Below are positions 1 through 50,663 of a DNA stretch of 50,663 nucleotides, piece after piece. The DNA is from a virus, in IMG/VR virus record IMGVR_UViG_3300032579_000827, positions 1 through 50,663 of that record; one strand, given 5' to 3'. The first letter of the stretch is position 1, and each line of letters starts with the position of its first letter. A model generated the notes under the pieces. The model was not told the origin of the DNA. It saw nothing but the letters and a program-made list of their open reading frames with translations, and made no database searches. Made by a program: the position numbers and the translations under genes.

Positions 1-255
1 ATGGAAGACATGCTCAAAGATATCAAGACACAAAACTTGAAAGAAGCTTTTTCACGTTATCTACCTGCGATTGTAAACGGTTCAACACAAGGTTCACAGA
101 CCAAGGTTAACCTGGCTGAAACCTCTCGACCAAAGTCTGTGGCCGTAACAGGTGACAGAAATAACAACAAATTAGCCCAAGCTGTATTAGAAGAGAACCA
201 AACCGAATTTGAAGGTCTTGGCCAACTACTACATTTAGCCGGTTTAAAAAAATAA
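1..255 (+). CDS. gp22: Prohead core scaffold protein gp22, C-terminal part (partial)
   Basis: The window opens inside a reading frame whose last 84 residues are visible; the ATG at base 1 may be only an internal methionine. The segment contains a helical stretch with 'SRYLPAIVNG', like the end of T4-type gp22 as I remember it, and it lies directly before the major capsid gene, where gp22 sits in T4-like phages. gp22 forms the internal scaffold of the prohead and is degraded by the gp21 protease during maturation. The stop is 14 bases before the gp23 start, with the gp23 ribosome-binding site in the gap, so the two are probably co-transcribed. The assignment rests mainly on synteny and a short similarity. 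Confidence 0.62.
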   Translation: MEDMLKDIKTQNLKEAFSRYLPAIVNGSTQGSQTKVNLAETSRPKSVAVTGDRNNNKLAQAVLEENQTEFEGLGQLLHLAGLKK

Positions 256-268
256 GGAGTTATAAAGA

Positions 269-1468
269 ATGAAACAAAACCTTTTTGAAACACACTGGAC
301 GGCCACTAAGACCGCTCTTTGCGAAGGTCTAACCGGCAATCGCAAGAAGGTAATGGAAGTTGTCCTTGAAAATACACGTAAGGATCTACAAGCCAAATCA
401 GGAATACTGTTTGAAAGTGCAACCCCAGGTGCCACAAGCGCTGGTAACGTTGCTACCCTTAACAAGGTAATTCTACCAGTTATTCGACGAGTTATGCCAA
501 CAGTTATCGCTAACGAAATCATTGGTGTTCAACCAATGAGCGGACCAGTTGGTCAAATTCACACCCTGCGTGTACGTTATGCTGACACTTTTGGTACCCC
601 AACTCCAACAGTTGCAGGTAGCGAAGCACTAAGCCCATTTGATATTGCACGTTTCTACTCAGGTAACGGTAATAGCACATATCCTGCTGCTGCACCAACA
701 AGCGTGCTTGAAGGTACAGCTGGTAAGCGTTTGAACATCCAGATTTTAAAGGAAACAGTTGAAGCTAAGACACGTAAGTTGTCAGCTCGTTGGACCTTTG
801 AAGCTGCACAAGATGCTCAAGCACAACAAGGCATTGACATTGAAGCAGAAATTATGGCTGCTCTTGCTCAAGAAATTACCGCAGAAATTGACCAAGAAAT
901 TCTTGTGTCACTGCGTACACTAGCTGGTACTACTCTAACATATGACCAAGGTGCTGTTTCTGGTACTGCAACATATGTTGGTGATGAACACGCTGCTCTA
1001 GCAGTGCTGATCAACCGTGGTGCAAACTTGATTGCTGCACGTACACGTCGTGGTGCTGGTAACTGGGTTGTTGTTTCCCCAACTGCTCTTACCATCCTAC
1101 AGAGTGCTACAACTTCAGCATTCGCTCGTACCACAGAAGGTACCTTCGAAGCCCCAACTAACACCAAGTTCGTTGGCACACTAAACAACAGCATGAGAGT
1201 GTATGTTGATCAGTATGCTGCTGACGATACAAACGTTCTAGTTGGTTATAAAGGACCTGGCGAAATTGATGCGGCTGCTTATTATTGCCCATACGTTCCG
1301 CTAACAAGCTCAGGGGTTATCATTGATCCAAGCACATTCGAACCAGTTGTATCATTCATGACACGTTATGGTTATCTTGAACTGAATAACACTGCGTCGA
1401 GCTTAGGTAACGCAGCTGACTATCTAGCTGGAATTGCTATAAATACGTCTCATTTAAAATTCCTATAA
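269..1468 (+). CDS. gp23: Major capsid protein gp23
   Basis: This 399-residue protein is the T4-type major head subunit that forms the hexamers of the capsid. Diagnostic stretches are 'LPVIRRVMPTVIANEIIGVQ' near residues 70-90, followed by 'MSGPVGQI', and the C-terminal 'VSFMTRYGYLELN'. T4 gp23 is longer (about 520 residues); this length fits the smaller capsid proteins of marine T4-like phages. A probable gp21 cleavage site, 'ILFE|SATPG', lies after residue 49 and matches the (L/I)-x-E rule, so the first 49 residues would be removed on maturation. The ATG has a good ribosome-binding site (AAGGAG at 254-259). A strong hairpin terminator lies about 65 bases after the stop. Confidence 0.95.
   Translation: MKQNLFETHWTATKTALCEGLTGNRKKVMEVVLENTRKDLQAKSGILFESATPGATSAGNVATLNKVILPVIRRVMPTVIANEIIGVQPMSGPVGQIHTLRVRYADTFGTPTPTVAGSEALSPFDIARFYSGNGNSTYPAAAPTSVLEGTAGKRLNIQILKETVEAKTRKLSARWTFEAAQDAQAQQGIDIEAEIMAALAQEITAEIDQEILVSLRTLAGTTLTYDQGAVSGTATYVGDEHAALAVLINRGANLIAARTRRGAGNWVVVSPTALTILQSATTSAFARTTEGTFEAPTNTKFVGTLNNSMRVYVDQYAADDTNVLVGYKGPGEIDAAAYYCPYVPLTSSGVIIDPSTFEPVVSFMTRYGYLELNNTASSLGNAADYLAGIAINTSHLKFL
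1438..1445 (+). promoter_or_regulatory. T4-type late promoter TATAAATA inside the gp23 3' end
   Basis: The sequence TATAAATA is the exact T4 late-promoter core. It lies inside the last codons of gp23 and points toward the terminator at 1532-1557. If the usual spacing holds, transcription would start near 1451, giving an RNA of roughly 105 bases with two hairpins and no gene. It could be a chance match within coding sequence. Confidence 0.4.
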
Positions 1469-1472
1469 AATC

Positions 1473-1513
1473 TTTTATTTTCAGCAGGTTACAAAGATTT
1501 GTTGAAAATAAAA
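1473..1513. repeat. Inverted repeat (11-bp arms) after gp23
   Basis: TTTTATTTTCA at 1473-1483 is perfectly complementary to TGAAAATAAAA at 1503-1513, with a 19-base loop. It starts 4 bases after the gp23 stop and precedes the terminator. It may protect the gp23 mRNA 3' end or form part of a short RNA; its function is not evident. Confidence 0.55.
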
Positions 1514-1531
1514 ATTTAAAAGGCATTAAAG

Positions 1532-1557
1532 AAAACCCAGGAGAAATCCTGGGTTTT
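1532..1557 (+). terminator. Rho-independent terminator between gp23 and the converging endonuclease gene
   Basis: An 11-bp perfect stem (AAAACCCAGGA / TCCTGGGTTTT) is closed by a GAAA tetraloop. T-rich sequence follows on both strands, so it probably works in both directions and ends gp23 (plus) and the endonuclease gene (minus, stop at 1558). Confidence 0.9.
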
Positions 1558-2397
1558 CTATTTTGTGCTCGTTAGCTGTAACTCCCATTTGATTTTACCG
1601 CAGTCCCAAATCCTGTCATACCCTAATTCCTGTAAAATTTGCCATTCCGTTTTATCTAAATCGATATCTGGATGTAGTTGTTGTAATTTCACTTTATTAA
1701 GACTTAATTTATGATGTTTTATTGTGTAGTTCTCTACATATTGTTGCATAGGGGGTACTGTACCAACTTGCACAAATCCTAATTTTTTATATAAATCACC
1801 TTGGCTATATCTGTTATCACTGAAACTAATGATTGATACTGGGTGATATGTATCAACAAACGAAGTTAACAACCTACTGGCACCACCAGGTATCATGTTT
1901 TTTGATGCAAATCTTATAAGCTCGTAACGATGGTTAGAATCCTTTACAAAGCTCATCAATGCTACTAGCTCGCCTTGATGCTCTAATCCAATATTAATAG
2001 GAAGTTTTGTGGGAGATCCTAATAAATGATATGAGTTATAAAAATCAATGCTAGATTGACGAGATGGAATAACTACCCTGCACTTGCGTGCACCGATATT
2101 CCTCAACCCTGTGCCAAGCTTGGACCTTATGATATTTTCAACTATTGTCCTTTGATGTAACCATTCGTCGCTAAACACGGTGATCAATTCAATTCCTACA
2201 TTCCTAGCTGCTGCCCATTTTCTATAATGATAATTCCAGCTTTTTTTCCCGCTACGCTCGCTATGCCAATATAGTCCGCAGTATTCGATACCAATATTTA
2301 AATCTGGTATGTATATGTCTATTTCGTATGGATATATGACTGCTCGATCACCGCTTATTACATTACACTTGATTTGTGTGTTGACAAAATTCAACAA
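1558..2397 (-). CDS. Homing endonuclease (Vsr/EDxHD-like), probably 5'-truncated
   Basis: The 279 residues contain 'EIDIYIPDLNIGIEYCGLYW' followed by HSE, the nuclease core of a family of free-standing phage endonucleases related to Vsr. A C-terminal half with 'FASKNMIPGGASRLL' typically follows in that family. It is monomeric with no visible membrane segment. The only start in frame near here is TTG at 2397, but the frame stays open and protein-like for about 24 more codons upstream ('SYKSKEELD' joins the annotated start) without ATG, GTG or TTG. The N-terminus is therefore probably missing, or a rare start is used. It faces gp23 and overlaps upstream with the deaminase region. It is likely a selfish gene beside the capsid gene, perhaps already decaying. 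Confidence 0.72.
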   Translation of the reverse strand: MLNFVNTQIKCNVISGDRAVIYPYEIDIYIPDLNIGIEYCGLYWHSERSGKKSWNYHYRKWAAARNVGIELITVFSDEWLHQRTIVENIIRSKLGTGLRNIGARKCRVVIPSRQSSIDFYNSYHLLGSPTKLPINIGLEHQGELVALMSFVKDSNHRYELIRFASKNMIPGGASRLLTSFVDTYHPVSIISFSDNRYSQGDLYKKLGFVQVGTVPPMQQYVENYTIKHHKLSLNKVKLQQLHPDIDLDKTEWQILQELGYDRIWDCGKIKWELQLTSTK

Positions 2398-2423
2398 ATC
2401 CAGTTCTTCTTTGCTTTTGTAAC

Positions 2424-3473
2424 TTGTGTCGGTTGGATAGCATACTTGTAAAATTATGTGAACTGGTTGTTAAGGGTCAGCAACAGGATCCTAATACACA
2501 CGGCATGGTTGCTGCGGCCATATTGGATCCCAACAATAGGCTTGTTTCCAGTACAGGAATGAAAATCCGTGGTAAATGGCATCATGCGGAAAGATGTGCT
2601 ATGATGAAATATGAACAACTCCATGGTGATATTCCCAATGGCAGCATTTGCATAACCACGTGCAGCCCTTGCAGTGAACGCATGGGTGATAGATATCTGG
2701 AAAGCTGCACGGATTTGATTAATCGCAGTAATATACACAAGGTATATGCAGGGTATGATGATCCTACACAGCCTGAAGAACAGCGCAATTTCAACATAAT
2801 AGAAACTAGCAATCCATCCATACGTGATTTTTGTCATAAATTGGCAGAAACTTTTATAGACTGGGAAGCAAAACAGGCTTCTGGTTCTTTAGATGAAACT
2901 TGGAGCAAGAAATACAAGAGCAGCATCAATTGCAGCCATCCACGAGGATTTAGCCAGCGTGCCCATTGCGCTGCTAGAAAAAAACGACAACGCCATGAGC
3001 CAACAAAGAGCAAAAGCGTAAGAGAAAATATTGAACATGACGATGTTGAGAATCAAAACCTACCTTCTGTAAATCAAGCAAAAGCCCTTATGCCGCAGAT
3101 ATTGGCCAAAGCACAAAAAATATATGATGATTGGGACGAATCAGATCGTGACACATATGCTGGCGGAGGCATCTGTCATATAATAGCAGATGGAATATGT
3201 GATATATTAGGTCAAAATGGAATAGACTGCACACCAGTAAGTTGTTCCATGGAACAACATGTATATGTTGTGGCAAAATTTGACGAAGGTATCTATGAGA
3301 TTGACATACCATATCATGTATACGAACAAGGTGGTGGCTACTCTTGGAGCAAGATACCTGATATAAAGTTCGAAACTGGCGATGTAAAATTCCAAAAATT
3401 ATCAGGCGATCCAGACGAATGGGAAAACTACATAGACGAAAACTTCGAGGATGGTCGAGGTCCGGGTCAGTAA
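2424..3473 (+). CDS. Deaminase-like domain fused to a Cys/His/Asp-containing C-terminal domain
   Basis: The 349-residue protein has three parts. Residues about 20-115 look like a zinc nucleotide/cytidine-type deaminase: 'HAERCAM' supplies the zinc His and catalytic Glu, and 'TTCSPCSERM' the Cys ligands. The usual PCxxC second Cys is absent and a C-x-x-C spacing is present instead. Residues about 145-190 hold a basic segment with 'SHPRGFSQRAHCAARKKR', a motif I associate with proteins of marine T4-like phages. Residues about 215-345 carry 'GGGICHIIAD', 'EQHVYVVAKF' and 'YEIDIPYHVY', spacing that would suit a Cys-His-Asp papain/transglutaminase-like fold. That last reading is inference. The start is a TTG without a clear ribosome-binding site, so the N-terminus is uncertain. 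The substrate is unknown. Confidence 0.6.
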   Translation: MCRLDSILVKLCELVVKGQQQDPNTHGMVAAAILDPNNRLVSSTGMKIRGKWHHAERCAMMKYEQLHGDIPNGSICITTCSPCSERMGDRYLESCTDLINRSNIHKVYAGYDDPTQPEEQRNFNIIETSNPSIRDFCHKLAETFIDWEAKQASGSLDETWSKKYKSSINCSHPRGFSQRAHCAARKKRQRHEPTKSKSVRENIEHDDVENQNLPSVNQAKALMPQILAKAQKIYDDWDESDRDTYAGGGICHIIADGICDILGQNGIDCTPVSCSMEQHVYVVAKFDEGIYEIDIPYHVYEQGGGYSWSKIPDIKFETGDVKFQKLSGDPDEWENYIDENFEDGRGPGQ

Positions 3474-3581
3474 GACGTGGCAGAAAACTTTTCGGAAGGT
3501 AAGGTAACCCTGTACACAGGTATTATTTCTGATAATTTCAACACAGGAATTGAGAGAAATTTTGAGATTTTGTAAAAAATC

Positions 3582-4432
3582 TTACCATACGTTCAATGTT
3601 TTTAGTTGCTGTGCAATATCTTGAGCAGCAAAACTTATGGTTTTCCTGCCTGGGGATTTTAGATCTCTTGCTAGGTCAGTTGATGCATAGTATTTTAAAC
3701 TATTAAGAAGCGGCAATGTTGCTGCTGGCCATTTTGTATAGTCACTAAATGTGCATTGAATACAAGGAACACCTGCTGAAGTAATTACATCTTGTGCATC
3801 GGCAATAGATTGTTGTGCTAACTGCAATATAGTCCCGTCATTAAGATGCGCTTGAAAAACAGGATCTTTCGTTGGATTATTACCTAATGTAGTTGGACTT
3901 AGAGGAACCCAGGCACCTGTGGGTATATACATGTGTTTGTATGCATACCTATCAAGGTCTGTCCACCCGATAACAACTGCTTTTGGCTTCACTTCACTTA
4001 ATAAAACCTTGACATTTAAAAGGGTAAGATTATTACTACCCCCTGATGTTGCCGAGCAACCTAAATTTATGCATTGAATACCAGTAATTTTTTCTAATTG
4101 TGAGCTTAACGTATCAGAATCGTCCAGTCCCATTCCAAAAATAGCATTGTCTCCTAAAAGCACTATGGTATTATCGAAATTAATTTGTTCAATTTCAATT
4201 GTGCGGAATCTTCTGGTATTTAAAGTATACTTAACTGGATGTGTTCTATAATACCAATCTTGAGGTTGAGTTTGCAGATTTGTTTGAATTACGCAAGAAC
4301 ATCGGGTGGTAATTGATATAGGGTTACTTGATTGGCCATTAATACAAGATCAAGATTTGTCGTGTAACTAAATCTAGATGATATACGTACGTGCGCTAGA
4401 GTATTAATAGAGTCTTGACTTAATGTTCCCAT
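3582..4432 (-). pseudogene. SGNH-hydrolase-like protein, interrupted by a frameshift
   Basis: The long frame (3582 to about 4349) reads as an SGNH/GDSL-type protein: 'QDWYYRTHPVKYTLN', then 'VLLGDNAIFGMGLDD' and 'INLGCSATSGG'. It lacks a start codon before a stop at 4350-4352; the GTG at 4163 cuts into the conserved GDS block and is unlikely. A second frame starts with ATG at 4432, one base after the stop of the upstream gene, as expected in this operon, and ends at 4289, overlapping the first frame. The two would join through a -1 type shift near 4290-4300, so the gene looks broken or contains a sequencing error. The catalytic Ser of GDS is Asn here (GDN), which also suggests loss of hydrolase activity. 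It is the last gene of the glycan operon. Confidence 0.65.
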
Positions 4433-4433
4433 A

Positions 4434-5402
4434 CTAATATCTATTCCGCGCTGACTCTATTGCAACACGTTCTATGTCATCTACAGTGTTCCATATCATA
4501 TGATTGTTGCATACATGATCGTATGCAGCACGTATATTAAAATCTTCCCTATTAAATGTTCTCAACCGATAAATCAATTCACCATCAGTGGAATATGTTT
4601 GGCCATATTGCTTTAGTAGCTTGGCACCTGCTATATTACGCGCAATCCAGGGTGTTTGATTAAGCATGGCTTCAAGCAACACTAGTCCAAAACCTTCGCT
4701 ATAGCTGTGCATTAGCAAACAGTCTGCGTCGTGAAGGGCCGACAACATCTCGCTTCTATCTTCTAATAATAATGGCATAATATTAGGAGTAGGCATCGGC
4801 ATTAGATTCATTCTATTATCATAGCCTGTGGTTACTAATGTAGCATCCTTGACATTTGCAATGTCAAATACAGTAGCTAGTTCATGCATAGCTTTATTTG
4901 GCCAATACCCTCCACAACTTAAAAACATCTTGCCTGTAATGCCGTATTTTTGTTTGAAACCAGTATTGCCCAAACAGGTTTGCCAATTAATTCCGTGTCT
5001 TACAGACACTGCTTTATGAGCAACATTATTAGCATAACAGTGTTCCCAATCTTCTTCAGTACTACATCCGATCCAGTTACAGTCCGCTAAAGCTTGTAAA
5101 CACAATTTACTATTGCTAGGTAGAATCAAAAGATACAATATAGGACTTTTAATAACTGCTGCGTTTGCAAGAACATAATCCTGCACAGCAACATCGCCTC
5201 CATGTACAATTATTAAATCCCAATCGTGATGCAAAATTGCCGAGTTATTTGAAACAGAAACATTATTCATGTCACCTTTATGTTGGCCGGCGAAAACGCA
5301 GACTTGATGCCCGCGGCGTGACGCGTCTTCCGCCATAGATTGAACATAAATTTCTGAGCCCCCTGGAAATCCGTATCTATGCACAACAAACAATAATTTC
5401 AT
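4434..5402 (-). CDS. Glycosyltransferase, GT4-like (GT-B fold)
   Basis: The N-terminus 'MKLLFVVHRYGFPGGSEIYV' is the GT-B opening with the glycine-rich sugar-acceptor loop. Near residues 250-275 lies 'SEGFGLVLLEAMLNQTPWIA', the E-x7-E nucleotide-sugar motif of GT4. It should move a sugar from a nucleotide donor to a glycan or lipid acceptor; donor and acceptor cannot be read from sequence. I chose ATG 5402 because the family normally starts at 'MKLLF'; an ATG at 5414 would add four residues and overlap the previous gene. The SGNH-like gene follows one base after its stop. Confidence 0.85.
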   Translation of the reverse strand: MKLLFVVHRYGFPGGSEIYVQSMAEDASRRGHQVCVFAGQHKGDMNNVSVSNNSAILHHDWDLIIVHGGDVAVQDYVLANAAVIKSPILYLLILPSNSKLCLQALADCNWIGCSTEEDWEHCYANNVAHKAVSVRHGINWQTCLGNTGFKQKYGITGKMFLSCGGYWPNKAMHELATVFDIANVKDATLVTTGYDNRMNLMPMPTPNIMPLLLEDRSEMLSALHDADCLLMHSYSEGFGLVLLEAMLNQTPWIARNIAGAKLLKQYGQTYSTDGELIYRLRTFNREDFNIRAAYDHVCNNHMIWNTVDDIERVAIESARNRY

Positions 5403-5404
5403 TT

Positions 5405-6118
5405 TTAAGTCCATTTAGTTTCTGATCTATCAATATCGTACCAAAAATTACCCAAGCTACCTGATCCATTTAAGCTGCTAATAGTTATTCCTGCGTCATG
5501 CCAGATTTTAGTTTGAATAATTTCTGGAATTCTTACGTGGTGTAATAGTCCCAACTTTGTATATTCCTCAGCTTGATATCTCAATGACCAAAACGTGTTA
5601 TTGGCTATATCAATACAATTTGTTGGTCCAATATAAAAATTATCAACCATTCGCGGATGTAAACTAAAATCGTCGATTACTGGATTATACCCGTGATTAG
5701 CGCAAAGTATAGCGTTTTGTTCTAATGCTTGCTGGCATCTTGATAAGTCTAGCATTTCAAAAAACAAGTTATCGCTTCGTGCTTGAATTACCAAGTCGTA
5801 TTTTTTAGATGTGCGTAATTCCCAAGTCTTTCTAATCTGACTCACGCGGTAGAACTTATAGCTCATGCTTGGCATATTTTTGTGTACATTAAAATGAAAC
5901 AGATCGTCTAGGTATGGTTTAATTGAATTTTGCTTCTCAATCTCAACTAAGCAGGGATTAAGAGCAGTTGTATAATATGTTAAAGTAGACGAATGGTTAG
6001 GTTCCCAAAAACTAAAAAAAATATCAGGCTGAAGCGGTTCAATAATGGCTCCTATTAGACTTGATATGCTTCGTTCAGTAAAACGTAAACGACCACTTAT
6101 TTGTAAAGCTATATTCAC
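5405..6118 (-). CDS. Putative glycosyltransferase-like protein
   Basis: The 237-residue protein starts 'MNIALQISGRLRF' and has 'PDIFFSFWEP' near residue 30 and 'KYDLVIQARSDN' near residue 105. Phage and bacterial proteins with this pattern are usually annotated as glycosyltransferase-like, the RSDN/RxD element taking the place of a DxD metal site. It starts in an ATGA overlap with rmlB, so translation is probably coupled. A more distant relative, broken by a stop codon, lies at 42441-43265 in this window. Enzyme activity is inferred from the operon and motif, not proven. Confidence 0.55.
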   Translation of the reverse strand: MNIALQISGRLRFTERSISSLIGAIIEPLQPDIFFSFWEPNHSSTLTYYTTALNPCLVEIEKQNSIKPYLDDLFHFNVHKNMPSMSYKFYRVSQIRKTWELRTSKKYDLVIQARSDNLFFEMLDLSRCQQALEQNAILCANHGYNPVIDDFSLHPRMVDNFYIGPTNCIDIANNTFWSLRYQAEEYTKLGLLHHVRIPEIIQTKIWHDAGITISSLNGSGSLGNFWYDIDRSETKWT

Positions 6119-7062
6119 CAGATAAACCTATTTTTATGATAGTTTACAATAGCAGGTAATTCTGTATCAAAATCTTTTTTGTTATTCCATCCATAAAGCT
6201 TTAATTTTGTATCATCTATGCTATAACGAACATCTTGTCCAGGCCGCTTTACAGAAAAGTCGGCATAGGTTTCAAATTCATCTGGATTGTAATCTAAACA
6301 AGCTAAGATTTTTTTAAAAATTGCAAGATTACTATCTTCGTAATTACCTGAAATATTAAAGATGTCATTCTTACAATCTTTTTCTAGCAAAAATATCAAC
6401 GCATCTGCAGTGTCCTGTGCATGTAGCCAAGTTCGTTTTGGTGTTCCATTTTCATGCAGTGGTACTTTTCTCCCTAGTGTTAGATATTGAACAGTTTTAG
6501 GAATGAACTTCTCAATATACTGTCCGATGCCATAATTGTTAGTTGGACGTACTATAAGATATGGAACTCTAAAAGTTCTATGCCATGCTTGAATCAGCAT
6601 ATCGGCGCTAGCTTTGGTTGCCGAATAAGGATTGCTAGGTAGCAATAGATCGTGTTCATAGTGACTACCTTCGTTTATATCGCCATAAACTTCGTCTGTG
6701 CTAAAATGCACAAGTGTAGGCATTCTAAACCTGTGCTTGTTTTGAATCAATCGTAGTAGATTGTGTACACCATCTATATTACTACGTATAAATTCGTCAC
6801 TACATGCAATACTATTATCAACATGTGTTTCTGCTGCTAGGTTTATAATATAGTCGCAGTCATACAAACTATTCAAATTACATATGTTTTGTGATGAGTA
6901 ACGAAAATTTTTATAGGCGTTAAAATCTTCAAGTAAGGCTGTATTAGCAGCATATGTTTGGCTATCAACACCAAAAACTTGCCACCCCTTTTCCAGACAA
7001 GTTTTTGTTACATAACTACCAATAAATCCTAGACACCCAGTGATTGTAACAACTTTTGTCAT
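6115..7062 (-). CDS. rmlB: dTDP-glucose 4,6-dehydratase / NAD-dependent sugar epimerase
   Basis: The 315-residue protein is an extended short-chain dehydrogenase: 'TGCLGFIGS' (residues 8-16) binds NAD, 'HFSTDEVYG' carries the substrate Thr and Asp-Glu pair typical of 4,6-dehydratases, and 'YSATKASAD' holds the catalytic Tyr-x3-Lys. 'RPTNNYG' follows in the usual place. The DE pair favours RmlB (dTDP-glucose to dTDP-4-keto-6-deoxyglucose) over a plain 4-epimerase. It is joined by ATGA overlaps to the transketolase subunit before it and the glycosyltransferase after it, so it probably supplies a deoxysugar to this operon. Confidence 0.88.
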   Translation of the reverse strand: MTKVVTITGCLGFIGSYVTKTCLEKGWQVFGVDSQTYAANTALLEDFNAYKNFRYSSQNICNLNSLYDCDYIINLAAETHVDNSIACSDEFIRSNIDGVHNLLRLIQNKHRFRMPTLVHFSTDEVYGDINEGSHYEHDLLLPSNPYSATKASADMLIQAWHRTFRVPYLIVRPTNNYGIGQYIEKFIPKTVQYLTLGRKVPLHENGTPKRTWLHAQDTADALIFLLEKDCKNDIFNISGNYEDSNLAIFKKILACLDYNPDEFETYADFSVKRPGQDVRYSIDDTKLKLYGWNNKKDFDTELPAIVNYHKNRFIW

Positions 7063-7541
7063 ATTTTCCTCGTTAAATTAAGATACGCTGGTCCGTCACC
7101 ATATATAAACTCTGGCCAGAATTCTTCTAGTTGACGTATAGACGCTGGTTTGAAGATTTTTATATTAGGTAGAACAGACAACACAGCTTCGTCGTCATGT
7201 GCCCAATGACTTATACCATCGTGATTATAATCTTGATCTCTGCCACTTCCTATCAATTTGACTGGAATTTTTTCATAATTAACATAGTTTCGTAACATTT
7301 CAAAAGGTCTATATAGTAAAAAACTAGACATAGAGTAACAAACGGGAATTTTTTTAGATTCTGCAAGTCCAATACCTGCACCAATTAATAGTTGTTCTGC
7401 TGCACCGACATTGAAAAACCGGTCTGTATATGTATCTTTAATTTGGTCTAATATACCAAATCCTAAATCTGCAGTTAATACAAATATGTTTGGGTTATCT
7501 GCCATCGAAGCATGCAATAGCTCCATACACTCTTTTCTCAT
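7059..7541 (-). CDS. Transketolase-like protein, C-terminal (pyrimidine-binding) subunit
   Basis: About 160 residues match the second (PYR) domain of transketolase: 'NIFVLTADLG' near the start, 'RFFNVGAAEQLLIGAGIGLA' with the glutamate that activates thiamine diphosphate, and 'GRDQDYNHDGISHWAHDDEA'. The third domain of full transketolase is missing. The start at ATG 7541 overlaps the stop of the N-terminal subunit as ATGA, which fixes it; the longer frame from 7607 would run through the partner gene. The two proteins should assemble into one active enzyme, as in split transketolases of bacterial polysaccharide clusters, and could feed an unusual sugar pathway. Confidence 0.85.
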   Translation of the reverse strand: MRKECMELLHASMADNPNIFVLTADLGFGILDQIKDTYTDRFFNVGAAEQLLIGAGIGLAESKKIPVCYSMSSFLLYRPFEMLRNYVNYEKIPVKLIGSGRDQDYNHDGISHWAHDDEAVLSVLPNIKIFKPASIRQLEEFWPEFIYGDGPAYLNLTRKI

Positions 7542-8146
7542 ATGCGTTTGTAATCCTCTTCTTTTAAGACATAGTAATGACTTAGAAGGCCCGTGGCAAA
7601 ATTCCATTTAGGCGGCGAAGAAATTCGTATACGTATGCTAGGAAGGAATGTCAACAGACGTTGAACCAAATAACCAACATCTAAGTATTCGTATGCGCTC
7701 ATTCCATTTATGTTGACATATACTATTAAGTTATCCAGTTTGGCAACATTAATAAAACGCAAACTTTCCCATATACTGCCTTCAGCAGCTTCGCCATCGG
7801 ATATCATGCAGTAAACCTTTTTAGAACGATTTGCTAAAGCATGCCCAACAGCAATCGGCAGCCCACTACCTAGACTCCCTGTGCTGCAATAGAGCTTGTT
7901 GTCAAGGTCTTTTCCAGGATGTATTCCATGTTTATGTAATAGCATAATAGGATCAATGCCGTAACGATATTCCAATTCGCAATATAATGCTAAACCAGCA
8001 TGCCCATTACTTAGAATAAAAACTTCGTCGTTAGCCTTTTCGTCATAAATTTCATGTATAATAGGCCAAGCCGATAAAACACTGCTCAAGTGACTTAGTT
8101 TTTCTTGATACGTTATATCTATAATACGTCTTTCTATCTGGTGCAT
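7538..8146 (-). CDS. Transketolase-like protein, N-terminal (TPP-binding) subunit
   Basis: About 202 residues carry the thiamine-diphosphate domain: 'GSLGSGLPIAVGHALA' and the metal/TPP motif 'ISDGEAAEGSIWES' followed by NxN. The C-terminal 'PPKWNF' resembles the conserved end of these split N-subunits. I chose ATG 8146 because an AAGGA ribosome-binding site lies just before it and the previous gene ends at 8148; the frame also has ATGs up to 8176. Paired and translationally coupled with the 7059-7541 gene. Confidence 0.86.
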   Translation of the reverse strand: MHQIERRIIDITYQEKLSHLSSVLSAWPIIHEIYDEKANDEVFILSNGHAGLALYCELEYRYGIDPIMLLHKHGIHPGKDLDNKLYCSTGSLGSGLPIAVGHALANRSKKVYCMISDGEAAEGSIWESLRFINVAKLDNLIVYVNINGMSAYEYLDVGYLVQRLLTFLPSIRIRISSPPKWNFATGLLSHYYVLKEEDYKRI

Positions 8147-8147
8147 A

Positions 8148-8861
8148 TTATCCTTTGTATGCATAAAGTGCATCATATCTATGTTTTATTGTATTATAAC
8201 CATTTTGCGAAAAGATTTGCATTAAATTGTCGCGATTGCGATTTAGACTTATCTCGGGCAAAAGTGTTGTATCTGTGGCATGAACCTCTACGCTCCACAC
8301 CGATACGATATCTTTAACTTCGTTTACAGTTTCATAAGTTAATGCTTGCATTTCAGACCCTTCTATATCGCATTTTACAAAATCCACCTTTGTTAGAGCC
8401 AGTTGGTTGATTAAATTAGCAAGTGTGGTGCCTGTGACAGCAACTTTTTGTCCATACTTGTTAACACTACTGTTCATAGTGCTATTCTCAGAACTAATAT
8501 AAAAATCAATAGGTTCGTTTTTATTATGTAATGCAGCGTTAATAGGGTGTATGTTTTTGTAATCTTTGGTTAGAAGACTAAGGAGTTGAAAATGACTTGG
8601 GGTAGGTTCAATGGTATACACATCTTTGGCTATATCTTGTATGTAAAGAGAAAACAGCCCAATGTTGCCACCTATATCTAAAACAGTAATATCATTCCAT
8701 CCTTCAAAAAATATATCATAAAACCTGTCATTGTTAAACATATCAAGCACAACATCGGCATAATTTGCAGGATTATTAAAATGTTTTATTAACTGTTCAT
8801 CATCGGAATTTATGGTTACTACACCTTTATTAGCAGTAACTAATTGCCGGAAAATTGTCAT
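8148..8861 (-). CDS. FkbM-family SAM-dependent methyltransferase
   Basis: The 237-residue protein has 'VLDIGGNIGLFSLYI' (SAM motif I, near residue 60), 'VYTIEPTPSHFQLL' (acidic motif II) and 'VDFVKCDIEGSEMQAL', the signature of FkbM methyltransferases, which O-methylate sugars or natural products. Its stop is just before the transketolase start and its own start overlaps the previous stop as TAATG. In this operon it probably methylates a sugar of the glycan. Confidence 0.88.
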   Translation of the reverse strand: MTIFRQLVTANKGVVTINSDDEQLIKHFNNPANYADVVLDMFNNDRFYDIFFEGWNDITVLDIGGNIGLFSLYIQDIAKDVYTIEPTPSHFQLLSLLTKDYKNIHPINAALHNKNEPIDFYISSENSTMNSSVNKYGQKVAVTGTTLANLINQLALTKVDFVKCDIEGSEMQALTYETVNEVKDIVSVWSVEVHATDTTLLPEISLNRNRDNLMQIFSQNGYNTIKHRYDALYAYKG

Positions 8862-9688
8862 TAGGTTAAATCCTTGTAATTAGCTGTTTCTAAAAAATCT
8901 TTGATACCTGTAATCAAGTCGTATCTACAATTAAATCCGTAGTATTTCGATGCATATGAAGTATCGCAACACCATACATTGGATTCAAAATTCTTTGCCA
9001 TTCGTGATACATGCTCAATCGGGGCAGTTTTTCCGGTTACTGTTTCAAATAGTTTTAGTACTTCTATATTACTATATTGCTTACCGGATCCAAAGTTTAT
9101 AATATCACCTGAATTAGTTTTATCTACATGAAGTAAAATATTAATACCATCTATAAAGTCATTAATGTAAATGAAATCATGCACTCCGTTGTATAAGGTC
9201 ATCGACTCATCTAATTGAAATGCACGCCACAGTCTAGGAAATAGTCTATGCGGTTTCTCATATCTTCCGTAAACACTGTAGGGTCTAGCAATTTTGATAT
9301 CCAATGCATACGTTCTAGCGTAACCCTGACATAGTAAAGTTGCCATGCCTTTTGTAGCTTGATACATGTCTATAGGGTTGATTCTATGCTGCTCTGAACT
9401 TGCAATTGAACTTGGCCCATATTCAGAACTAGACCCTATGTGTATCATCTTAGTTTGTGTATGCGTGCGCAACCAATCCAAAATCTCTTGTGTTAGTAAT
9501 ACATTAGTGTCCATCATTAAATCAGATTTATAGATTTCAGCGGCACAATGTATTATTACATCTGGTAAAAAGGTAGATAACTCTAATTTTAAATTTCCGC
9601 GAGTATATCTGTATACCTCATTATCTGCATAGAATTCGCACAAATTTTTTCCAATGAATCCGTTAGAGCCGGTAATAAAAATTTTCAT
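8861..9688 (-). CDS. NAD-dependent epimerase/dehydratase (extended SDR)
   Basis: The 275-residue protein begins 'MKIFITGSNGFIGKNLCEFY' (Rossmann nucleotide site), has 'IGSSSEYG' and 'YQATKGMA' (Tyr-x3-Lys catalytic pair) and 'ARPYSVYG'. It is a nucleotide-sugar epimerase, dehydratase or reductase; the exact sugar is not readable. The S-S-S-E-Y-G element lacks the DE pair of RmlB, so it is a different step from the 6115-7062 enzyme. ATGA overlap with the gene before it. Confidence 0.85.
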   Translation of the reverse strand: MKIFITGSNGFIGKNLCEFYADNEVYRYTRGNLKLELSTFLPDVIIHCAAEIYKSDLMMDTNVLLTQEILDWLRTHTQTKMIHIGSSSEYGPSSIASSEQHRINPIDMYQATKGMATLLCQGYARTYALDIKIARPYSVYGRYEKPHRLFPRLWRAFQLDESMTLYNGVHDFIYINDFIDGINILLHVDKTNSGDIINFGSGKQYSNIEVLKLFETVTGKTAPIEHVSRMAKNFESNVWCCDTSYASKYYGFNCRYDLITGIKDFLETANYKDLT

Positions 9689-10062
9689 TGTTTTGCTTTA
9701 GCTTCCATTCTATCTTTGCCACCATTTGAATACCAAAAAACATAATTGTAAAGATACATTTGATAATTTTCTGGTTCTAGACTTTTGAAATCGGCTGTTT
9801 CAAATTTATTTGCATATTCTTGTATGCGAGGATCATCTGGAGATTCAAAATAAACAGCATAGCAATAATCGCTGCTATCTTTATATCCAACAATTTCAGC
9901 AGGTTCATACTCTATACCGTTTTCACGGAACCATTTGATGTGTGCTTCTAAGCAGTTTTTTTCTGGTCCTAAACCGTCGCCGTGATTTTCAAAGTGCAGA
10001 AAAAGTGTGTCCTGGCATCTATCGTGTAGAATGTCATCAACTGTTCTTACACTTTTGGTCAT
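9685..10062 (-). CDS. Hypothetical protein of the glycan operon
   Basis: I do not recognise this 125-residue protein. It is acidic and rich in Tyr and Glu, without membrane segments or signal peptide ('HGDGLGPEKNCLEAHIKWFR' in the first half). It begins and ends in ATGA overlaps with its neighbours, so it is made together with the glycosyltransferases, which suggests an accessory role in the same pathway. Confidence 0.7.
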   Translation of the reverse strand: MTKSVRTVDDILHDRCQDTLFLHFENHGDGLGPEKNCLEAHIKWFRENGIEYEPAEIVGYKDSSDYCYAVYFESPDDPRIQEYANKFETADFKSLEPENYQMYLYNYVFWYSNGGKDRMEAKAKQ

Positions 10063-10709
10063 ACAATAACCTCTGGTATAATTTGATTAAAAAGTTCTAA
10101 CCTAACATGTAAAGGATGATCTGGACAATGAATTAAAAAATCACCTTTATGCCATTGACCACTAAACCCCATAGCGTCTAGGTTGTTTTTAGCTCCTTTG
10201 TTTTTATATAGAGGATAATGATAGGCGTTAAGATATCTTTGTGGAACAACTTTGACGGTATGTTTCCAATCTTGATAACTCTCCATCATAACGCCCTGTT
10301 CATAATAAGGGTGACGAGAGTATTGTGGTTGTTTATCCATAATCATTTGTAGCCAATCTCTAGCGTTTTTGTCATTGCGAACCACAAAGCTATCGGCTTG
10401 AATTCCATTAAAATCAGTTGAGATAGTCACAGAATATCCATCATAGAGAAATTCAGTTAAAGGAACGTGCCAATTTGTTATGAGTGTATCAGTGCCACTA
10501 AAATGCAGTAAATCGAAGTCGCTGTTATTCATTACTTCTAAGCAAAAGGCAATTTTCTCCCAACCGATTATAGGTTGTTTAAAGTTTTCTGTTTTCGCTA
10601 GTGCCCCGTAACCATTCTTTTTTGCATATAAGATTCTATTACGATGCCATGTTAAATCTGCCAGGATCTTATATTTTTCGTCATGTGTTGTTACTATTGC
10701 AGCCTTCAT
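10059..10709 (-). CDS. Glycosyltransferase, GT34-like (GMA12/MNN10 type)
   Basis: The 216-residue protein opens 'MKAAIVTTHDEKYKILADLT' and has 'NRILYAKKNGY', 'WEKIAFCLEVM' and 'FDLLHFSGTDTLITN', the order seen in galactosyl/mannosyltransferases of family GT34. In those the last element is a DxD metal-binding motif; here it reads GTDT, so metal binding may differ. 'YEQGVMMESY' and 'LIHCPDHP' fit the later conserved parts. Part of the co-transcribed operon; donor sugar unknown. Confidence 0.68.
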   Translation of the reverse strand: MKAAIVTTHDEKYKILADLTWHRNRILYAKKNGYGALAKTENFKQPIIGWEKIAFCLEVMNNSDFDLLHFSGTDTLITNWHVPLTEFLYDGYSVTISTDFNGIQADSFVVRNDKNARDWLQMIMDKQPQYSRHPYYEQGVMMESYQDWKHTVKVVPQRYLNAYHYPLYKNKGAKNNLDAMGFSGQWHKGDFLIHCPDHPLHVRLELFNQIIPEVIV

Positions 10710-11863
10710 AAAAATTTTCCTTGTTGTTGCCAGAGATTTAGGTTTTCGTGTAATAAATCAAAACTAGTAAGTTTTGTCAAGTCTCCTAAAAATTCGTCAC
10801 GTTGATAACTCCAACTTGTATTCATTGCAAAAAAATGACCAAATGTTATTTGATCCGTTTTTATATGCGGGCCGTATGTCTTGTGTAAATGCCATTGATA
10901 CTGAATGTTGCGTTGCGGATTTAACATCCATTTTACGCCTATGCCTCTACCATCGCCATGCGTTGTATGCCAATAATTAGAAAAATGTCTGTTGCAAAAA
11001 TCTACATCTTTCGCAACAACACCGGTTGTACTATCTATAGGTTCTATCCAAATTCCATCATACAATAAGACAGAGTGTTCGCCTGATGCACAGTATTCTG
11101 CAATACCGTCTAAATTTGAATTTTTTATAACAAGTAGCTCATCTGTATCCGCATTTATAACCAACCGAGCATCATATAAAAAACGCCATTTGGCATGTTC
11201 TAACATAACATATTGGCTAAAGTCGCTGTCCCAGGGCAGATAATTACCGCTTTTGCCTTGCCATTCCCATAATCCTCCGCCCATTACACCAAATGGTACA
11301 TCATAATCAACTACCTGTATAGCCACATCATCTCTGTATAACGCTGTTTCTAGCTCTTGGCTAGTATACAATGTACTTTGATTATTGTATAACAGTAACC
11401 CGTCAACATTGTGTACGGTTTTATGATAGTCTATCCATTGTTTTAACCAATCTATCGGATGATTTTTACTAATTGTTACAATAGTCTTCCTATTCTTAAA
11501 TTTATTTTCGCAATAATTGATTTGAATTTTGTGTGTTTGGAAAGGAGTTTTAAAAATTAGATACGGCATTAGATGCATTGTGTCCAGGCGTATCACTGAC
11601 GCACGATCTAGATTGCTATACCGCCATGTTAATTTTTGGCCTTTATCATCAATAAATTGGCAATTCAAGTTGATCCATTGAACAGTATCATATAACGGTG
11701 GGCCAATAATTAAAATTGCATTTGGATTGATTTGTATAACATCATTCCATAATGTTGTATAGTCATAGTTTTGTTCAAAATTTAATACCTGCAGTTCTGT
11801 AGATCTAGCAGGTGTACGAACGAACCCCCATTCAGGTTGATAGTTAAACTTGCTTAGGTTCAT
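10706..11863 (-). CDS. Glycosyltransferase, GT92/GT2-like
   Basis: The 385-residue protein has an N-terminal half of unclear fold and a C-terminal GT-A domain: 'IVTISKNHPIDWLKQWIDYH', 'VDGLLLYNNQST' and 'RLVINADTDELLVI' with a D-x-D metal site. This is the arrangement of GT92 ('DUF23') enzymes. It overlaps the next gene by ATGA and the previous one by about 20 bases. Confidence 0.75.
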   Translation of the reverse strand: MNLSKFNYQPEWGFVRTPARSTELQVLNFEQNYDYTTLWNDVIQINPNAILIIGPPLYDTVQWINLNCQFIDDKGQKLTWRYSNLDRASVIRLDTMHLMPYLIFKTPFQTHKIQINYCENKFKNRKTIVTISKNHPIDWLKQWIDYHKTVHNVDGLLLYNNQSTLYTSQELETALYRDDVAIQVVDYDVPFGVMGGGLWEWQGKSGNYLPWDSDFSQYVMLEHAKWRFLYDARLVINADTDELLVIKNSNLDGIAEYCASGEHSVLLYDGIWIEPIDSTTGVVAKDVDFCNRHFSNYWHTTHGDGRGIGVKWMLNPQRNIQYQWHLHKTYGPHIKTDQITFGHFFAMNTSWSYQRDEFLGDLTKLTSFDLLHENLNLWQQQGKFL

Positions 11864-12854
11864 CTGTTATACCGTACTTAACTTTAAGGTGTCTTAGTAT
11901 CATGTGATATGTACTTTCATTTTGAATGTCGCTGTTATACGGGTTATCGCCTTGCCAGCGAAACTTAAAAATGTTCCTGTGATTAAATAGTTCCGCACCG
12001 GACCTATCTCGCTGTACCATTACAGACCCACCTCCATATTTGCGCCAAGGATTGGCTACACCTTTATGAAATGGCCCAAACGGCATAAATCCATATGGAA
12101 TATCGTTGCTTGCTAGATAGTTGAATCTAGCATGGTATCCTTTATTTCTAATGGCAACATATTGCCAGACCATTCTCCAACATTCTGCGTCGCCGCCGAA
12201 GCTGTAATAAATGTCGCAATTTTCTGTATAATGTAACATTAGACAAAATTGTTGCCAGACTTTTGGTTTATTCAATAAAATCTGACCGCTTTCAAATGGT
12301 TCTGCATCATTTGGAGTGACTGCAAATATCTGCCACAAGTTACTGCTGTCGCAATATTGTTCCGCTCTGTCTATGCTATAAACATCTCGCCAAAATAAGC
12401 TGCCTTTGCTTTGGTATTCAGGATCATTAAAAAGATCTAAGCAGTTGCGTATTGGAAAATTATCTGAATCAATCCATAAATTTTCAGCATAGCTACTTTC
12501 AAACAGGGCATGTACTTTGGTACTCCAGCCTTTTACGTTGCCCCATTTATCGGTAAAATCTCTGGCATTTGTCTGCAACTGTTTGATTGACACATTTGAT
12601 GATGGATAACATTTACCTAGTTCTGTAATCTCGTTGCTATCTAGCTCTCCTGCTCTATAGAAAATTTCAATAGGAATATTAAATTCTAATCGTTTTAGCT
12701 CAGTTAACAAAATAAACATACTTGGTAATTCAGCTCTATAACAGCTGGTTACTAGGCTTTTTCCTGCTTGATATGCAGGCATAGGTACCAAATTATTACA
12801 GACATATTCTTTAGCCTGATTAATTTTTTCTAAATTAATTTCCATGTTATCCAT
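11844..12854 (-). CDS. Glycosyltransferase, GT71-like (MNN2/mannosyltransferase type)
   Basis: The 336-residue protein has 'GWSTKVHALFESSYAENLWI' followed by DSDN, then 'SLFWRDVYSID', closely following the pattern of alpha-mannosyltransferases of the MNN2/GT71 group, with DSDN as metal site. Two possible starts (ATG at 12854 or 12845) differ by three residues. It overlaps its upstream neighbour by 8 bases with the first start. Confidence 0.75.
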   Translation of the reverse strand: MDNMEINLEKINQAKEYVCNNLVPMPAYQAGKSLVTSCYRAELPSMFILLTELKRLEFNIPIEIFYRAGELDSNEITELGKCYPSSNVSIKQLQTNARDFTDKWGNVKGWSTKVHALFESSYAENLWIDSDNFPIRNCLDLFNDPEYQSKGSLFWRDVYSIDRAEQYCDSSNLWQIFAVTPNDAEPFESGQILLNKPKVWQQFCLMLHYTENCDIYYSFGGDAECWRMVWQYVAIRNKGYHARFNYLASNDIPYGFMPFGPFHKGVANPWRKYGGGSVMVQRDRSGAELFNHRNIFKFRWQGDNPYNSDIQNESTYHMILRHLKVKYGITDEPKQV

Positions 12855-13701
12855 ATTTCACTTGAATGATGTTTTTCCAATCTGGTATTCTGTCCCACTG
12901 ATGTAATATTGTGTGAACAGTACCGTTGTTTGTAGTTGACGTTTGCCCATTCCATAGCGGACCTGGTTCTAATAGCTTTGGCAAAAAAGCTGATATCTTT
13001 TTTGGATCAACAGTTGTGCCGGCCTGACACGCCCAACCATCTTCGCTCATAGTTTTCAAGGTAATGTTATTCCAACAAACGTTATCTAGCAAATAGTTGT
13101 ATGCTGCTTGATCTGGGTTATGTCTTTGAGCTGCTTTTGACAGCAACCAGATACTTAACCAAAGATCTCTAAGAGCAATGATACGCCCTGCTTGAACTCC
13201 GCAATTCCAAATCGGTTTTGATTTCATTCGCGGCCAAAGCATCGGATAACTACCGGACATATTATCCGCACCCCAGGGTTCGTCTTCGTAATGTAAACTT
13301 TCGCAACTAGCGACAATTTGTTTATTATTGCAATGATTTTCCAACCAAACACTTGGATTTCGTTGAAAAACTACATCCTTAACATCTGTTGTAATTACAA
13401 AACGATATGCGTCATCAGTTAGCTGACTTAAGTACCACCATAAATGATAAAATCTTTCTACTACGATATTTAAAGTTCCTGGCCAAAAAAAATCTCCGGT
13501 TTGCGGATTTTTATTAAATCCTAGAACCTTAAAATTTCTATCCAGAAGTTTTTGTACCGTGGCATAATCACTATTATAGACAATTACTAATTTATCGCCT
13601 GTAAAACCAGATTGTTCAATACTGTTGACCCAATATTTTATTTGGTCCCATGTATAATTGGTATACGCTCCGATGATTAGATCTTTTGATTGTTCAGTCA
13701 T
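12847..13701 (-). CDS. Putative GT-A glycosyltransferase, first gene of the glycan operon
   Basis: The 284-residue protein starts its recognisable part with 'LIIGAYTNYTWDQIKYWVNS' and has 'YRFVITTDVKDVVFQRNPS', an Asp-containing metal-site-like stretch, and 'WNCGVQAGR', a typical acceptor-side element of small GT-A transferases. A sigma70-like promoter lies immediately upstream with its predicted start only about 3 bases from the ATG, and there is no ribosome-binding site, so the mRNA may be nearly leaderless. It heads the chain of overlapping genes that runs to 3582. Confidence 0.65.
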   Translation of the reverse strand: MTEQSKDLIIGAYTNYTWDQIKYWVNSIEQSGFTGDKLVIVYNSDYATVQKLLDRNFKVLGFNKNPQTGDFFWPGTLNIVVERFYHLWWYLSQLTDDAYRFVITTDVKDVVFQRNPSVWLENHCNNKQIVASCESLHYEDEPWGADNMSGSYPMLWPRMKSKPIWNCGVQAGRIIALRDLWLSIWLLSKAAQRHNPDQAAYNYLLDNVCWNNITLKTMSEDGWACQAGTTVDPKKISAFLPKLLEPGPLWNGQTSTTNNGTVHTILHQWDRIPDWKNIIQVKYG

Positions 13702-13710
13702 AACTGAACA

Positions 13711-13740
13711 ATTATATTACGCAAATGTTAGATGTTGCAA
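13711..13740 (-). promoter_or_regulatory. Sigma70-like promoter of the glycan operon
   Basis: On the minus strand, TTGCAA (13740-13735) and a perfect TATAAT (13716-13711) are separated by 18 bases. The predicted transcription start (near 13704) is almost at the ATG of the first glycosyltransferase (13701). No T4-type late core is present, so this operon is probably read by unmodified host polymerase. Confidence 0.5.
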
Positions 13741-14492
13741 TTTATATTCAAAGGTTTACCTACTCCAGTTGCGCACATTAGTTCAAATACTTTTTGCCCG
13801 TTTTTATTGGTAACAAGAGAAGATAGAAATTTGTCCTTTCTCTCGTCATCTTTGAGTAGCGCTGCTTTATTTGCATTTTTTTCAATTATTCTTTTATCAG
13901 TTTTCAACCATTTTGGTTGATCAAATAATGCTATTGCTTTGAACCATCTAAGTATCGTAAATGGATCCTGATTGATTTTTGTTTGACTATTTGGGCAAAA
14001 TTTCACCAATTGATTGTGAAGATCTGCAAGTCCGTTTTGATAATCATACAAATTACCTTCCATATCGACACTCATGCTGTTTATGGTAACATCACGATTT
14101 AGACTATCTTGTTCCCATGAATGCGGATGTTGAATGATAATTCGTTGGTCCTGTACCTTTAACTTGTAGACAATACTTGTTACATCGATTATATCATTCC
14201 CAAATTTAGCTTTTATTGTTCCGTGCTTGATACCACTAGAGTCATATTCTATTTGTTCCATATCAAATATAAAAATTAATTCAGCAGGTTCGGCATTAGT
14301 TGCAAAATCAATATCTCTAGGTGTAGCTCCTCGAATGAAATCTCGTACAGCTCCTCCTACAATACGCAAATCAAAACCATACTTCCTAATAATCGCAATT
14401 ACTTTTTTGATATCCGCAGTGAATATTTCAGAAAATTTATCCATATCTATTGAAGATTCAATTTCAAAAAGATTAACAGGTGAGTTTATCAT
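13728..14492 (-). CDS. cca: tRNA nucleotidyltransferase / poly(A) polymerase head domain (CCA-adding type)
   Basis: The protein (254 residues from ATG 14492, which overlaps the gp15 stop as ATGA) has the class II nucleotidyltransferase core: 'RIVGGAVRDFIRG' (residues 43-55), catalytic 'RDIDFAT' (59-65), 'DSLNRDVTINSM' in place of RRDFTIN, and 'ILRWFKAIA' near the end of the neck. Bacterial CCA enzymes have about 400 residues, so the body and tail are missing or reduced. It would repair CCA ends of tRNA or add short tails to RNA. A Pth2-like gene (19141) is a second tRNA-related gene in the window. Confidence 0.82.
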   Translation of the reverse strand: MINSPVNLFEIESSIDMDKFSEIFTADIKKVIAIIRKYGFDLRIVGGAVRDFIRGATPRDIDFATNAEPAELIFIFDMEQIEYDSSGIKHGTIKAKFGNDIIDVTSIVYKLKVQDQRIIIQHPHSWEQDSLNRDVTINSMSVDMEGNLYDYQNGLADLHNQLVKFCPNSQTKINQDPFTILRWFKAIALFDQPKWLKTDKRIIEKNANKAALLKDDERKDKFLSSLVTNKNGQKVFELMCATGVGKPLNINCNI

Positions 14493-16399
14493 AGCGCAAT
14501 AGTCCAATAACCTGGTTGATATTCATTAAGCACAACAGGTGACCAGTAACCGTTGCTCCATTTGTATAATCTATTTGTATTTGAATTAAGAACATATTCT
14601 GTCCGGTCTTCGTTGTTTGATGAATCAAACGCAACTGACCATTCTGAGCCATCATATGTTATTATATCATTTGCTAGATTTTTTTGATAAAAGTTTACCG
14701 GCGCCAATTGAGAATTTGTAACAGTTATATTACTGGACATAGGATCGTTTGAATTTAATATAGTTATGATCTTACCCTGTATCAGTTGTACTAGCGAGCC
14801 ATCGGGTATACCAGGGACTGAACTTGTAACAAATTGACCTGTGGTTATGAGACTATTTGAGTTATTTAAATTGATAAAATTCGTATCCTGCATCCATGTA
14901 CCTAATTCTGTGGTTACCAACTGATTGCCAGCAATAGACACTGTGCCCCATGCACTACTTGTGTACGGAACACCTGTAGTTAACAGATATCGTTGTCCAG
15001 CAGCAGCCGCAGGTAAATTGATACCAGGTCCGCTGACTTGTGGGTCAACTATAGCATTTACAGGCGCCAAGGTAACATTTGGAAAACTTTCTTGATCTGG
15101 TGTCCAGTACAATATGTTTTGATCAATAGGGTCTAAATTAATCCAGCCTACAATGTCAGAATTGGTTTGTGATAGATCGTCTACGGTTTTCAATCTTATT
15201 TGACTACCATTTGAACCATAATCAGAATATGATCTTACAGTACCATACAATGTTAGATATCGCCACCATGCTAGGTTCCCACCGGGATATGTAGTTGCTT
15301 GTAAACCTAAGGCAGCAAGGCTTCCTGGTACTAGGTCAGCAAAAGTATTACTGCCGCCTGATGTATTGATAAATTGAAAAGATGACAGATTAAAAATTGT
15401 GCAGTTTAGGTTTGTATTCACAAGACATTGTCTTATATCTTGTAATGCTAGATTAATGTCTGTATTTTGTATGGTTACTGTAGTATTGTTCCATATAAAA
15501 CTCATACCTTTAAACAGGTTGACATAAGCCTTTCCAAAACTAACAGTAGGTAAGTTTTCAGGGTCAACTGTTGAACCATCTTGCTGACAGAGTCTAAAAA
15601 TGTACGTGGTAGGTGTGTAAGGAGAAACTTTTATTACAACATTTCCGGGAGTAGTAACTGTCCTAGCTAAAAATTCATAATCATTCCATTCCATAGCATT
15701 AGGGTCTTTTGATCCTTCTACAATATTGGTTATAATGGTCTCTATAATATATTGTCTTTGAACCTTAGCTGGCGGATTTATCCAAATTGGCACTTTAAAT
15801 TGTAGAGTTGCTACATCGATTGGATTGTCGGTTCCTATTGGTATCGTTCTAGAACTCCAATTTATATTTTCTTGTAACTCTATATAAGTTAAAACTGTCC
15901 AATCAATTGGATTGTTTGAAGTTTGCAAATTTATTGTTGGATTATAGAGAACAAAAATTTGCTCTAAAATTTGCTCCTTTATATCCTCATTATTTGACCA
16001 AATATCAACTTGCATGGTTAGATCATATGGTACTGGCATGTATCTCTGTACAGTATATCTATTGCCAATTTGATTGGTATATGCATTTGCCTGATCATCG
16101 TATTGACGTTCGTTTACCTGCACTGAACTAATAACATAAGGATCTTGACGTCTGGCGGACGATAGTGCAATGGTGTTTATGAAGCAAGTTATAAATGGGA
16201 CCGTAAGCGCTTTATTTTCACTATTGCCTTTTACAATAGTTGCTGCCACTCTTGATGGGTCGCCGTATCTGCAAGGAACTTTCAAAAGCTCTTCAGTGTT
16301 ATTTGGACCCCCTCGTCCAGTTTTTACACTAAACCCGCTAAAAGCACGTATGAACTGTAGACGATATTGTCTTAACTGCGCCGAAAACCAATATTGCAT
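14489..16399 (-). CDS. gp15: Tail sheath stabiliser / tail completion protein gp15
   Basis: The first 220 residues ('RQYRLQFIRAFSGFSVKTG', 'VPCRYGDPSRVAATIVKGNS', 'NRYTVQRYMPVPYDLTMQVD', 'VLYNPTINLQTSNNPIDWT') match gp15 of cyanophage-type T4-like phages, which caps the sheath and joins tail to head. T4 gp15 has 272 residues; this one has 636. The extra C-terminal part carries repeated beta-type modules with the pattern 'L-Y-x-W...W', like those in gp14 and gp18 here. The start codon lies in the arm of a large hairpin that contains a late promoter (see 16391-16439). Confidence 0.85.
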   Translation of the reverse strand: MQYWFSAQLRQYRLQFIRAFSGFSVKTGRGGPNNTEELLKVPCRYGDPSRVAATIVKGNSENKALTVPFITCFINTIALSSARRQDPYVISSVQVNERQYDDQANAYTNQIGNRYTVQRYMPVPYDLTMQVDIWSNNEDIKEQILEQIFVLYNPTINLQTSNNPIDWTVLTYIELQENINWSSRTIPIGTDNPIDVATLQFKVPIWINPPAKVQRQYIIETIITNIVEGSKDPNAMEWNDYEFLARTVTTPGNVVIKVSPYTPTTYIFRLCQQDGSTVDPENLPTVSFGKAYVNLFKGMSFIWNNTTVTIQNTDINLALQDIRQCLVNTNLNCTIFNLSSFQFINTSGGSNTFADLVPGSLAALGLQATTYPGGNLAWWRYLTLYGTVRSYSDYGSNGSQIRLKTVDDLSQTNSDIVGWINLDPIDQNILYWTPDQESFPNVTLAPVNAIVDPQVSGPGINLPAAAAGQRYLLTTGVPYTSSAWGTVSIAGNQLVTTELGTWMQDTNFINLNNSNSLITTGQFVTSSVPGIPDGSLVQLIQGKIITILNSNDPMSSNITVTNSQLAPVNFYQKNLANDIITYDGSEWSVAFDSSNNEDRTEYVLNSNTNRLYKWSNGYWSPVVLNEYQPGYWTIAL

Positions 16400-16439
16400 T
16401 TATAAAACATCCTTTATATGTTATTTATAAATGCAATAT
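16391..16439 (-). promoter_or_regulatory. RBS/start-sequestering hairpin with internal late promoter before gp15
   Basis: A perfect 16-bp inverted repeat (16391-16406 / 16424-16439) encloses a 17-base loop. On the minus strand the first arm overlaps the late-promoter core TATAAATA (16429-16422), the predicted start falls in the loop near 16416, and the second arm contains the gp15 ATG (16399). RNA reading through from the endolysin gene would fold and hide the start; RNA begun at the late promoter lacks the first arm and leaves AAAGGA and ATG free. Confidence 0.75.
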
Positions 16440-16459
16440 TAGTTTTATTTTTGACTACC

Positions 16460-17089
16460 TTATGATGAAAGCGCTTGCAGTGCTCTATGATATCTAGCTA
16501 CTCTGTCTTCTAAACCAATTGTGCCGCCATTAATTCTACGTGTAATAGTAATCATATCTTGCCTATCGGCGTATTCATTGAGATTGCGAGAATTCCAATA
16601 CCAGCATGCACTTCTAATTGCACCGTCTTGCTCGCAAAGTAATTCTGGACTGTCAAGCAATCGTGTATCACCGTACAATGCATTTGAGCAATGCATGTAA
16701 TTTTCTTTTCCAGTTATTTGAATTAAACCTCTACCATGAAATGTCCAACCATCTTCAGTTTCTTCTGGACCGTTACCCATTCTGCCGCCGTAGACTCTAC
16801 TTGCTATTTTTACAGGCTTGCGTTGATACTCTAACGCCATCTCGTCAGTTGGAAAATAATTTGGAAAAACGCCACGTAGGCCTTTGGCGCTGTAATTGAG
16901 ATTTTCTTCAAGTTCTTGTAAATCGCCACTCTCGTGCCCCATTTGAGCAAGCCATGCTGCTACACGCAATACTGAAGTAATTTGATAATCGGGTAGAATA
17001 TCACATATCGGTTGATACCATTCATCTATGCGCGGATGTGGCATACAATGTGCAAGGTGTTCAGGTGTAAATTCAAAGTCAAAGCTCAT
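16460..17089 (-). CDS. Endolysin, glycoside hydrolase family 19
   Basis: The 209-residue protein is a GH19 chitinase-like lysozyme that cuts peptidoglycan. 'LAQMGHESGDLQELEENLNY' supplies the catalytic Glu (E53), and 'VYGGRMGNGPEETEDGWTFH' followed by 'GRGLIQITGKENY' is the family signature. There is no signal peptide or membrane anchor, so it would need a holin, none of which is evident nearby. It lies between gp14 and gp15 and is co-oriented with them, so it is probably made late. Confidence 0.93.
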   Translation of the reverse strand: MSFDFEFTPEHLAHCMPHPRIDEWYQPICDILPDYQITSVLRVAAWLAQMGHESGDLQELEENLNYSAKGLRGVFPNYFPTDEMALEYQRKPVKIASRVYGGRMGNGPEETEDGWTFHGRGLIQITGKENYMHCSNALYGDTRLLDSPELLCEQDGAIRSACWYWNSRNLNEYADRQDMITITRRINGGTIGLEDRVARYHRALQALSS

Positions 17090-17100
17090 GCCAATACTCC

Positions 17101-18243
17101 TTATATTATGTCTGGATCTAGTTTTGGTTTCACTGCTGTGCGTAAATTTTGTTGTTCAGGTATTTGAACACCATTTTGCAAGGTAGTAATGTTCATGTTA
17201 TTTATGAAACTTACTAGTCCTTGATTTGCAGGTAACCATTGATTACGGAAGTCAGTTTGCACTCTATACCAGATACTTTTATCATATTGAAATAGTTGAG
17301 GAGGACACCAATCTGTTCGTAAAAAATAATCACCGTTTAGTGGATTTGCGGGCCATGATGTTCCACAATTTACAGGTTTGCTGCCATTAGGAGGAATACC
17401 ATCACCCGTCCATATATCATTATCACCAATTATTGGACTTCCAATCACATTAGGATCTTGTCCTGGAAGTATATAAAAATGTTGCGTTTGAAAATAATAA
17501 AAAGGAACTTCGGCTTGTGCCGCCGCAGCAATTGCATCTGTGATTTTATTTTCAGCGTCTCGGGTACTGAGCGCATCGCCTACAGTTGCATATCCACCGT
17601 TGCCGTCTAATGCCGGTACTGGATCTCCACTTGCATCTAACAATGGTGATTGCATAATATCTCTAAATTCTGTGCTATCTGTTATAGGATTGCATTTAAC
17701 ACGCCACAAATGCGGCCACCATGTAGGACTATATCCTTCTGCAGGTCGAGTTCCATCTTCAACAACATAATAACGATTTATAGCCGCGTCTGACCCTAAA
17801 ACAGAATCGTCTCGTTGGTGAAGTATCTCTATAACATCTCCGCTCATGAGTTTTCTACCAATCATATCCAACATCGCGTTTAGATGAAAAGTGATAAAAA
17901 TAGTGTCATTACTTAAAAACAAACCAAATTGTCGTAGATCAAATTCCAAATCAGCTACTTGATAGTGCCCTTTGAGACTGTATACATTTGGATCATATTT
18001 TCTATCTCTATTTTCCATATTCAAAACGTCTTGGATAGTTGTATTTGGATCTTGGGCGCCAGATGTGCTAACATCAACAGACAATGTATCGTTAGTACCC
18101 GGATCCTGTGCATATGTACCGATTGTTTTATGTATGTAAAATTCAGTGCCTCCGACATTGTACATCTCTTTGATTACCCTATCAAAGAATTTGTAATCGT
18201 TTGTTTTTACAGCTTGGCCGCGCCAAAGGCTCAATTGAGGCAT
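17101..18243 (-). CDS. gp14: Neck protein gp14
   Basis: The 380-residue protein begins 'MPQLSLWRGQAVKTNDYKFF' and contains 'NRDRKYDPNVYSLKGHYQVA', 'FDLRQFGLFLSNDTIFITFH' and 'GRKLMSGDVIEILHQRDD', matching gp14 of marine T4-like phages, which closes the portal after packaging together with gp13. An insert near residues 270-350 ('NGDYFLRTDWCPPQLFQYDK') is a W/Y-rich module also seen in gp15 and gp18. The ATG has a good ribosome-binding site (AAGGTGA). A late-promoter core lies about 30 bases upstream. Confidence 0.88.
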   Translation of the reverse strand: MPQLSLWRGQAVKTNDYKFFDRVIKEMYNVGGTEFYIHKTIGTYAQDPGTNDTLSVDVSTSGAQDPNTTIQDVLNMENRDRKYDPNVYSLKGHYQVADLEFDLRQFGLFLSNDTIFITFHLNAMLDMIGRKLMSGDVIEILHQRDDSVLGSDAAINRYYVVEDGTRPAEGYSPTWWPHLWRVKCNPITDSTEFRDIMQSPLLDASGDPVPALDGNGGYATVGDALSTRDAENKITDAIAAAAQAEVPFYYFQTQHFYILPGQDPNVIGSPIIGDNDIWTGDGIPPNGSKPVNCGTSWPANPLNGDYFLRTDWCPPQLFQYDKSIWYRVQTDFRNQWLPANQGLVSFINNMNITTLQNGVQIPEQQNLRTAVKPKLDPDII

Positions 18244-18268
18244 GTTCTATCACCTTATAACATATATC

Positions 18269-18305
18269 ATTATTTAGTGATGCCCTAGTTGTAGAACTAA
18301 ATAAT
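18269..18305. promoter_or_regulatory. Divergent pair of T4-type late promoters (gp14 / gp13)
   Basis: ATTATTTAGT (18269-18278) and ACTAAATAAT (18296-18305) are perfect inverted copies, so the same late core, ACTAAATA, points left to gp14 (18278-18271) and right to gp13 (18296-18303) with an 17-base centre. GTTCTATCAC next to the gp14 start is also complementary to two blocks upstream of its promoter (18277-18281 and 18292-18297), possibly a weak version of the start-hiding hairpin. Confidence 0.68.
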
Positions 18306-18325
18306 TGATATTAGGATATACAATT

Positions 18326-19078
18326 ATGGCAACACCGCTTAGACAACAAATTATTGATCAAATAAGACTAATGATGGGCGGCCAAATGGTCGACATTGAA
18401 CTTGACCCTGAGCATTATGAAAATGCAATGACATTAGCATTTGATAGATACAGACAGCGTGCAGGTAATGCTACAGAAGAATCATATTATTTTTTACATA
18501 TTTTATATGAAACTAACCAATATACACTACCGGATGAAATTATTCAAGTGCGTGGCATTTATAGAAGAGGACTAGGAGAAACACAAGGTGGTACATATCT
18601 TGATCCGTTCTCTCTGGCATATACGAATTTGTATCTACTTCAAGCTGGCGCCGGCGGCGGCTATACTGCTGGATTACTAACCTACGAATTGTTCAATGAA
18701 TATCTGAAACAAGCTGGGCGTATGTTTGGTGCATATATGAATTACACATTCAATCCGGTTACTAAAGTTTTACAACTGATACGCAAGCCAACCGGAGGAG
18801 AAACTGTTGTATTGTGGTGTCAGCGAACAAGAGTAGACGACGAATTACTACAAGATCCTTTTATTCGTCCGTGGATAAGGTCATATGCTTTGAGTTGGTG
18901 TAAAACTCAATTAGGTGAAGCATACAGCAAGTATAATACCATAGTTGGTCCAGGCGGAGGAACAACACTAAAAGGCGATGCACTAAAACAAGAGGCAATA
19001 GCGGAACGCGAAGGTTTAGAAAAAGAACTAGATCTCTATATAGATGCAAGTAATCCGCCGTTAATTGTCATAGGTTAA
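18326..19078 (+). CDS. gp13: Neck protein gp13
   Basis: The 250-residue protein starting 'MATPLRQQIIDQIRLMMGGQ' has 'ELDPEHYENAMTLAFDRYRQ', 'WIRSYALSWCKTQLGEAYSK' and a C-terminal charged helix, matching gp13 head-completion proteins, partner of gp14 at the neck. The frame opens seven codons earlier at a TTG (18305), but that codon lies within the late-promoter inverted repeat, before the predicted start of transcription, so ATG 18326 is preferred. It is transcribed away from gp14. Confidence 0.88.
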   Translation: MATPLRQQIIDQIRLMMGGQMVDIELDPEHYENAMTLAFDRYRQRAGNATEESYYFLHILYETNQYTLPDEIIQVRGIYRRGLGETQGGTYLDPFSLAYTNLYLLQAGAGGGYTAGLLTYELFNEYLKQAGRMFGAYMNYTFNPVTKVLQLIRKPTGGETVVLWCQRTRVDDELLQDPFIRPWIRSYALSWCKTQLGEAYSKYNTIVGPGGGTTLKGDALKQEAIAEREGLEKELDLYIDASNPPLIVIG

Positions 19079-19081
19079 TCG

Positions 19082-19110
19082 TTGACTGTTTAAAACTTCT
19101 ATGCTATCTT
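19082..19110 (+). promoter_or_regulatory. Possible sigma70-like promoter before the Pth2-like gene
   Basis: TTGACT (19082-19087) and TATCTT (19105-19110) are 17 bases apart, with the start predicted near 19117 and the gene ATG at 19141 preceded by AGGA. The -10 box is weak. Confidence 0.35.
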
Positions 19111-19140
19111 ATGTTAAATTATAATTAATAGGAATTTCAA

Positions 19141-19629
19141 ATGGATCGAGAAGATCGAGATCTAGCCGTTTACGTACTGGCACGTACAGATTTACCCAGC
19201 ATGAATTCTGGGAAGCTAGCTGCACAAGTGCATCATGCTGGCGTGCAAATGGTAGTCAAACACAGTCTGCACATCCTGGTACAGGAATATGTGAATCTAG
19301 GTCTTGAACAAGGGGCTGATCATTTCAACACAACCATTGTGCTTGGTGCAACAGGACCACAGATTACCGGTATCATGGATGCTGTACTTGGCAAGCTGAA
19401 GAGCGAGATCGCCTATGATCGAGTGATTGATCCTAGCTATCCATTCTTTGTTGAGAGTATGGAAATTGCAAACCTCATCCCGCAAGACGATGCAACCAAG
19501 ATCATCAAAGTTATGGATAACGGCAAGGTTCTAATGGTGCGCCCAGAGCTAACCTGTGCTTGGTTCGTTGGAGATCGCAATGATGTAAAATTTACAAGCA
19601 TCTTTGAAGGGCTATCTCTTCATCCATAG
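19141..19629 (+). CDS. Peptidyl-tRNA hydrolase 2 (Pth2)-like protein
   Basis: The 162-residue protein has 'AVYVLARTDLPSMNSGKLAA' followed by QVHHAG, the Pth2 pattern (Met-x-x-GK-x-AAQ-x-x-HA) near its N-terminus. Pth2 releases peptides from stalled peptidyl-tRNA; it is typical of archaea and eukaryotes, less of bacteria, so its presence in a phage is unusual. The domain is somewhat longer than the roughly 115-residue core. It may rescue tRNAs during infection, or act in another RNA process. It ends in a 10-base convergent overlap with the SLOG-like gene. Confidence 0.68.
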   Translation: MDREDRDLAVYVLARTDLPSMNSGKLAAQVHHAGVQMVVKHSLHILVQEYVNLGLEQGADHFNTTIVLGATGPQITGIMDAVLGKLKSEIAYDRVIDPSYPFFVESMEIANLIPQDDATKIIKVMDNGKVLMVRPELTCAWFVGDRNDVKFTSIFEGLSLHP

Positions 19630-20183
19630 GCTGTAAAAATTGCACGTATGCCTTCGTCAGTAATATCACGGCTGCCAATTCCTGCGTATCTACCATGAGG
19701 GGTTGGCGGTTCCTTTATTTCTTTCCATGTTTCCCACCATTGCATCCATTTGTTTGTATTCATATCAAATAGATACAACTCACACTCTGGAAAATTTCTC
19801 TCTTCGTACCATCTATCTACATACATTTGACAGGCCCATGCTGTGCCGCCTGCAATTTTTAATTTTCCTGGATCATCGTCTACAAGTTTGCTTATTGCAT
19901 AGACTCTTTCGGCAAATCTAACTTGGTACCAATTACGGCGCAATAAATTGTTTACGCCTTCTTTTTGAGAAGGATAACGTCTACGCATGGACTTGGCTGC
20001 TTCTATAAGTCTAACATCTGCCTCAAGTAATTGTGTCTTAGACAACAGCTCTATATTAGAGCTTGAGCTTGTTTTATGTCCATTAAAACTGAAATGTATC
20101 AGATTATGCCCTCTATCTAATGCCATGAGACCCCAGGCATGATCTGCGCCGGCTGCTCCACCGCTAAAACATATATTTTCCAT
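19620..20183 (-). CDS. SLOG-like nucleotide-binding protein, motif order apparently permuted
   Basis: The 187-residue protein begins 'MENICFSGGAAGADHAWGLM', the GGxxGAD loop of SLOG (DprA/LOG-like) Rossmann domains, and ends with 'GRYAGIGSRDITDEGIRAIF', the element that normally opens these domains. The two halves are thus in reverse order, with 'LLRRNWYQVRFAERVYAISK' and 'GGTAWACQMYVDRW' between. This may be a circular permutation. It probably binds a nucleotide or nucleotide-derived ligand. Its start overlaps the kinase stop as TAATG, so the two are co-translated and may share a nucleotide-metabolism role. Confidence 0.6.
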   Translation of the reverse strand: MENICFSGGAAGADHAWGLMALDRGHNLIHFSFNGHKTSSSSNIELLSKTQLLEADVRLIEAAKSMRRRYPSQKEGVNNLLRRNWYQVRFAERVYAISKLVDDDPGKLKIAGGTAWACQMYVDRWYEERNFPECELYLFDMNTNKWMQWWETWKEIKEPPTPHGRYAGIGSRDITDEGIRAIFTAYG

Positions 20184-20782
20184 TATAGTAATCTATCTAT
20201 TTGTAATTTTAAATTATCTAAGGTCGACGTATTATCCAGCTCTATAAATGGCCCGGAATTAATCCATATGTATTCACTCACGTGAACAAGCGGGTGCAAG
20301 CTTGGCATAAGTTGTGGATTTTCTCGTGCAATATCATACCAATTGGGTATTTCTCGTTTAACCCACCATAACTGACCGTTTAGGTTTTTAACCATTTCTA
20401 ACTCATTAGGAAATCTTACGTCTGTTACGACAACGTCTGAATGACAATTGTGCAAAAGTCTTTCAAGACTTAATGACCAAATGTCGTTATGAAATTTATG
20501 ACGAAATAGATCAGTACCAATTTGCTGCATAGCCCATCTTGGTGTTACAGTTGTGCCCAATTTCTTAGACCACCATATATCTTCAGTTTCCCTCCATATA
20601 CGTGATTCAGCTGTATCGCCTTCTAGCATGTCTCTGGGCCATTTGAAGATTGCTGATAACGTATCTTTTAGTGCTGCTGCAAATGAAACTGACACAAAAT
20701 TATAGTCTGAAACAAGATAGTTACCTATGGTCCCTTTGCCAGAACCTATAAATCCTAAAACACCGATAATTTTTTTACTCAT
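20183..20782 (-). CDS. Deoxynucleoside monophosphate kinase (T4 gp1-like)
   Basis: The 199-residue protein has a P-loop 'GFIGSGKGT' (residues 10-18) and 'DVVVTDVRFPNELEMVKNLN', the conserved DVRFxxE of phage dNMP kinases, which phosphorylate dNMPs (including modified ones) for DNA synthesis. Length is close to the family norm (T4 gp1 has 241 residues). It lies head-to-head with the tail sheath gene and is followed by the SLOG-like gene. Confidence 0.85.
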   Translation of the reverse strand: MSKKIIGVLGFIGSGKGTIGNYLVSDYNFVSVSFAAALKDTLSAIFKWPRDMLEGDTAESRIWRETEDIWWSKKLGTTVTPRWAMQQIGTDLFRHKFHNDIWSLSLERLLHNCHSDVVVTDVRFPNELEMVKNLNGQLWWVKREIPNWYDIARENPQLMPSLHPLVHVSEYIWINSGPFIELDNTSTLDNLKLQIDRLL

Positions 20783-20857
20783 ATAGACAGTTTATTTTGT
20801 TAAAGAAATAATATCAAGTACCTAAGCGTTATATCCATGTGGTTTTACAGGCGATTG

Positions 20858-20865
20858 AATAAATA
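20858..20865 (+). promoter_or_regulatory. T4-type late promoter AATAAATA of gp18
   Basis: The core lies 35 bases before the sheath ATG; transcription would start near 20871, leaving a short leader with GTGAGGT before ATG 20900. Confidence 0.72.
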
Positions 20866-20899
20866 GTTTGCGACAAAAAATTTTAACGTGAGGTAAATC

Positions 20900-23800
20900 A
20901 TGTCAGGTACTTTAGTTTCCCCAGGCGTACAGGTTCAAATTATTGACCAAAGTGCATATGGCACAAGCGGCCCGGGAACCGTTCCATTAATTGTAATTGC
21001 TACAGCTTCAAATAAATTAGCACCAGGGAGCACTACAGCAATTGCACCAGGTACATTGCCTGCTAATGCAGGTAATCTGTATCTTATTACTAGCCAGAGA
21101 GATGCACTACAGACTTTTGGAAATCCAACATTTTATAGCTCAGGTGGGTCTGTTCAATACAACAACGAGCTAAATGAACTTGGACTATTCACACTTTATA
21201 CATATCTCGGAGTTGCATCAAACGCCTTTGTGATACGAGCAGACGTAGACCTAGACCAACTGATTCCTAGCACAACTGAGCCAACTGGCCCAACGACAGC
21301 AGGTACTTATTGGTTAGACCTAACAAATTCAAGTTGGGGCATTTTTCAAAGTAATGGTAACATAAATCCTGCCTATGCATGGCAGTCTCAAACACCTACA
21401 GTAATTACATCCTCAAAACAATTAGAAAGAATGGTACAGGGGTTGAGTGTAGCTAACGGTCCAATCACAAGTGGTTCTGCTAGCTGTATCACTCATAATG
21501 GTATACTAGCAATCAACAATGTTCCTGTGCAACTAACAGCAGGGATGAGCATATCTCAAGTAGCTAGTACTATTAATACAAATGTTTCACTGCAATTACT
21601 TGGCATATCAGCTAGTGTTTTCATTAAACAAGGAAAACTATCGAGCGGTGGTTATGGGGACATTTTCAACATACGCATAATAAGTTCCGATTACACTCAA
21701 CAAATAACATTGAGCGGTGAGCCTCCTGCTACAAGCACGCCAAGTATTCTTGCAGATCTAGGATTGTCTGCTGATCCAGTTAACTATGTGGCGCCTGTGG
21801 CATCCTTAGGCATTGCCGGCAATTATGCTGTCAACACACTTGAAGATGCAGAAGGCCTTTATTCAAACTCAATTTTCCAAAAAATTACACTTGTAACCAG
21901 TAATAGCACAACAGATTGGTGGTTCCAAGTTGGCACTACAGAAATTGAAAACCCTGGTTTCTCATGGCAAGGTGCCGTTCCTACAGTGATTACTGGTACA
22001 AAGCCTAATCCAACATTGATCGCATTAGAACAATGCACTATACAAATTGGGTCTGGTTCTATAACAACAGTACAAGTACCAGCATCCCCTAATAATACCC
22101 TAGCAGGGTTTGTATCCGCTCTAAATACAGCACTTGTTGGCACAAATGCTGTAGCATCTATCACAACGCAAGGCGGCAATAACTACCTAACACTTACTAA
22201 TTTTGATTCTACTCAGATCTATATTAAAGATTTAACCGACCAATACGGAAACAATACACCTTGGGAAGACTGTGGTATTAGTCCTACAAACACCTACTGG
22301 GCAAGTGTAACAGGTAGCGTCCGTAATCCAACATTTACTGCTGCTACGCTTCAAACACAATCTGCTAGTGTGGTAGCACCAGGAAGTAACTATCTAAACG
22401 GCGACCTATTAACTGTAAACGGCGGCACACAAACATCACCTACAGTACTAACGGTTAATAGTTTACAAGTTGTAGGTGCCAATCCAAATTCCCCAGGTAC
22501 AGGATATCGTGTTAATGATACCCTAACATTTGGTAGTAACAATGCAAATTATCCTGTTACAGTAATTGTAACTGTTGATGCAATTAATGGCAGCGGTGGT
22601 ATTACAGGTGTAACAATCACTCAAGCTGGACAATTTACAGGTCTTACACCACCTACTATGAATACAAGTGCTTCGGCTACAAGTGGTGCGGGTGTAGGAG
22701 CTACTATCGACCTAACATGGGGTGTAAACAACGTTTCTGTATCAACACCGGGTAATTACACAATTTATCCAAGTAATCCGGTGTCAATCACAGGTGGCAC
22801 TGGTGTAGGAGCTACTTTTAATCTAACATCAACATGGCTGACAAGCACTAGTTTTAGCATAACATTACCTGGTTTAAGCCCAGTAGTTGTTCACGTACCA
22901 GCAAGCCCATACAACAATCTAGCAGGACTTGTAAACGAAATCAATACTGTTGCTTTCCCTGCAGGGCCAATCTCAGCATCTATCAGTACAAGTAATCAAT
23001 TGGTTATAACCAACAATAACGGTACTGCCTTCACACTAGAAGATCTAAGCGGCAGTCCATTGTACAATGCAGGTATTGCAGCCGGTGTAACATTTGCTCG
23101 CACAATGGTTTATCAAGGTTACTCGCCAAGTCTTACAGTACCTGGCCAACTCTATCAATTGGCTATGAACAATGTATGGCTTAATACAACACCAGCTGGT
23201 CTTGGTACAAACCTAATTGTCAAACGTTACGTAAGCGGCGAATGGATAAGCCAGAATACTGTGCCAAATACAGGTACCATACCACTTTACAGTTCAACAT
23301 CTGCAGCAGACACAGCATTTGGTGGACTAAAGGGCATAGGCAGCATCTTTGCTCAATACAATTACTATGGCTTATCACCTGCTGTAGGTAACATTGTACT
23401 GCAAATTTGGAACGGTACTTCATGGGTAGAACTAGATTATGTTCCAAGCAGACTAGCCCCAAATGGTCCACCAGCTAATGGAACTTTATGGTATAATAAC
23501 AGTCTACAAGTTGATATTATGGTGAACAATGGAGAACAATGGCTAGGCTATAAAATGATGTATCCAGGTACTGATCCAAACGGTGCTATTTTAAGCTCAG
23601 CAACTCCTGTAACTCAAAGTACAGGTGCACCATTAGTTGACTATGATATTTGGGTTAACACTGACATAACTCCATATCCTGCTATCTATAGATATAACGC
23701 CTTAACAGCATCATGGATACAGATTGACAATACCGATCATTCAACAAGTGCTGGTATCATTTTTGCCGATGCAAGAGCTACGGCTAACGGTGAGGTAGAT

Positions 23801-24985
23801 GGCTCAACTGCTCCTTCTGCAATGATTCTAAGTTCCTTTGTTGACCCTGATGCACCAAATCCGCTGCTATATCCTCCATATATTCTGCTCTTTAACACAA
23901 GATACAGTACATATAACGTAAAGCAATGGGTTGTTAACTATTTCCCACAAAATGTTGGAACTCAGTATCCAACAGACACATGGGTAACCTACAGCGGCAA
24001 TGCACCAGACGGGTCTCCATATATGGGTCCTGCTGCTCAACGTGCAGTCATTGTAGCAGCTCTAAATGCAGCACTGGTAGCAAGTCAAGATGCTAGAGCA
24101 AGTCAAAACTACTTCAATTTGATTGCCACACCAGGTTATCCAGAATGCATAGCTGAGATGGTACAGTTAAATGTTGATAAGAATAATGTTGCATTCATTG
24201 TAGGTGACACTCCGTCAACACTACAACCAACTGGTACTTCGATACAAAATTGGGCTACCAATGCGGCTGATTCTGCTACCGATAGCGATGTAGGGTTGGT
24301 AACACACAGTTCATACATTGGACTATGGTATCCATGGGGTCTAACAGCAGATTTACAAGGTAACAACGTTGTTGTTCCTCCAAGTCTGATAGCACTTACT
24401 ACAATAGCCTACAGCGATAGCGTATCGTTTCCATGGTTTGCACCGGCAGGTTTCAACCGCGGTTTGGTAAGCTCTGTCTCTAGTGTTGGTTATCTAAATG
24501 CATCTGGAAATTATATTCCTGTAACCCTAAATCAGGGTCAAAGAGATGTATTATATCAAAATTCAATCAACCCTGTAGCATATATGCCAGGCAGAGGATT
24601 GGTAGTATGGGGCCAAAAAACACTTGATCCTATACAAAGTGCACTTGATAGAGTAAACGTTGCTAGATTAGTTGCATATTTGTCTTATAACCTCAATAAT
24701 TTGGCACAGCCATTCTTGTTTGAACAAAATGATGTAACGACAAGGGCAAATGTAGCAGCGGTCTTTACATCATATCTGCAACAGCTAGTTGTCTCTAGAG
24801 CACTGTACGATTTCTCGGTGGTATGTGATTCTAGTAATAATACACCTGCAACAATAGCAGCAAATCAATTATGGATAGATATCGCTATACAACCAGAAAT
24901 TGCAATAGAATTCATCTATATTCCAGTAAGGGTTCTTGCAACAGGTGCTCCGTTGCCTACAACTCTTGCGGCAATTAACTCATAA
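20900..24985 (+). CDS. gp18: Tail sheath protein gp18, greatly enlarged
   Basis: The ends are sheath-like: 'LVSPGVQVQIIDQSAYG' at the start and 'RVNVARLVAYLSYNLNN'-type C-terminal residues ending in 'IAIEFIYIPVRVLATG'. With 1361 residues it is twice T4 gp18 (659). The added middle contains about three beta modules resembling flagellar-hook 'IN' motifs (near residues 170-290, 376-460, 648-730; shared 'VPASPxNxLAG..xxxN'), a block of G-x-x-Y repeats (477-647) and W/Y-rich modules (near 130-170, 330-360, 850-950). These would decorate the outside of the sheath. Sheath subunits drive tail contraction. The gene has its own late promoter and is closed by a terminator. Confidence 0.9.
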   Translation: MSGTLVSPGVQVQIIDQSAYGTSGPGTVPLIVIATASNKLAPGSTTAIAPGTLPANAGNLYLITSQRDALQTFGNPTFYSSGGSVQYNNELNELGLFTLYTYLGVASNAFVIRADVDLDQLIPSTTEPTGPTTAGTYWLDLTNSSWGIFQSNGNINPAYAWQSQTPTVITSSKQLERMVQGLSVANGPITSGSASCITHNGILAINNVPVQLTAGMSISQVASTINTNVSLQLLGISASVFIKQGKLSSGGYGDIFNIRIISSDYTQQITLSGEPPATSTPSILADLGLSADPVNYVAPVASLGIAGNYAVNTLEDAEGLYSNSIFQKITLVTSNSTTDWWFQVGTTEIENPGFSWQGAVPTVITGTKPNPTLIALEQCTIQIGSGSITTVQVPASPNNTLAGFVSALNTALVGTNAVASITTQGGNNYLTLTNFDSTQIYIKDLTDQYGNNTPWEDCGISPTNTYWASVTGSVRNPTFTAATLQTQSASVVAPGSNYLNGDLLTVNGGTQTSPTVLTVNSLQVVGANPNSPGTGYRVNDTLTFGSNNANYPVTVIVTVDAINGSGGITGVTITQAGQFTGLTPPTMNTSASATSGAGVGATIDLTWGVNNVSVSTPGNYTIYPSNPVSITGGTGVGATFNLTSTWLTSTSFSITLPGLSPVVVHVPASPYNNLAGLVNEINTVAFPAGPISASISTSNQLVITNNNGTAFTLEDLSGSPLYNAGIAAGVTFARTMVYQGYSPSLTVPGQLYQLAMNNVWLNTTPAGLGTNLIVKRYVSGEWISQNTVPNTGTIPLYSSTSAADTAFGGLKGIGSIFAQYNYYGLSPAVGNIVLQIWNGTSWVELDYVPSRLAPNGPPANGTLWYNNSLQVDIMVNNGEQWLGYKMMYPGTDPNGAILSSATPVTQSTGAPLVDYDIWVNTDITPYPAIYRYNALTASWIQIDNTDHSTSAGIIFADARATANGEVDGSTAPSAMILSSFVDPDAPNPLLYPPYILLFNTRYSTYNVKQWVVNYFPQNVGTQYPTDTWVTYSGNAPDGSPYMGPAAQRAVIVAALNAALVASQDARASQNYFNLIATPGYPECIAEMVQLNVDKNNVAFIVGDTPSTLQPTGTSIQNWATNAADSATDSDVGLVTHSSYIGLWYPWGLTADLQGNNVVVPPSLIALTTIAYSDSVSFPWFAPAGFNRGLVSSVSSVGYLNASGNYIPVTLNQGQRDVLYQNSINPVAYMPGRGLVVWGQKTLDPIQSALDRVNVARLVAYLSYNLNNLAQPFLFEQNDVTTRANVAAVFTSYLQQLVVSRALYDFSVVCDSSNNTPATIAANQLWIDIAIQPEIAIEFIYIPVRVLATGAPLPTTLAAINS

Positions 24986-25010
24986 AAAAAGGGCCGTAGG
25001 CCCTTTTTTT
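24984..25010 (+). terminator. Rho-independent terminator after gp18
   Basis: GGGCC / GGCCC stem flanked by seven A and seven T (stem extended to 12 bp), loop GTA, then a T run. The sheath stop codon overlaps the left flank. Symmetrical A/T flanks allow action in both directions. Confidence 0.92.
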
Positions 25011-25055
25011 ATTGTTATTTGCATATCTTAGTCAAATTAGTGCATAGTATTAATT

Positions 25056-25289
25056 ATGCCAACTTTTCGTTCAATAACTCGTATACAGGCCCTTGAAATG
25101 CAGCTAGAAGAAGCAATTCAAATGCTAAGACTTGTTGCGGATAATAAAAGAACATGTGTAGAAATTGCAGAATGGCTAGATATCACCTATCCAGAAAACA
25201 AAGATGAATTATCTAACACAATAGTTGAAACACTCTTAAAAAAAATAAAAGGACCTAGACTTCAATGGACGAAGATGATGACCTATTGA
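25056..25289 (+). CDS. Small hypothetical protein
   Basis: I do not recognise this 77-residue protein. It is predicted mainly helical ('IQALEMQLEEAIQMLRLVAD') with a basic end. It starts 45 bases after the sheath terminator; the upstream bases contain TTGCAT and a weak TATTAA but no convincing promoter. Its end overlaps the next gene by 25 bases. Confidence 0.6.
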   Translation: MPTFRSITRIQALEMQLEEAIQMLRLVADNKRTCVEIAEWLDITYPENKDELSNTIVETLLKKIKGPRLQWTKMMTY

Positions 25290-25555
25290 TAGAAATGCAA
25301 ACGGTTTGTAACAGTATGATTCATGAAACAATTTATCATATACAATCGAAAATATCTGATACGTTAGATCCTCAACAGACAGCAAATTGTATTATAAGTG
25401 CGTTGGCTTCAAATTTAGGTTTGATTCTAGCACGTATTCCCGATAATTATCGAATGGAATATGATAAAATTATTACACATATTATTCATCGCAGCATGAT
25501 GCTCACACTCGAATACTCAGAGGAAAATACATATGGACAACTTGGACATGCCTAA
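25265..25555 (+). CDS. Small hypothetical helical protein
   Basis: This 96-residue acidic protein is unrecognised. It is almost entirely helical by composition, with Met- and Ile-rich stretches ('CIISALASNLGLILARIPDN') but no clear membrane span. It overlaps the previous and next genes by 25 and 23 bases, so all three are probably one transcript. Confidence 0.62.
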   Translation: MDEDDDLLIEMQTVCNSMIHETIYHIQSKISDTLDPQQTANCIISALASNLGLILARIPDNYRMEYDKIITHIIHRSMMLTLEYSEENTYGQLGHA

Positions 25556-26114
25556 TACAATCAGCATAAATCCCGATGCTTTTACAAGTGGTCAAATAAG
25601 TAGTAAAATTTGGTTATGCGAACAATTAGAACAAATAAAGTTTGATAAACCTCAAGTTGTTTGGGTATACGGCGGATGGTATGGTATGATGTCTTTTCTA
25701 CTATTAAGTAGGAATAATATTCCTATCAAACATATAAGAAGTTTTGACATAGATCCGTCGGCAGAATCGATAGCTGATTTATTATTGGAAAACTGGATTT
25801 GGCAAGGTTGGAAATTTAAGGCATTTACAGCCGATTGTAATCAAATGAATTTTACCAATGAAAAACCGACAATTATTATAAATTGCAGTGTTGAACATTT
25901 TGAAGATACAAAGTGGGTCGACGATATTCCACAAGGAACACTTCTTGTATTACAGAGTAATAATATGTCACACGCAACTCATGTTAGTTGTGTGTCATCT
26001 CTAGCAGAGTTTGAACAACAATATGATTTGGACTTGAAATTTAGCGGGAAACTTGATTTCGAATACCCTGCCTGGCAATTTTCAAGGTATATGTTAATAG
26101 GATATAAAAATTGA
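25533..26114 (+). CDS. Class I SAM-dependent methyltransferase-like protein
   Basis: The 193-residue protein has 'VVWVYGGWYGMMSFLLLSR' (a degenerate glycine-rich motif I), 'IRSFDIDPSAESIADLLLEN' (acidic residue that would hold the ribose of SAM) and 'IIINCSVEHFEDTKWVDDIP' (motif IV region). Similar proteins occur in T4-like phages near structural genes; the substrate is unknown. Its stop overlaps the TTG start of the next gene (TTGA). Confidence 0.65.
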   Translation: MDNLDMPNTISINPDAFTSGQISSKIWLCEQLEQIKFDKPQVVWVYGGWYGMMSFLLLSRNNIPIKHIRSFDIDPSAESIADLLLENWIWQGWKFKAFTADCNQMNFTNEKPTIIINCSVEHFEDTKWVDDIPQGTLLVLQSNNMSHATHVSCVSSLAEFEQQYDLDLKFSGKLDFEYPAWQFSRYMLIGYKN

Positions 26115-26662
26115 CGGCATTTGTAGAAAAGTTAAGCTACGTATCTGATTACAAAATCGTCAGACAGGATTTAGACACTGTTTTAGCCAACTATGTGAAT
26201 TGGCTGCCGTATAATCAAATTGGCTTACGACATCGCGACAATTGTCAGGACCAATGGAAAGATTCATGCGGCGGACTTCATGATCCAGAAACTAAATTGC
26301 CAATAAGTTCAGAAGCTGAATTTAGTAACTGGAATGACTACTGCCCAGATTATACTAAGCAAATAGTAACAGAACTTGCCTTGCATGAAAAAATAAACCT
26401 GGGCAGAGTTAGATATATGCTTGCTATGCCTAAAACTGGATTAAGTATGCACTTTGACAAAGAGATTAGATATCATCTTGTACTACAGACTAATATTAGT
26501 GCAATTTTTGGCGAATGCTTTAGAAATAATGCAGTTAGATCAATATGTTATCATCTGCCAGCTAATGGACACTGGTACAAGGTCAATACACGCAAGGAGC
26601 ATTTTATTTACAACGGTGGGTGGGAACCTCGCATTCATTTAGTTGTTTGTCCAGCCAGTTGA
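26111..26662 (+). CDS. Aspartyl/asparaginyl beta-hydroxylase-like 2-oxoglutarate/Fe(II) oxygenase
   Basis: The 183-residue protein has 'MHFDKEIRYHLVLQTN' (metal-binding HxD) and, about 70 residues later, 'PRIHLVVCPAS' (distal His and 2-oxoglutarate Arg), the layout of the Asp/Asn hydroxylase family. No ATG precedes the conserved part; the TTG at 26111 overlaps the methyltransferase stop as TTGA, so coupled initiation is likely. It could hydroxylate a protein side chain or a small molecule. Its end overlaps the Rieske gene on the other strand by 59 bases. Confidence 0.68.
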   Translation: MTAFVEKLSYVSDYKIVRQDLDTVLANYVNWLPYNQIGLRHRDNCQDQWKDSCGGLHDPETKLPISSEAEFSNWNDYCPDYTKQIVTELALHEKINLGRVRYMLAMPKTGLSMHFDKEIRYHLVLQTNISAIFGECFRNNAVRSICYHLPANGHWYKVNTRKEHFIYNGGWEPRIHLVVCPAS

Positions 26663-27653
26663 AAAACGGAGTGTAACCTACTTCCTCTGTTGGATGGTTA
26701 AAAAGTGGCAGCCTGTTATGTGTTAATGCTCTTCCAGCTTGCATTCTTTGACCTATTTCCTCGTCCTCGTTGGCTGTTACCATAAAACAGTCAAACATAG
26801 CATCTGCAAAGTTAGGATATATGTCTAGCAGATTTTTTTCATAATAGAAGTCCAAATAATTAATACATTTGTGTTGCCCGTTGGGCCAAACTGTGCTGAC
26901 AACAATGCACCCTGGATAATATTCTATCATAATGTTTGGATAGATTAACAACCATACAGCACCAAATTTAGCAGTATCGTAGGTTTTATTCTTAACATAA
27001 AAATCATACAGATTCTTATATGTAGGTTCTAGTGGCATCTCTCTACGGAAGCTGCCTGTTTGAACCAACCAATTATCACCGAAACTCCATGCAAAATCCT
27101 TACAATCAGTTAATGATCTAAGACCTGGATGAAAACTTTTTACATGATAAAGATCAAGAAAAATTTCCATAAAAATAGTCCAGCTAAAATTATATTCTAA
27201 TTTTTGATGACTATGCCAATTGTAATTATCAATGTTCACAAATGAAGTATTATTTCCTAATTTTTCAATATCCTGCAACCAATTATCGGGCCCTTTAAAA
27301 ATGTGTCCATTCCAATTATACACAGGAATATTGTTAAGATTCATTGTTGTTTGGTTTTCAAATCCTGGTGCTTTTCTTATAGCACCGGAACGTTCCCAGG
27401 TCCATTTATGCACAGGGCATGTAATAGTTGTACCTAATCTGCCCGTATGCTCTTTAAAAATTAACGATTGCTTGTGTGCGCAAATGTTACTCAATGCTGT
27501 TATGTTATTATCTTTTTGAAAAATAACCGTACTTTGATCACTATGTGGTACTAGATAAGCTGACTCTCGAACGTCAGATGCTGCACATAACCATTTTGGA
27601 ATGGAGGTTGAAAAAATTCTATCGTAATTTTTATTGGGGTCAAATGACAGCAT
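26604..27653 (-). CDS. Rieske non-heme iron oxygenase
   Basis: The 349-residue protein has a Rieske [2Fe-2S] site with Cys58-x-His60 ('ICAHKQSL') and Cys79-x2-His82 ('CPVHKWTW'), then the catalytic iron site 'LDLYHVKSFHPGL' (His170 and His175), as in alpha subunits of ring-hydroxylating oxygenases. These enzymes oxidise aromatic, sterol or amine substrates with O2 and need an electron-transfer partner, none of which is encoded here. It is the last gene of the seven-gene minus-strand cassette. Rieske oxygenases are rare in phages; the substrate cannot be read from sequence. Confidence 0.88.
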   Translation of the reverse strand: MLSFDPNKNYDRIFSTSIPKWLCAASDVRESAYLVPHSDQSTVIFQKDNNITALSNICAHKQSLIFKEHTGRLGTTITCPVHKWTWERSGAIRKAPGFENQTTMNLNNIPVYNWNGHIFKGPDNWLQDIEKLGNNTSFVNIDNYNWHSHQKLEYNFSWTIFMEIFLDLYHVKSFHPGLRSLTDCKDFAWSFGDNWLVQTGSFRREMPLEPTYKNLYDFYVKNKTYDTAKFGAVWLLIYPNIMIEYYPGCIVVSTVWPNGQHKCINYLDFYYEKNLLDIYPNFADAMFDCFMVTANEDEEIGQRMQAGRALTHNRLPLFNHPTEEVGYTPFFNWLDKQLNECEVPTHRCK

Positions 27654-27666
27654 TAGATTTTCACTT

Positions 27667-28737
27667 TTACGTTTTCAGAAATTTTGAAGGCAGATAAACA
27701 TCACTACCTCTATCATAATATATAAAATCATACATATTTGCATATCTTGTTAGACTTGGAATACTTGGATATTTGGTTTTATACTCAAAATATTCCTTGT
27801 CATGATTTATATCATATATGAGCTTTTTAGCAGGAAGCTTGTAACTGCTCCAGCTATTGTGTAATTTTGGTTCTTCTGTTAGAACTGCCCAATCTTGAAA
27901 TTCAGGTGTTTCAAAGAAGTGTACAATATTTTTGATCATGCTATTCACATGTGCTGGCGTAGGCGCATGACTCACTAATCTCAACTTGACTGCTTGCCAT
28001 TTTAAAACAAAGTTCAACCACCAAAAACAGTCATGGTTAGTAATACACCCTTTCGGATTTGATGAAAAAATCTTGTCCATAAGTTCTTCGCACGCTTCTA
28101 CATGATCTTTATTGGTAACTTTTTTCAACAACCATTGTTTACCAGTGTCATTGAATTTTTTATGTATAGCATTGGTATCGCCTGTGACATCCATATAACT
28201 TTTGACTGTCAGGCTGCCAAATATATTGTCGGCAAATTCGCCTGTTATGCATATGTTGTTAGCATCTGCTATTAGGTTATGGAAATCATTTGAATTGGCA
28301 ATTCTATGTTTCCAGGCTTTTTTGAGACTGTTATGCCAAAACCAAGGATTTTCTTTAATACTGTCCTCGCTTAAAACAAGCAACATGCGCTCTCTATATT
28401 GTTCAAAAGATTCGTGCGCAATAGCTAACGCAGCAATGAGCGTGCTGTCAATGCCACCGCTATAGAAAATAACAAGTTGCTTGTTTTGATTTATAGCCTG
28501 CTTCAATAGAGTATCAAACCTGTTATATGCTATTTCACTAAACGATTTTGGTGTGATCCACTCTCTTAACGGATTAAGAACGGTTATAGGTACAGGTGGG
28601 CAATTAATAGTGCCAGACCGGTCTATCAGACTTATACTTGCATTGAACATTTGAGAAAATGAAACTTGTACTGGATCAAGTGCAGCAATGTTCTGATACG
28701 AGTATAGTTTGTGAGGTGTGTAATAGATTAATTCCAT
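27667..28737 (-). CDS. Asparagine-synthase-like PP-loop ATP pyrophosphatase (no glutaminase domain)
   Basis: The 356-residue protein has 'LVIFYSGGIDSTLIAALAIA' with the PP-loop SGGIDS at residues 93-98, and 'ICITGEFADNIFGS' matching the later conserved part of asparagine synthase B. The N-terminal glutamine amidotransferase domain with catalytic Cys2 is absent. Such enzymes adenylate a carboxylate and form an amide or cyclic amide. I chose ATG 28737 because AAGGAG lies 6 bases before it. A second PP-loop gene occurs four genes upstream in the same cassette. Confidence 0.8.
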   Translation of the reverse strand: MELIYYTPHKLYSYQNIAALDPVQVSFSQMFNASISLIDRSGTINCPPVPITVLNPLREWITPKSFSEIAYNRFDTLLKQAINQNKQLVIFYSGGIDSTLIAALAIAHESFEQYRERMLLVLSEDSIKENPWFWHNSLKKAWKHRIANSNDFHNLIADANNICITGEFADNIFGSLTVKSYMDVTGDTNAIHKKFNDTGKQWLLKKVTNKDHVEACEELMDKIFSSNPKGCITNHDCFWWLNFVLKWQAVKLRLVSHAPTPAHVNSMIKNIVHFFETPEFQDWAVLTEEPKLHNSWSSYKLPAKKLIYDINHDKEYFEYKTKYPSIPSLTRYANMYDFIYYDRGSDVYLPSKFLKT

Positions 28738-28750
28738 GTGTGCTCCTTGG

Positions 28751-29380
28751 TCACAGTAACATATTGATAAACAAATCTTTATCAAGATTTGCTGCTGCTG
28801 TTTGAAAGTCTTGCTCAGTTTTCGCCTGTTTGATTGCAGTGAAATGTCTAATGCGCAATCGTTCTATTTTACGCATATGTTGGTACCAACCGTTATGTTT
28901 TAATAAAATCTGCGCTGCTGCAGAATCAACGTCTATATTTGATTCTTCTGCAAAGTCTCTAACAAATCCATCAGTGCGAAAAGGGCTTTCTTTATTGGTT
29001 AGAATTTGGATAGCTTCCTTGGCTTTCCGTTCATAGACGTTGTTTTGATCTGTCAAAAGATTTCTATGTTTGTTTAGCCCGTGCTCTAGCCTTCCTTTTA
29101 AGTTTATCAATGCCTTTATTCGTGCACTATAAATGACAGATAGTTCAACTATCCGAGCATCACGATTGTATGCTTCTAGCCAGGTACTACGCAGGTTATT
29201 AAATCGTACTCTAAAATTAAGATTACCTTGTTTAAGTTGATTATACTCGTCATCGCTTAAACCGTATACTTTTACAATAGCCTCAAAATCATAATCGCTT
29301 ATTGTTTCTAGAATAACTATATCATCATGCGCTGCTATTACTTGATTATCCACAGTTGCAGCTATTGCTATCCAACGCAT
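28751..29380 (-). CDS. Hypothetical protein of the metabolic cassette
   Basis: The 209-residue protein is unrecognised. It starts 'MRWIAIAATVDNQVIAAHDD' and is mostly helical and basic toward the end, with 'RIERLRIRHF'-like charged repeats, no membrane segment. I chose ATG 29380 (GGAG 6 bases before); this overlaps the desaturase end by 13 bases. It is not obviously an enzyme. Confidence 0.6.
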   Translation of the reverse strand: MRWIAIAATVDNQVIAAHDDIVILETISDYDFEAIVKVYGLSDDEYNQLKQGNLNFRVRFNNLRSTWLEAYNRDARIVELSVIYSARIKALINLKGRLEHGLNKHRNLLTDQNNVYERKAKEAIQILTNKESPFRTDGFVRDFAEESNIDVDSAAAQILLKHNGWYQHMRKIERLRIRHFTAIKQAKTEQDFQTAAANLDKDLFINMLL

Positions 29381-30234
29381 TGTTCTCTCCAATTTTTCCA
29401 TATACGTTTTGATTCTGACCGTGGTGCCACCAAAGGTAATAGCAACATACATGGGTCAAATTCATATCTAATTTTACTTACTGTAGTACCAAAATCAAAG
29501 CTTTTTGGGCATGAATGATGATTATTGTGCCATCCTTGTCCCCAACTGAAAAAACCTAGAAACCATACATTTTGACTCATGTCTTTTGTATCAAAATTTC
29601 TATATCCAAAATTAGTCAGATGACAGAGCAAATTAACAGCATTTTCGCTGTGTAGCGCAAATACGCACGGAATAACTACAAACCATAGACAGAACATTGG
29701 ATTTATTGTAAAGATTACTGCTAAGGTAGCCCATATCACTTTGTTGTAATGTTTATGGAAAAAAATCAAATGTTTATCTCTTAGTAAGGTTGCCGCATAC
29801 TTCAAATTGACAGTATCATGAGTAATGGCTAACATCCATCCCATATAAGCTGACCATTTACCTTTCATAGGTGAATGCAAATCTTTTTCTTTATCAGAAT
29901 AAGCATGATGATAGCCACGGTGTAATGCTGCCCACCAGATTGGCGAGCCTTGGCCTGTTATACAAGCTATCCAATATAGTAGCGGTTTTAATCTGGGTCG
30001 CAACGCAACACTATTGTGAGATAGGTGTCTGTGTAATATAACCGCATCGCCTATACCTCCAAAAACAACATATCCAAGCACAAAATATACAAGATAGTAC
30101 CAAGACCATGTGAAATATGCAGCAATTATGCCTATAAGTGCTAATAAATGATATGGGCCAATTATGGCAAAAAATGCTGGAATTTGTCCAGTTACTTTAT
30201 ATGTGTGATAGTTTTGCTTTAACCAATTAATCAT
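29368..30234 (-). CDS. Fatty acid (acyl) desaturase, membrane-bound
   Basis: The 288-residue protein has the three histidine boxes of delta-9 type desaturases: 'HRHLSH' (68-73), 'HRGYHH' (105-110) and 'HNNHH' (236-240), with hydrophobic spans near residues 22-62 and 163-195. It would introduce a double bond into acyl-CoA or lipid-bound fatty acids in the host membrane using a di-iron centre and O2. It begins in an ATGA overlap with the preceding GNAT-like gene. A phage desaturase could change host membrane fluidity or supply an unsaturated chain to a product of this cassette. Confidence 0.9.
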   Translation of the reverse strand: MINWLKQNYHTYKVTGQIPAFFAIIGPYHLLALIGIIAAYFTWSWYYLVYFVLGYVVFGGIGDAVILHRHLSHNSVALRPRLKPLLYWIACITGQGSPIWWAALHRGYHHAYSDKEKDLHSPMKGKWSAYMGWMLAITHDTVNLKYAATLLRDKHLIFFHKHYNKVIWATLAVIFTINPMFCLWFVVIPCVFALHSENAVNLLCHLTNFGYRNFDTKDMSQNVWFLGFFSWGQGWHNNHHSCPKSFDFGTTVSKIRYEFDPCMLLLPLVAPRSESKRIWKNWREQCVG

Positions 30235-30797
30235 ACAGGATCTCTTTTCAAAATATACCTTCTTATGTTTATATCATATGTATATAAAATGTTACCAGTT
30301 ATGGTATGATAAAGACTGTGTGTTGGCCTAGTGCCTTTGGGGATAGTTTGCTCGACAAAAGTCCAATATCGGTTTCTCATAAAACTTGTCATTCTACTAT
30401 ATGCTTCTTCGCGCTCAACCGGACTAACCACGTAAAATTCATTTATACTTTTTGATTCGTAATAGGCTGTTGTAAAATTTAAGGTTTGTCTCCATGCAGC
30501 CACAAACGACATAGAAGATATTGAACTTACAGTCCAACTTAATAACCAAGCAGGAATGTTTCCTAATTCTCGAACACCTGTTGCAACAACAGGCTCTCCG
30601 TTGCTGTTTACAATTACAGCAACCTTACGCTGATCAGAACCTATAACCGATGGCGGCACCAAAAAATAATTATAGAGAGGAGAATCACCGCTTAAATTTG
30701 TAGGGTATAAGTGACTTGGTTTGGTGTAAACAGATTTGGCTATGTCTTTAATGACGTGTCTGTCGCTGTAGTCTAACCATTTTACAGAGAATTGCAT
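30231..30797 (-). CDS. Possible GNAT-like acyltransferase
   Basis: The 188-residue protein has the composition and length of a GNAT domain ('VAVIVNSNGEPVVATGVREL', a beta-hairpin stretch, then a helix after 'SSISSMSFVAAW') but no clear Q/R-x-x-G-x-G/A acetyl-CoA loop. AAAGG lies just before the ATG. It overlaps the upstream PP-loop gene by 16 bases and the desaturase by ATGA. Assignment to GNAT is tentative. Confidence 0.45.
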   Translation of the reverse strand: MQFSVKWLDYSDRHVIKDIAKSVYTKPSHLYPTNLSGDSPLYNYFLVPPSVIGSDQRKVAVIVNSNGEPVVATGVRELGNIPAWLLSWTVSSISSMSFVAAWRQTLNFTTAYYESKSINEFYVVSPVEREEAYSRMTSFMRNRYWTFVEQTIPKGTRPTHSLYHTITGNILYTYDINIRRYILKRDPV

Positions 30798-31726
30798 ATT
30801 AAACCTTTGCCTGTGGAAAGTTGCGGAATTATCGATGTTGCTTCAAATTTAAAATCCACAGGCGAATTATGCAATATTCTAGCAGTGTGTTCTAATACAT
30901 ACCACCATATATGCATTAATCTTTCCATTCCGTGACGTTTATTTCTAGGAATAAGATCAAAATCCGTTAATTCGGTGTATATTTTGTGTTTACTGGAATT
31001 CCAGCCTAGTTTACCTGGTATTTTGTCATTTATAAGATTTTGCACAGTAGGCGATTGAATAAATGCTAAAATTGTAGCAGGATCGTACGTATAAAAATTA
31101 TTATATGCGGGACAACTAGTGCGTTCTACAAATCTATGCCAGCAACCGTCCTGATCTTCCTTTTTTACAAAATACCATTTGTCTGACAATTTGGCAACTT
31201 CTACCTCATCTACAGTGATCATAGGTTTCCTTGTACGTTCTGCAATGTAAATCAACATTTGTTGATAGAATGTGTAACACTGATATGTCTCAGCCACTCT
31301 TTTCCATTCTCCTGAATGAAAAAATTGTAAAGGATCAAATTCATATATGATAGGCTCTATTCCGTTGGTGTTACATAATCTCAGTGCGTCGGATACATCT
31401 TCTTTATTAAGCTCATTAGTAAAACGTATAATAAAAGGTTTCACTGTATTTTTAGCATTTATAAAAGTTTGTAATGCCACTTCGCTGTCTAGCCCGCCAC
31501 TAAGAAAGAGCAAAAAATCACTGCCATGCCTTGAATAAAAAACATTTGCTGTGTCTGTTATTGATTGATTAAAAGTTTTTGATTGCGCATTGATGTAATT
31601 CTCACCTACGCAACAATGAGCAACTTCTAAAGGATCATTTCGCCAATGTTGCCCTCTGTTATCGTTAAACCAATATTGAAGATGATTTCCTAAGGTTAAT
31701 TCAAATTGTTCATATACATTAATCAT
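30782..31726 (-). CDS. Second PP-loop (asparagine-synthase/QueC-like) ATP pyrophosphatase
   Basis: The 314-residue protein has 'DFLLFLSGGLDSEVALQTFI' with SGGLDS at residues 76-81, followed by 'VKPFIIRFTNELNKEDVSDA', the layout of asparagine-synthase-type PP-loop enzymes. There is no glutaminase domain and no zinc-finger end as in QueC. It is diverged from the other PP-loop gene (27667-28737), so the two probably catalyse different amide-forming or adenylating steps. It overlaps the first cassette gene by 8 bases. Confidence 0.75.
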   Translation of the reverse strand: MINVYEQFELTLGNHLQYWFNDNRGQHWRNDPLEVAHCCVGENYINAQSKTFNQSITDTANVFYSRHGSDFLLFLSGGLDSEVALQTFINAKNTVKPFIIRFTNELNKEDVSDALRLCNTNGIEPIIYEFDPLQFFHSGEWKRVAETYQCYTFYQQMLIYIAERTRKPMITVDEVEVAKLSDKWYFVKKEDQDGCWHRFVERTSCPAYNNFYTYDPATILAFIQSPTVQNLINDKIPGKLGWNSSKHKIYTELTDFDLIPRNKRHGMERLMHIWWYVLEHTARILHNSPVDFKFEATSIIPQLSTGKGLICNSL

Positions 31727-32333
31727 ACTCGAGTTCCTTGGCTATTTGCAGCGTTACTAATTCGTTTATAGGTTTTAAAACACACCATTGCGCAGTGTTT
31801 CTAACAATTAATGGGCGTGAAATACAAATACAATTATTCCACCAAGAACTCCATATCTTTCCTAACCCGGCAGCTCTTCCTTGTGTTTTGTTGCGTATAG
31901 TATCATAAATGATTTTGTTATAGTCGTTAAATGTAAGCATCATAGCATCAGCTTTTTGTTTAATACTCCATGACAAATTTTGTGACAAAAGATATTTGGT
32001 TACTTGATTTTCTGTCCTATGTCTTTTATCAAGCCAGCAGCGAACCCCGCCGATTGTTATATTGAAATTTTTATATTCATCTGATAATTCAACGCAGCTT
32101 AGTCCTACTATCTTATCAGAATGGAGTAGGATAGCGATACTACCTTGGGCACTTTGCCATCTATGTTGTTTTTGAATATTCCACAATAGTCCTGTGTAGG
32201 GATTGTGCCCCATGTTTATTACGGCTGGATGATCGTGATGCTCGTTTTGCTGGTTACTAACAAATAATTCGAGTTTTTGCAACAACTCGTTAGACAGTGT
32301 ATCACTTGTTACAGAATCACATGTATAGATCAT
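31719..32333 (-). CDS. GNAT-like acyltransferase, first gene of the metabolic cassette
   Basis: The 204-residue protein has 'QGSIAILLHSDKIVGLSCVE' followed by 'GGVRCWLDKRHRTENQVTKY', resembling beta4 and the acetyl-CoA binding region of GNAT proteins, though the pyrophosphate loop is degenerate. ATG 32333 lies at the predicted start of transcription of a sigma70-like promoter and has no ribosome-binding site, so it may be leaderless. GNAT proteins in such clusters often acylate amines, for example to N-acyl amino acids; that is inference here. Confidence 0.5.
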   Translation of the reverse strand: MIYTCDSVTSDTLSNELLQKLELFVSNQQNEHHDHPAVINMGHNPYTGLLWNIQKQHRWQSAQGSIAILLHSDKIVGLSCVELSDEYKNFNITIGGVRCWLDKRHRTENQVTKYLLSQNLSWSIKQKADAMMLTFNDYNKIIYDTIRNKTQGRAAGLGKIWSSWWNNCICISRPLIVRNTAQWCVLKPINELVTLQIAKELEYD

Positions 32334-32338
32334 TGTCA

Positions 32339-32367
32339 ATTATAATTTTTTCAAACCGCAACTGCAA
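32339..32367 (-). promoter_or_regulatory. Sigma70-like promoter of the metabolic cassette
   Basis: On the minus strand TTGCAG (32367-32362) and a perfect TATAAT (32344-32339) are 17 bases apart. The predicted start, near 32332, coincides with the ATG of the first cassette gene. The tail-tube late promoter lies back-to-back at 32399. Confidence 0.55.
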
Positions 32368-32398
32368 AATACCCCACCCTTAGAAATTAAGACTGCGT

Positions 32399-32406
32399 CA
32401 TAAATA
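32399..32406 (+). promoter_or_regulatory. T4-type late promoter CATAAATA of gp19
   Basis: Core 26 bases before the gp19 ATG; predicted start near 32412, leaving a leader with GGAGGA as ribosome-binding site. Confidence 0.75.
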
Positions 32407-32431
32407 AGATAGCAAATACGGAGGATATATA

Positions 32432-33088
32432 ATGTCATTAGTTTCACCAATTAATCCTGGACTGACAACAGTAGACAAATTTGGCGTACCATTGCCTGCT
32501 CAAACTGGTGTAGGTATTCTAATGCCAAAACTAAAACACAGATTTAGAATCATAACAAATGGTTTTGGATCTACAGGAGCCAGCAATCAAACTGTTTTTA
32601 CCATTCAAGTAGTCACGGCTGCACGTCCGTCGATACAATTTAACAATACACCGCTACACAGCTATAACAACATAACATATATAGCTCAAAAACCAGAATG
32701 GCAGACTATTGAAATTACCCTTAGAGATGATGTAACAAATAACATTACTTCAATGGTTAGCGGTCAACTGCAGAAACAGATGAACCACTATACGCAATCA
32801 GCTGCTGCTGCTGGTATTAACTACAAATTCTCTATGTTTATTCAAACACTAGATGGAACCGTACAAGGACTAAATGATTCTGTACTAGAGAGTTGGTATC
32901 TGGAAGGTTGTTATTTAGAAACAGTTGCATATGATAGCATGGATTATAGTAGTTCGGATGCAGTTATGCTAACGCTAACAGTTAGATACGACAATGCTAC
33001 ACAAGGCGATGAAGCGGCGTTGACGGGCATTGCTCCGCTAGCGTTCAATCCAGCTTTGCCGCTTTCAAGTGGTATTGCATCAGTTTAA
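32432..33088 (+). CDS. gp19: Tail tube protein gp19
   Basis: The 218-residue protein fits T4-like tail tube subunits in length and pattern: a beta-rich body with 'MPKLKHRFRIITNGFG', 'KPEWQTIEITLRDDVTNNIT' and 'ESWYLEGCYLETVAYDSMDY', the last shared by gp19 proteins of marine T4-like phages. Tube hexamers line the channel for DNA under the sheath. Own late promoter, strong ribosome-binding site (GGAGGA), and a terminator after the stop. Confidence 0.9.
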   Translation: MSLVSPINPGLTTVDKFGVPLPAQTGVGILMPKLKHRFRIITNGFGSTGASNQTVFTIQVVTAARPSIQFNNTPLHSYNNITYIAQKPEWQTIEITLRDDVTNNITSMVSGQLQKQMNHYTQSAAAAGINYKFSMFIQTLDGTVQGLNDSVLESWYLEGCYLETVAYDSMDYSSSDAVMLTLTVRYDNATQGDEAALTGIAPLAFNPALPLSSGIASV

Positions 33089-33115
33089 TTTTATTCAACT
33101 CCGGGCATGCAGAAC

Positions 33116-33144
33116 AAAAAACGGCGCAATTTGCGCCGTTTTTT
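33116..33144 (+). terminator. Rho-independent terminator after gp19
   Basis: ACGGCGC / GCGCCGT stem (extended by A/T pairs), short AATTT loop and a T run. Ends the tail tube transcript directly before the next late promoter. Confidence 0.92.
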
Positions 33145-33147
33145 TAT

Positions 33148-33155
33148 GATAAATA
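33148..33155 (+). promoter_or_regulatory. T4-type late promoter GATAAATA
   Basis: Core immediately after the terminator. The predicted start (33161) coincides with an ATG of the following gene, suggesting a leaderless RNA or use of an internal start. Confidence 0.68.
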
Positions 33156-33160
33156 TTTTT

Positions 33161-34666
33161 ATGACACAGGTATTTTTAAGATCACCACAAGTTGCGAGTA
33201 GAGCATTCGGCACAAGCAATCAAGGACAATATATGACGGCTGTTCCAAAACCGTCGTTTGAATTTTATGTACAATTTTTCCTAAGCCCTGGTGCACAAAC
33301 AATGCTTGGTAATAGTAACACCAACGCAATTAATACATACAATGGCAACAGAAGTCTCACGTTTAAGGTTAAAACTGTTGACAGACCAAAAGTGAATCTC
33401 ATAGCCGAAGATTTGAATCAATATAATAAAAAGGTCGTTGTTTATAAAAAAATTGAATACCAAGACGCGTCATTAACTCTTTACGATACAGTTGATAACA
33501 GTCCTCTTGCAACATGGGTCGATTATTTTACCTATTATTTTGCTGATAGTCGTAGAACCACATCTCCTACCACACCAAGTATCGATTACGCACAGTCCCC
33601 AGTAGACCCTACATTTTCTTTAGGAGCAGGTTGGGGTTTCATGCCTATATTAGACGCTCAAACTAATTTTTTTACAGGCATTAGTGTATATACGTTGTTT
33701 GCAAACACCTATACTGCATTTAACTACGTCAATCCAAAAATAACTTCAGTTGATTGGGGAAATCAAGACTACTCATCAAGCGACCCTACAACAGTTAACC
33801 TAACACTTAAATATGAAGCACTAGATTATTTTGCATTCGCACAACCTATATCGTCTACTGGCGCACCCTATGGCTATATGCCAAACTTTGGGTTTGATGC
33901 TGATGATTTTATCAATCCAAGTCAAACGGCTGCGTTCCAAACACAAGGAGCGATACCTAGAATTTTTACATCCACAAATCTAAATACAAACCCGACTATA
34001 GCGGTACCAACCTTTCAATCAAACAATTTGTCCAACCCGACTATTCCAATTTTATCATTACCGGCTACTCCGCCACCGACTGCAGGTACAGGCCCTATAG
34101 CCTTTGCTCCGGGTGCATCTTTACCAGCTGCGGTAATCCCTACAACATCTTTGTCTACCAATCTAAATTTTGGTACCAAAACACCTACACCTAACAATTT
34201 TACTGCACAAACGATCACACAACAGATAGCTCAACAAAGCGGCCAGATAGCAATAACTTCTGCCAGCGGCGGATTACAGTATAAAAATACTCTAACTGGC
34301 CAGCTGTTGACTGCCCTGCCAAGCCCTGCATCGGCTTTACTAGCCAATCCCAAACAAAGTAATAATCCTATAATTTCCGCAACTGCACTCTCACTCGCTG
34401 CCGGTTATTATGGAAGTAGCGTACCCCAACAGCTGGTACAAAGCATCGCGTCCGTTGCAGCCTATGTTGCAGCTACACAAGGAATCCCGGTTAGCACGTT
34501 AATTACACCAGCAGGGCCAACCTTACAACTTCTGGCCGCATATAACGCTCTTGCACCTTCAACTACAGCAGTCGGAGTGGTAAATCAACAGATATCCGCA
34601 TGGTCGCCACCATGGCCCAGAAATCCTACGTTACGAGGATCACTTAGCGCAGCAATTATAGGGTAA
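33161..34666 (+). CDS. Tail-tube-like virion protein with long Pro/Thr/Ala-rich extension
   Basis: Residues about 20-240 resemble a second, diverged tail-tube domain: 'PSFEFYVQFFLSPG', 'LTFKVKTVDRPKVNLIAEDL', 'KITSVDWGNQDYSSSDPTTV'. The remaining 260 residues are rich in Pro, Thr, Ala and Gln and look extended, then helical. It could cap or initiate the tube. The start is uncertain: ATG 33161 sits at the predicted transcription start; ATG 33146 precedes it and overlaps the promoter; ATG 33233 has a good AAGGA site but would drop conserved-looking residues. It is expressed with gp4 (3-base gap). Confidence 0.6.
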   Translation: MTQVFLRSPQVASRAFGTSNQGQYMTAVPKPSFEFYVQFFLSPGAQTMLGNSNTNAINTYNGNRSLTFKVKTVDRPKVNLIAEDLNQYNKKVVVYKKIEYQDASLTLYDTVDNSPLATWVDYFTYYFADSRRTTSPTTPSIDYAQSPVDPTFSLGAGWGFMPILDAQTNFFTGISVYTLFANTYTAFNYVNPKITSVDWGNQDYSSSDPTTVNLTLKYEALDYFAFAQPISSTGAPYGYMPNFGFDADDFINPSQTAAFQTQGAIPRIFTSTNLNTNPTIAVPTFQSNNLSNPTIPILSLPATPPPTAGTGPIAFAPGASLPAAVIPTTSLSTNLNFGTKTPTPNNFTAQTITQQIAQQSGQIAITSASGGLQYKNTLTGQLLTALPSPASALLANPKQSNNPIISATALSLAAGYYGSSVPQQLVQSIASVAAYVAATQGIPVSTLITPAGPTLQLLAAYNALAPSTTAVGVVNQQISAWSPPWPRNPTLRGSLSAAIIG

Positions 34667-34669
34667 ATT

Positions 34670-35119
34670 ATGACAAAATACAGCCAAGGTGAATTTACAC
34701 CATTGAATCCAAAAAAGCTTGTAGGTAATGCAGTTCCAGTATATAGAAGCGCATGGGAACTGCGGGTAATGAGACTGCTTGATACTCATCCTAATGTCAT
34801 AAACTGGGCAAGTGAAAGCATTTCAATTCCTTATAAAAATCCTTTGACTGGTAAATTACATACATATTATCCAGATTTTATGGTAGTCTACAAAGATAAA
34901 TTTGGAAAACAAAGAGCTGAAATAATCGAAGTCAAGCCACGTAAAGAAGCTATATTGGAAAACGCTAAAAGCAAAAGAGACAAGGCTGCGCTAGTTGTCA
35001 ATACTGCAAAATGGGCGGCCGCAATGTTGTATTGCAAAAAACACGGTTTACAATTTAGAATTCTTACAGAAGATGATATATTCGTTGCAAAAGGCAAAAA
35101 TATTAAACGAAACAAATAA
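34670..35119 (+). CDS. gp4: Head completion nuclease gp4
   Basis: The 149-residue protein matches T4 gp4 (also called gp50): 'YRSAWELRVMRLLDTHPNVI' then 'YYPDFMVVYKD' and 'EIIEVKPRKE'. The E...PDF...ExK pattern is a TnsA-like PD-(D/E)xK nuclease core; gp4 completes the head before tail joining. Length equals the family norm. Three bases separate it from the upstream stop. Confidence 0.9.
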   Translation: MTKYSQGEFTPLNPKKLVGNAVPVYRSAWELRVMRLLDTHPNVINWASESISIPYKNPLTGKLHTYYPDFMVVYKDKFGKQRAEIIEVKPRKEAILENAKSKRDKAALVVNTAKWAAAMLYCKKHGLQFRILTEDDIFVAKGKNIKRNK

Positions 35120-35124
35120 AAATA

Positions 35125-35132
35125 AGTAAATA
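35125..35132 (+). promoter_or_regulatory. T4-type late promoter AGTAAATA of gp16
   Basis: The predicted start of transcription falls exactly on the gp16 ATG (35138). A promoter-specific RNA would be leaderless; otherwise gp16 is translated from read-through RNA. Confidence 0.55.
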
Positions 35133-35137
35133 CGGTT

Positions 35138-35602
35138 ATGAGTAAAGCATTTGCCAAATTAGAAGACGCACTTGACCTACCAAACATGACACCGGAATAT
35201 CAAATTACGGAAAATGACCTAGAGCAAGCCCTCGCTGACGCTAAAGAAATAGAATCGCAACTACATCAACTTGATGGGCATGATGTCCATGATACAGAAA
35301 TGGATGAACTGGCTAATCTAGCTATACAGGCCCACAAAGATTTACAAGAATTGGGTATGAATGTAGAGGTAAGACACGCAGGAGAAATTTTTAGCAGTTC
35401 AAGTGCCATGCTGAAAATTGCAGTAGATGCCAAAAACAACAAAGTTGAAAAAAAACTGAAACTTTTAAAATTGCAGCTTGATAAATTGAAACTAGATAGG
35501 CAAACAGCTCCGGAAAAAGAAACTGTAGATGGCACAGCAGTTGCACTTGATAGGAACGAGATACTCAAACAACTGCGTCAAATGAATAGCAGTGATAAAT
35601 AG
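35138..35602 (+). CDS. gp16: Terminase small subunit gp16
   Basis: The 154-residue, mostly helical protein has 'GEIFSSSSAMLKIAVDAKNN' followed by 'KKLKLLKLQLDKLKLDRQ', the coiled oligomerisation core of T4 gp16. The small subunit forms the ring that regulates gp17 and selects DNA for packaging. It lies shortly before gp17, with three genes between, whereas in T4 the two are adjacent. Confidence 0.87.
   Translation: MSKAFAKLEDALDLPNMTPEYQITENDLEQALADAKEIESQLHQLDGHDVHDTEMDELANLAIQAHKDLQELGMNVEVRHAGEIFSSSSAMLKIAVDAKNNKVEKKLKLLKLQLDKLKLDRQTAPEKETVDGTAVALDRNEILKQLRQMNSSDK
35594..35601 (+). promoter_or_regulatory. T4-type late promoter GATAAATA
   Basis: Core overlaps the gp16 stop codon; predicted start near 35607, then AGGAG and ATG 35624. 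Confidence 0.68.
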
Positions 35603-35623
35603 AGAACATAGGAGCCGTCTGAA

Positions 35624-36412
35624 ATGAAAAGTTTTAGTGAATATCTTGCTGAAAGTTCAAAAGATCACAATTACGTGATCAAATTTTCACAACAGCCAAC
35701 AGCTGAGCAGGTACAAATTATCGGAGAATGGTTAAAGAAACTTGATCTTAAACACATCACTACCCCTGAAAAAATATTAGAAGACCACATGGACTTCATT
35801 GACATTCCTAATAAGGATGTCTACAAAATGGAATTTACAGTTGGAACACCTTGCGTCCCTTATATTTTACAGCAGGATCTTAGACTTTGTTCAAATATAC
35901 CTGAAAAATATATTGTTGTACGAGCAGCAAATGAACCAATTGAACGCTATGCTGACTATGACATATGGCGCAGATTAGCTGATAAAGAATCTGAAGCAGC
36001 CGGTGATGAGCATGCTGCAAGATTAAGCACAGATCGAGAGTACAATCAATCCGAACAACCACCGGTAGAACCATTGTTTGGAAACGAATATAACAAAGGT
36101 TTACTATCATATCTTGCTGGTATTGCAGACAGTCGTCCAAGTATGGAAATTGAGCCATCGGCACCTTTATTCAGCTGGCTACAAATGGAAGATATTGATC
36201 CAGGAGAACCTATACAAGACACTAGTGATTTCAACGCTCATATTGATACTCCAAAACCTGTTACAGCTGGTTCAACAAAACAACCGATTGATACAGCATA
36301 TGTCAATAGTAAAGGCACCATGAGCGACAATGCTCAACAAAAGGTTAAGTTTGTAAAAGATCCGGCTACCGGCAAAGCCAAGCAACTGGTGCAACCAAAA
36401 GGGAAAAACTAA
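35624..36412 (+). CDS. Hypothetical protein with capsid-targeting-like N-terminus
   Basis: The first ten residues, 'MKSFSEYLAE', closely resemble the T4 capsid-targeting sequence MKTYQEF(I)xE of internal head proteins, and 'LAE|S' satisfies the gp21 cleavage rule. The rest (about 250 residues) is unrecognised: a folded N-terminal part with 'FTVGTPCVPYILQQDL', then a Pro-rich C-terminus ending in Lys-rich residues. It may be packaged in the head with the DNA. Own late promoter and AGGAG. Confidence 0.62.
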   Translation: MKSFSEYLAESSKDHNYVIKFSQQPTAEQVQIIGEWLKKLDLKHITTPEKILEDHMDFIDIPNKDVYKMEFTVGTPCVPYILQQDLRLCSNIPEKYIVVRAANEPIERYADYDIWRRLADKESEAAGDEHAARLSTDREYNQSEQPPVEPLFGNEYNKGLLSYLAGIADSRPSMEIEPSAPLFSWLQMEDIDPGEPIQDTSDFNAHIDTPKPVTAGSTKQPIDTAYVNSKGTMSDNAQQKVKFVKDPATGKAKQLVQPKGKN

Positions 36413-36413
36413 A

Positions 36414-37370
36414 ATGGAACGCACATATAAATTAAACGTAACAAGTGACACAACCATGATAGACGTGCAAAGTGTCAACGCTGATGAAGTTGCACGCATT
36501 GCACAACTAGCAGGAATAATTGAACCGCACACGCAAACTGCAGACATTGCCTCTTCCCCAATTGGAGCTCCAGTTGATCCTGAAATGTCTGCTGACGACC
36601 AAGCAATGCAAGCAGTTGACGCCGGCCCAATACAAGAGCCTATGGATGGACAAGCCAACGCAGATGTTATGCACGGCTTAAATGATTTGCGAAAAAATGC
36701 AGGACTGCCAACTAAAGCAGCTGAGCCCGCATCTGATGATGTAACTACAGGAATTGCTGAAAACAACGTAGATGATGATGATGATTATGATGATTTTGAT
36801 GATGATTATGATGATTTTGATGATGATGATTTTGCAGATCCCGGCGGGCGCAGCTCACTAAGAGCAGGTATACGCAATCGACCTTGTCCGACATGTGGTT
36901 ATCCTAACCGACTGACAGCTAGAGATGTTGAATTAGGCTACCAATGCGATAGATGCGCTGACGCACGAGAACGTGGCGGCGAGATTGATTATTATGATCC
37001 AACTATGGATGAAAATGTTGAATTAGAAGAAGATGTAGCTGAATACGATTATGGTCATCGTAAATTCAAAGACGAAGGTGAAGAAATTGATGAACCTGAA
37101 TATATTTGGCAAGCAGTTGAAAATCCGCAACGCATTAAAGGTAGTGCAGGTGATAATGGTTTAATACAGGAATTACATAATAAACTAATAAATGATTATA
37201 CCAAATACCTGGAAGAAACTGAAAGAGAAAACGAAAGCGGTGCCATGAGCCCGCTCAGTGACCCTACAAAGCCCAGTTTTGATAAAGATCCACTACATGA
37301 TGAAGAACCAGTAGATGATGGTAGTCACAGTCCAATGAGTACAATAGTGAGGCAACATGCATTTAAATAA
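36414..37370 (+). CDS. Acidic zinc-ribbon protein of unknown function
   Basis: The 318-residue protein has an Asp-rich stretch (near residues 119-139) followed by a zinc-ribbon 'CPTCGYPNRLTARDVELG' with a second pair 'CDRCADARERGG'. The rest is acidic and probably partly disordered. It follows the previous gene by one base. Such zinc ribbons bind nucleic acid or protein; no family is recognised. It may be an internal head or packaging-associated protein because it is between gp16 and gp17. Confidence 0.6.
   Translation: MERTYKLNVTSDTTMIDVQSVNADEVARIAQLAGIIEPHTQTADIASSPIGAPVDPEMSADDQAMQAVDAGPIQEPMDGQANADVMHGLNDLRKNAGLPTKAAEPASDDVTTGIAENNVDDDDDYDDFDDDYDDFDDDDFADPGGRSSLRAGIRNRPCPTCGYPNRLTARDVELGYQCDRCADARERGGEIDYYDPTMDENVELEEDVAEYDYGHRKFKDEGEEIDEPEYIWQAVENPQRIKGSAGDNGLIQELHNKLINDYTKYLEETERENESGAMSPLSDPTKPSFDKDPLHDEEPVDDGSHSPMSTIVRQHAFK
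36771..36834 (+). repeat. GAT-rich low-complexity repeat (Asp tract)
   Basis: Near-perfect GAT triplets with TAT and TTT interruptions encode repeats of DDYDDFD. It is in frame and could expand or contract by slippage without a frameshift. Confidence 0.8.
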
Positions 37371-37405
37371 TCAAAGTTGCCTCTAGTTTTTTGAAGGAGG
37401 CAACA

Positions 37406-37651
37406 ATGATAATAAAATCTACAAAACCCGTACTATTAAAAGTATATTACTGGATGCCAGATCGCCCTAGCCTTTTACAGGAATTTAGTTGGGGGTTTGA
37501 AGACCACATACCGGAACTATTACGTACTCATAATTTTCTAAATTATTGGCATAAATCTATAGATGCTGTAATTGCTGAAATACTAATCAGTGTTTCAGGA
37601 GATCAACCAAAAACATATCGCGCAGTAAGCGAATTATATAGTTTGAATTAA
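37406..37651 (+). CDS. Usg-like protein
   Basis: The 81-residue protein reads 'LLKVYYWMPDRPSLLQEFSW', 'HNFLNYWHKSIDAVIAEI' and 'YRAVSELYSLN', matching the Usg family ('Y-x-MPDxPxLLQ-x-F-W', 'FLxFW', 'YRxVxxE'), known chiefly from Alphaproteobacteria where usg lies near trp genes; its function is unknown. I chose ATG 37406 because AAGGAGG lies 5 bases before it; a TTG at 37391 lies upstream of that site. The next gene, gp17, starts 2 bases after the stop. Confidence 0.7.
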   Translation: MIIKSTKPVLLKVYYWMPDRPSLLQEFSWGFEDHIPELLRTHNFLNYWHKSIDAVIAEILISVSGDQPKTYRAVSELYSLN

Positions 37652-37652
37652 C

Positions 37653-39248
37653 ATGTCAAAAAATACAAGCAATTATGAAAAGTTAAAACCAGCTTTTAAA
37701 AAAATAACGCTAACACAGCAACAATTTAGCGAACTTGCGCAGTGTGCACAGGACCCTCTTTGGTTCATGGAGCATTTTATGTATATACAGCATCCTTTGC
37801 GCGGTAAAATGCCGTTTACAGCATATCACTTCCAAAAAGATTTAGTAAAGACATACTGGAAGAATCGCAACACCATTGCAATGATTCCGCGTCAAAGCGG
37901 AAAAACCACAACAGCAGCTGGCTATATGCTGTGGTATGCCATGTTTAACGAAGATGTTACTGTTTTAATTGCAGCTAATAAATTCAAAAGCGCAAATGAA
38001 ATTATGATGCGTATAAAATATGCATACGAAGAATTACCCGACCATATCCGACCCGGTGTTGTAGAATATAATGTTACATCTATTAAATTTGACAACGGAT
38101 CGCGTATTGTAGCTACAACAACAACTCCGGACAGTGGTCGAGGCATGTCGATTAGTTTACTTTACCTAGACGAGTTTGCTTACGTTAGACCACGTGTTGC
38201 AGTGGAATTTTGGACTGCTATGGCACCTACACTAGCTACAGGTGGGAAGTGTATAATCACATCGACACCTGCTAGTGACGAAGATACATTTGCAGAGCTT
38301 TGGCTTGGCGCAGTTAATACAATAGATGAAGATGGGTTTGAAGTTCCTGACGGGCTTGGTATAAACGGCTTCAAAGCTTTCTCAGCACATTACAGTGACG
38401 TACCAGGTCGCGACGAAAAATGGGCAGCAATTGAGCGAGCAAAAATCGGCGATGAGCGTTTTCAACGCGAATATGAATGCAAATTTGCAGGCGAAGAAAG
38501 TACATTGATAAGCAGTCTAACACTGCAACGTTTACGCGGAAATGAACCCCTTTTTAAACTTGGTGAAACACGCTACTACAGCACAATCACACCTGACAAA
38601 ACCTATCTTGTGAGCCTGGATCCAAGTGCTGGCATTGGTAAAGACCCTGCCTGCATCCAGGTTTTTAGTCTGCCGGATATGACACAAATTGCAGAATGGA
38701 CAAGCAACAAGACTAGTATTCCAAATCAAGTGCGAAATATGCAACTCATTATAAATTTCATATATCAAGAATGTAAAAAGCAAGGCTATAAAGGTGAACC
38801 AGATATCTATTATACTTTTGAAAACAACACGTGGGGCGAAGCAGCCTTACAGTCCATCTTGGAAATAGGTGAGGAAAATTTCAACGCTGTAATATTAAAT
38901 GAACCTCGCAAAACGGGCTTGATTAGATACCGCAGAGGTTTGAATACCAATGGACGCAGTAAAGCAAATGCGTGTGCCAAACTAAAAAGTTTATTGGAAA
39001 GCAACAAATTAAAAATACATAGTAAAATGTTGGTTAAGCAGTTGAAGTTCTTTGTTAGCAAAGGCGATAGTTTCGCAGCTAAACAAGGCGAGCACGATGA
39101 TTGTGTTATGAGCACATTGTTATGTGTAAGAATGATGCAAATGGTCACAAACTGGGATGATAAAGTAGGCGAGTTACTCAAAGACGTTTTTGACGACAAT
39201 GAGGCAGAACACAGAGATCCATTGCCGTTTTCAGTAATCCTTAACTAA
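37653..39248 (+). CDS. gp17: Terminase large subunit gp17
   Basis: The 531-residue packaging motor has an N-terminal ATPase (Walker A 'PRQSGKTT' at residues 79-86, Walker B 'LLYLDEFA' near 170) and a C-terminal RNase H-like nuclease ('VSLDPSAGIGKD' near 321, 'EHDDCVMS' near 480). It pumps DNA into the prohead and cuts concatemers. T4 gp17 has 610 residues. It is uninterrupted here, although terminase genes of related phages are known intein targets. Confidence 0.96.
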   Translation: MSKNTSNYEKLKPAFKKITLTQQQFSELAQCAQDPLWFMEHFMYIQHPLRGKMPFTAYHFQKDLVKTYWKNRNTIAMIPRQSGKTTTAAGYMLWYAMFNEDVTVLIAANKFKSANEIMMRIKYAYEELPDHIRPGVVEYNVTSIKFDNGSRIVATTTTPDSGRGMSISLLYLDEFAYVRPRVAVEFWTAMAPTLATGGKCIITSTPASDEDTFAELWLGAVNTIDEDGFEVPDGLGINGFKAFSAHYSDVPGRDEKWAAIERAKIGDERFQREYECKFAGEESTLISSLTLQRLRGNEPLFKLGETRYYSTITPDKTYLVSLDPSAGIGKDPACIQVFSLPDMTQIAEWTSNKTSIPNQVRNMQLIINFIYQECKKQGYKGEPDIYYTFENNTWGEAALQSILEIGEENFNAVILNEPRKTGLIRYRRGLNTNGRSKANACAKLKSLLESNKLKIHSKMLVKQLKFFVSKGDSFAAKQGEHDDCVMSTLLCVRMMQMVTNWDDKVGELLKDVFDDNEAEHRDPLPFSVILN

Positions 39249-39251
39249 ATA
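39244..39251 (+). promoter_or_regulatory. T4-type late promoter ACTAAATA
   Basis: Core overlaps the gp17 stop; predicted start near 39257, 20 bases before ATG 39277 with GGAG between. Confidence 0.65.
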
Positions 39252-39276
39252 CACGACTATATTGCTGGAGCATGTA

Positions 39277-41970
39277 ATGAGTTTTAACTGGTCAATTATT
39301 ACCAATAAGATTTTTGGAATTCTAAAAGGCTCATGTGATAGCGTACGCATGTACGATGCAAAAGGCAATGAAACAATTGATCCAGACGAAGCAACAAGAT
39401 TTTTCGCAGTCAATCGCAGCCATAACCCTGCATTAGAAAAATTTACATTTCTAGTGTCAGTAATTGATAATGGACAAAATAGTTATATTAACTTGAAAAC
39501 ACCAAAGTTAAGCAACGAGCAAGACTGGTCAAAAATTTACAAGATTAGACATCATATACGAAAGTCTGTTGGACAAAAAGAAGGCATACACGTTATCTGG
39601 CAGGTATTTGACAAAGAAATAGAACCTCGGGAGGAAGCCGTGAACAACATACACGAAAGCAAAGACATTAGTAAATGGTTTGGGACAACAAAGAGTTCCT
39701 TTCAACGCATCGGCGAGGCAAAAGTTATTGTTAGGCACAGTGATGTTGTTAATCAAGACAAACATGGTGCTAGAACAAGGCATGTAAAAGCAATTTTTGT
39801 TGAAAACAAGAATGGTGAAAGATTTGCATATCCGCATTTGCATCTAAATGGGGCCAAAGCTTTTGCAAGGCATTTAAGCAACGGCGGCACAAATTTTGAC
39901 GATATAGCAGAATCATTATATTCTCTCAGTGCCGATTATGTTTCTTTAAAAAGAGCTGCATTTACTATGAGACAAAATCAAGTCTTAAGTGAATACATTG
40001 TTGGTATAAGAGAACAATTAGATCTAATTAACAAGCGTATGAAATCGGTACAAGGCCCAAAAGGGTATCAAAACGCTGCTTCTATACTTGTTTCGCCTAC
40101 GGTTATACTTGACGAACAAGCGACAGAAAATCTTTTGCAGATATTTGCTGAACAATGTTCATGCCAACAAGGAGATGATACCTATTCGGATCTGTCAGTT
40201 GCAGCTAGATATGTCGGCACAGCAAGTCCATTTCCGGCAAAACCTCAATTCAAATGGTCTAGACGTCCAAACGTATCAAATGTTCCTTCCGGAATGCCAG
40301 TGCAGGAAAGATTGCAATTACAGTTGAAAGAACTGTCAGATGCTTGTGAGGATACACGTTCTGCAGCTAGACTATCCGAAATAGCTATAATGATTGCAGA
40401 TAATAGACGCCCAACAGAAGAAGACTTGTCATTTGTACGAGAAGCTATCAACAGCAGCTTAAACATTGTAGAGGATGAACAATACCTACCTGAAGAAATC
40501 GAGATAGATAATTTTTTAAGTGAATTTGATCCAACTAAAATTTTTGGTGCAGACAATGTTGTTGAAAATTCAGAAGTTTCAAGCGACACAAGTAAAATAC
40601 GATTTATTCCAGGTTTTCCAGGAGAAGTTATAGACCAAGCGGGCGATCTTTATCTAACTTGGTTCCCGGATAGGCATGACGCACACACTGTTAAAAACGA
40701 ATACGAAATAGTTAGAAAAGTTGGCGATAAGTGGGAATATGTAGATAATCTCAATATGCCATACGACCCGCCTGGACGAGCTGTTAAAGCTTTTAGAGAA
40801 AAAGCTACAACCTTAGGTGAAGGTTGGCATGCAGTGCGGCCAATTAACACAGATCGCTATCAAGAAAGATCAGGGCTTGAAGGTCCTTTTATGACTAAAA
40901 GTGGAAAGACTGTGTACTATGATCCAAAAGAAGGAAAATACTACGATCCTGATAGTGATTTTTACATAGACCACGATGATTACGCCGCAATGAATGAAGA
41001 TGACTTTAATGAATCTAATGGATTTCTTAAGGGAGATCACGTAAAGCATAAAGAAAGCGGCCAGCATGGTGTAGTAGTTGGCCAACCAGAAGGAAATGAA
41101 TATCCTGTAAAATTTGAAGGCGACGACGAAGTTTATTTCACACCTGTAGATGTACTGGATATAGTTGTTGATGAAAGTGAAGACACCTTAGAAGAAGGTC
41201 CTGCTGACAATTTCACTATTGATGATATAAAACACCTAGAAAAGTTACAAGATCTTGGTCAAATGAAAGATTTTGCCAAAAAATTAATTTCAACACCGAG
41301 CCAGAAGCCTATGAAGCCACAAAAGGTTATGTGGTTATCGCAGGCAATTGACAGTAAACGTAGACCAGGTGATATTGTCAAGCTGATGTATGATCTGCTG
41401 TTAGGCGGCGAAGGCCTGAGCGTCGTTGGATCTAAAACAAGCATGGATCCTAATTCGTATAGAAGAGCGTTTGGCGAAGATAATGAATTAAATGAAATAT
41501 CATCTGATACATTAAAATCATATGTTCAAAAATCTGGACAAGGCAATGTTCCTGGCTTCGGTGGAAAGGGACCGTTTACAGATAAAGATTGGAAGAGAAG
41601 CAAGTCAATGTCTGCGGCACAAGATCTTATACGCCGGAAAGAAAAAGGACCTATGAGTCCAACTGTGCATGATATGACACAGTATAGTGACGGCGAGGTA
41701 TATGATATAACTCAAACCGATGATGATTTAGAAGATGGTGATGTATTAAAACTGAGTGGTGGTAGGTTAGCTGTACTTGTTCAGGCATGGCCTGTAATGG
41801 TAGTTGGTCAATCGGACGCATTACATCAACTCAAACCAGATAAGACTTGGGAATCATTTGATAGAGGCCTCTATAGTAAATCAGCTGAAATAGCTCGCTC
41901 AATAGCTGCTGAAGGCAGTCATATGAAAGAAGATGAAATAGTCAGGATTAAAACTCTTGCTGGAATTTAA
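39277..41970 (+). CDS. Large hypothetical virion-type protein
   Basis: The 897-residue protein is unrecognised. Its N-terminal 250 residues ('IFGILKGSCDSVRMYDAKG', 'HHIRKSVGQKEGIHVIWQVF') form a conserved-looking domain often found beside terminase genes in environmental T4-like phages, as I recall. Later segments are acidic. Near residues 585-630 'GDHVKHKESGQHGVVVGQ' followed by 'YPVKFEGDDEVYF' looks like a small SH3/KOW-type beta barrel. No transmembrane segment or signal is visible. It has its own late promoter, so it is likely structural or packaging-related. Confidence 0.6.
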   Translation: MSFNWSIITNKIFGILKGSCDSVRMYDAKGNETIDPDEATRFFAVNRSHNPALEKFTFLVSVIDNGQNSYINLKTPKLSNEQDWSKIYKIRHHIRKSVGQKEGIHVIWQVFDKEIEPREEAVNNIHESKDISKWFGTTKSSFQRIGEAKVIVRHSDVVNQDKHGARTRHVKAIFVENKNGERFAYPHLHLNGAKAFARHLSNGGTNFDDIAESLYSLSADYVSLKRAAFTMRQNQVLSEYIVGIREQLDLINKRMKSVQGPKGYQNAASILVSPTVILDEQATENLLQIFAEQCSCQQGDDTYSDLSVAARYVGTASPFPAKPQFKWSRRPNVSNVPSGMPVQERLQLQLKELSDACEDTRSAARLSEIAIMIADNRRPTEEDLSFVREAINSSLNIVEDEQYLPEEIEIDNFLSEFDPTKIFGADNVVENSEVSSDTSKIRFIPGFPGEVIDQAGDLYLTWFPDRHDAHTVKNEYEIVRKVGDKWEYVDNLNMPYDPPGRAVKAFREKATTLGEGWHAVRPINTDRYQERSGLEGPFMTKSGKTVYYDPKEGKYYDPDSDFYIDHDDYAAMNEDDFNESNGFLKGDHVKHKESGQHGVVVGQPEGNEYPVKFEGDDEVYFTPVDVLDIVVDESEDTLEEGPADNFTIDDIKHLEKLQDLGQMKDFAKKLISTPSQKPMKPQKVMWLSQAIDSKRRPGDIVKLMYDLLLGGEGLSVVGSKTSMDPNSYRRAFGEDNELNEISSDTLKSYVQKSGQGNVPGFGGKGPFTDKDWKRSKSMSAAQDLIRRKEKGPMSPTVHDMTQYSDGEVYDITQTDDDLEDGDVLKLSGGRLAVLVQAWPVMVVGQSDALHQLKPDKTWESFDRGLYSKSAEIARSIAAEGSHMKEDEIVRIKTLAGI

Positions 41971-42137
41971 TGCTTGATTATCTTGTTATTTCGTCGATAA
42001 ATGCGCCGCCTGCAGATAAAGATTATATTGTAGCAACCTGCACTAGTAATGATAGTGTTTTTAAAATCATTACTAGATGCGGTCTAGTCCTACAAAAAAA
42101 GTTAATATCGAATAATTTTTTTTACCCGTTGGCCTTA
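41970..42137 (+). CDS. Small ORF, possibly the 5' part of a slipped gene
   Basis: ATG overlaps the previous stop (TAATG), which suggests coupled translation. The 55 residues ('MLDYLVISSINAPPADKDYI') are unrecognised. The frame runs through a run of eight T (42116-42123) shortly before its stop; removing one T would fuse it with the next frame (42151-42450). Confidence 0.5.
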
Positions 42138-42150
42138 CGCTAATTCATCT

Positions 42151-42450
42151 ATGATAGGCGCTATTGTTTGGTGCCAATGTGATTTTGCATTTGCGAATTA
42201 TATACCAAATTGGGCAAATCCTCTAAGAGGAGACGAAATTTGTTTTGCAACATTAGACTCGCGCGATACACAAAATTATGCAATTGGCCATCCACGGGCA
42301 CTCATTAAGTGGGCATCTTGTACATATGCAATTGAAAATGAAACGGTTTGCCCATATAGAGTTATTGCTGATGAACCTGACGCAAATGTTAATACTAAGT
42401 TAATATGGCTGGGTCATAGAATCGGTTTAAAGGTTTACAAATGGACATGA
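42151..42450 (+). CDS. Hypothetical protein, possibly the 3' part of a slipped gene
   Basis: The 99-residue protein ('MIGAIVWCQCDFAFANYIPN', 'GHPRALIKWASCTYAIENET') has no ribosome-binding site before its ATG, and protein-like sequence ('TRWPYANSS') precedes that ATG in the same frame. It may be the continuation of the 41970 gene after a T8 slip. Function unknown. Confidence 0.48.
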   Translation: MIGAIVWCQCDFAFANYIPNWANPLRGDEICFATLDSRDTQNYAIGHPRALIKWASCTYAIENETVCPYRVIADEPDANVNTKLIWLGHRIGLKVYKWT

Positions 42451-43265
42451 GAACCGCTATTATTGTAAAAGGGCAAGCAAGGACATGGGAACATGTGCTA
42501 CCATATAACCTACGTTTGTTTGACAGGATATACAACCACCCAGACTGGTACGTTGTATTAGCCTGTGATAATTCATGCACATCCAATACAATACACAGAA
42601 TATTTGATAATTCAAGACTTATAGATTACCTTTTTCTTGACGATAGCGAGATTCAAAGCATTTTTGACAGGCAGAAGTCATATGAATTTTGCAATAATGC
42701 TATACACACCTTTAAATTTTTGCCATTGTCTTACTGGAAGCAAACCTGATACGATTATCACGCTGGAATTATGAAAAGACAACATGAGCTTGATAATGAT
42801 TTCGTGTATGATAATGTATTGAGCATACGATCAGACATACTTTATCGCCCGGGTCCACCGGGCGGATTTCAGGAAGAAGAAACCAAAATTAGACTTAACC
42901 CTACATATAAAAGTGGAATGTCATTGGACTGCATTTCTCATGTTAATGGATTACTTGCTCCAGATTTTAATTGGCGTGCCGGAGCTATTGCTGCTAACCT
43001 AACAACCTGTGCCTTTTTAGACACTCAACTAACAGACGGTATTGAGCAATTTATGCATGGTGACGAATTTCACCTTCCATCTCTTTATGCAATGAAAAGT
43101 CTAATGGGCGGAAAAGAAATTCTAGGACATTTTAAAGCCACACATATTAGACCGTGGTCTATTTCACAGTTACCGTTCATTAACAAGGGTATGGACCCTG
43201 ATCCGTTATGGGAACAAAAATCCATTTATCAAAAAAAAAGCCTGGATAGAGTCGTGCGAACTTGA
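42441..43265 (+). pseudogene. Glycosyltransferase-like gene interrupted by an in-frame TGA
   Basis: One continuous frame encodes 'MRTAIIVKGQARTWEHVLPY' at the start and 'NVLSIRSDILYRPG' later, like the glycosyltransferase-like gene at 5405-6118. A single TGA at 42747-42749 stops it after residue 102, and an ATG at 42771 restarts the same frame to 43265. Coding sequence between the two ('YDYHAGI') is intact, so a nonsense mutation, read-through or a sequencing error are all possible. Other genes here use TGA as stop, so the code is not altered. Confidence 0.62.
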
Positions 43266-43332
43266 TCCTAGTGATTTCTTGGATCTTTTTGATTAATTTT
43301 TTTTCGAAAACAAATTTGCTTTCACCAACTGG

Positions 43333-43340
43333 GATAAATA
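43333..43340 (+). promoter_or_regulatory. T4-type late promoter GATAAATA of gp32
   Basis: Predicted start near 43346 gives a 73-base leader before the gp32 ATG. The 153 bases between 43266 and 43418 hold no gene. Confidence 0.65.
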
Positions 43341-43347
43341 GTATTGT

Positions 43348-43418
43348 CAACAGTAGAACAGAATGATGATCTACAGTTGTCTTAGACACTAATTAGGCAC
43401 ATAAAGGAGGCACATAAA
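43348..43418 (+). promoter_or_regulatory. gp32 leader: hairpin and tandem repeat around the ribosome-binding site
   Basis: CAACAGTAGA (43348-43357) pairs with TCTACAGTTG (43370-43379) except for one A-A mismatch. Downstream, GGCACATAAA occurs twice (43396-43405 and 43409-43418), separated by GGA, directly before ATG 43419; the second copy and the spacer form the AAAGGAGG ribosome-binding site region. T4 gp32 represses its own translation through a leader pseudoknot, so these elements could be an operator. This is inference. Confidence 0.45.
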
Positions 43419-44450
43419 ATGGCACTAAGTCTTAAAGAAATACAAGCAAAACTACTGGCACAACAAGCCAATAAAGACCGAGCAAAGAATGGCGGTGGCG
43501 ACAATTCGATTTATCCTTTCTGGAATAATCCAGATGGTTCAAGCGCTACTCTTAGATTCTTACCAGACGGCGATGAATCAAACGATTTTTTCTGGTGTGA
43601 ACGCTTAATCATTAAATTACCATTTCCTGGTGTAAAAGGCGATCCTATTGGAAGACCTGTCGATGTTCAAGTTCCGTGCACAGATATGTGGAAAGCAGGC
43701 TCTTGTCCAATTACAGCAGAAATTCGTCCATGGTGGAAAGACAAGAGCCTCGAAGACATGGCTCGGAAGTATTACAAAAAGAAGAGCTATCTGTTCCAAG
43801 GCTTTGTTCCATCAAACCCTAATAAGGATGATCAGGAACCGGAAAATCCGATCCGTAGATTTATCATCAATCCATCAGTGTTTGATGTTATTAAATCAAT
43901 CCTTATGGATCAAGATCTCGAAAATAGTCCTACTGATTTCGACCACGGACGTGATTTCTACCTTATCAAGACTACTAAAGGCGGTTATGCAAACTATGCA
44001 TCAAGCAAGTGGGCTATGAAGGAGCGTGCTCTATCAGAAATAGAAACTGCTGCTATGAATACTCATGGATTATGGAACCTAAGTAGTTTTCTGCCTAAAA
44101 AACCAGATGAAGCACATCTAAATGCTATAATGGAACTATTCCAAGCTAGCGTTGATCAAGAACTATATGATCTTGATAAATGGGGCCAATTTTACCGTCC
44201 AACTAGCATGCGTAATGACACCACAAGTAGTGACGCAGATGCAACAGTTGTATCAACAAAAACAACTGTTGCCATGACAGGTAATTCAATACTGAATAAA
44301 GTTCAGGCAAAACCCTCAACTGATGATACTCCACCATGGGAAGATCAGTCACAAGCTACACAATCTGTAACTACACAAGTTGAAAAACCCCGCATGCAAA
44401 CTCCTGATGATATTATTGCTGCAATACGCAAGCGTCAGCAAGGAAAGTAA
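43419..44450 (+). CDS. gp32: Single-stranded DNA-binding protein gp32
   Basis: The 343-residue protein has the T4 gp32 layout: basic N-terminus for cooperativity ('MALSLKEIQAKLLAQQANKD'), an OB core with 'IYPFWNNPDGSSATLRFLPD' and 'RRFIINPSVFDVIKSILMD', a Cys-containing segment 'VPCTDMWKAGSCPI' where T4 holds zinc, and an acidic, flexible C-terminus for partner binding. It coats ssDNA in replication, recombination and repair. A strong hairpin follows, then uvsX. Confidence 0.93.
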   Translation: MALSLKEIQAKLLAQQANKDRAKNGGGDNSIYPFWNNPDGSSATLRFLPDGDESNDFFWCERLIIKLPFPGVKGDPIGRPVDVQVPCTDMWKAGSCPITAEIRPWWKDKSLEDMARKYYKKKSYLFQGFVPSNPNKDDQEPENPIRRFIINPSVFDVIKSILMDQDLENSPTDFDHGRDFYLIKTTKGGYANYASSKWAMKERALSEIETAAMNTHGLWNLSSFLPKKPDEAHLNAIMELFQASVDQELYDLDKWGQFYRPTSMRNDTTSSDADATVVSTKTTVAMTGNSILNKVQAKPSTDDTPPWEDQSQATQSVTTQVEKPRMQTPDDIIAAIRKRQQGK

Positions 44451-44462
44451 GCTACATCATAA

Positions 44463-44494
44463 AATTGTAACGAGGGTTATCCCTCGTTACAATT
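44463..44494 (+). terminator. 14-bp hairpin between gp32 and uvsX
   Basis: AATTGTAACGAGGG pairs perfectly with CCCTCGTTACAATT around a TTAT loop. There is no T run after it, so it may be a weak terminator or an mRNA stabiliser that separates gp32 from uvsX expression. Confidence 0.62.
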
Positions 44495-44536
44495 GTGACA
44501 TCAAAAAACATCATCATTATAGCATTGGAGACACAC

Positions 44537-44773
44537 ATGCGTCCTTTTGACATCTCAAAATTTAGAAAAGATCTGACAAAAAGTATTCCAGGTATTTCTG
44601 TTGGATTTAATGATCCAAAACACTGGGTAGATTCGGGTAATTATGCACTAAATTATGCAATATCTGGTAACTTTAGGAATGGAATCCCATTAGGCAAGGT
44701 TACGATGTTTGCTGGTCAGAGTGGTTGTTTGCCTGCATCAGCCAAGGTTCGTATACAATATAAATTGAAATAA
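44537..44773 (+). CDS. uvsX: UvsX recombinase, N-terminal extein + very short N-intein 1
   Basis: First of three parts of a fractured recA/uvsX gene. Residues 1-63 ('MRPFDISKFRKDLTKSIPGI' to 'VTMFAGQSG') are the recombinase N-terminus up to the middle of Walker A. Residue 64 is the intein Cys1 of 'CLPASAKVRIQYKLK', a 15-residue N-intein with block A only, then a stop. The partner C-intein (123 residues) opens the 45970 gene, whose extein begins 'SGKSYI'; splicing restores GQSGSGKS. ATG 44537 is preceded by GGAG at the right distance. N-inteins this short are known as atypical split inteins. Confidence 0.9.
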   Translation: MRPFDISKFRKDLTKSIPGISVGFNDPKHWVDSGNYALNYAISGNFRNGIPLGKVTMFAGQSGCLPASAKVRIQYKLK

Positions 44774-44780
44774 TATTTTA

Positions 44781-44853
44781 CCTGTTTGTCCAGCATAATA
44801 ATAAATACTATGTAAAAATAATACTAGGAAACATAATATGTTGAACAAACAGG
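44781..44853 (+). promoter_or_regulatory. Start-sequestering hairpin with internal late promoter before homing endonuclease 1
   Basis: CCTGTTTGTCCAGCATA (44781-44797) pairs with TATGTTGAACAAACAGG (44837-44853), 17 positions with one mismatch and one G-U pair. The second arm includes the ATG (44838). The loop holds late core AATAAATA (44800-44807) with predicted start near 44813, so only late-initiated RNA lacks the first arm and exposes AGGA and the ATG. Confidence 0.78.
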
Positions 44854-45980
44854 CTAAAAGATTTATGAAACGGAAATCAGTTATTGCAATATTAGGAAAT
44901 ATTGCATTAACTGATTTACAGATAACTAGATTAAATGCAGTATTTAAAGACCGAACTTGCAAGTCATTAGAAACGTGGCATATAACTATAGCAACTTTTA
45001 TAAAATATGATTTAATAAATTATGTTGGAAGGTTACGTAGATTGATGAAAATACCAACTGATCGATCAAATGTTTCTGCGTTTTTACGGTATGGCAAGAA
45101 AAATTTTGAAAAAATTAAGCACGAACAGGACACCAGGCGTAGCAAACATTTTAAAAATACTGTAAAATATTGGACAGATTTAGGATTTGATATAGCAGCG
45201 GCTAATGACAAAGTTAAAGAGATACAACTTGAGAGGAACAAAAAATCAGTTGAAAAAACACGTGGCAAGAACATTTATACACATAGATCGATTGAATACT
45301 GGTTACGTAAGGGATTGACTGAATCTGATGCAGCCGAGCAAGTGCGTAGAGTTCAAACCACTAATGGATTAAAATTTTATACTGAAAAATACGGGAAAGA
45401 ACGCGGGAAGATTTTATTTGAGAATAGAATTAAATCGTGGCTAGATACATTACAATCTAAAAGTACTGAAGAAATTTCTCTTATAAATCGTAAAAAATCA
45501 TTATCAATTGATGGATATATACTTAGGGGATATTCAGAGGATGATGCGATTACAGCATACAGCGATATGTGCGAACGAATGCGACAAATCAATAGGTCTC
45601 CATTTTCAAATATATCGCATAAGCTTTTTTTAACTCTTCGAGAAAAACTCAAAGGAACATGTTATTTTAAGCCAACTACACACGAAGCATTGATAGGCGG
45701 ATTTAGAGTAGATTTCTATCATCTTGAATCAAAAACAGTCATTGAATTCTACGGAGATTATTGGCATAGAAATCCATTGTTTTTTTCAGCAGATTTTTTT
45801 ACACATGGTTACTGTTCGAAAGAAAAATGGACAACAGACGCAACTAGAGCAACAAAAATTAAAGAAGATACATCTCACGTGTCTAAATTACTCATAATTT
45901 GGGAAAATGAATATAGACAACAACCTGATGTAGTTGTTACAACCTTGTTAGAAAGTATAGGAAAAAATTATGTTTATTGA
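44838..45980 (+). CDS. Free-standing homing endonuclease 1 (Vsr/EDxHD-like) inside split intein 1
   Basis: The 380-residue protein has repeated helical DNA-recognition modules ('YWTDLGFDIAAANDKVKEIQ' near 111, 'YWLRKGLTESDAAEQVRRVQ' near 153, 'YILRGYSEDDAITAYSDM' near 228) and a C-terminal nuclease 'GGFRVDFYH' ... 'VIEFYGDYWHRNP', the core of the Vsr-like family to which phage homing endonuclease I-Bth0305I belongs. It would cut intein-free uvsX so that repair copies the split intein and this gene. Its 3' end overlaps the second uvsX part by 11 bases. Expression appears restricted to late transcripts by the upstream hairpin. Confidence 0.88.
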   Translation: MLNKQAKRFMKRKSVIAILGNIALTDLQITRLNAVFKDRTCKSLETWHITIATFIKYDLINYVGRLRRLMKIPTDRSNVSAFLRYGKKNFEKIKHEQDTRRSKHFKNTVKYWTDLGFDIAAANDKVKEIQLERNKKSVEKTRGKNIYTHRSIEYWLRKGLTESDAAEQVRRVQTTNGLKFYTEKYGKERGKILFENRIKSWLDTLQSKSTEEISLINRKKSLSIDGYILRGYSEDDAITAYSDMCERMRQINRSPFSNISHKLFLTLREKLKGTCYFKPTTHEALIGGFRVDFYHLESKTVIEFYGDYWHRNPLFFSADFFTHGYCSKEKWTTDATRATKIKEDTSHVSKLLIIWENEYRQQPDVVVTTLLESIGKNYVY

Positions 45981-47088
45981 GCAGGAAGTTACTATAGAAC
46001 TATTAAAAAACATGGTCGCTAGTAATAATTACCATATTGAAATAGATACACCCGATGGTTATCAACCGATAGGTCAATGGTTTGATAAGGGCAAATTACA
46101 AATGGTTTCAATAATTACGGAATCACACACTACATCATGTGCATATACCCATCTTCTACAATTAGATTCAGAAGATTGGGTATTAGCTGGAGAAGTGAAT
46201 GTAGGCGATGTTTTATTAACTACAAGCGGACCGCAAACTGTTATTGCAACTACAGACATAGATGATCAAGAATGTTTTGATTTCGAAGTCCTACATGATA
46301 ACCACCGTTACTGGGGAGATGGATTTTCTAGTCATAATTCTGGTAAATCTTATATCTGTTCTGGTAATATGGTTCGGAATGCACAGCAACAAGGTATATT
46401 TGTTGTCTTAATTGATACAGAAAACGCATTAGATGAAAAGTGGTTAAAACCTCTTGGCGTTGATACTGATCCGGATAAGCTTTTCAAAGTCAACCTAGCT
46501 ATGATTGACGATGTTGCTAAAACTATTACCGGTTATATGGCATGGTACAAAGACCTGGCTCCTGAAGAACGCAAGAAGACTCTTTTTGTACTTGATAGTC
46601 TTGGCATGTTGCTAACACCTACCGATGTAAACCAATTTGAAGCAGGCGACCTCAAAGGAGACATGGGACGTAAACCACGGGCGCTGGCTGCACTAGTACG
46701 CAACTGCGTGAACATGTTCGGCGAGTATGATGTAGGCATGGTTGTGACTAATCATAGTTATCAATCACAAGACATGTTTGATCCAGATGACAAAATTTCA
46801 GGCGGTTGTTTAACAGCCGGACACAAAATCTGGATGGCAGACGGTTCATCAAAGAATATTGAAGATATTCGGCAAGGGGATGTTGTTGTGACATTAGATG
46901 GTGATATTGATGTTTCAGAAACTTTTACATTTGATGACAAAGAAGTAATCGAAATTGAATTAGAAACTGGTGAAATAATTCAGGCCACTAACGAACATAA
47001 GTTTTCAACGCAACAGTCTAATAATCAATTAGTATGGAAAACTGTAGCGGAATTGTACGTAAATGATGAAATCCTACAACTTGTTTAA
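45970..47088 (+). CDS. uvsX: UvsX middle part: C-intein 1 + central extein + N-intein 2
   Basis: Residues 1-123 are the C-intein of the first split intein, ending 'DNHRYWGDGFSSHN' (block F/G, Asn as last residue). Residues 124-279 are the central recombinase: 'SGKSYICSGNMVRNAQQQG' (second half of Walker A), 'FVVLIDTENALDEKW', 'TLFVLDSLGMLLTP' (Walker B) and 'DPDDKISGG'. Residues 280-372 are a second N-intein ('CLTAGHKIWMADGSSKNIED', block B 'ATNEHKF'), 93 residues long. The protein thus carries a splicing half at both ends. AGGA precedes ATG 45970, inside the endonuclease gene end. Confidence 0.93.
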   Translation: MFIEQEVTIELLKNMVASNNYHIEIDTPDGYQPIGQWFDKGKLQMVSIITESHTTSCAYTHLLQLDSEDWVLAGEVNVGDVLLTTSGPQTVIATTDIDDQECFDFEVLHDNHRYWGDGFSSHNSGKSYICSGNMVRNAQQQGIFVVLIDTENALDEKWLKPLGVDTDPDKLFKVNLAMIDDVAKTITGYMAWYKDLAPEERKKTLFVLDSLGMLLTPTDVNQFEAGDLKGDMGRKPRALAALVRNCVNMFGEYDVGMVVTNHSYQSQDMFDPDDKISGGCLTAGHKIWMADGSSKNIEDIRQGDVVVTLDGDIDVSETFTFDDKEVIEIELETGEIIQATNEHKFSTQQSNNQLVWKTVAELYVNDEILQLV

Positions 47089-47098
47089 CTAATAATCC

Positions 47099-47150
47099 TT
47101 GCCCTCCAGTAATTTGCTAAATATACCGTACACAAATTACTGGAGGGCAA
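47099..47150 (+). promoter_or_regulatory. RBS-sequestering hairpin with internal late promoter before homing endonuclease 2
   Basis: TTGCCCTCCAGTAATTTG (47099-47116) is perfectly complementary to CAAATTACTGGAGGGCAA (47133-47150), 18 bp, hiding the GGAGGG ribosome-binding site of the gene that starts at 47156. The loop holds late core CTAAATA (47117-47123) with predicted start near 47129. Late-initiated RNA lacks the first arm and is free to be translated. Confidence 0.85.
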
Positions 47151-47155
47151 ACCAC

Positions 47156-48151
47156 ATGAAACCATGTGTTGAATGCGGAAAAATGATAAGAAAAAAAGAT
47201 AGTATAATGACTATACAATATGTATGTTCATCATTGTGCAAAAACAACAGAAAGTTAAAACAGCCTAAAAAAATCAGTCAAACTTCGGCTGAATATTGGC
47301 TAAAAAAAGGATTGTCATTGCAGGAATCGCAAGAAAAAATATCTCAACTTCAGAAATCTCGAAGTCCGCGTAGCGTTGATTATTGGATAAAGAAGGGATA
47401 CACTATGGAAAATGCTACCAAGCAAGTTTCTATAGTGCAACATGCTAATAGTCAACTGAGATTAGAAAAATATGATACGGTTGAAAGAAAACGTAGATCT
47501 CCATTTTGCAAAGAATATTGGATGGAACATGGAATGAGTGAGGATGAGGCTAAATCATACATTATGCAACGCTCTGATAATATGTCTTTGCAATATTTTA
47601 TATCAAAATTTGGAGAAACTGAAGGAACTTTGAAATATAATGCTCTATGTGAATCTAGAAAAATAAATTATACACTAGATGGGTATATTAACAATCATGG
47701 AGAAGTAGCAGGACGAAAGTTATGGTCTAAAAAATTTAAAAATAGACATAATTCAGAAAAGGCAAATAACTTTTTTCTAGAATTAAGCAATATATTTGCT
47801 GGCTGCAAAATTTATAGTGCCTGCAATGAAAATGGTGAATATGGAATTTTAGATTCAAATTTTAATTGTTATTATTTTTTCGATTTTGTTGTCCCAGAAT
47901 TTAATCTTTGTGTTGAATTTTATGGAGACTATTGGCATTGTAATCCAAAAAAATATAATTCTGAATACTTACATAAACAAACAAATTTAACAGCACAAGA
48001 AATATGGGACAGAGATAAAAACAAACAACAGTGTATGTTGAATACCAGAGGGTATCATACTATAGTAGTTTGGGAATCAGATAACATGCTAGAATCAATT
48101 AAAATGGTAAAGGAGTATATCAAAAATGTCGCTACAAAAAATCAAAATTAA
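47156..48151 (+). CDS. Free-standing homing endonuclease 2 (Vsr/EDxHD-like) inside split intein 2
   Basis: The 331-residue protein starts with a zinc-finger-like 'CVECGKMIRKK' ... 'CSSLCKNN', then helical modules 'YWLKKGLSLQESQEKISQLQ' and 'YWIKKGYTMENATKQVSIVQ' like those of endonuclease 1, and a nuclease core 'FFDFVVPEFNLCVEFYGDYW' followed by HCNP. ATG 47156 (not the earlier TTG frame start) is fixed by GGAGGG just upstream. The two endonucleases are clearly the same family but diverged, consistent with separate target specificities for the two intein sites. It overlaps the last uvsX part by 26 bases. Confidence 0.88.
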   Translation: MKPCVECGKMIRKKDSIMTIQYVCSSLCKNNRKLKQPKKISQTSAEYWLKKGLSLQESQEKISQLQKSRSPRSVDYWIKKGYTMENATKQVSIVQHANSQLRLEKYDTVERKRRSPFCKEYWMEHGMSEDEAKSYIMQRSDNMSLQYFISKFGETEGTLKYNALCESRKINYTLDGYINNHGEVAGRKLWSKKFKNRHNSEKANNFFLELSNIFAGCKIYSACNENGEYGILDSNFNCYYFFDFVVPEFNLCVEFYGDYWHCNPKKYNSEYLHKQTNLTAQEIWDRDKNKQQCMLNTRGYHTIVVWESDNMLESIKMVKEYIKNVATKNQN

Positions 48152-48653
48152 AAGTAAAAAAAATATAGGTATCAAAAAAGTATATGATATATCAGTGCCC
48201 GATGCGCATCATTATCTATTAGATAGCGGCGTAGTCAGCCATAACTCGGGTTTCATTTATGCATCATCAATTGTTGTAGCTATGCAAAAGCGCAAGCTTA
48301 AAGAAGACGAAGATGGTAAAAAGGTTACAGATGTTCGTGGTATTCGTGCTGCATGCAAAATTATGAAGACTAGATATAACAAGCCGTTTGAAAACGTTGA
48401 AATAAAAATCCCTTGGGATACAGGTATGGATCCTTATAGTGGTCTCATTGACCTTTTTGAGAAGAAAGGTGTCTTAGTAAAAGATAGTACAAAACTAAAA
48501 TATGTTGACAACTCAGGTAAAGAACACAAATATTTTCGTTCAGCTATACCTACGTCACTTCTAGATCAAATCATGAATGAGTGGGATGAAAGCAAACTAT
48601 TACAAACACAAGACAGTCTAGACAATGATACGGTAACTGATATAGGAGAATAA
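48126..48653 (+). CDS. uvsX: UvsX C-terminal part: C-intein 2 + C-terminal extein
   Basis: Residues 1-40 ('MSLQKIKIKSKKNIGIKKVY' to 'SGVVSHN') are a classical short C-intein ending in His-Asn; residue 41 is the +1 Ser of 'SGFIYASSIVVAMQKRK', the recombinase segment that follows the GG loop. The last 135 residues complete the ATPase core and C-terminus. With the other parts, mature UvsX would have 63 + 156 + 135 = 354 residues (T4 UvsX: 391). AAAGGAG lies 10 bases before the ATG. Confidence 0.92.
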   Translation: MSLQKIKIKSKKNIGIKKVYDISVPDAHHYLLDSGVVSHNSGFIYASSIVVAMQKRKLKEDEDGKKVTDVRGIRAACKIMKTRYNKPFENVEIKIPWDTGMDPYSGLIDLFEKKGVLVKDSTKLKYVDNSGKEHKYFRSAIPTSLLDQIMNEWDESKLLQTQDSLDNDTVTDIGE

Positions 48654-48654
48654 C

Positions 48655-48894
48655 ATGGAAATTTCTGAACACGTACTATTGGAAACTTGGGAGCTATTTT
48701 CAGATTTTGTACCACCTGGTAAGAAAAATGATGCTGCTGTTCGGTTTCTTAAAATCTTTATAGATGCAGATATAGATCTTGATGACCTAGAAGAATTAAG
48801 GGAAGAAGATGAGCATTTGGACTACGCACTAGATGAACTGGCAAGTAGCCTCGATGAAGGATATGAAGATGAACCTGAATACGAAGAAGAATAA
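48655..48894 (+). CDS. Small acidic protein downstream of uvsX
   Basis: The 79-residue protein ('MEISEHVLLETWELFSDFVP') is highly acidic at its end (Glu/Asp clusters) and helical. It follows the uvsX stop by one base, so it is co-expressed with the recombinase. I do not recognise a family; a role with the recombination proteins is inferred from position only. Confidence 0.68.
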   Translation: MEISEHVLLETWELFSDFVPPGKKNDAAVRFLKIFIDADIDLDDLEELREEDEHLDYALDELASSLDEGYEDEPEYEEE

Positions 48895-49378
48895 ATTTAA
48901 AGATCGTTTAATGCGCACAGCTATAAACGAAAACACAAGCACTACAACGGAGTTGTCTACAGACAACTCCGTTGTTGAAGAACACGATAAACTATCCGTT
49001 GATCCTGTGCTAAATCAACAAGACGCTGACGATTCTATGTTGATTCAAAATATTCACATCGAAAATGATGTTCCAAAATTTGAAACCAAACAAGAAACAC
49101 TAGAATCATTAATTAAGCGTAAAACGATAAAATTACCAAAACCTGAAAATGAACCAAATGAAGATGTACCAGAAACACCTGTGCACACATCATATGCAGA
49201 AGCTTTATCTCAGGCATTTGTGTTAACTGATCATGATTTACGTAAATTAATAGTCGAAGTAGAGCATGCAGTTGCTAGAAAAGATCCAAATGAAGTGGTG
49301 TGGCTGCAACTTCAACTGCAAGCAAAAACATTGCTGTTACTCAAAGCCTTAGATTGGAAATTGTGGAAAACTTTATAA
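48869..49378 (+). CDS. Hypothetical protein between uvsX and uvsY
   Basis: The 169-residue protein is acidic and flexible in its first 100 residues; the last 50 ('VLTDHDLRKLIVEVEHAVAR', 'LQLQAKTLLLLKALDWKLWK') form a helical domain. The frame is open from 48833, but ATG 48869 has AAGGA 7 bases upstream and is preferred; it overlaps the previous gene by 26 bases. An inverted repeat (GGAGTTGTC / GACAACTCC near 48950-48971) lies inside the gene. Function unknown. Confidence 0.62.
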   Translation: MNLNTKKNKFKDRLMRTAINENTSTTTELSTDNSVVEEHDKLSVDPVLNQQDADDSMLIQNIHIENDVPKFETKQETLESLIKRKTIKLPKPENEPNEDVPETPVHTSYAEALSQAFVLTDHDLRKLIVEVEHAVARKDPNEVVWLQLQLQAKTLLLLKALDWKLWKTL

Positions 49379-49393
49379 TAGATATGTGTTTTA

Positions 49394-49861
49394 ATGTGGT
49401 ATAATCGTATAGTAGAAAATCTAGCTGAAATTCCTTCGGCAATTGATTACTATAATAGCGAACTTGATTCAGCTAAAAATGAACCTAAAATATCTGGTAA
49501 ACTGGAAAAAAATTCGCAAGAATTATCGGGTATCACCTCGCACAGGTTTGGGCAGCTTCAGGAAATAGAAGCTATCCTAAAACATCTTAATATCAAATAT
49601 GACAAAATGCGAAGCGATCATTATAGAAAATATCTAGAAAGATACCAGCGTGATTTAACTGATCGCAGTATAGAAAAATACATTGATGGCGAGGACGATA
49701 TTGTCAGCATGAATATGATTATTAATGAAGTAGGCCTAGTAAGAAACAAATACCTAGCCCTTATGAAGGGACTAGAAATTAAAAATTGGCAAATATCAAA
49801 CATTGTTCGACTACGAGTAGTTGGCATGGAAGATGCTAATCTTGATACAAAAGGTGGCTAA
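49394..49861 (+). CDS. uvsY: Recombination mediator protein UvsY
   Basis: The 155-residue protein has 'YRKYLERYQRDLTDRSIEKY' followed by a YIDGE-like stretch, and 'IINEVGLVRNKYLALMKGLE', 'WQISNIVRLRVVGMEDA', matching UvsY of cyanophage-type T4-like phages. UvsY loads UvsX onto gp32-coated ssDNA. It is followed 2 bases later by uvsW. Confidence 0.84.
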   Translation: MWYNRIVENLAEIPSAIDYYNSELDSAKNEPKISGKLEKNSQELSGITSHRFGQLQEIEAILKHLNIKYDKMRSDHYRKYLERYQRDLTDRSIEKYIDGEDDIVSMNMIINEVGLVRNKYLALMKGLEIKNWQISNIVRLRVVGMEDANLDTKGG

Positions 49862-49863
49862 CA

Positions 49864-50663
49864 ATGAAACAAGTTGAATTAATAATTGAAGATGAAACTA
49901 CAGTAAAACTAGAAGGACTTGATCTCAAAACACGCCGGTTATGTGTAAACGCTGTAAAATATTTTCTACCACATGCTCGCTATAGTCCAGCATTTAAACT
50001 AGGACGATGGGACGGGACCACAAGTTTTTGTACTTTAGGTGGTAGAACATACCTTAATTTGCTAGATAAAATTTTACCTGTTCTACTTGACGAAGGCTAT
50101 GAATTTACCATAACTGACAAAAGAACTAAGCACGTTTTTGAATTTGATAACATAGATGAAAATTTTTTAAGCCATATTGTGTGGCCTGCAGGACACAGAT
50201 TTGCAGGGCAACCTATTATTCTAAGAGATTACCAAGTTCAAGCCATTAATGAGTGCGTCAATAACTTACAGGGAATTTCGGTTGCACCAACTAGTGCCGG
50301 TAAAACAATTATTACAGCAAGTCTATCTATGATTGCCCAAAAATATGGTCGTACAATCGTTATCGTTCCTAATAAAAATTTAGTTCTGCAAACAGAAGAA
50401 GATTACAGAAATATTGGACTAGATGTCGGCGTACTATTTGGCGATAGAAAAGAATATAATCGCACCCATACTATTTGCACGTGGCAGAGTTTAAATGTTT
50501 TAGATAAGAAAAATAAAGATGCTTTAGATGATGACCAACTGGCTGTGTTTTTAGATAATCTAGTGGCAGTGGTATGCGATGAATGTTTTAATGGTGATAT
50601 GCGTGTTTTAACACCTACCGGATATATTCCAATAAAGGATATATCGTCTGGGCAACAGGTTAT
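49864..50663 (+). CDS. uvsW: UvsW DNA helicase, N-terminal part, interrupted by an intein (partial)
   Basis: Not closed within the window. Residues 1-240 are UvsW: an N-terminal substrate-binding domain ('AFKLGRWDGTTSFCTLGGRT'), 'LRDYQVQAI' (120-128), Walker A 'APTSAGKT' (141-148), 'TWQSLNVL' and 'VAVVCDE' (motif II). At residue 241 (codon 50584-50586) the expected C-H of DECH is replaced by an intein N-terminus, 'CFNGDMRVLTPTGYIPIKDI', block A. The insertion point is the helicase motif II DE|CH. Whether the intein is contiguous or split cannot be seen. UvsW unwinds branched DNA in recombination-dependent replication. Confidence 0.88.
   Translation, partial: MKQVELIIEDETTVKLEGLDLKTRRLCVNAVKYFLPHARYSPAFKLGRWDGTTSFCTLGGRTYLNLLDKILPVLLDEGYEFTITDKRTKHVFEFDNIDENFLSHIVWPAGHRFAGQPIILRDYQVQAINECVNNLQGISVAPTSAGKTIITASLSMIAQKYGRTIVIVPNKNLVLQTEEDYRNIGLDVGVLFGDRKEYNRTHTICTWQSLNVLDKKNKDALDDDQLAVFLDNLVAVVCDECFNGDMRVLTPTGYIPIKDISSGQQV

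What the first reader, a model, noticed from the sequence alone, without database searches (positions are those of the whole stretch)
44537..48653. uvsX is broken into three genes by two split inteins: double trans-splicing needed
Seen: three separate frames carry recombinase pieces of 63, 156 and 135 residues, flanked by intein halves (N15/C123 and N93/C40), with an endonuclease gene in each gap. Known: 'fractured genes', where one split intein with a free-standing endonuclease interrupts a gene, have been described from environmental phage DNA. A single recombinase assembled from three polypeptides by two orthogonal splicing events is much more unusual. The phage would depend on two protein ligations for its central recombination enzyme.
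Basis: partly seen in the sequence, partly recalled or inferred. Interest (0 to 1): 0.93.

Follow-up and report, generated by a model that had tools for sequence, protein, structure and literature searches.

The report
Phage recombinase assembled from three proteins
A phage known from environmental DNA encodes its main DNA-recombination enzyme as three separate proteins whose ends carry two different split inteins that should stitch them into one; each break holds a selfish homing-endonuclease gene, and related phages show the stages by which such broken genes arise and persist.

Summary
UvsX is encoded by three frames (63+156+135 = 354 extein residues). Two split inteins break it: A (15+123 aa) inside the Walker A loop and B (93+40 aa) after GG in the core. 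A Vsr-like homing endonuclease (HEN) gene lies in each gap. Two other IMG/VR contigs carry the region 99.99% identically. Intein A belongs to the VidaL family, a naturally split intein with proven trans-splicing. VidaL itself turns out to be a uvsX site-A intein. Site B is split at the homologous position in cultured T4-like phages, including one of E. coli K-12.

Related contigs form a series: no intein, cis mini-intein, split with HEN, and split with the HEN decayed. Doubly split uvsX occurs in about five lineages. In one, both HENs are gone and both splits remain. Another is paired with a 99.7% identical allele that lacks intein A. The intein B/HEN2 cassette carries a homing signature, and intein halves are under purifying selection. 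Most HENs sit behind a hairpin whose loop holds a late-promoter motif, as in T4 I-TevI. The neighbouring uvsW is fractured by a third split intein.

Splicing itself is inferred, not shown. Each part is a known kind; the doubly fractured single protein is a new variant.

The parts
44537..44725 (+). N-extein of UvsX (63 aa), ending ...TMFAGQSG in the Walker A loop
   Evidence: PHROG 97 E=2.9e-12; split N-part homologues in PA5oct and many contigs; SD GGAG before ATG
44726..44773 (+). IntN of intein A, CLPASAKVRIQYKLK (15 aa) plus stop
   Evidence: same 15-17 aa IntN and stop in about 20 contigs; aligns with VidaL
44781..44853 (+). RNA hairpin over the HEN1 start, with AATAAATA late-promoter-like motif in the loop (TAAATA at 44802)
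   Evidence: MFE -21.5, z -4.95; of 29 distinct HEN gaps 23 have z below -2 and 23 hold TAAATA
44838..45980 (+). HEN1, free-standing Vsr-like endonuclease (380 aa, EFYGDYWHRNP)
   Evidence: PHROG 22677 E=7e-13, PHROG 3339 homing endonuclease; catalytic-motif alignment
45970..46338 (+). IntC of intein A (123 aa, ends GFSSHN)
   Evidence: VidaL 6vgv E=1.1e-40; model superposes on 6vgv, rmsd 0.9 over 125 columns; invariant catalytic residues in 27 homologues
46339..46806 (+). middle extein of UvsX (156 aa, SGKSY...DDKISGG)
   Evidence: PHROG 97 E=2.2e-29; 74-79% identical to inteinless UvsX in IMG/VR
46807..47088 (+). IntN of intein B (93 aa, Cys1, TNEH block B) plus stop
   Evidence: PF14890 E=1.5e-7; alignment A3
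47099..47150 (+). perfect 18-bp hairpin that hides the HEN2 SD (GGAGG), with GCTAAATA in the loop (TAAATA at 47118)
   Evidence: MFE -29.0, z -8.5; conserved in L132-L137
47156..48151 (+). HEN2, free-standing Vsr-like endonuclease (EFYGDYWHCNP); frame open from 47099, likely start ATG 47156
   Evidence: PHROG 22677 E=3.6e-23; 22% identical to HEN1, E=1e-15
48126..48245 (+). IntC of intein B (40 aa, ends GVVSHN)
   Evidence: PF14890 C-terminal part E=0.002; 92-100% identical in L131-L137
48246..48653 (+). C-extein of UvsX (135 aa, SGFIYASS...) plus stop
   Evidence: PHROG 97 E=9.6e-15, PHROG 18112 recombinase E=2.3e-24
49864..50663 (+). uvsW N-terminal piece; from 50584 the IntN of a third split intein inside the DEAH motif (VVCDE|C...); its HEN3 and C-piece lie past the window end in L085
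   Evidence: ResIII/DEAD hits; L085 10895-13661
43419..44450 (+). ssDNA-binding protein (gp32-like), upstream neighbour
   Evidence: PHROG 1192 E=1e-59
49394..49861 (+). UvsY-like recombination mediator, downstream neighbour
   Evidence: PHROG 231 E=4e-15

Best explanation
uvsX has been fractured twice by independent intein/homing-endonuclease elements. Three polypeptides are translated from their own ribosome-binding sites: UvsX(1-63)-IntN_A; IntC_A-UvsX(64-219)-IntN_B; IntC_B-UvsX(220-354). IntN_A (15 aa, split after the second beta strand) pairs with IntC_A, IntN_B with IntC_B. Each pair splices in trans through Cys1 and Ser+1 and leaves one contiguous 354-residue UvsX with an intact Walker A loop. 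Because A is split near its N-terminus and B at the canonical endonuclease site, the halves should not cross-pair productively, which would make the two reactions orthogonal by geometry. HEN1 and HEN2 presumably spread the cassettes by cutting intein-free uvsX alleles; they are kept silent on early read-through mRNA by RBS-hiding hairpins and switched on from late promoters inside the loops. Shown here by sequence: anatomy, family membership, motif conservation, mobility signature, HEN decay, hairpin/promoter device. Inferred: splicing, orthogonality, HEN specificity and timing.
For: (1) Intein A is 51% identical to VidaL and superposes on its crystal structure. VidaL trans-splices with t1/2 of about 1 min and a 16-aa IntN (PMC13014065). 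The VidaL chain equals IntC of contig L231, a uvsX site-A intein, over the stretch compared. (2) Terminal His-Asn, block B His and block F residues are invariant in 27 intein A homologues; Cys1 and block B EHKF are invariant in 10 B homologues. (3) Doubly split uvsX recurs: window=L084=L085, L086, L227, L001, and L097 with its N part off contig. L001 keeps both splits with no HEN in either gap. (4) Purifying selection on the halves: window vs L086 dN/dS IntC_A 0.08, IntN_A 0.17, IntN_B 0.13; L001 vs L227 IntC_A 0.085. (5) HEN remnants at 3' ends of HEN-less gaps in L002, L003, L092, L115, L118, L131, L143, L240 and a truncated HEN2 in L086: splits outlive the HENs. (6) Homing signature: intein B+HEN2 is 90-98% identical between phages whose middle exteins are 68-73% identical, with an 84-97% tract just downstream. 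(7) L097 and L151 are 99.7% identical over 2,815 bp from site A onward, but only L097 has intein A. (8) The complete genome of cultured PA5oct has a site-A-fractured uvsX as its only copy. (9) Hairpin plus TAAATA loop in front of HENs, the device described for I-TevI (PMC2988022); TAAATA also lies upstream of structural genes.
Against: No protein evidence: no spliced UvsX has been seen for this or any relative. Intein B has no experimentally tested close homologue (DnaE-type similarity only). The contig is incomplete, so another recombinase cannot be excluded. Synonymous sites are near saturation in several comparisons, so dN/dS values are rough. HEN cutting sites were not identified. The cis/split tree needs about 11 changes, but well-supported branches force only one, so repeated conversion is likely rather than proven.
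Confidence: 0.86

Rival explanations
1. Genes in pieces without ligation: the three UvsX fragments fold together non-covalently, and the intein halves are passive remnants, as with ribonucleotide reductase of phage Aeh1 broken by mobE.
For: HEN insertion breaking an enzyme gene is known in T4-like phages (mobE inside an RNR gene of Aeh1, PMC2988022; that the Aeh1 pieces work unligated is from memory). Splits persist after HEN loss.
Against: Catalytic residues of both inteins are invariant and the halves are under purifying selection, which passive tails would not be. Site A cuts the ATP-binding loop between G and SGKS, an unlikely place for an unligated enzyme. Relatives with the same intein in cis have to splice.
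Confidence: 0.06
2. Decay: uvsX is inactivated by mobile elements and the phage relies on host RecA or another recombinase; the inteins are dying.
For: The contig is a fragment, so a second recombinase cannot be excluded. Homing elements can damage genes.
Against: The exteins keep UvsX conservation with dN far below dS. The arrangement recurs in about five lineages. gp32, uvsY and uvsW are kept next to it. PA5oct has only the fractured copy.
Confidence: 0.04
3. Assembly or sequencing artefact that created stops in two ordinary maxi-inteins.
For: It is a metagenomic contig.
Against: Two other contigs are 99.99% identical. The split positions, own start codons and SD sites recur in many unrelated contigs and in cultured phages. 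The endonucleases are separate genes with their own starts.
Confidence: 0.01
4. The gaps are group I introns removed from the RNA.
For: Vsr-like homing endonucleases also occur in introns (recalled from Dassa 2009, not readable here).
Against: No Rfam intron match in 44400-48900. Intein blocks flank each gap. The P2 and P3 starts overlap the HEN ends, and gaps of 62-300 nt with no HEN keep the split.
Confidence: 0.01

Closest known systems
Fractured genes (Dassa et al. 2009, NAR 37:2560; not readable here, known through citations and memory)
   Same: A replication/repair enzyme gene broken by a split intein with a free-standing Vsr-like endonuclease in the gap.
   Different: Here one gene is broken twice, with two unrelated inteins split at different positions; relatives show both endonucleases lost while both splits remain.
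VidaL split intein (PDB 6vgv/6vgw)
   Same: Same family, same ultra-short IntN type (16 aa vs 15 aa); VidaL is itself a uvsX site-A intein.
   Different: About 50% identical; VidaL relatives L231/L232/L002 have no intein at site B.
uvsX of cultured T4-like phages ELT1, Pm5461, VmeM-32, TG1
   Same: uvsX split at the homologous site B (GG|S/T) by a canonical split intein with a HEN in the gap.
   Different: Single fracture, Thr+1 instead of Ser+1; the HEN is annotated as GIY-YIG or SegG-like in TG1 and VmeM-32 rather than Vsr-like.
uvsX of Pseudomonas phages PA5oct and MIJ3
   Same: uvsX split at site A by a VidaL-type intein (17-aa IntN) with a Vsr-like HEN. For MIJ3 the authors describe only a split intein in polB (PMC6892783).
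   Different: No intein at site B.
Salicola phage SCTP-2 gp204
   Same: Inteins at both sites A and B of UvsX.
   Different: Both are contiguous mini-inteins in one frame, with no HEN.
T4 I-TevI / segB / Aeh1 mobE control
   Same: RBS-hiding hairpin on early read-through mRNA with a late promoter positioned so that late transcripts escape it (PMC2988022).
   Different: Here the device controls endonucleases inside split inteins.

Membership tests
Split-intein fractured gene | Conserved enzyme coding region broken, each break flanked by complementary intein N and C halves on separate frames | tested here: met
Split-intein fractured gene | Free-standing homing endonuclease gene in the gap | tested here: met
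   HEN1 and HEN2
Split-intein fractured gene | Protein trans-splicing takes place | not testable with these tools
   needs expression; proven only for the VidaL relative in the literature
VidaL-type atypical split intein (A) | IntN of about 15-16 aa split after the second strand, Cys1, terminal His-Asn, Ser+1 | tested here: met
Canonical split intein (B) | IntN about 90-120 aa with block A Cys1 and block B TxxH, IntC 35-40 aa ending HN followed by Ser/Cys/Thr | tested here: met
Vsr-like homing endonuclease | E...DF...E.xGDxWHxNP...D..R...VWE catalytic signature | tested here: met
   alignment of 17 HENs; the link to the published Vsr-like family is from memory, since Pfam and PDB gave no hit
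Vsr-like homing endonuclease | Cuts the intein-free uvsX allele at the insertion site | not testable with these tools
   indirect only: homing-type conversion tract
UvsX/RecA recombinase | Walker A and RecA core conserved in the joined exteins | tested here: met
   GQSGSGKS restored on joining; 9gbg E=1.9e-36, T4 UvsX 3io5 E=4.9e-18
UvsX/RecA recombinase | Only copy in the genome | tested here: inconclusive
   only copy in the 50.7 kb contig; contig incomplete

The most novel reading that the evidence does not exclude
The three-gene, two-splice UvsX has become a stable way of making the protein rather than a transient infection by homing elements. In relatives such as L001 both endonucleases are gone, yet both splits and both inteins are kept under selection. 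Gene breaking would then act as a one-way ratchet, or the double assembly may even be used to time or dose recombination.
Probability: 0.3. Interest if true: 0.85.

Novelty: new variant of a known kind. Interest (0 to 1): 0.74.

Why it matters
It appears to be a natural counterpart of the three-segment tandem trans-splicing that protein engineers built on purpose (PMC12707363). The collected relatives form a nearly complete series for how a gene becomes permanently broken: empty allele, cis mini-intein, split with endonuclease, endonuclease remnant, split alone, and two splits at once. That makes a long-standing question, the origin of split inteins, directly testable in phages that grow on laboratory hosts. 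There is also a twist: the elements break the recombinase on which T4-type homing relies. The two natural intein pairs, split at different positions, are candidate orthogonal tools.

Tried and rejected
Group I intron: no Rfam hit. Assembly artefact: two near-identical contigs. LAGLIDADG endonuclease inside the inteins: no PF14528 hit. First site-B search drowned in the common UvsX motif DMFDPDDK and found nothing; repeated without extein. Pfam with both HENs and PDB with HEN1 gave no convincing relative, so the Vsr-like assignment rests on the motif and PHROG hits. Exact T4 late promoter TATAAATA is not enriched in the window (2 found, 7.6 expected); only the shorter TAAATA core is found at structural genes. 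The Dassa 2009 and VidaL (Burton 2020) papers are not held, so whether Dassa already listed uvsX or a doubly broken gene could not be checked. Nine paper searches found no report of a natural protein needing two split inteins. The AlphaFold model of the middle piece is only moderate overall (pLDDT 76, pTM 0.43) and is used only for domain identity.
Full report
What is there. The region 44537-48653 reads, in order: UvsX N-extein (63 aa) plus IntN_A (15 aa); HEN1; IntC_A (123 aa) plus middle extein (156 aa) plus IntN_B (93 aa); HEN2; IntC_B (40 aa) plus C-extein (135 aa). All counts in the finding are exact. Each of the three UvsX frames has its own Shine-Dalgarno sequence; P2 and P3 start inside the last 11 and 26 nt of the endonuclease genes. 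The neighbours are an ssDNA-binding protein, a UvsY-like mediator and UvsW, so this is a T4-type recombination cluster. Two other IMG/VR contigs reproduce 11.0-11.7 kb with a single mismatch each. No other uvsX is in the record, which is a linear fragment.

The protein. The joined exteins are an ordinary UvsX: 71% identical to that of Sinorhizobium phage Phosso, E = 1.9e-36 to a solved UvsX and 4.9e-18 to T4 UvsX. Site A lies inside the Walker A loop (GQSG|SGKS). Site B follows GG (ISGG|SGFI), at the homologous position of the split in Tequatrovirus ELT1 (TGG|TG). Neither P1 nor P2 can hold a complete ATP-binding loop before ligation.

The inteins. Intein A is a VidaL-type intein: E = 1e-40 by sequence; in the predicted model of the window's P2 it superposes on the VidaL crystal structure at 0.9 A over 125 columns, 51% identity. 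VidaL is naturally split with a 16-aa IntN and splices with a half-life of about 1 min at 37 C (PMC13014065). The tree and direct comparison show that VidaL's sequence matches IntC of uvsX contig L231, so VidaL is a uvsX site-A intein. Intein B is a canonical split intein with DnaE/gp41-type similarity, Cys1, TNEH and terminal HN followed by Ser. A and B share only a 33-residue, out-of-register BLASTP match (E = 0.001) and are split at different positions. Inference: that geometry prevents unproductive pairing, including cyclisation of the middle piece, which carries IntC at its front and IntN at its back.

The natural series. Loci retrieved from IMG/VR and GenBank phages were classified by whether intein A and B are absent, in frame, or split with or without a HEN. 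Counting distinct middle exteins: 75 with neither intein; 20 with a cis mini-intein A only; 17 with A split plus HEN; 6 with A split and no HEN; 6 with B split plus HEN; 2 with B split and no HEN. Doubly split are the window (= L084, L085), L086 (HEN2 truncated, contig ends there), L227 (no HEN at A), L001 (no HEN at either site, gaps of 122 and 70 nt between the matched coding parts) and L097 (its N part is off the contig, but IntC_A has its own ATG after a stop). L117 and L221 combine a cis A with a split B; Salicola phage SCTP-2 has both inteins in cis. These numbers describe what was fetched, not abundance, because scans were capped.

How it gets there. HEN-less gaps often keep the 3' end of a HEN: L131 keeps 25 codons from the end of HEN2; L003, L092, L115, L118, L143, L240 and L002 keep similar tails, and L086 keeps a truncated HEN2. 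The tail supplies the ribosome-binding region and start of the downstream UvsX piece. The simplest path is therefore endonuclease arrival that splits an intein, endonuclease decay, and a split that stays. L001 is the end point at both sites, although its gaps show no recognisable remnant. The tree of intein A needs about 11 cis/split changes (bootstrap 9-11), though strongly supported branches alone force only one.

Mobility. Between the window and L132-L137 the intein B + HEN2 block is 90-98% identical, while the middle extein is 68-73% and the distal C-extein 59-65% identical. The 105 nt just downstream of the insertion are 84-97% identical, the tract expected from gene conversion during homing. 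L097 and L151 are 99.7% identical over 2,815 bp beginning 3 nt inside the middle extein, but L151 has an uninterrupted site A: an occupied/empty allele pair. It suggests that A joined a gene already broken at B, though loss of A in L151 is not excluded.

Selection. Window versus L086: dN/dS 0.08 (IntC_A), 0.17 (IntN_A, only 15 codons), 0.13 (IntN_B). L001 versus L227: 0.085 (IntC_A) and 0.12 (IntN_A); the other regions are synonymous-saturated. Intein halves are thus maintained as proteins, also in lineages without endonucleases.

Control of the endonucleases. A strong hairpin lies over the HEN1 start (z -4.95) and the HEN2 ribosome-binding site (z -8.5, perfect 18-bp stem), and each loop holds a TAAATA motif. 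Of 29 distinct HEN gaps, 23 have folding z below -2 and 23 contain TAAATA. TAAATA also lies shortly upstream of structural genes in this window; 12 of 26 occurrences are within 90 nt of a same-strand start, counting the two HENs. This matches the published device of I-TevI, segB and mobE: silent on early read-through mRNA, expressed from a late promoter inside the hairpin (PMC2988022). The same review lists UvsX among the functions that T4 homing uses, so these elements break the gene of a protein on which homing relies.

More of the same next door. The contig of L085 continues past the window and shows uvsW broken in its DEAH motif by a third split intein (96 + 35 aa) with a third endonuclease of another type. 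Five polypeptides and three splicing reactions would be needed for two recombination enzymes.

Known relatives. Single fractures of uvsX are in public records but annotated as duplicate recA-like genes or hypothetical proteins: site B in ELT1 (host K-12 MG1655), Pm5461, TG1 and VmeM-32, site A in PA5oct and MIJ3. In complete PA5oct the fractured gene is the only uvsX. The MIJ3 authors noted only the split intein in polB (PMC6892783).

Verdict. Every component is a known kind; two split inteins in one protein, with endonuclease-free relatives, is a new variant. Splicing, orthogonality and endonuclease specificity are inferred and testable in laboratory strains. Prior description in Dassa 2009 could not be checked.

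Noticed in passing
window 49864-50663; L085 10895-13661: uvsW is also fractured, in its DEAH motif (VVCDE|CHS), by a third split intein (96/35 aa) with a 303-aa endonuclease gene between the halves; L137 carries an identical copy of the intein.
   Followed up: partly
L270 3362-5847 (Escherichia phage ELT1), L271, L272, L273: Cultured T4-like phages have uvsX split at homologous site B with a HEN in the gap (annotated GIY-YIG or SegG-like in TG1 and VmeM-32), annotated as two RecA-like genes or as hypothetical proteins; ELT1 is recorded with host E. coli K-12 MG1655.
   Followed up: yes
L082 3260-6266, L083: Pseudomonas phages PA5oct and MIJ3 have a site-A-fractured uvsX; the first piece (81 aa) is annotated hypothetical. 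In PA5oct the C piece is listed as detected by ESI-MS/MS.
   Followed up: yes
L231, L232, L002: The biotechnology intein VidaL matches the uvsX site-A intein of these phage contigs (identical to L231 over the compared stretch).
   Followed up: yes
L097 vs L151: Nearly identical uvsX alleles with and without intein A: a natural occupied/empty pair.
   Followed up: yes
L123 2551-2553 and 3565-3567: In-frame TAG codons at two positions where relatives have Ser; possibly a recoded stop codon in this phage.
   Followed up: no
window 1558-2397, minus strand: Another homing-endonuclease-like gene (PHROG 3339, E=4e-88) next to the major capsid gene, in the opposite orientation.
   Followed up: no
window 3582-13701, minus strand: A block of sugar-nucleotide epimerase-like, glycosyltransferase-like and transketolase-like frames between structural genes; judged by eye only.
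   Followed up: no
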